From: a virus | IMG/VR virus record: IMGVR_UViG_3300046010_009507 | Span: 1-26,493 of that record | Direction: 5' to 3' (one strand) | Length of the DNA stretch: 26,493 nucleotides | Shown here: one piece after another, positions 1 to 26,493 of the stretch | Layout of the letters: every line of letters begins with the position of its first letter | Numbering within the stretch: position 1 is the first letter of the stretch | Position numbers and translations under genes: made by a program | Notes under the pieces: generated by a model | The model's database searches: none | What the model saw: the letters and a program-made list of their open reading frames with translations, nothing else | Told to the model about the DNA's origin: nothing

Positions 1-43
1 TTTTTTTAAAGATTTTTAATCTATTATTATAATTTCTAGCCAT
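1..43 (-). CDS. Probable start of the next gene, cut by the window edge
   Basis: An ATG on the minus strand at 43-41 opens a frame that stays open to the window edge and would begin MARNYNNRLKIFKK. It lies 17 bases past the stop of the preceding gene, which fits the tight spacing of the whole cluster. Another ATG a few bases upstream (54-52) runs into a stop after five codons and is not used. There is no strong Shine-Dalgarno sequence; only a purine-rich GAAA stretch is seen. Fourteen codons are too few to tell the function, and the N-terminus does not obviously match those of the seven upstream paralogs. Confidence 0.4.
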   Translation of the reverse strand, partial: MARNYNNRLKIFKK

Positions 44-60
44 AATATTTCATTTTCTAC

Positions 61-1152
61 TTATTTTATTTCTAAATTTACCTGGAACATGTACATCTCA
101 TTGAAATTTTTCAGAAGTGGTTTTGACAATTTAGCAACTGCTAATAATTGATATTTGTTATTGTAAAATCCAATTGTTGTGAAGTATGTATTTGGATCAT
201 TTATGAATTGATTTGTTTTTATTCTACCGTACTGATCGTAAAATGTTGGATTTGTAGTATAATTCATTTGATCAAAACTTATTTTTATAGGCATAGTCAT
301 TACTTGACGCTCAATTACCCCATGTATATATGACCAGTATTTATATGTTGAATTATTAAAGTTATAGATAGACCCAGAAATAGAGCGTAAAAATCGTTCA
401 GCATTTTTTCCGTTTGTGTAAGATGCAGTTTGTGTATTAAATGAAAGTTTTGTATCGAGTACATTTCCATCAAATAACGCGATTGCTTCTTTCGGGTATA
501 ACTTTCCAAAATATATAGGAGACCCGTTTTCATAATAAATTCCGTTTTCCAGTGAACCGGAGACTAGATTGCATATATCGTATGAATGGAAATCAAAGAC
601 AGACTGGCTTTGAAAATATTCTAGATTTATAATATCAGAATATCTTGAACTTGTGTACGGATTTGTTAATTTTATTTCGAATAATTCAGAATACAGAGTA
701 TCTTGACTAGAAGATTTATTAAATTTTAATGCATAAAAATGCGTATAATCATCTAATACCCCTTGTCCAAATATTGATCCATATTTTCTATATATTGCTT
801 TAGTCTCGGTCTTTTCTGTTGGATATTCAATTGATGTACCGTATCCGTTTGCATGGCCATATTCTATTGTAAATTCTTTAGTAGGAGTACCACAACTTTT
901 TGTAGAATACACATTTAGTGAATAATCTCTAAAGTTTGTAGTATCTTGATTTGATTGAGTATAAAAATTTGAAAGTATTGGTTGATTATTATTCCAAATT
1001 GGTATTATCTTTTTAGATGTATCATACTCGATTAACTCTTCAACTATTTGAGTATATGTTGATGATAAGTTATCTACATTTAAAAAATCAAATAACCAAT
1101 TGACACCATAGTCACTTAAAAACCGGTTGTTATCGTACTCAGATTTTGTCAT
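61..1152 (-). CDS. Tandem paralog 7 of 7: phage structural protein, shortest and most diverged copy
   Basis: This 363-residue protein is the last and shortest of the seven-member family in this window. It keeps most of the common core: YGHANGYG near residues 94-104, VSGSLENG near 195, YTTNPTFYD near 294, YFTTIGFYN near 321, and a C-terminal LLAVAKLSKPLLKNF. The middle ILDA.KLN block is altered (ALFDGNVLDTKL) and the FELAL.KLNG block is reduced to LFEIKL. There is no signal peptide or membrane segment. It starts one base after the stop of the 767-residue paralog, so translation is probably coupled. Its place downstream of baseplate wedge genes suggests a virion part at the baseplate rim, a fibre or a fibre connector; that role is inferred. 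It may be a specialised or a decaying copy, but the frame is intact. Confidence 0.62.
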   Translation of the reverse strand: MTKSEYDNNRFLSDYGVNWLFDFLNVDNLSSTYTQIVEELIEYDTSKKIIPIWNNNQPILSNFYTQSNQDTTNFRDYSLNVYSTKSCGTPTKEFTIEYGHANGYGTSIEYPTEKTETKAIYRKYGSIFGQGVLDDYTHFYALKFNKSSSQDTLYSELFEIKLTNPYTSSRYSDIINLEYFQSQSVFDFHSYDICNLVSGSLENGIYYENGSPIYFGKLYPKEAIALFDGNVLDTKLSFNTQTASYTNGKNAERFLRSISGSIYNFNNSTYKYWSYIHGVIERQVMTMPIKISFDQMNYTTNPTFYDQYGRIKTNQFINDPNTYFTTIGFYNNKYQLLAVAKLSKPLLKNFNEMYMFQVNLEIK

Positions 1153-1153
1153 A

Positions 1154-3457
1154 TTAGTACTTCAAATTAACAACAAATTTTAATGATTCATTGAAAGTTT
1201 TCTTCATTGGTTTACTCAGCTTTCCAACTGCCACTAACTGGAAGTTATCATCATATAAACCAATTGTTGTTATGTATGATACTGGTTCATAAAACCATTC
1301 CCTATTCTTTAAAGAGTACGGTGTAAGTTTTCCTTCAAATGGAGCAGTTTGAGCGTACCTAAACAATGGAGAACGATTACGTGAGTAATAGTATGATGGA
1401 TTTGTTGAATAATTAAATTCAGATTCATCCACATTTATTCTTATTGTTTGTAAAATAGATGCTTCCGTTTGGCGTAGCATAAATGGATATGTGGTCCCTC
1501 TTGTTGGTGTTGTAACAGCAGATCCACTTATTGACTTAAACAATCGGAGTGGATTCATGCCATCATAATTTGATTGCGTTACAATTCCATAATTAAGTTC
1601 AGTATTCAGTTTGTTTGCATCTAATAATATCAATCCATACCCAGGATAAATTTTTCCATATACAGTAGGGGCTGACGGGTTATGTACACCATCTTGCAAA
1701 CTACCAGAAACAATATCATAATCAGTTGGCGGTATATACGCAGATCTGTATCTATATGAATCTTTTGTATCGCCTTCTAATAATATACCCTGCGTGATGC
1801 TGGAATCTATTAACTTTATAACAGTATCGGACGTAGTATCCACCTCAGGAGAAGGGTTACCGTTTAGCTTTGCCAATGCTAATTCAAAATTACCAGCATC
1901 TAATGAATTCTTTAATAATTTTGGATTAACTTGTATAGCGAATATTTTTTCGCTTTGCGCAAGTGGTATTAATTTCCTTAAATCAGCTGTTGCATTCAAA
2001 CCCGGTCTGTAATAAAAATCAGAGCCACTTGATACTATATACTGATTGAAATCGTTTACATTTGCTGAAATGTATGTATCATCATCAAGTTTAAATGGAG
2101 GTAACAAATCCGATGTAACTCCCAACGTTAACTCTTGTAGTAAATACAAACTCTGACTCAAGCTGTTATCCGTGAACAGTAGCTTTTTATTTATTGAACG
2201 ATTTCCTGTTAGAGAAACAAACATAGAATATACCGATTTGGAATACCCATACTGACGTCTATCATCGGATAATTTTATAGTACCTGCGCCGTCAAAATCT
2301 CCGTAATAGATAGAAAACATCGTATCATTAGAATCACAACTTCCAGAAATTACATTTAATTTATAAGATTTTTCTGTATTAGTTTGTAATGAACTTGTAT
2401 AGAACTCATATATTGTACCATCACCGCGCCATACACCACTTGTCTTACTAGTCAATGCAGTTATTGATGCGTCAGCTGCTTGTAATGGCTTAAATACATA
2501 TATTGATTCTGCAGTTCTAGAAATTTCCTTTGAATAAACAACTTGTTCAGCAGATCCCGTTATAACAGCACCAGTTCTCTTGTTGCGTCTGCCTTTTATT
2601 TGATATCCAACTAACGTTGTAATTTGTGTGCCACGTGGTCCATCTGAAATAGATTCAACAAACCTCACAGGTCCAGTCAAAACATCCTCAAACTCATCTA
2701 CAAATCTAGATGAACTAACAAGTTCAAATCGTTTTGGTTCAAACGGTAAAAATGGACCAGTTTGTAGCGTTCTATATCCAATTTCTTGGAATGTTGTTTT
2801 GAAATCTTTTTTATAATCACTAAAATCTACAAATGACCCGGTTAAACGGGATATTTCCAAATTGTCCGTGGCTCTTCCAGAAGTTCCAGATGTTCCGGTT
2901 GGCCCATAACAAGGACTGTTTGGATTTTGTTTATTAGTTCCCGGAAATACCTTTTCTTCAAAATCTAATTTTTCACACTTATCATCATAATTGTATTCAT
3001 ACAATGTTATGCGCCGTATGTCAGGTATTTCAGACTTTCCATCCTTTGGTATTACAACAGCCAAGCGTTTTGTATTGTTGTATTTGTAGGGCTTTCCTGC
3101 ATCTAAAATTTCTCGCCGTTCATCTGGTGTAAGCGTTGTATCTTTTAATCGCCTAATGGCTAATTCATCTATAACAGTATCATTTAAAAAGTATGGATTT
3201 CCTTCATAACCCTGTTCTCTTACATTTTCCTCAAATCCACGTTGATCATCTAATAAAAATGCACCATATTCATATGGATCATTAAGATCATATTTTTGTA
3301 GAACTGATATTGGTTGACGTGACTGTTGAACACCGGGTCCGTTATTTCCGTTTGGGTATGCAACATACCACAGAGTTACCCTAGTATTAACATATATTAT
3401 ACCGTCTAAGGTAACTGTATTACCTATACCCGATGTACCAGTCTGTGCACTTACCAT
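1154..3457 (-). CDS. Tandem paralog 6 of 7: long phage structural protein with a large N-terminal extension and short collagen-like tract
   Basis: At 767 residues this is the longest family member. The common core occupies about residues 380-767: YYGDFDGAG near 381, FELALAKLNGN near 522, IVSGSLQDGVH near 582, LLDANKLN near 608, FNYSTNPSYY near 677, YITTIGLYDD near 724, then VAVGKLSKPMKKTF. About 380 residues precede the core and are absent from the other members. This part begins MVSAQTGTSGIG and, near residue 189, has GPTGTSGTSG, three Gly-X-Y triplets of the kind seen in phage fibres and collagen-like proteins. An extra stretch of roughly 90 residues also splits the YG block from the LNG block. 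The extended N-terminus could be a particle-attachment or trimerising part, so this copy is the best fibre candidate of the seven. Function is inferred; family membership is clear. Confidence 0.65.
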   Translation of the reverse strand: MVSAQTGTSGIGNTVTLDGIIYVNTRVTLWYVAYPNGNNGPGVQQSRQPISVLQKYDLNDPYEYGAFLLDDQRGFEENVREQGYEGNPYFLNDTVIDELAIRRLKDTTLTPDERREILDAGKPYKYNNTKRLAVVIPKDGKSEIPDIRRITLYEYNYDDKCEKLDFEEKVFPGTNKQNPNSPCYGPTGTSGTSGRATDNLEISRLTGSFVDFSDYKKDFKTTFQEIGYRTLQTGPFLPFEPKRFELVSSSRFVDEFEDVLTGPVRFVESISDGPRGTQITTLVGYQIKGRRNKRTGAVITGSAEQVVYSKEISRTAESIYVFKPLQAADASITALTSKTSGVWRGDGTIYEFYTSSLQTNTEKSYKLNVISGSCDSNDTMFSIYYGDFDGAGTIKLSDDRRQYGYSKSVYSMFVSLTGNRSINKKLLFTDNSLSQSLYLLQELTLGVTSDLLPPFKLDDDTYISANVNDFNQYIVSSGSDFYYRPGLNATADLRKLIPLAQSEKIFAIQVNPKLLKNSLDAGNFELALAKLNGNPSPEVDTTSDTVIKLIDSSITQGILLEGDTKDSYRYRSAYIPPTDYDIVSGSLQDGVHNPSAPTVYGKIYPGYGLILLDANKLNTELNYGIVTQSNYDGMNPLRLFKSISGSAVTTPTRGTTYPFMLRQTEASILQTIRINVDESEFNYSTNPSYYYSRNRSPLFRYAQTAPFEGKLTPYSLKNREWFYEPVSYITTIGLYDDNFQLVAVGKLSKPMKKTFNESLKFVVNLKY

Positions 3458-3475
3458 TTAATTTCCATAAAAATA

Positions 3476-4948
3476 TTAATAATCAACCCTAACATTAATA
3501 ATTATCGAATTATTAAAACTTTTGCGCTGTGGTCTTGATAATTTAGCAACTGCTATTAAATTATATACAGAGTCATATAATCCAATAGATGTGATATAAC
3601 TCTCTGGTCTTACGTAAAAATCAGTACTTCCAGAATAAAATGCCTTTACTCTCAGATCGCCTGATTTACCATCATAATAAGATGGATTTGTTGAATAATT
3701 AAACTCTTCTGTGCCAAGTATGCACTTATAGAAGATGGAATTAATTGTTTGTTTTATATCAAACCGTGGAGTTGTTACAGTTCCCAGTTGTTGTGCTAAT
3801 AAAGTAGTTTGTATATCAGGGTAGTACGGATTTGTTATATCTGGATTTCCATCTGCAAGTATAGCATATGTCTGTAAACTAGCAGACACTGCTTTATATA
3901 AGCGCTTACTGTTATTAGAAGTTACATTACTACCCGTTTGCAAATTTAAGTTTAAAAGATTATTTAATTTATCGGCATCTAAAATTACAATTCCAGTATC
4001 ATAATATATTTTACCGTATATGATGGGTAGATTGTTTTTTAAATGTACTCCATCTATTAAACTACCAGACACAATATAATCAAACAATTGTGGAGTTGAT
4101 ATCTGTGTTGCTTTTTTAGTTAATTCAATAAATGAATAAATTTCTCGATCATAATATAAATCACGTGTTAAATTTGGATCAGTGTTATTATTAGACGCAT
4201 ATAAATTTATTTTATATTGTCTTTCAAGTTGATTTATGGAAGAACTTCCGTTCATTTTTGCCAGTTTTAACTCAAATGATCTATTATTTGCTATACCATC
4301 ATATAGATAATCAGCACTAACATTAATCGCAAACACGGAATCAACATTTCCAGAGATTTCTATCTTGTCAGCTGTTGGATTTTCATTTGAAAATGTATTC
4401 TGTTTTAATGAATGATATACCGCTTTTGTTGGATATGAAAAATCATAGTTTTGCGTTGCATCGTCATATGTTATTATAGTTCCATCACTAGACCCACTGC
4501 CATAATAATTACCGTATGCTATATCAAATATTCTATATTCATCTTTACTTTTGATATCTGTTACCAATATGGGAGCAAACCCGTTTAAAAATTGGTATGA
4601 TACACTAGCTGTGATATCGGGGGCTATATAGCATTTAGTTAAGTAATCAAATGATTCTTGTTGAACGCTTGACGTATAAAGGTTTTGTAATGCACCCGCC
4701 CCGTGTAACTCATAAAAATATTCTTCGTATACAGATTTTGTTACAATTGTTTTATTTACGGGTATTATTTCCGTTTGATCAAACTGTTTAAATATTTTAA
4801 AATTACTAGATATACTTTCTGCTATAGATGCACTATGCTCAAATATAAAATAATCATCCCATAGTTTTTCTAACTCTTTTGATTTATTTTTAAAATCATC
4901 CAAGCGCTGTGTTGTATTAAACCAATCTTTATATGAAAAAGTACTCAT
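3476..4948 (-). CDS. Tandem paralog 5 of 7: phage structural protein
   Basis: This 490-residue protein has the full family core: AYGNYYGSGS near 146, PTKAVYHSLK after it, FELKLAKMNGS near 223, YIVSGSLIDGVH near 289, VILDADKLN near 318, FNYSTNPSYYDG near 415, YITSIGLYD near 450 and a C-terminal AVAKLSRPQRKSF. The N-terminal 120 residues (charged and aromatic, starting MSTFSYKDWFNTTQRLDDF) resemble those of paralogs 3, 4 and 6 only weakly. The start ATG overlaps the stop of paralog 4 by four bases (ATGA), a typical coupled junction; 18 bases separate its stop from the next gene. No catalytic motif is visible. A baseplate-rim or fibre role is inferred from context. Confidence 0.65.
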   Translation of the reverse strand: MSTFSYKDWFNTTQRLDDFKNKSKELEKLWDDYFIFEHSASIAESISSNFKIFKQFDQTEIIPVNKTIVTKSVYEEYFYELHGAGALQNLYTSSVQQESFDYLTKCYIAPDITASVSYQFLNGFAPILVTDIKSKDEYRIFDIAYGNYYGSGSSDGTIITYDDATQNYDFSYPTKAVYHSLKQNTFSNENPTADKIEISGNVDSVFAINVSADYLYDGIANNRSFELKLAKMNGSSSINQLERQYKINLYASNNNTDPNLTRDLYYDREIYSFIELTKKATQISTPQLFDYIVSGSLIDGVHLKNNLPIIYGKIYYDTGIVILDADKLNNLLNLNLQTGSNVTSNNSKRLYKAVSASLQTYAILADGNPDITNPYYPDIQTTLLAQQLGTVTTPRFDIKQTINSIFYKCILGTEEFNYSTNPSYYDGKSGDLRVKAFYSGSTDFYVRPESYITSIGLYDSVYNLIAVAKLSRPQRKSFNNSIIINVRVDY

Positions 4949-6237
4949 TGCTTTAGCTGTATTTTAATATTATATGCAGTTTGGAAATCTTTTTTTAATG
5001 GTTTGCTTAATTTTGCAACCGCTAAACATTGGCTGTCATCATTGTAAAGTCCGATTGTTGTTATATAAGTAAAAGGATTTTTATAAAATACATCTTTTAT
5101 TCTATCTCCTGCTAAATATGTTGGATTTGTAGACCGATTAAACTCCGCAGGTCCTATTTTTATATAATATTCATCACATATCTGTGTTTCCAAACCAATA
5201 GCAGTTAATTTTTTCTCTTGTGATCCACTATAAAATAAAAGTGATAACCTATGCATATTTGGATAGTATGATGCTGTATAAGTTTCTGTATTAACAGAAT
5301 CAAGAGAATAGAATCCGTATTGATTAGAAAACGGATCAGTTTCATATATAACCTGCTCATATTGAAACAATGAACTGGTAAATGATGCAGTTGTAAATAA
5401 ATTACCAAATATAATTTCTAATTTAGGTACATCCAAAATTGCCAATGCATTTTTTCTGTCTAGCAATCCATAAATATCATAATTACCAGAGACTAAACTT
5501 AAATTATCTTTATTTGATCCAGAAACTATATAAACAATATTATTTTCATTGAAATCAATATTATAGTCAGACGGATCAGTTAAATACAGTGACCTATTTA
5601 ATTGTTTTAAACATAGTTCAAACGAACCTTTTAAAATTTCTTCATGATATACTCTACGAGGTATTTTTATATACACAATTTCACTCGTTGTAAATGATTG
5701 AGAAATTTGTATTAAATCGTTTTCAACAAATCTTTCATCACTTAATATATTTTTTATTGTTTTATATGCTATTTTCGTTGGAGATAATTCTTTGGTTTCT
5801 TGTGGTATGTCATTTGTTTGACCACTTTGTGTTACATTAAATGGGCTACCACTTCCATAATAATTGGCATATCCATAATAATACAATATATTGTTATGAG
5901 AAAGATCAGATTCTAATGTATTGTAATTTAACACGTAACCCATTGATGCACTGTGTGCAAAAATTTTTTGATTGCCTTTATTTGTATTGCTCCTACCAAG
6001 ACGAGTAAAATCAACAGATGATGATACTAAATACTTAAATTGATTATATGATGGGGTATACGCTGATGATGAAAATGATGCGCTTGACTCCCACATATGA
6101 AATGGGGTTAAAACTTTTTGATTTAAAAAAATATTTTTTTGTTCTATTTTTTTAAAAGTCATTCCATTTGAATATAGATTATACAACTGATAATCGTAAT
6201 CTTCATTTTCTTCAATATGTGTATATACGTCTTTCAT
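4945..6237 (-). CDS. Tandem paralog 4 of 7: phage structural protein with an altered central domain
   Basis: This 430-residue member keeps both ends of the family core: NYYGSGSP near 121, FELCLKQLNRS near 204, YIVSGS near 234, then FNRSTNPTYLAG near 362, YITTIGLYND near 388 and LAVAKLSKPLKKDF at the C-terminus. The central portion is diverged: the usual DADKLN is DVPKLE, and the TGS...RLFKSISGS segment is not recognisable. The diverged part runs from about residue 265 to 355 and is rich in Tyr, Ser and Thr. The start shares one base with the preceding stop (TAATG) and the stop overlaps the next start by four bases. Function is not known; a structural role is inferred. Confidence 0.63.
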   Translation of the reverse strand: MKDVYTHIEENEDYDYQLYNLYSNGMTFKKIEQKNIFLNQKVLTPFHMWESSASFSSSAYTPSYNQFKYLVSSSVDFTRLGRSNTNKGNQKIFAHSASMGYVLNYNTLESDLSHNNILYYYGYANYYGSGSPFNVTQSGQTNDIPQETKELSPTKIAYKTIKNILSDERFVENDLIQISQSFTTSEIVYIKIPRRVYHEEILKGSFELCLKQLNRSLYLTDPSDYNIDFNENNIVYIVSGSNKDNLSLVSGNYDIYGLLDRKNALAILDVPKLEIIFGNLFTTASFTSSLFQYEQVIYETDPFSNQYGFYSLDSVNTETYTASYYPNMHRLSLLFYSGSQEKKLTAIGLETQICDEYYIKIGPAEFNRSTNPTYLAGDRIKDVFYKNPFTYITTIGLYNDDSQCLAVAKLSKPLKKDFQTAYNIKIQLKQ

Positions 6238-7868
6238 TATGATTTTATATTAACCTTAAACATATATGTTGTTACACTATCTTTTTTTAATGGCTTACTT
6301 AACTTACCAACCGCCAATAGTCTATACATATCATCGTATAATCCAATAGTTGTTATATATGTTATTGGATTATATTTAAATTCATCTTTAACTAAATATT
6401 TTTTAAATCTAGTATGTGGGAGTTGGTATTTTGCTTTATATGCTGAGAAATCACCCAAATACTCACATTCGCAATCGCCCTTTTCATACTTATAAAAATA
6501 AGCTGCGTAAATTTTAGTTGGTGATTGTTTTGAAGGATAATACCAATAAACATACCGCTGTTCTAACGGATTTAATTTATCACATCCTTCATCTGCATTT
6601 ATAAATGATTGACAATTTTTTGGCAATGAGCTCGATTCTATAATCCCTGCCTCATTTAATTGATTTTTTATCCATGACGGGTTGTTTGTGTAATTAAATT
6701 CATTTGGTTTTACAACCAAAAACACAGGATTTATTACTCTATCCTCGTGTACTTTGCATTTAAAATACTGTGGAGAGTAATTAGATGCGGTTGTTATTAG
6801 TAAATCATTGCTTGACGGATTGCTGTTTAAATATGAACACGCCTGAAGTGATTTAAATAGTCTATAATGGTTTAATCCTTCTTCAAACATAGAAGTTGCA
6901 GAAGGTGGATACAAAAGATCCTCAGTTGATCCTGTATACATATTTAAATTTATCTTTTGATTTAATTTATTAGCGTCTAAGACAAGAATACCCAAATCAT
7001 AATAAATTTTTCCGTATATATCTGTTTCAATTGTATTACCAATCGTTCCACTAACTAATAACGAATATCCGCCTACTTGGTAATCAAATTCATATTCTAC
7101 TATGCTATCCGTTAATGTTATGTAACTGGATGTGTATATATTTGATGCGTTTGAGTAGTTATTCACAACTGCATTTTTCATAAATGGTAATTGAACTGAA
7201 CCAGTAATAATTCCATTTTTTAAAATATTTTTGTCTAAATGTATAACATATATGTTATCATATGACCCAGTTCCAACTAAAAATGTACTACCTGTTTCAT
7301 GTAAAATTGTTTTATATGTATTATATACACTGTTTGGTTGTTGATATATTGTTGGATTTGGTACGTAACTTGCGGTTGTTGCATATGTATTTATCATACC
7401 TATGCTTTCTGATACACTTCCCCATGCCAACGTAAATACTCTAGAGTCTGGGATCAATCCGAATGTTGAATATCCGTATTCTGATGCTGAATTTTCAAAC
7501 ACTATCTTTGGACTATCTGCATATATACCGTAACTAATATTAATATGCTCAGAGCCGGTTGTTTCTAAGGGGATTTTTATACTACTATATATATCTAAGT
7601 AATATACATACGATGATACACTCTGCGTCAAGAACGAGTATGGTGTAATGCTTGGAAATACTATTTTGTTAAACGAAGAAGATACGTTATATGAAACAAA
7701 ATGTATATATGGTGTTTTTTCAGATGGCCAGTTTCTAGGTATTTCTGCTATAGGCCACAATTTATTTGTTGGTGCAACCAAATCGTTATTACCACCCCAA
7801 GCGCCAGATACTGAAGTGTTTTTTTGATTTAATACGCTTAGTACATCTACATTTTTATACGCAAACAT
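6237..7868 (-). CDS. Tandem paralog 3 of 7: phage structural protein with a cysteine-containing insertion
   Basis: This 543-residue member has LLVSGTIGN near 269, LVLDANKLN near 291, RLFKSLQ after it, FNYTNNPSW near 387, YITTIGLYDD near 501 and a C-terminal LAVGKLSKPLKKDS. Between the NPS and YITTIGL blocks, where other members have about 15-35 residues, it carries roughly 95 extra residues (about 400-495). These include four cysteines (in NCQSF, GCDKL and DCECEY) and many aromatic and lysine residues. The N-terminal region also differs: the usual YG.R.G.G block is degenerate. The insertion could be a disulfide- or metal-stabilised loop or small domain exposed on the virion, which is inference. 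It starts one base after the stop of paralog 2. Confidence 0.64.
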   Translation of the reverse strand: MFAYKNVDVLSVLNQKNTSVSGAWGGNNDLVAPTNKLWPIAEIPRNWPSEKTPYIHFVSYNVSSSFNKIVFPSITPYSFLTQSVSSYVYYLDIYSSIKIPLETTGSEHINISYGIYADSPKIVFENSASEYGYSTFGLIPDSRVFTLAWGSVSESIGMINTYATTASYVPNPTIYQQPNSVYNTYKTILHETGSTFLVGTGSYDNIYVIHLDKNILKNGIITGSVQLPFMKNAVVNNYSNASNIYTSSYITLTDSIVEYEFDYQVGGYSLLVSGTIGNTIETDIYGKIYYDLGILVLDANKLNQKINLNMYTGSTEDLLYPPSATSMFEEGLNHYRLFKSLQACSYLNSNPSSNDLLITTASNYSPQYFKCKVHEDRVINPVFLVVKPNEFNYTNNPSWIKNQLNEAGIIESSSLPKNCQSFINADEGCDKLNPLEQRYVYWYYPSKQSPTKIYAAYFYKYEKGDCECEYLGDFSAYKAKYQLPHTRFKKYLVKDEFKYNPITYITTIGLYDDMYRLLAVGKLSKPLKKDSVTTYMFKVNIKS

Positions 7869-7869
7869 G

Positions 7870-9105
7870 TTAAAACTCTAATTGTACTTTTATTAAATAC
7901 TCTTTTCCAAAGTATTTTTTAAGAGGTCTTGATAATTTAGCAACTGCTAATAAATCAGACTGGTCATTATATAACCCAACTGCGGTTATGTATGTATATG
8001 GATTTTTTATAAATGAGTTATATTTTAACTGACCGCTTGAACCAGTTATATATGTTGGATTTGTACTATAGTTATAATCAAATGAACTAGCATTTACAAA
8101 ATAATAATTTATGTTTGTAACTGAATCGCCGCGAACAACAAAAGAGTGTGTTGGTGGTGATGATATAGTTGAAATTGAGCTAGTCCCCGCATTTAAAGAA
8201 ACTGCTCCTTCAATCGATTTATATAATTTATATGAATTGAATCCATCTATATTTGAACCGGTTACACTATTAAAATTTAAGTATGAATCTAAACGCGTAG
8301 CATCCAAAATAGCAAGTCCTAGGTCTGGGTATATTATTCCATAATACTCGTATGACCCATCTGATTTTGTCACAATACCAGATCCAATTGACCCGGAAAC
8401 TAAATTAAATACACGCCCATTTTGAGTTAAAATGTTATCATCTTGATTATTATCTGGGATTAGTGTTAACATTTTATAACTGCCTGTTTTATATGATACA
8501 CTACTTCCAGTATGTTGGGCGTTTTGGTATAGATTTCCGTTTAATTCTCTAAGTGCAATTTGAAAATAATTAGGATTTATTGCATCTTGAAAATATTGCT
8601 GTGTAAAACTTATTCCATAAATTCTATCGGAATTTATTCCATCTCCAAATGTGAATGTATCATCTTCTGGTTCCAGACATTTTGTTGCATACTGTTTATA
8701 TACAACACGTGTTGGAAAATAATAATTAGTTTCCAATGACCCACTACCAAAACGATCTCCATAAAATAAGGAGAATTGTGCAGCAGAATTTATAGATTCA
8801 GTAAGAAAATAAGTATTTACATTAAATGCAGAATTCGTGACTTCGGTTTCTAAGTAAAACTTTTTTAAATTTTCATTTTGAAAAGATGATGTTTGTATGT
8901 TGATTAAATCAAATGTATTTGTATGCCAAAAATTGTTAGTTACAAATTTTTTTGAATTTAAAATAACTTCATCTTCGCCAAATAATGTAAATATTTTACC
9001 GTAATTACCAAGTTCAATACTAGCTTTTCTGTTTTCGGTTAATTTATCCGATAAACTTTTTACAGTTTCATCAATAAAACCAGCTAATTGATTATTATCT
9101 GCCAT
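7870..9105 (-). CDS. Tandem paralog 2 of 7: phage structural protein, canonical form
   Basis: This 411-residue protein is close to the minimal complete family form: FYGDRFGSG near 112, PTRVVYKQY just after, FQIALRELNGN near 180, NLVSGSIGSGI near 234, AILDATRLD near 262, a TGSNIDG...KLYKSIEGA segment near 280, YNYSTNPTYITG near 341, YITAVGLYND near 369 and LLAVAKLSRPLKKYF at the C-terminus. Block for block it is most like paralog 1, including the TPEDEQFSF/EPEDDTFTF stretch, so these two look like the most recent duplicates or the least diverged. Two bases separate its start from the previous stop. There is no signal peptide, membrane segment or catalytic motif. A tail or baseplate structural role is inferred. 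Confidence 0.66.
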   Translation of the reverse strand: MADNNQLAGFIDETVKSLSDKLTENRKASIELGNYGKIFTLFGEDEVILNSKKFVTNNFWHTNTFDLINIQTSSFQNENLKKFYLETEVTNSAFNVNTYFLTESINSAAQFSLFYGDRFGSGSLETNYYFPTRVVYKQYATKCLEPEDDTFTFGDGINSDRIYGISFTQQYFQDAINPNYFQIALRELNGNLYQNAQHTGSSVSYKTGSYKMLTLIPDNNQDDNILTQNGRVFNLVSGSIGSGIVTKSDGSYEYYGIIYPDLGLAILDATRLDSYLNFNSVTGSNIDGFNSYKLYKSIEGAVSLNAGTSSISTISSPPTHSFVVRGDSVTNINYYFVNASSFDYNYSTNPTYITGSSGQLKYNSFIKNPYTYITAVGLYNDQSDLLAVAKLSRPLKKYFGKEYLIKVQLEF

Positions 9106-9107
9106 TA

Positions 9108-10367
9108 TTAGTATTCCAGCTTAATAGTAATCAAATATTCATCAAAAAATGTTTTCTTTAACGGTTTTGATAATTTTGCAACCGCCAATAATTCATAATT
9201 TGGATTATATAATCCGATGGATGTAATGTATGATACTGGATTGTACGTAAAATCACGGTGGACTAATTCTGCTCTGCTTCCCGTATAATATGTTGGATTG
9301 GTTGAATAGTTATATTGATAATTCCTTATTCTAACATAATAGTAAGAATTTGTCTTTATATCTACTTTTCTAGCAAAAAATGATGATGTTGCAGTTCTAG
9401 TATTTGTTGGCTGGGCCGCACCTGAAATAGCGGTCAATAATTTTATATTATTATTTCCATTTACGTATGATCCAGACGTAACATTGAATCCAAGTTCGCT
9501 GTTCAACTTATCGGCATTTAATACAAGAACACCATAGTCAGCATAGAATAATCCGTATGCTTCATTTGATGCGGTGTGTATTCCGTTCTCAATTGTCCCA
9601 GATACTATATTAAATACACGTGTTGATGTTGTAATGGATGGTGATACATCAACCGAATCGCGTGAATCATCTATTAATGTTATTACTTTAGATGAACCAG
9701 AATCAACTTTAATTGCTGCACTTGCCGTGTATGTTCCGTTTGGATATAAATTACCATCAAGTTTAGCCAATGCAAGTTCAAAATTACCAGGATCTACCTT
9801 GTCTCCAATTAATTTTGAATTAAAGTTAATAACATATATGTTATCTGAAGTTAAGTATGCAGAACCTGTCTTAAATGAAAACTGCTCGTCTTCTGGTGTC
9901 AACAATAATTGCCTATACTGCTTGTATATAGCCCTCGTTGGCGTATCGTCTGGTTGTCCCTCTGCTTCGGTTTCACCATAGCCAAATCTATTACCATACG
10001 CAATATAAAATTCCGTAGAATCATCACACGATGAAGTTGAAGACTGTATCTTCAAGTAATAATCGAGCTGGGCATCTGTTAACCCAGATGCAGTATAAAA
10101 AGTGCTTAAACTAGCACTTGTATTGCTCCAAAGACCCTTTGTTTCTGCATAAACATTATTAGTTATGACATCTCCAGAGGAGAACTGTGTATATACTAAT
10201 ATTACGTTTGATGGTGGATAACTAGTTAATGGCGCTACTATATCAGCATTGGTTATCTGATCGATATCCAATCCTCCCATAGCTGCATCCGCAGATTGAG
10301 CAGCTGAGGCCGCAGCCATGTTACCTGCAGCTGCCTGACCAGCCAATGTATTTTGATTTAAAGCCAT
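9108..10367 (-). CDS. Tandem paralog 1 of 7: phage structural protein, canonical form with Ala-rich N-terminus
   Basis: This 419-residue protein is the first transcribed member of the array. Its core blocks are IAYGNRFGYG near 121, PTRAIYKQYR after it, FELALAKLDGN near 192, NIVSGTIENGIH near 252, LVLNADKLN near 278, YNYSTNPTYYTG near 350, YITSIGLYN near 376 and LLAVAKLSKPLKKTF near 390. The first 35 residues are unusually rich in alanine and glycine (AGQAAAGNMAAASAAQ), suggesting a flexible or helical attachment peptide. A good Shine-Dalgarno sequence (AAGGA, 8-base spacer) supports the start. It follows the 223-residue collar-fibre-like gene by 19 bases. I recall similar C-terminal blocks in uncharacterised proteins of environmental T4-like phages, but no function is known to me. 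Confidence 0.67.
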   Translation of the reverse strand: MALNQNTLAGQAAAGNMAAASAAQSADAAMGGLDIDQITNADIVAPLTSYPPSNVILVYTQFSSGDVITNNVYAETKGLWSNTSASLSTFYTASGLTDAQLDYYLKIQSSTSSCDDSTEFYIAYGNRFGYGETEAEGQPDDTPTRAIYKQYRQLLLTPEDEQFSFKTGSAYLTSDNIYVINFNSKLIGDKVDPGNFELALAKLDGNLYPNGTYTASAAIKVDSGSSKVITLIDDSRDSVDVSPSITTSTRVFNIVSGTIENGIHTASNEAYGLFYADYGVLVLNADKLNSELGFNVTSGSYVNGNNNIKLLTAISGAAQPTNTRTATSSFFARKVDIKTNSYYYVRIRNYQYNYSTNPTYYTGSRAELVHRDFTYNPVSYITSIGLYNPNYELLAVAKLSKPLKKTFFDEYLITIKLEY

Positions 10368-10375
10368 TTAATTCA

Positions 10376-10380
10376 TCCTT
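10376..10380 (-). promoter_or_regulatory. Ribosome binding site of the first tandem paralog
   Basis: AAGGA lies eight bases before the ATG at 10367-10365. It lies in a true 19-base gap and not inside the upstream gene. This makes the first paralog one of the few array members with independent initiation; the others mostly rely on coupled starts. Confidence 0.55.
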
Positions 10381-10386
10381 TTAATA

Positions 10387-11058
10387 TTAACTAGCTGGGT
10401 TATTAGTTCCAGCTGCTGTTCCTGGGATTGCGGCTGATACTACGATTGGTATTACAATTCTTCCGCCTGTTTCATTTCCAATGATTGTCAATGTTGTTGA
10501 TCTTTGCAATACAGCATCATACTTAGGATTGATGCTACATTTCAGACCAACTCTAGTTATAGCTTGTGGTGCTTCCGTATCACCAACAAACCTAGCAACT
10601 GTTGGTGTAATTGCTCTTGATGCAGGTGTAACATCTATTATGTCAGCAACTGTATTGTCACCAAGAATGAACGTATATCCTAATGTTGAATTAGCTCCAA
10701 CAAAATTGATTGTAGTTGGCTCAACAATTTTTGCACCTTCCCCAGAAAAAGTAAGACGTTCAACGTTTACTTTTATTACTGGGATTACCGGAGTATTTCT
10801 TGGTAGTGTTATAAGTTTATATTTTAGATTTAATGTCTCATCTGGTACAGCTTCTGTTACCGGCATATTTTCGATAACAACGCCATAATAATCACTACCA
10901 TTAGGGTGTGCAGGATTCCATAAATCATAATCAACTTCATCATCCGAAAGTGCAAACTGAGTTATCTTGAATTCATTTCTGTTTCTAGCTAATAACTCCC
11001 TGCCTTTTTTAGTTAAAATTGCATCTACTGTTATTGTAGAATTATTTAAATATCCCAT
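10387..11058 (-). CDS. Tail-collar-fibre-like structural protein
   Basis: The 223-residue protein begins MGYLNNSTITVDAILTKKGR, followed by ELLARN...FKITQFALSDDEVDYDLWNP. The LT..GRELLA...F.IT.FAL.DDE pattern is like the N-terminus of tail-collar and tail-fibre attachment proteins (LT..G...LA......I..FA.GDG), which dock fibres to the baseplate. From about residue 90 on it is beta-rich, with many Val, Ile and Thr and few charges, and it ends in an Ala/Gly/Pro tail. Similar proteins beginning MGYLNN are, from memory, common in environmental T4-like phages as uncharacterised structural proteins. It sits between the large wedge protein and the seven-paralog array, which suits a connector between them. 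It has the best ribosome binding site in the window and a 54-base leader, implying high expression. The role is inferred. Confidence 0.6.
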   Translation of the reverse strand: MGYLNNSTITVDAILTKKGRELLARNRNEFKITQFALSDDEVDYDLWNPAHPNGSDYYGVVIENMPVTEAVPDETLNLKYKLITLPRNTPVIPVIKVNVERLTFSGEGAKIVEPTTINFVGANSTLGYTFILGDNTVADIIDVTPASRAITPTVARFVGDTEAPQAITRVGLKCSINPKYDAVLQRSTTLTIIGNETGGRIVIPIVVSAAIPGTAAGTNNPAS

Positions 11059-11112
11059 TTCATTACTCCTATAAGAATTTCATTTTAAATAAATATGTGT
11101 ATAACAACTTTT
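11059..11112 (-). promoter_or_regulatory. Largest intergenic gap with a strong ribosome binding site; possible internal promoter
   Basis: This 54-base gap between the 1282-residue gene and the 223-residue gene is the longest non-coding stretch in the window. AGGAG at 11066-11070 lies seven bases before the ATG at 11058. Upstream, the minus strand reads an A/T-rich run including CATATTTATTTAAAA. That is not the T4 late promoter consensus TATAAATA, so a promoter here is only possible. No hairpin with a T-run is seen, so there is no evident terminator. Confidence 0.35.
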
Positions 11113-14100
11113 TTATACTCCAGGTGGTATTATATTTGGATCTATAAATACATTATTATTAGGATTTCCAAGCGAAGAGCTATATTGTACATTTTGTGAT
11201 CCTGACGGTATTATAGTTACAGGCACCGCTAATGCTAATCCTGGGTTATCTAGGTTTATGTAGTTGACATCAAACGATGATACCTTCGATCCATAATACC
11301 TATGATTTTCAGCCCCCTTGTGTAATCTCTTTATAAAATATGGATTATTTCCAAATTTTAAACTTGCATCTGATGGTTTGTTTATTGATGCAGACGCATC
11401 ATTTCCAAAAGTATATTCAATTGTTGCATAGTAAAAATTATTAGCTGTACCATCTATTGTATTAAAAATATTTATCGATTTTGCATAATCCAAATTTTCG
11501 TATCCGCGCTGTCTTCCCAATAATGGACTAGTATAAGTATATGACAAATCGTTATTAGATACTGGATATACAAAATTATTTATTTTTGTTTTTAGCTCTT
11601 TAGATGTTTTAGATAACAAAGGCAGTAATGTTATTGTTGAATTATACTCTGGTTTGCTACTCATTACTGAGTTTATTTGGGTTGATTGTATTAGAGAAGA
11701 ATTCATTTGAAGAAACGAGTTTTTAATAGTATATATTTGGTCTATTGTACCCGAAGGTGGTACAGACGCGGATATATACAAGATATCCTTTTCTTGAATC
11801 TTTCCATTAAACCCAGATAATGTTGCTGTTCTGTTTCCCTTTTTTACAAATTCAATTAAATTTGATTGATCAACTGTAGCAGATAGCATAGGTAATTGCT
11901 TTAATTTTATTCTTTGTAACTCATTATTTTCTATTATCAATCCAATTATTGCATTTGCCTTTGCTGGTATAACTTGTTTTATCTGTTCAAATATGGTAAA
12001 ATCATATATTTTTAATGCTTTTAGATAGCTGTGAATATCATCGGTTGTTCTACTATTCTGAAAATAAAACTTTGCTAGATCTAACAGCTTTACGTAATAT
12101 TTTTTATCGGTATCTACTGGAGATCCGATATATTCATCTAATTCAAATGTTCCAAATCTATTGAAAATATCTTCGTTTATATTAAACTGTGGTGAAAATC
12201 CTATTTTTATTTTATTTTCATCATTTGGTTTGTAATCATATGATGACAATTCTACACGAGTATTATACGATAAGTTGCCCAATAAAGTTGATGATTCAAC
12301 TCGCTCTTTTTCTGGTATTATTGCATTATCTGCTATTGTTGGAATTTCAAATTTAACAAACTCGCTGTATGCAACAACAGACCCAGTATCTCTTGATAAA
12401 ATCACTTGGGCATTGTATATGTTGGTTTGATTAATATTTCCAACGGTAATCGGAGCAAGTTTATCATTTTGATATGCATTTTCCAACCATGCTGGATATC
12501 TGGCTATAAGGTCATATGTACTTTGTGATACATTATTTCCATGATATGAAAGAGGTGATAACATATGAGATTTCATAATCTCTTCATCAACCGGTGATTT
12601 CCAGTATCGAACTTCGTTCAAATAGAATTTTATATTACCATCATTGCAAAATGTTATAGATTCCGATGAAAAAAGTGCATTGGTATAATCACCGTAAAGA
12701 TTTATGCTAGTTGATTCAAAGAAGTTAACTTTATCATAATTTTTTTGCAGAAAATATAGATTTAATGAGGCAGACTGTGCACTCTGTGATACTATTCTAT
12801 CTGTTTGTAAAAATATTGCAGATGGTAATTCATCAATATATTCTATATTTTTTATAGAGCTTGATATCTGTCCTAAACTAGAAGATACTGTTAATATAAT
12901 ATTACCAGTATAATCAGTTGATCCACTTTTCTCTAAATCTATTTTTACATGATTTCCTTTAGAAAATAGGTTACCATACGCAACTGTATTTGGGTCAAAT
13001 ATAAATCTAAAATAGGTTGATGTTGGGTAACTTAAAGATCCAGTGTAATCTGAAAACTGTATGAATGGTACTTGAAAATATTCGTCTAACTGTAAATCCA
13101 AGTACCTTATTAATTTTTCTTCTTTATGTTTTGGCCGTGTGTCTTGGTTACCAACTCCACCAAATTCTCGTATAAAAAATTGTGAAGCAGGTATACCATA
13201 TGCAGATACCAATGCCTTTACCGAACGATCGGTTCCTTTAGATTTTAGGATTTTTGGTAAATTTAAAAGGATACGCTTCCAAATTGCTTTTGTATAATCA
13301 CTAGATGGCAATGCATATGATGTGTCATTTATATTGGTTCTCTTTAGTTTCTTCATTTCATCATAACCAAAGAAATTAAACCACAGATCTTTTAATTTTT
13401 GACTCTCATTTAATTTCCATCCGTAATTATTAGCCATGTGTACTAATAAATCTTTTGATATACCAAAGTCTGGGTGCTCATCTTGTGCATATTTATCATT
13501 AAAATGTGTAATATATAACCATATAGTATCAAAATAGTGTGCTATCATATTAACAAATAAAAGATACTCGCTATTATTTGAATCATCTCTGATAAATTCT
13601 GGTATTGTTCTTATTAATTGTGCTTCATTATCAAAGTCATATTCTCTTGCCGTTTCAATTGCTGCGTCTTTCCATGCCAAATATATATCACTGTTAATAT
13701 CAATTGTTTCAAATGCATATGGAATTCCAGGCCCAACCGCCCAAATAACATTAGCGTTTACCCAGGTTTGTGCCCAATCAATCCAGACAATACTTTCCAA
13801 ATCCTCAGATCTTGTTGTTTTTATTATTGGTGGAATTGGATATGTTACATCATTTCTTTTTGATGAATCCAACTCATAATATAAAAACATTTCAAAATCA
13901 TCAAATGATTGTAACAAAAGATTTTTAGATGTAGAATACAGCAATATATCAGAATTTTGCGTACTATCTAATCCGTATATGGCATTTATTTGCTCTTGAT
14001 ACCATGCAATTAATTCTACTTTGTATGTAAAATTTAAAATTCTTTCTTCCAATGAAGAATAATGAACAAAGCTCGATAAATCAGAAAAATCTATGTTTAG

Positions 14101-14961
14101 TTTTATTCCATATTTTCTTCGAAATAAATTATTGACAGTTAGCTCTGCAGTATCTGTGTTAGATGATACTATATCAGTCCAAGTTTTATAATCAGATTCT
14201 AAATGAGTCCAATATAACTTTTCAACATCGGTTTGTGGTTCCTGTAGAGTATTCCCAGAAATATTGACAATAGGTGGGACAATCTGTAGGGAATCTATAT
14301 ATGGTTGTGTTAGCATTTCTGATATCCAACACGAATTCTGTATTGAAAATTGTGGTGGCAACGGATCAAACAGCTTAATATAAATCTTATTTTGTATATT
14401 ATCTGTACTAATATTTGCAATTGGTACTAAATTATTTTGACCAAAATTCAGTACTGAATTTATAAAAAATACTCGTTGGTTTGCCCAATATTTAAAGAAG
14501 TTATTTAGATCATTTACAGATGTTTGATCATCAGGTGATTCCAATTTTAATATTAATTCAGTTCTTGAAGGCGATATATCATATATAAAAAGTTTTTCGG
14601 TTGCAAATGAACCAACTCTATCATGCAGTATATTATATGTAAATTTATAAACACCAGCTGTTACACCAAGCTCAGAAAGATCTGCCTCTAAATCAAATAA
14701 AACAGTTTCATCATCTATAATTTGAACATTTGGTGAATATTGTGAGCCAACTAAATATGCACCGTCAACTGAATACACATGAAATTCTATGGTTCGTTTT
14801 GAATACGGAGATCCTGTTCTTGAGAAAGATTCTAAATTTAAATTTGGATAAAATTGTGCAGGAGATAAAAGTTTACTCTGTGATTTAGCAAAAAAAGAAC
14901 CATTTGTTGGTTTATTTGATCTAAATATTTCAGTTGAATTTTTGTATTGATATAATGACAT
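11113..14961 (-). CDS. Large baseplate wedge/tail protein (T4 gp7 position; tail protein I-like and LamG-like segments)
   Basis: At 1282 residues this is the largest protein here; T4 gp7, the wedge protein next to gp6, is about 1030. Near residues 560-600 it has LNLPKILKSKGTDRSVKAL, then YGIPASQFFIREFGG. This is the KSKGT-R----L...YGIP pattern found in P2 gpI-like tail proteins and large phage baseplate proteins. Residues about 640-810 are beta-rich and end with IKFYLNEVRYWKSPVDEE and then a HMLSPLSYHGN stretch, a signature of LamG/concanavalin-like domains in phage tail proteins. Residues 1-130 look like beta-sandwich modules. It follows the coiled-coil gene by one base. I infer a wedge scaffold contacting gp6, with the LamG-like part as a possible surface or glycan contact. 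It could instead be a tail-fibre network protein. Confidence 0.65.
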   Translation of the reverse strand: MSLYQYKNSTEIFRSNKPTNGSFFAKSQSKLLSPAQFYPNLNLESFSRTGSPYSKRTIEFHVYSVDGAYLVGSQYSPNVQIIDDETVLFDLEADLSELGVTAGVYKFTYNILHDRVGSFATEKLFIYDISPSRTELILKLESPDDQTSVNDLNNFFKYWANQRVFFINSVLNFGQNNLVPIANISTDNIQNKIYIKLFDPLPPQFSIQNSCWISEMLTQPYIDSLQIVPPIVNISGNTLQEPQTDVEKLYWTHLESDYKTWTDIVSSNTDTAELTVNNLFRRKYGIKLNIDFSDLSSFVHYSSLEERILNFTYKVELIAWYQEQINAIYGLDSTQNSDILLYSTSKNLLLQSFDDFEMFLYYELDSSKRNDVTYPIPPIIKTTRSEDLESIVWIDWAQTWVNANVIWAVGPGIPYAFETIDINSDIYLAWKDAAIETAREYDFDNEAQLIRTIPEFIRDDSNNSEYLLFVNMIAHYFDTIWLYITHFNDKYAQDEHPDFGISKDLLVHMANNYGWKLNESQKLKDLWFNFFGYDEMKKLKRTNINDTSYALPSSDYTKAIWKRILLNLPKILKSKGTDRSVKALVSAYGIPASQFFIREFGGVGNQDTRPKHKEEKLIRYLDLQLDEYFQVPFIQFSDYTGSLSYPTSTYFRFIFDPNTVAYGNLFSKGNHVKIDLEKSGSTDYTGNIILTVSSSLGQISSSIKNIEYIDELPSAIFLQTDRIVSQSAQSASLNLYFLQKNYDKVNFFESTSINLYGDYTNALFSSESITFCNDGNIKFYLNEVRYWKSPVDEEIMKSHMLSPLSYHGNNVSQSTYDLIARYPAWLENAYQNDKLAPITVGNINQTNIYNAQVILSRDTGSVVAYSEFVKFEIPTIADNAIIPEKERVESSTLLGNLSYNTRVELSSYDYKPNDENKIKIGFSPQFNINEDIFNRFGTFELDEYIGSPVDTDKKYYVKLLDLAKFYFQNSRTTDDIHSYLKALKIYDFTIFEQIKQVIPAKANAIIGLIIENNELQRIKLKQLPMLSATVDQSNLIEFVKKGNRTATLSGFNGKIQEKDILYISASVPPSGTIDQIYTIKNSFLQMNSSLIQSTQINSVMSSKPEYNSTITLLPLLSKTSKELKTKINNFVYPVSNNDLSYTYTSPLLGRQRGYENLDYAKSINIFNTIDGTANNFYYATIEYTFGNDASASINKPSDASLKFGNNPYFIKRLHKGAENHRYYGSKVSSFDVNYINLDNPGLALAVPVTIIPSGSQNVQYSSSLGNPNNNVFIDPNIIPPGV

Positions 14962-14962
14962 C

Positions 14963-15784
14963 TTACGCTCCTATACCAATTTTTTTGAAATTTTCAATAA
15001 TTTCTTCGTATGTGTTAGATGCTATAAATACCATTTCAACCTTTGCTTTAAATTCTGCGAACTCTGATTCTTTTTGTGTTAATCTAGTGGTTGCATCTAC
15101 AACCAATCGTTGTGCTTCTTCTTGGATTTTTCTTAACTCCTCTTGACGATCTTGTTCTTGTGTTGCAAGACCCAATGCTTCTTCTGATATTGACTGTTGT
15201 AACGCATTTATTTCGTCTCTAAAAGATGCATTATCTATTTCCAACCCAAGAATCACATCTTTAAAATTTGTCTTATCTGTTTCTAACAAAGACATTTTAT
15301 TTTTTAAACTTTCGATCTGCTCTTTCAATTGCTCTATAATTTCAGCTGAATTATCAACATTAACAACAAATTCGCTAAATGTGACATCAAAAACATATTT
15401 AATCTTTGCTTTTTTATATCTAGTTGTTACTGTATCAAGCGTTAATAATACAGGACTAGGGACTCCAACTGTATTGTCAATTTTTATTGCCCCAGCTGCA
15501 TTTCTTTTTATACCATCCATCCCACTTTTATTGTTTGTAGCAAATATATTTTTTATAATTTGCTCTCTCAGTAATTCAGATGGTAATTTTCCATTAACAT
15601 CATTTGTTATTATTCTTCGTATTAGTTGTTCTTCAAATACGCTAAAATCGGCACGTTTAGCAGCAAATCCAGATAGCAATCTATCTGTCTCATTTGATGG
15701 TCCTTCGCCATTCATTATGTTTAATTCTTCCATGAGTACTTCTTTTATCTGAAGTAAATCATCGGCTGATAATACTTGGCTCAT
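14963..15784 (-). CDS. Coiled-coil structural protein of the baseplate cluster
   Basis: This 273-residue protein has two parts. The first 140 residues are mixed helix and strand with a basic stretch (TTRYKKAKIKYVFDVTFSE near 119-137). Residues about 145-255 are a long charged heptad-rich coiled coil, starting EIIEQLKEQIESLKNKMSLL and rich in Glu, Gln, Lys and Leu. It ends in a short helix (EEIIENFKKIGIG). I do not recognise a family. The start overlaps the stop of the DNRLRE-like gene by four bases, and the next gene starts one base after its stop, so it lies within the wedge operon. The coiled coil may mediate trimerisation or pack along the gp6/gp7 wedge, much as helical bundles do in T4 wedges; that is inference. 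It is far too short for a tape-measure protein. Confidence 0.55.
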   Translation of the reverse strand: MSQVLSADDLLQIKEVLMEELNIMNGEGPSNETDRLLSGFAAKRADFSVFEEQLIRRIITNDVNGKLPSELLREQIIKNIFATNNKSGMDGIKRNAAGAIKIDNTVGVPSPVLLTLDTVTTRYKKAKIKYVFDVTFSEFVVNVDNSAEIIEQLKEQIESLKNKMSLLETDKTNFKDVILGLEIDNASFRDEINALQQSISEEALGLATQEQDRQEELRKIQEEAQRLVVDATTRLTQKESEFAEFKAKVEMVFIASNTYEEIIENFKKIGIGA

Positions 15785-16860
15785 CTAACAACCTTAAAAT
15801 ATATGTTATCGTCTAAAATATATTGCTCAAATTGGTCAACTTTAACTTTTACTAGAATTTTATAGAATCGTTCTGGTTGGAAATTATCCATAAAAATATT
15901 GAAGTAATTGCTTGTTGAATCACAACTTATTTTTGTCCCCACATCATCAAACGGTATTATTATATCGTCTGTAACAGTATCTCTAATTTCATAATAAGAT
16001 GATGATGGCAATCTATAGTTAATTAAATATCTAGATTGTGTTGCATACGTTCTTTCTAAAAATTTAGGTCTAGAGAACAATCGTATTTTTGTTTTTTCAT
16101 TTTGATTATAAACTTCTTTTATTCTAGAGTAAATAATAAACTCTTTATTTGTATCTATTAGAGATAGACTTCCTGTTTGATACGATGAATCATCCCAAAT
16201 AATTTTTAGTTTTGGCGAGTATATGGTGTTTGATTCATTAGAAAAGAATTTGTATGAATAATAACCATAGTTCGATAACTCACTTCCAGATGTAAATTTT
16301 ATTATGAGACCATCATTGCTGATTATGCTGCTACTGTATGCATTGAATATTTGACTAACATTAATATTTAAATCATTTTTTATATTCGTAATAGAACTTG
16401 TGATTCTATAATTGCTTTCAGTATACCAAGTACCACCACCAGTAACTGCGTTATATGCATAACTTGTTGGTCTAGAGCCAGTTGTTACCCATTCAATTGA
16501 TCCTGAAAAATCACGCCATTTCCATGACGTTCCATTTTTTACTGGTACATTATCATTTGCATTACCTGTTCCATTTTCCCATGCTCCACTTACAGGACGT
16601 GTCTCTATTGATACCTCTATTGGTGATTCTTCTATTTTTGCTACATACAGGTTTAACGAATATGTTGGTGATTGGACATTATATGTAGATAAAAAACTAT
16701 TAATTTCCGATTGGTCAAACTTTAATAGTATTCTAGAATTATAATACAGATTTCCTTTTTTTTCATGTAATAATTCTAGAATAGAATCCATTCCTGTATT
16801 TGAATCTAGCTTAGTTTCATATAATGTTGCATCTTTTATTGGATAAAAAATATTAACCAT
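15781..16860 (-). CDS. DNRLRE-like beta-rich baseplate-cluster protein
   Basis: The 359-residue protein begins MVNIFYPIKDATLYET, then DSNTGMDSILELL and NSRILLKFD near residues 40-50. This DATLYE...NTG...L......R.LLKFD layout is that of DNRLRE-type beta-sandwich domains, which typically also have a W-containing stretch downstream (here VSGAWENG and SWKWRDFSGSIEW near 105-125). The rest is rich in Ser, Tyr and Thr and ends in strands (FQPERFYKILVKVKVDQFEQYILDDNIYFKV). DNRLRE domains are best known from bacterial surface and secreted proteins; in this phage context I infer a structural or surface-contact part at the wedge. It shares one base with the gp6-like stop and overlaps the next gene by four bases. 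Assignment is by pattern only. Confidence 0.52.
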   Translation of the reverse strand: MVNIFYPIKDATLYETKLDSNTGMDSILELLHEKKGNLYYNSRILLKFDQSEINSFLSTYNVQSPTYSLNLYVAKIEESPIEVSIETRPVSGAWENGTGNANDNVPVKNGTSWKWRDFSGSIEWVTTGSRPTSYAYNAVTGGGTWYTESNYRITSSITNIKNDLNINVSQIFNAYSSSIISNDGLIIKFTSGSELSNYGYYSYKFFSNESNTIYSPKLKIIWDDSSYQTGSLSLIDTNKEFIIYSRIKEVYNQNEKTKIRLFSRPKFLERTYATQSRYLINYRLPSSSYYEIRDTVTDDIIIPFDDVGTKISCDSTSNYFNIFMDNFQPERFYKILVKVKVDQFEQYILDDNIYFKVVR

Positions 16861-18749
16861 TATCGTATCCTTCCTCTAATGTCTTTGTATGGGAATTTTA
16901 ATTCAAAAACGGAAGGATCAAGTGATGGGTATATTAATCCGTTTTGTTCAGCATATTCCATGTCATATACGTTTGGAGAATATCCTTGCGTAGTATCATA
17001 TAGATTGACAAATTTCACATCAACTACGGTTTGTACACCAGCAACACGATCTAGCATATTATATATTTCACTGATAACTATTGGTTGATTTATTTGCCAT
17101 TTCCGTATATCAAAATAATCTACTAAAACAGAAATACAATTTGCAATGGTTTCATAGCCACTGTATTCTGGTCTTGGTGTTACTTCAAAATCAATTCCGA
17201 AATTTATTATATATGCATCTTTTACATTGATAGCATCGGTCAACATTCTAAATGATGACAAATATGTCTTTAAATTCTCCTTAACCGCAGTATTTGTTGT
17301 TGTTAAATTTCCATTTTCGTTATATCCTAACACATAAAAATTTAATGCATTTGGGTTTGGATTTAAAAATACTAAGTTATCTGAATTGCCTTCAATGTTT
17401 AGTTGATCATCTTGAACAACATATGCTTTTCCTATGCTTCCAAATCTAGGAGGCATTGTGTACGCTCTTGCAATATAATCTTCTTTTGTAACTGCTCTGC
17501 TCTGGGCTGCAAAAAACGCAAGCGTATTGGTTTTTATTTCATTTAATGTTTCTGCGTCTTTGCCACCAGACGCAGATTGTGTATTGGTAACAAATAATGA
17601 TTGCTTTACAAGAGACATCAGTGTTGCATCTAATCCAGATTCGTTCATTGTTATTCGTTTTGACAATATGTTAGTTAAAGAGTTTGCCGGTACATTATCT
17701 GCGATACCGCCGCCAACTCTATATCTAACTATTAGTTCTGTATTTGCCGGTGCAATTCCATAATTTCTTGTAAAGAGAAAATTTGATGGATCTATCGTTT
17801 CATCTATAGTGTTTGAATACGGTGAAAATATTGTACCGAATAAAGAAGGGTCTGGTGTTATTTGTTCATCATTAAAACCCGATATACCCGGGCCAAATTG
17901 TAACAAGATCGAATCATCACTTAAAACTCTACTTGTAAATCTTTTTGATACTTTTCTAAGTTTTAAAAGATATGGTGCAGATTCTCTAAACATATATAAA
18001 TCTTTATCATTTCTTTTAATATTTCTAACAGATTCTACAATCGTATCTTGCGCTAAATATGGTACATGGTACCACGTATCGCCCTCTGAATCAGTTGCAT
18101 CTATTACTTCTATGACCTTTGTATCCGATATTTTCACGGCATTGTATGGAATTGCAGACCCAAACGCAAATCGTTGAGTTCGTATAGTTCCGCTTGAAGC
18201 AGGTACTGATTTTTTTAACAAGTAAAATGTTGGTTCATTTGTTGTTTCATTTATTTCATATACTCGTATTTCCAAAGGACTAAGACTCGAACTAAAGGAA
18301 AAATCAACAAAATCATTAGTTATAAAGTTTATGTTAGATCCAACGGATGAAGCAACAACGGCATTTGCATCCAATGTCATTGCGTATCGCATATCCGGTT
18401 TATTATTTTCACCGGAACCAATTGCAGGTACTATTTGATAAAAATCCAATGTTACTGTTGCAGCTGACGAGAACTTAGGTTGATACCCCATGCTCTGTGC
18501 AATTGCAAGTATGTTTGATTTTTCTTCAGCTTCAAGTAATAGGGATTCTTTAAATTGATTATCAGTATAAAAAGACAAAACATCGCCAACATAGGCAGAC
18601 ATTTCCATAAACATCATACCAGGGGATGCCTCATTAAAATCCCTGTAAACGGCTGGGAAGTACGATTCAGCGAATGTAATTAAATCGTCACGAAGTGAAC
18701 CAAAATCACGTGACGTATATTTAACTTTTTTTTGTTCTAATTCAGCCAT
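16860..18749 (-). CDS. gp6: Baseplate wedge protein, T4 gp6 / baseplate J family
   Basis: This 629-residue protein matches the gp6 family in length (T4 gp6 is 660) and motifs. The N-terminus has KYTSRDFGSLRDDLITFAES, then YRDFNEASPGMMFMEMSAYVGD and LSFYTDNQFKESLL (residues 10-70), and next AQSMGYQPK. This is the hallmark of gp6 homologues in T4-like phages. Around 330-350 it has ANTELIVRYRVGGG, and near 396-425 a TLNEIKTN...FFAAQSRAVTKEDY stretch, the usual baseplate-J signature. gp6 forms the ring of heterodimers that links the six wedges around the hub and changes shape on sheath contraction. It follows the gp25-like gene by three bases, the same gp25-gp6 partnership as in T4 and other contractile systems. 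Confidence 0.92.
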   Translation of the reverse strand: MAELEQKKVKYTSRDFGSLRDDLITFAESYFPAVYRDFNEASPGMMFMEMSAYVGDVLSFYTDNQFKESLLLEAEEKSNILAIAQSMGYQPKFSSAATVTLDFYQIVPAIGSGENNKPDMRYAMTLDANAVVASSVGSNINFITNDFVDFSFSSSLSPLEIRVYEINETTNEPTFYLLKKSVPASSGTIRTQRFAFGSAIPYNAVKISDTKVIEVIDATDSEGDTWYHVPYLAQDTIVESVRNIKRNDKDLYMFRESAPYLLKLRKVSKRFTSRVLSDDSILLQFGPGISGFNDEQITPDPSLFGTIFSPYSNTIDETIDPSNFLFTRNYGIAPANTELIVRYRVGGGIADNVPANSLTNILSKRITMNESGLDATLMSLVKQSLFVTNTQSASGGKDAETLNEIKTNTLAFFAAQSRAVTKEDYIARAYTMPPRFGSIGKAYVVQDDQLNIEGNSDNLVFLNPNPNALNFYVLGYNENGNLTTTNTAVKENLKTYLSSFRMLTDAINVKDAYIINFGIDFEVTPRPEYSGYETIANCISVLVDYFDIRKWQINQPIVISEIYNMLDRVAGVQTVVDVKFVNLYDTTQGYSPNVYDMEYAEQNGLIYPSLDPSVFELKFPYKDIRGRIR

Positions 18750-18752
18750 ATA

Positions 18753-19238
18753 TTACTCTACAGTTAAAGTTCCTTGATTATCAATAAATATTACAACATT
18801 AATATTTGATTGAGTTGGATCGAATTGCAATCTTAAGTTTATTTTTAAAGAATTTTCTGAATTTTTCCCCATAGCTGGTACCGGCGTTTCAATATCAAGT
18901 GATTTTAACGTAACATATGGAGTCCAAAAATCAAATGCGGATACTAACGTTGATCTGATTTTACTTTCTATTTCTCCGGTATCCGTTATTTGTTCAAAAA
19001 GTATGCGATGTAAATCTGTTCCAAAATCTATGTGATAAACGCGCTCACCTTTCTTTGTTGATAACAAATTAATTACGTTTGTACGCATTTGATCATCAGA
19101 AAAAAACGATTTATTAAATACACCACCACCCTCTACATTAAATGGAAGTGTAACACCAATCGAATTTTGATAAATAAAAGAGCCACTTTTATCTGCCGTT
19201 ACAAATGGCTCATCCAAACGTGTAAAATTAAATGCCAT
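18753..19238 (-). CDS. gp25: Baseplate wedge protein, gp25/GPW family
   Basis: This 161-residue protein is slightly longer than T4 gp25 (132 residues) and has the family signature at residues 50-84: QMRTNVINLLSTKKGERVYH followed by IDFGTDLHRILFEQI. The GER...DFG..L....FE pattern is found in gp25 and in T6SS TssE. The C-terminal half has the expected helix (ESKIRSTLVSAFDFWTPYV) and strands ending VIFIDNQGTLTVE. gp25 joins the inner wedge (gp6) to the first sheath ring and starts sheath assembly. Its start shares one base with the stop of the 105-residue gene. The N-terminal 45 residues, Gly- and Phe-rich, extend beyond the usual domain. Confidence 0.92.
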   Translation of the reverse strand: MAFNFTRLDEPFVTADKSGSFIYQNSIGVTLPFNVEGGGVFNKSFFSDDQMRTNVINLLSTKKGERVYHIDFGTDLHRILFEQITDTGEIESKIRSTLVSAFDFWTPYVTLKSLDIETPVPAMGKNSENSLKINLRLQFDPTQSNINVVIFIDNQGTLTVE

Positions 19239-19555
19239 TATTTAAATTTTTTCATTAATTCTGAATAATCACGGTTAAATACCTTTTTTAATTCATCTGG
19301 TATTTCCGCATTTCCAAAACTCATTTCCTGTGTTTCACTAAATTCATTATATTCTGATTGCAATTCGTTTCTAAATCTAGACAATCCTTCATATAAAGAA
19401 TTATTTCCTTGTGGTGGCACAGATGTTTCCTTTTTATTCTGAGGTTGTTGTGCCTTTTTTATTTGAGCAATTTCATTAATAAGTTTGGAATTATAATATT
19501 CCAATTCTTCTCTTATTATTTTTCTTATCATTTTTTCAAATAATTCCGTTTTCAT
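19238..19555 (-). CDS. Small helical protein of unknown function in the baseplate operon
   Basis: The protein has 105 residues. The first 35 form a charged amphipathic helix (MKTELFEKMIRKIIREELEY), then a Gln/Asn/Pro-rich linker (about 36-52), then a second helical part ending ELKKVFNRDYSELMKKFK. The IRKIIREEL type of start is often seen in short proteins of environmental phages, but I cannot name a family. It lies eight bases after the 482-residue gene and its stop overlaps the gp25-like start by one base. Its position next to gp25 would suit a small wedge or sheath-initiation partner, or an assembly factor; this is a guess from context. The consistent spacing and coding character support it as a real gene. 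Confidence 0.6.
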   Translation of the reverse strand: MKTELFEKMIRKIIREELEYYNSKLINEIAQIKKAQQPQNKKETSVPPQGNNSLYEGLSRFRNELQSEYNEFSETQEMSFGNAEIPDELKKVFNRDYSELMKKFK

Positions 19556-19563
19556 ACTAATCC

Positions 19564-21012
19564 CTATATTTGTTCAAATAATTCATAAATATTTTCTATT
19601 GTATCATTTAACTTTACGAACAAGTTATCTCGTTTATTAACAAAATTTACTATTTGATTTGAAATTTCAGTGTCTATACCAAATAGTAATCCATTAGGGC
19701 ATATATTACCACCGGAATGTGCCGATAAATCAAAAAAGTGTACTTTATCTGCATTATATGTTTTTAACATAGTTTTTAATGATGATGTTAATAAAAATAT
19801 ATCCTTTTTAGAGAACTTATCGCTATTAATATAATTATCACCAACGTGTATATAAAATAGCTTATCAATTTTATCTGTTATTTTATATTTACGTGTTTTT
19901 AATCCAACAAGTAAAACATATTCATAAGATGAGTTAAATAAATTTGAATTTCCTTTGTTTTCCTTTTCAAATACAACTAAACAAGATTTCCAAGAATATA
20001 TTCTAGTCATCGCTGTATCCAGTAATGACATAGCGTCTTCTGTTGGTTTATATGATATATCAGAGCCAAATGAATTATAATGGTTATCTTTTTCAATTTT
20101 TACAGTATTTGCTTTCCATAATGGATTTGTTACATCAATTTGTAATTTTTCATTAAAGATCGATCCATCCAATGAAACAAAAAATGGAGATTGTACTGAA
20201 TCAATCTGGTAATTACTGAATTCATCGTAATATGCAAAATCTTCGCTATAATCTATATCATCAAATGGATTTTCAAAACCATCACTACTTCCTGTATCAG
20301 AACTCCTAATTAGTTGTACTTCTTCTCCAGGTACTGCCAACGCACCAGTTTGTTCTGTTATTGGTTTTGTAAATGGCATAGAATAAAAACTAGAAGATTC
20401 AAAATACTTACACGGGGCAGGTGACTTGTAAAGAAACTGTTGTTCGTAGTCTGTAATTCTAAATGAAGATAAAACACTAGAAAATACCATATTATTTAAA
20501 TTCAAATCCCCATATGAATATATGTTTTTATTTTTTGAATTAAACAGTGAATCAGCAAATCCAATTTTATTTGAATCAAGCGATGTTTGTGTTGGTATGC
20601 CGATATCTTCTTCTTTTGTAAATACTGGGACTATGTTGTGCTTTGCAGTTAAATAATGTACTTGATTTCCATAATCAAAAACACATTCCATATATTCATT
20701 TATGATTCCTATTTGTTTTGGGTTTAATAATAATAGTTTATCAAGTATATTAGACTGTGCGTTTGCGTATGATAGAAAGTCTGTGCCATCGTATGGAGAT
20801 GTATATGTTATTCTAGAGCAGTCTGCATCTGCATATGTTGATACCGATTGATACAAGCTACTAACCGTATTTGATATTGCTTGACTTTTAACCGAAGTAC
20901 GTTCTCTGCTTTTACGTAATAAAAATGCAGTTATTATGCCAGTTTTTAAATTTGATGGCGGTATATTTTTAATAGGTATTTTATTTTTCTTTGCGTAGGT
21001 TATTGCATCCAT
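19564..21012 (-). CDS. Unrecognised baseplate/tail-tip cluster protein
   Basis: I do not recognise this 482-residue protein. It begins MDAITYAKKNKIPIKNIPPS with a basic helix-rich N-terminus. Residues about 50-260 are Ser/Tyr/Asp-rich and include an acidic stretch (FENPFDDIDYSEDFAYYDEF, about 243-262). The last 220 residues look like a mixed alpha/beta domain with hydrophobic strands (SCLVVFEKE, YEYVLLVGLKTRKY, LFYIHVGDNY) and a conspicuous FDLSAHSGGNICPNGLLFG segment near residue 425. It lies between the lytic-transglycosylase-like gene (four bases upstream) and the 105-residue gene. No signal peptide or membrane helix is visible. Possibilities include a hub component, a gp53-type wedge component or a chaperone, none supported by a motif. 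Confidence 0.55.
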   Translation of the reverse strand: MDAITYAKKNKIPIKNIPPSNLKTGIITAFLLRKSRERTSVKSQAISNTVSSLYQSVSTYADADCSRITYTSPYDGTDFLSYANAQSNILDKLLLLNPKQIGIINEYMECVFDYGNQVHYLTAKHNIVPVFTKEEDIGIPTQTSLDSNKIGFADSLFNSKNKNIYSYGDLNLNNMVFSSVLSSFRITDYEQQFLYKSPAPCKYFESSSFYSMPFTKPITEQTGALAVPGEEVQLIRSSDTGSSDGFENPFDDIDYSEDFAYYDEFSNYQIDSVQSPFFVSLDGSIFNEKLQIDVTNPLWKANTVKIEKDNHYNSFGSDISYKPTEDAMSLLDTAMTRIYSWKSCLVVFEKENKGNSNLFNSSYEYVLLVGLKTRKYKITDKIDKLFYIHVGDNYINSDKFSKKDIFLLTSSLKTMLKTYNADKVHFFDLSAHSGGNICPNGLLFGIDTEISNQIVNFVNKRDNLFVKLNDTIENIYELFEQI

Positions 21013-21016
21013 TGGT

Positions 21017-22393
21017 TTACTTAATATAAATTAATACAGATTTTTTATTATCAAAATTTCCAATAAATTCCAAATATAACCAATCTCTTCGTTTTTGCTT
21101 TGTTGTTGGGTCAATTGCTTGTTCATTTTTTCTATACTTTACTTCAAATTCATATGACGTATTTGCAACAAATCCACAATCACATGCTTTTGTGTAGTTT
21201 CTTGCATGTGCATTTTGACGCTGTCTTGATGCTTGAGTGTCATAGTATCCAGTGTTTTGGTTTGCATACGAATGTGCAGTGCTTCGTCTAGCGGGATTTC
21301 CTGCTGGTTTAATCACATTACTTGTTATCTTGGATGCACCCTGTGGGTACGTATTTATCCCATCCCACTTTGCATAACCCTGTGCTGTTGCTTGCAACGG
21401 TTTGCAGTCAAGTGTTCCATTGTTTATAATTGATTGATATTTTGTTCCACTAGGAAAAACTTTATAATTAAGTGCCCTTGCTACACATGCATTACATGAT
21501 ATATAAAAATATACATTTAATGCCCATCGCATAGCATCAACCCATTCTTTAACGGTCAAATCTCCCGGACTAACAGATACGCTCCTGCCTGATTTTGTTA
21601 GTTTTCTATGACCCTTTGCCCATGATTGGCCAGTTGCACTTGTATAAGCGGATATTGGGTTATTTCGTTTTGATGGGTCTAAATAGGCATCTAATATTTC
21701 TGGTCCGTTTCCCGATCCTTGATTCCAATACAAATATAAACCCCATGGACCAAGCATTGGATCATTTTCTGATGCAGGTTGTATTCCGTGCTTATTTCTT
21801 ATTTCAATTATACTACTAGCTTTATCAGAAAATCTTCTTATTACCCTAGTTGATGCATCATAAAAATCATACGCAGAACCTCGTATGGACTCTGGTATTT
21901 GATTGTATGGTATATTCTGTATCTGTGGGCGGTAAGCGTCTGAATCGGTGTATTGTACATTAAAGATGTTTGAATAGCCTTTATGGTTTCCATCTGATTT
22001 AAATTGAATTTGAAACCCACCTCTTGCAGACGGTGATGTGCCAAATGGTCTCGTTGCTCTAGAACGATAATTGTAGGTACCACCTGTTTCTACACCAGCT
22101 ATAGCTGATATTTGATATGCGGCTGCTCTGTAAGAATTTGAAGTATTAGAAACATACTGATTTGACGCATTATTTTTAAATGCTTCTCCGATTGCAGCAT
22201 TAAACATTAGATAGACATCGGAACGTTTAGGGCGGTTTGCACCCCATTCTGCAGACGTTCCTTGTGTTTGTTCTATTATATTTTTAACAGTACGATTTAT
22301 CCAATATCCGTGGTCCTTATAAAAATTCCACATATAATTTGCATGTGTTAACAAATTCGGGCTAGATTCACCTAAATTATATGTTCCTTCCAT
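21017..22393 (-). CDS. Lytic-transglycosylase-like tail protein
   Basis: This 458-residue protein carries the three landmarks of a lysozyme-like (GH23/SLT) fold in order. They are a candidate catalytic glutamate, Glu102, in ISAIAGVETGGTYNY; SARGGFQIQF at 122-131, equivalent to the A.GLMQI motif; and LYWNQGSGNGPEIL at about 221-234, equivalent to the AYN.G motif. The fold would cleave the glycan strand of peptidoglycan during infection. The rest of the sequence (about 250-458) has cysteines (SCNACVARAL near 300, CDCGF near 405) and a beta-rich C-terminus. There is no signal peptide, which fits a virion-associated enzyme rather than an endolysin secreted through Sec. It starts with a GGAG ribosome binding site after a 48-base gap, and neighbours a second peptidoglycan-targeting gene. 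The identification is by motif only. Confidence 0.68.
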   Translation of the reverse strand: MEGTYNLGESSPNLLTHANYMWNFYKDHGYWINRTVKNIIEQTQGTSAEWGANRPKRSDVYLMFNAAIGEAFKNNASNQYVSNTSNSYRAAAYQISAIAGVETGGTYNYRSRATRPFGTSPSARGGFQIQFKSDGNHKGYSNIFNVQYTDSDAYRPQIQNIPYNQIPESIRGSAYDFYDASTRVIRRFSDKASSIIEIRNKHGIQPASENDPMLGPWGLYLYWNQGSGNGPEILDAYLDPSKRNNPISAYTSATGQSWAKGHRKLTKSGRSVSVSPGDLTVKEWVDAMRWALNVYFYISCNACVARALNYKVFPSGTKYQSIINNGTLDCKPLQATAQGYAKWDGINTYPQGASKITSNVIKPAGNPARRSTAHSYANQNTGYYDTQASRQRQNAHARNYTKACDCGFVANTSYEFEVKYRKNEQAIDPTTKQKRRDWLYLEFIGNFDNKKSVLIYIK

Positions 22394-22441
22394 TTATGTC
22401 TCCAGTAACTACGATATAATTAAATAGTTTGGTTTGTATTT
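22394..22441 (-). promoter_or_regulatory. Intergenic gap with ribosome binding site for the lytic-transglycosylase-like gene
   Basis: This is the second-longest gap (48 bases). GGAG at 22400-22403 lies six bases before the ATG at 22393. The remainder is A/T-rich (minus strand ...CTATTTAATTATATCG...) without a clear promoter match and without a hairpin plus T-run. Confidence 0.35.
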
Positions 22442-24418
22442 TTATTCTTTTTCATTTGTCCAATCAGTAACAAAAGCTTTTGTTAATATTTCATCTGTTT
22501 CACCAACTTGCTTTCGTATTGATTCTGGTACAATACAACCCAAATATCTAAAATATGGTATTCCATCTTGTGATACTACAATTGAAACACCATCTGGTTT
22601 AAATCCAATTGTTTTGTAGAAAACACCTTCTGTTAATGCAGTTCCAGTTTCACCTGACGTATTTGCTTGCACTGTTTCAAAGACCCATTTTTTATTTTCT
22701 AATGCCCAGACTTCAACATTTTTTCCAATTATAATCCCATGACCCTTGGATTTATCCTTAAGACTTTGCAAAATTACAACACAGCCAGGCACCGGTGTTT
22801 GGAATATAAATCCCTTTTCTTTGGCATATCTATAAAATCCCTGTGTACTCGTTGCAAGTCCTTTTTTTCTTGCCTCATCTAAAAACTTTAGGTATTCAGA
22901 ATCACCGGCAGCGAGTGCCCCTTTATACGCCACCATAAATGCAAATGACATGCAGTAAGGCCATTTTAACCCACCAGCCTTTGACCAACCTGCATACTTA
23001 AACATATTTTCCATCAATGAGGTATCAACGATAATATTGCCAGTTTCATCTACGCGCACGTTTGGTTTGTTTTCACCAAAATCCTTTGTATTAGGTCTAT
23101 CTGAACGGGTATCCTCATAAAAACCAACCCATTTTTCTGATTCGTTTATTGTTTCTATTTGCAATTTTGATAAATCAACTTTTCCTTCTTTTTCTGTTTT
23201 CTTTGAATCAGTTTTATCGGATTGTTGTTCTTTATTTTCAGAATTATTATTTCCTTTATCTTCCTCTTTTTTCTCTGAGTTTGTTGAACACAACGGTTCG
23301 CTTTGATTGTCTTTCTGCTTTAGATGTTGAGGAACCCCTACTGAAAATGGAGCATTTGTTTGTGATTGCAAATTATCAACATTTGAGACAAAATTTTTAA
23401 TAAATGTAGTGTTGTCTGTGATATTGGTTGACACTCCGTTTGTACCTAAGTTTGTAGGTTCAAACTGTGATTTTTTTGTGTCTGGGTTTACATTAGATAG
23501 GTCTGTGCCGGATATTTCAATTATTTGATCCAGATATAAACAATTTTTACCATCATTTTCTATTTTGATCTTATATATTATTTCTCCATCAGTTTCAGAT
23601 GATTTAACAACTGATATACTAAACCCGGTATTTTTAACAGTAATGTTGGATGCATCAACTGGTCCTTTTCGTGGCATCCCATACTGACCAGGTGTATAAT
23701 TATACGAAAATCCAGTTCCATCACCAGACAATAATTGATTTCTTCGTTCGCTTGAAACAACAACCAATCCATCTGAACCAACTGATAACGTATCTAATAT
23801 ATCTGGTTCATTATCTTCGGCGGATTCCTTTTCATTTGGAACTTGGCTAGTGTTTATTCGTTCAACTTCTTTATTTGATAAATTAGTTGTTCGTTTATCA
23901 TAATCATCCGATTGCGGCGGAGGTGTGCTGGTATTATTTGGTGTTGGTTTATTTGCCGGTGGTAAATCTTTTTTTGGCTGTTTTTCTGGTGGAATTTGTG
24001 TTTGTTGCGCAGGTGGCGCAGTTTCAGTTGTAGTAACTACTGACGTATTAGTTGAAACTGGATTCCCGATCCTAGTAGATTCCTCTATGTATAGTTTTTC
24101 TAAATTTATTATTTCACCGGTTGATTTATACGATATATCAAGCGTTGCTCCAAAACTAGCGTCTGATTGTTTAATAGCATCTATCGTCTGATTATATTTT
24201 GTTATAATTTTATTTGCAAGGTCTAAGTGCTCCTGAACCGGGGGATTTCCGGCTGTTTTGTTTGCAAACATGACTTCATATAACTCTTTAGCGGCATCAG
24301 CAAATCTCGTTGCAGCATGCACCGTACTTGGAAATTTATCCGGGTCTAAATCTGAAATAGTTGTAAACGCAACGGCATCAAAATACAAATATTTAGCATT
24401 TTCTAAAGTTGCTTCCAT
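22442..24418 (-). CDS. Virion-associated cysteine peptidase/amidase (CHAP or NlpC/P60-like) with long low-complexity linkers
   Basis: The protein has 658 residues. The C-terminal 230 look like a papain-fold peptidoglycan hydrolase: Cys489 in LKWPYCMSFAFMV, His560 in SKGHGIIIGKN, and a downstream ETVQANTSGETG (about 577-588) matching the polar third position of CHAP/TIGR02594-type enzymes. The order W.YC..F...GH..I.G...T...N is diagnostic. The N-terminus (1-130) is helical. It is followed by a Pro/Thr/Gln-rich linker (about 135-190), a beta-rich middle domain (about 215-340) and a Glu/Lys/Asn-rich linker (about 380-425). The linkers suggest beads on a flexible string. It begins directly after the spike gene stop, so it is probably a tail-tip enzyme that opens the cell wall. 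Whether it cuts peptide or amide bonds cannot be told. Confidence 0.7.
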   Translation of the reverse strand: MEATLENAKYLYFDAVAFTTISDLDPDKFPSTVHAATRFADAAKELYEVMFANKTAGNPPVQEHLDLANKIITKYNQTIDAIKQSDASFGATLDISYKSTGEIINLEKLYIEESTRIGNPVSTNTSVVTTTETAPPAQQTQIPPEKQPKKDLPPANKPTPNNTSTPPPQSDDYDKRTTNLSNKEVERINTSQVPNEKESAEDNEPDILDTLSVGSDGLVVVSSERRNQLLSGDGTGFSYNYTPGQYGMPRKGPVDASNITVKNTGFSISVVKSSETDGEIIYKIKIENDGKNCLYLDQIIEISGTDLSNVNPDTKKSQFEPTNLGTNGVSTNITDNTTFIKNFVSNVDNLQSQTNAPFSVGVPQHLKQKDNQSEPLCSTNSEKKEEDKGNNNSENKEQQSDKTDSKKTEKEGKVDLSKLQIETINESEKWVGFYEDTRSDRPNTKDFGENKPNVRVDETGNIIVDTSLMENMFKYAGWSKAGGLKWPYCMSFAFMVAYKGALAAGDSEYLKFLDEARKKGLATSTQGFYRYAKEKGFIFQTPVPGCVVILQSLKDKSKGHGIIIGKNVEVWALENKKWVFETVQANTSGETGTALTEGVFYKTIGFKPDGVSIVVSQDGIPYFRYLGCIVPESIRKQVGETDEILTKAFVTDWTNEKE

Positions 24419-25666
24419 TTATGATCTCAAGTTTTCTTTAAATTTTTCTTTTGATTCTTTGTCTGCTTCATCTGATGCAAATTTTGACTTGTTCAAAAAT
24501 ACCAAATTTGATTTTATTTTTGGTAATTCTGATTTTATTTGATTTATTGATTGCTTTGTTTGAACATATGCAGATGCATTGATAGGAGGACCGGATGGAC
24601 CAACGCCAGTTGGATGTGTCTCTTGTGTTAGCTTATCACACAATTCCATCAAAGTATCACATAATTTAGTTAACAAATCAAACGTTACGTCACCTAGCAA
24701 CGCCGGATGTGTTGCGTTTATTCCTAAATTTATACGTCCTGATTCAACTTCTATAACTTTGTCTGACTCTACTGATATACCAACTTCAGCTGCTAGATTT
24801 ATAGCCGTTTTACTAAAAATATTTACTTCATATTTTTTTGCATTTAGATTTATTCTATCACTTGATAGCAGTATCTGATTGCCAGAGAAATTGCTTTTAA
24901 TGAAAGAATCAAACTTATTATTACGCAATACGTTTGTTATAGCAGATGCAGGTGCAAAAAATAACTGCTGCCCAGATGTTAACCAAATTGATGAATCATC
25001 TTCATTTATAGATTCTATTGTTAATCTATTATTGCCTAATGATTTTTTTCTTCCGTTGGATAATATTGTAATCGGATCTCCAACCTGTGACCTACCTTGA
25101 CTCCACGCTGGTGCAGCGCCAAACGGATGATCGGATTTTATTGTGCTTCCAAATCTTAATGAGTTCCCAAACCTACCTTCTACTATCATGTCCCCACTAA
25201 ACATTTGAAGTGGATTCAATTCTGATTTTTCTTCAAAATTTCTATCAATTAAGGGTGCTTCTGTTTTTTGTATCTTTACTCTACCGGTTGTTAAGGAATC
25301 TTGATAAGAATCTTGTTGTTTTGAATACAATGCTCCCTTATTTGTTACAGTTGGTAGTGCGTTGTGATTGTAACTCTTATGCACTGGTACCGAGTTCAGA
25401 TAATAAAGAGTTTTTCCCGAAGATCTTGCAGTTGAAAAAGCAGATAATGCGGCTACAAGTAATACAATTTCACCAACAATTGGTAGTCTTTTTATATTGT
25501 AATCCAGTGGTATAGCATTAACTATTTCATTATCTGTTTTAGACCCAACAGGTCTACATGATATCATGTAATATCCATTACGCCTATAATAACCGGCATA
25601 ATCAATCGCCAATACCTCTGCTTGAATAAATTCTAGCTGCTGATCTTTTGAAAATAACTCATACAT
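24419..25666 (-). CDS. Baseplate central spike/hub protein (gp5-like, OB-fold N-terminus, no lysozyme domain)
   Basis: This 415-residue protein begins with a beta-rich region (about 1-100: LEFIQAEVLAIDYAGYYRRN, later LPIVGEIVLLVAAL) compatible with the OB fold of T4 gp5/VgrG spikes. Residues about 270-325 are short repeating strands (KYEVNIFSKTAINLAAEVGI, then VIEVESGRINLG), like the beta-helix of a spike. Near 350 is ETHPTGVGPSGPP, a motif typical of phage spike and hub proteins. The last 45 residues are charged and helical. T4 gp5 carries an inserted lysozyme domain; none is seen here, but two hydrolase genes follow at once. It overlaps the upstream 122-residue gene by eight bases. The spike assignment rests on motif and position. 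Confidence 0.65.
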   Translation of the reverse strand: MYELFSKDQQLEFIQAEVLAIDYAGYYRRNGYYMISCRPVGSKTDNEIVNAIPLDYNIKRLPIVGEIVLLVAALSAFSTARSSGKTLYYLNSVPVHKSYNHNALPTVTNKGALYSKQQDSYQDSLTTGRVKIQKTEAPLIDRNFEEKSELNPLQMFSGDMIVEGRFGNSLRFGSTIKSDHPFGAAPAWSQGRSQVGDPITILSNGRKKSLGNNRLTIESINEDDSSIWLTSGQQLFFAPASAITNVLRNNKFDSFIKSNFSGNQILLSSDRINLNAKKYEVNIFSKTAINLAAEVGISVESDKVIEVESGRINLGINATHPALLGDVTFDLLTKLCDTLMELCDKLTQETHPTGVGPSGPPINASAYVQTKQSINQIKSELPKIKSNLVFLNKSKFASDEADKESKEKFKENLRS

Positions 25667-26027
25667 TTCGTTCTGGTATCGTTATATTATTTGATTGTGT
25701 TTCTACAGATTCAATTGCATCTAATATTTGCTTCTTCTCTTCTTCAGAAATAATAAACCCATCATCAGAACTTTGCGGACCATTTGCCATTATTCTTTGA
25801 ACAATAGCTGCTAGCTTTACAAGATGCTCATCATTTTTAACGCCAACCTCAAGATATTCTTTTATAAGAGGAACAATCATTGATGCATCATTTGTTGATT
25901 TCACCAATGGTTTTAATTCAGAAATTAAAAGATTTATTTGACGATCTTTCTTCCTTGAATTATCGTATATATCTTTTAATAAATCTGAAAATTTTTTATT
26001 TGAGAATATTTCAAAATCAGTGCTCAT
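25659..26027 (-). CDS. Small conserved phage protein next to the sigma factor, function unknown
   Basis: The 122-residue, mostly helical protein starts MSTDFEIFSNKKFSDLLKDI. A central stretch, MIVPLIKEYLEVGVKNDEHL followed by VKLAAIVQRIM (about 50-80), is dense with conserved-looking hydrophobic and charged residues. It ends in an acidic helix (SEEEKKQILDAIESVE) and a polar tail. From memory, proteins with the same IVPLIKEY.E.GVKNDEHLVKLAAIVQR stretch occur next to sigma-factor genes in environmental T4-like phages, always unannotated. The start ATG overlaps the sigma-factor stop by eleven bases and the stop overlaps the spike gene by eight, so all three are translationally coupled. It could be a sigma cofactor or a baseplate assembly protein; nothing in the sequence decides. 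Confidence 0.62.
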   Translation of the reverse strand: MSTDFEIFSNKKFSDLLKDIYDNSRKKDRQINLLISELKPLVKSTNDASMIVPLIKEYLEVGVKNDEHLVKLAAIVQRIMANGPQSSDDGFIISEEEKKQILDAIESVETQSNNITIPERNV

Positions 26028-26493
26028 GTAAATCTTCCGTGTTAATATTTTTTATACTTCCAATTTCACAATAAATCTCATACAATTTTAAATATAATTC
26101 TTTGATATAATTTATCACAGATGTTATATTTTGTGTTTTTGCATTAGTTCGTTCTCTAATTAAAATGTATAAGGCTTTTTTGTTATAATTTTCTATGTTT
26201 TCTCTATTTTTAAAAAGATCTTTAACTGCCTCAGCAATTTCAATATCTTTGCTTTTTATAAATAGCTTATCTATATTTTTTTCTAGGAAAATTACAAATT
26301 CTTCCGTAAAATCGTATGTTTCTTGATTTTTTTCATTTCTTTTGTGCTCATTTATTATATTACGTTCGCTATCTATTACTTCAATTGCTCTTTTTTTCTG
26401 TTTAATTTGATAATTTAAATTATTATGAGCTATTAAATAATTTTTAGCAACTATACTGAAATATGAAAATGCTTTCCCTTTATCCTGGGATCC
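26017..26493 (-). CDS. Probable phage late-transcription RNA polymerase sigma factor (gp55-type), 3' part only
   Basis: The minus strand is open from the window edge (first codon GGA at 26493) to TGA at 26019-26017, giving 158 residues of a gene whose 5' end lies outside. The visible part begins GSQDKGKAFSYFSIVAKNYL. The KAF.YF..I.KN.. pattern is the region-2 signature of gp55-type and other phage sigma factors. The C-terminal part, FKNRENIENYNKKALYILIR followed by ERTNAKTQNITSVINYIKEL, looks like a helix-turn-helix region. I recall the same pair of motifs in sigma factors annotated in environmental T4-like phages. Such a factor redirects host RNA polymerase to late promoters. The long lysine- and glutamate-rich middle (about 35-65) is typical of these divergent phage sigmas. 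The identification is by motif. Confidence 0.68.
   Translation of the reverse strand, partial: GSQDKGKAFSYFSIVAKNYLIAHNNLNYQIKQKKRAIEVIDSERNIINEHKRNEKNQETYDFTEEFVIFLEKNIDKLFIKSKDIEIAEAVKDLFKNRENIENYNKKALYILIRERTNAKTQNITSVINYIKELYLKLYEIYCEIGSIKNINTEDLHEH

Follow-up and report, generated by a model that had tools for sequence, protein, structure and literature searches.

The seven consecutive minus-strand open reading frames P1-P7 at 61-10367 of the virus record IMGVR_UViG_3300046010_009507 (positions 1 to 26,493; this whole 26,493-nt stretch is referred to as the window) are true paralogs. Together with an eighth member found beyond the window end, they probably, on balance, encode a set of specialised subunits that form a hetero-oligomeric structure at the baseplate periphery of a contractile-tail phage of the Far-T4 type. 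All seven were present at the coordinates given by an earlier sequence-only reading, and their lengths agree with its range of 363 to 767 residues. The eighth member was revealed by a second contig, L001 (IMGVR_UViG_3300046009_006318), which matches 11,152 nt of the window at 100% identity and extends ~10 kb beyond the shared stretch. In this contig P8 directly follows P1, which showed that the window end cuts the array and that the earlier count of seven has to be corrected to eight. P8 carries an inserted Laminin_G_3 domain (LamG, a ConA-like lectin domain; PF13385, E 2.8e-16), and downstream of it lie a gene for phage endonuclease I (PF05367) and two large open reading frames resembling, by eye, a primase and an SbcC/D-type nuclease. 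Also downstream of the array is the gene for a collagen-like protein carrying long repeats of the GTSG type (L001:17636-19840), and P2 (window 1154-3457) has a similar but short stretch, GTSGTSG, in its N-terminal part. The intergenic spacing across the array ranges from -4 to +19 nt (gaps of 1-19 nt or overlaps of 1-4 nt). No terminator-like sites were detected between the array genes on the coding strand, promoter-like sites were no more numerous than in shuffled sequences, and the T4 late-promoter motif TATAAATA occurred below the chance count, with none positioned ahead of the array genes.

Table 1. Genes of the array and of the adjoining putative baseplate module. Positions refer to the window unless a contig is named.
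Feature	Position	Strand	Description
P1	61..1152	-	A clade; 363 aa, shortest copy; AlphaFold2-modelled
P2	1154..3457	-	A clade; 767 aa; extra N-terminal region of ~300 aa
P3	3476..4948	-	A clade; 490 aa
P4	4945..6237	-	A clade; 430 aa; A copy with the greatest divergence
P5	6237..7868	-	A clade; 543 aa; internal insertions
P6	7870..9105	-	A clade; 411 aa
P7	9108..10367	-	A clade; 419 aa; heads the array; AlphaFold2-modelled (pLDDT 81.9)
P8	L001:11110-13098		Outside the window; B clade; 662 aa; eighth member; family profile E 5.8e-18
N223	10387..11058	-	Conserved, single-copy; 223 aa; immediately precedes the first family gene in nearly every relative with that stretch
B1282	11113..14961	-	1282-aa protein of the putative baseplate module; size and place of T4 gp7 / P2 gpI
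273-aa protein	14963..15784	-	Coiled-coil-rich; putative baseplate module
359-aa protein	15781..16860	-	Conserved; putative baseplate module
gp6/J-like baseplate wedge protein	16860..18749	-	phrog_6 E 3.6e-19; phrog_219
gp25/W-like baseplate wedge protein	18753..19238	-	PF04965 E 6.5e-8

The paralogy of the seven genes had been proposed from an ordered set of shared blocks. For a chance test, a family profile was built solely from relatives in other contigs, with the window sequences left out. This profile detected all seven proteins at E 1e-122 to 1e-33 (P7 1.2e-122, P6 9.8e-102, P2 1.7e-78, P1 9.2e-66, P3 1.6e-59, P5 5.3e-40, and P4 9.7e-34), whereas the best E value among the other window proteins was 0.44, and shuffled and reversed controls were non-significant with the exception of reversed P8 (9e-5, 12.9 bits). 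The results confirmed that the shared blocks are related. The blocks align across the copies as described, but some copies lack particular ones; for example, a clean FELAL.KLNG is absent from P1 and P5, RL.KSISG is missing in P4, and YG..GSG is missing in P5. Pairwise core identity is 23-41% among P1-P7 and 19-41% across all eight copies, all of which are intact. A recent tandem duplication was rejected, as copies at such identities are old and diverged. Comparison of P1-P7 with Pfam and PHROGs matched no family at a meaningful score.

Genes for gp25- and gp6-like baseplate wedge proteins lie upstream of the array and share its operon direction, and in nearly every sufficiently long relative the array adjoins, at its upstream side, the genes for N223 and the 1282-aa, 359-aa, gp6-like and gp25-like proteins. 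From this gene content we read the stretch as a contractile-tail baseplate module, of which the array would form the downstream end. The structural-module setting assumed earlier was thus recovered in the window and in its relatives alike, and the location of the array is supported. Matches of Tail_P2_I to homologs of B1282 were weak and were obtained in only 3 of 25. Within the window, PF12571 (the P2 gpH-type tail-fibre N-terminal domain) gave no match at E 10, and a search with PF09684 gave no match either. In addition, the C-terminal part of the protein encoded at window 22442-24418 looks, by eye, like a CHAP-type cysteine peptidase/amidase (PYCMSFAF...GHGIII), with no Pfam match at E 0.1.

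A scan of viral contigs yielded at least 587 relatives, from which 80 loci were retained, a sample biased toward those nearest the query. Named carriers are Microcystis phage Mel-JY01, Flavobacterium phage immuto, a 484-kb uncultured phage and Rhodothermus phage RM378; the copies number five in Mel-JY01, two in immuto, two in LR756508 and one in RM378. In the named phages the family members are labelled 'hypothetical protein' or carry no annotation, and the arrays are placed after N223, as in the window. Among the arrays fully inside their locus, 34 hold two copies, four hold three, two hold five and one holds eight; additional five-member arrays sit near contig ends. Two copies are also found in whole contigs of 140-145 kb, in agreement with the earlier remark that phages usually keep one or two. 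An RM378-type major capsid protein was detected in 8 of the 13 family-carrying records other than RM378, including all those above 100 kb, with 40-44% identity in the main matches; the protein is not within the 26-kb window. On the basis of this co-occurrence, the carriers fit the 'Far-T4' group (PMC4360716, PMC7198788).

Several individual loci showed further features. In L179, L180 and L181 the family and N223 occur on short contigs binned in two Flavobacteriaceae MAGs and one unclassified marine MAG; these are possibly misbinned phage contigs and perhaps hint at Bacteroidota hosts. A 1507-aa family member (L075:11027-15550) gave Hint and Hom_end-associated Hint matches below the Pfam cut-off, suggesting a possible intein inside a baseplate-region protein. 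Unrelated open reading frames lie between the family members of a three-copy locus (L062:6306-6863, 185 aa; 8928-11546, 872 aa), and the three-copy loci L050 and L065 are also gapped, in contrast to the tight arrays elsewhere. The third copies of two five-gene arrays (L038:12173-15295 and L003:12273-15227) gave N-terminal ASH/HYDIN-type Ig-like matches below the Pfam cut-offs.

Phylogenetic analysis divided the family into two clades, A (without the lectin domain) and B, with support of 100/98. P1-P7 fall in A and P8 in B. The LamG domain was present in 52 of the 52 B members scanned, and the trees and gene maps that were inspected place B as the final array gene. Given this split, the LamG domain in all B members and the constant last place of B, the ancestral set is most simply one A plus one B. 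In the five-copy phages, positions c1-c5 each form their own clade over four phages, and in the three-copy loci copies one and two are sister groups, so that expansions probably happened more than once. A single clade for the seven A copies of the present phage is allowed by the AU test (p 0.448), which means that their single origin within this lineage is neither rejected nor demonstrated.

Retention of the complete set of eight is documented in two phages only, the present one and a second one represented by L086/L088. In the latter, eight matching genes were found in the same order and with nearly equal lengths, each being the 1:1 ortholog of one member here (P7 74%, P6 64%, P5 45%, P4 55%, P3 55%, P2 52%, P1 51%, and P8 62% identity), and each pair is supported at 100/99-100. 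NG86 dN/dS was 0.15-0.44 for all eight pairs, ratios that are rough because dS is near saturation. All eight genes are under purifying selection. The copies diverge at about the rate of B1282 (53%), with P5 slightly ahead, and outpace N223 (84%). The lowest ortholog identity lies mostly near the N-termini and no clearly hypervariable tip was seen, a pattern that, in the one phage pair compared, is apparently that of specialised structural subunits and not of hypervariable tips.

These data bear on two explanations in which the copies would have no separate structural roles. Redundant or drifting duplicates, retained by chance or for dosage, would fit the lineage-specific copy numbers (2, 3, 5, and 8), but this explanation is largely refuted and very improbable, as the eight copies are intact, only 19-41% identical, individually orthologous and under purifying selection. 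A cassette reservoir for sequence variation, drawn on by recombination or by a diversity-generating retroelement, would account for homologous genes in tandem with variable regions. It is disfavoured to the point of being hardly credible: the copies are too diverged for recombination, every copy retains its own ortholog, and no reverse transcriptase was recognised within the window. The non-redundancy of the copies is therefore supported, and eight same-order 1:1 orthologs under purifying selection lend indirect support to the hetero-oligomer suggested by the sequence-only reading. A set of receptor-binding proteins whose specificities are fixed would also be expected to show this conservation of separate paralogs.

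AlphaFold2 models were obtained for P7 (pLDDT 81.9, pTM 0.75) and for the divergent P1 (pLDDT 85.3, pTM 0.77). Although the two proteins are only ~30% identical, both models showed the same order of elements, namely an early strand, a mixed middle part and, covering the YITTIGLY...LLAVAKL block, a set of C-terminal strands, and the shared region thus has a common predicted fold rather than different folds. Foldseek searches of the PDB with the two models returned nothing significant. In VIA-align, the top neighbours of both models were the T4-type gp8 9f4a, which was confirmed as a gp8 homolog, and the 108-aa Sf14 and Bas63 neck proteins; gp8 1n7z was among the top neighbours of the P7 model only. 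The top Z scores of 4.7-5.3, with rmsd 2.3-3.5 over 71-79 residues, indicate weak resemblance, the next unrelated rows having Z 4.0 and 3.4, and a Z near 5 can reflect merely a common arrangement of elements. Homology to gp8 was not supported by hhalign, which gave no match with either the single T4 gp8 or a 40-sequence gp8 family. Since sequence profiles give no gp8 match, gp8 is used here as a structural analogy, not as a statement of membership. Foldseek against viral models (BFVD) at E<=1e-3 matched unnamed or uncharacterised proteins plus ones annotated as ConA-lectin/LamG, and no function could therefore be transferred. For the B clade, those PHROG matches with a reported position fall mostly within the LamG region, outside the core, and its PDB matches were LamG/ConA-type jelly rolls of unrelated proteins.

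The neck proteins among these neighbours raise the question of whether the array might instead build a different accessory of the virion, for example neck whiskers, or tail fibres in which repeating, non-identical subunits are stacked. The Sf14 whiskers are indeed hetero-assemblies of two proteins and an adapter (PMC11821841). However, the structural resemblance is weak and shared by gp8, and in the loci examined the genes follow the baseplate cluster and not neck or head genes, which makes this assignment improbable.

We return to specialised subunits at the baseplate periphery, for which the following scheme may be proposed. Each subunit would consist of one beta-sandwich scaffold, in which the early beta-strand is paired to those of the C-terminal part (YITTIGLY...LLAVAKLSKPLKK...). 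In the virion, this shared sandwich would dock the subunits to one another and to the wedge (the 1282-aa and 223-aa neighbours), and the differing N-terminal extensions and insertions may set the place or partner of each subunit. The earlier proposal that a conserved C-terminus docks and a variable N-terminus distinguishes the copies holds in part: in A-type members the shared core spans nearly the whole protein, and the part that the A type has in common with the LamG-bearing B type is limited to roughly the last 120 aligned residues. The ancestral set would have comprised one plain subunit (A) and one into which a LamG lectin domain is inserted (B). Repeated duplication of the A gene would then have produced copies that became non-interchangeable, giving seven A plus one B. 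Through its LamG domain, P8 would expose a lectin towards the cell surface, where B subunits may bind glycans.

The regular presence of the LamG lectin domain in the B member also suits the other possibility raised earlier, a diversified receptor-binding set in which adhesins on a common docking domain each meet a different surface ligand. So do the variation in copy length (363 to 767 aa), the Ig-like matches, N-terminal and below Pfam cut-offs, in the third copies of some relatives, and the existence of branched multi-spike complexes in Ackermannviridae (PMC11414711). However, Pfam and PHROGs revealed no adhesin, lectin, depolymerase or fibre domain in P1-P7, LamG being present only in P8, and the collagen-like protein encoded downstream is a better fibre candidate. 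Moreover, ortholog identity drops mainly toward the N-termini without a clearly hypervariable tip, and the order and 1:1 orthology of the genes are fixed over deep divergence, unlike those of swappable adhesins. Because seven of the eight members carry no recognisable binding domain and, P5 excepted, diverge no faster than B1282, this possibility is less favoured and appears rather unlikely.

Returning to specialised baseplate subunits, we tentatively put forward a bolder version, with the balance leaning somewhat against it: one six-fold baseplate rim or arm may be built from eight versions of a single duplicated protein, the expansions (from two to three, five, and eight) having arisen independently in several Far-T4 lineages and then become locked in, as a ratchet of hetero-oligomer complexity. 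Far-T4 phages occur widely in both fresh water and the sea, and to our knowledge their tail tips are almost undescribed. They now gain a conserved, previously uncharacterised family with an apparent ancestral plan of a plain plus a lectin subunit and a graded copy-number series. The cultivated two-copy phage immuto and five-copy phage Mel-JY01 make the step from duplication to a ring of non-interchangeable subunits directly testable.

Among known systems, gp10, gp11 and gp12 of T4 are encoded by sequential genes, are thought to be derived from one fold and share a flower motif (PMC3004832). As is proposed for the array, they are consecutive co-transcribed genes for peripheral baseplate proteins of one fold that co-assemble as different subunits; unlike the array, they are three trimeric proteins whose kinship was recognised from structure, whereas the array has up to eight members with clear sequence homology. 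The gp8 profile comparisons found no T4 homolog of the array family. The neighbourhood of T4 gp8 (1n7z, 9f4a) nevertheless resembles that of the array, in the order gp25, gp6, a large protein, and gp8 or the array, but T4 has just one gp8 gene against a multi-copy array, and no sequence homology between the two was detected. In Ackermannviridae, up to four different tailspikes (TSP1-TSP4) are joined via shared domains (PMC11414711). There the gp10-like XD domains that the tailspikes share sit at the N-terminus and the C-termini are the spikes, whereas the shared domain of the array is C-terminal and a spike domain was not seen in the A copies. Paralogous domains repeated in several virion proteins of phage 0305phi8-36 were proposed to form a common anchorage system (PMC2147016); that phage, likened here by description, belongs to a different host group, and its domain families are scattered instead of forming a single ordered array. 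The arrays of Mel-JY01, immuto, LR756508 and RM378 are of the same family and in the same place, with fewer than eight copies. What sets the present array apart from the T4, Ackermannviridae and 0305phi8-36 systems is the family it belongs to, the C-terminal position of the shared domain and how many copies are retained.
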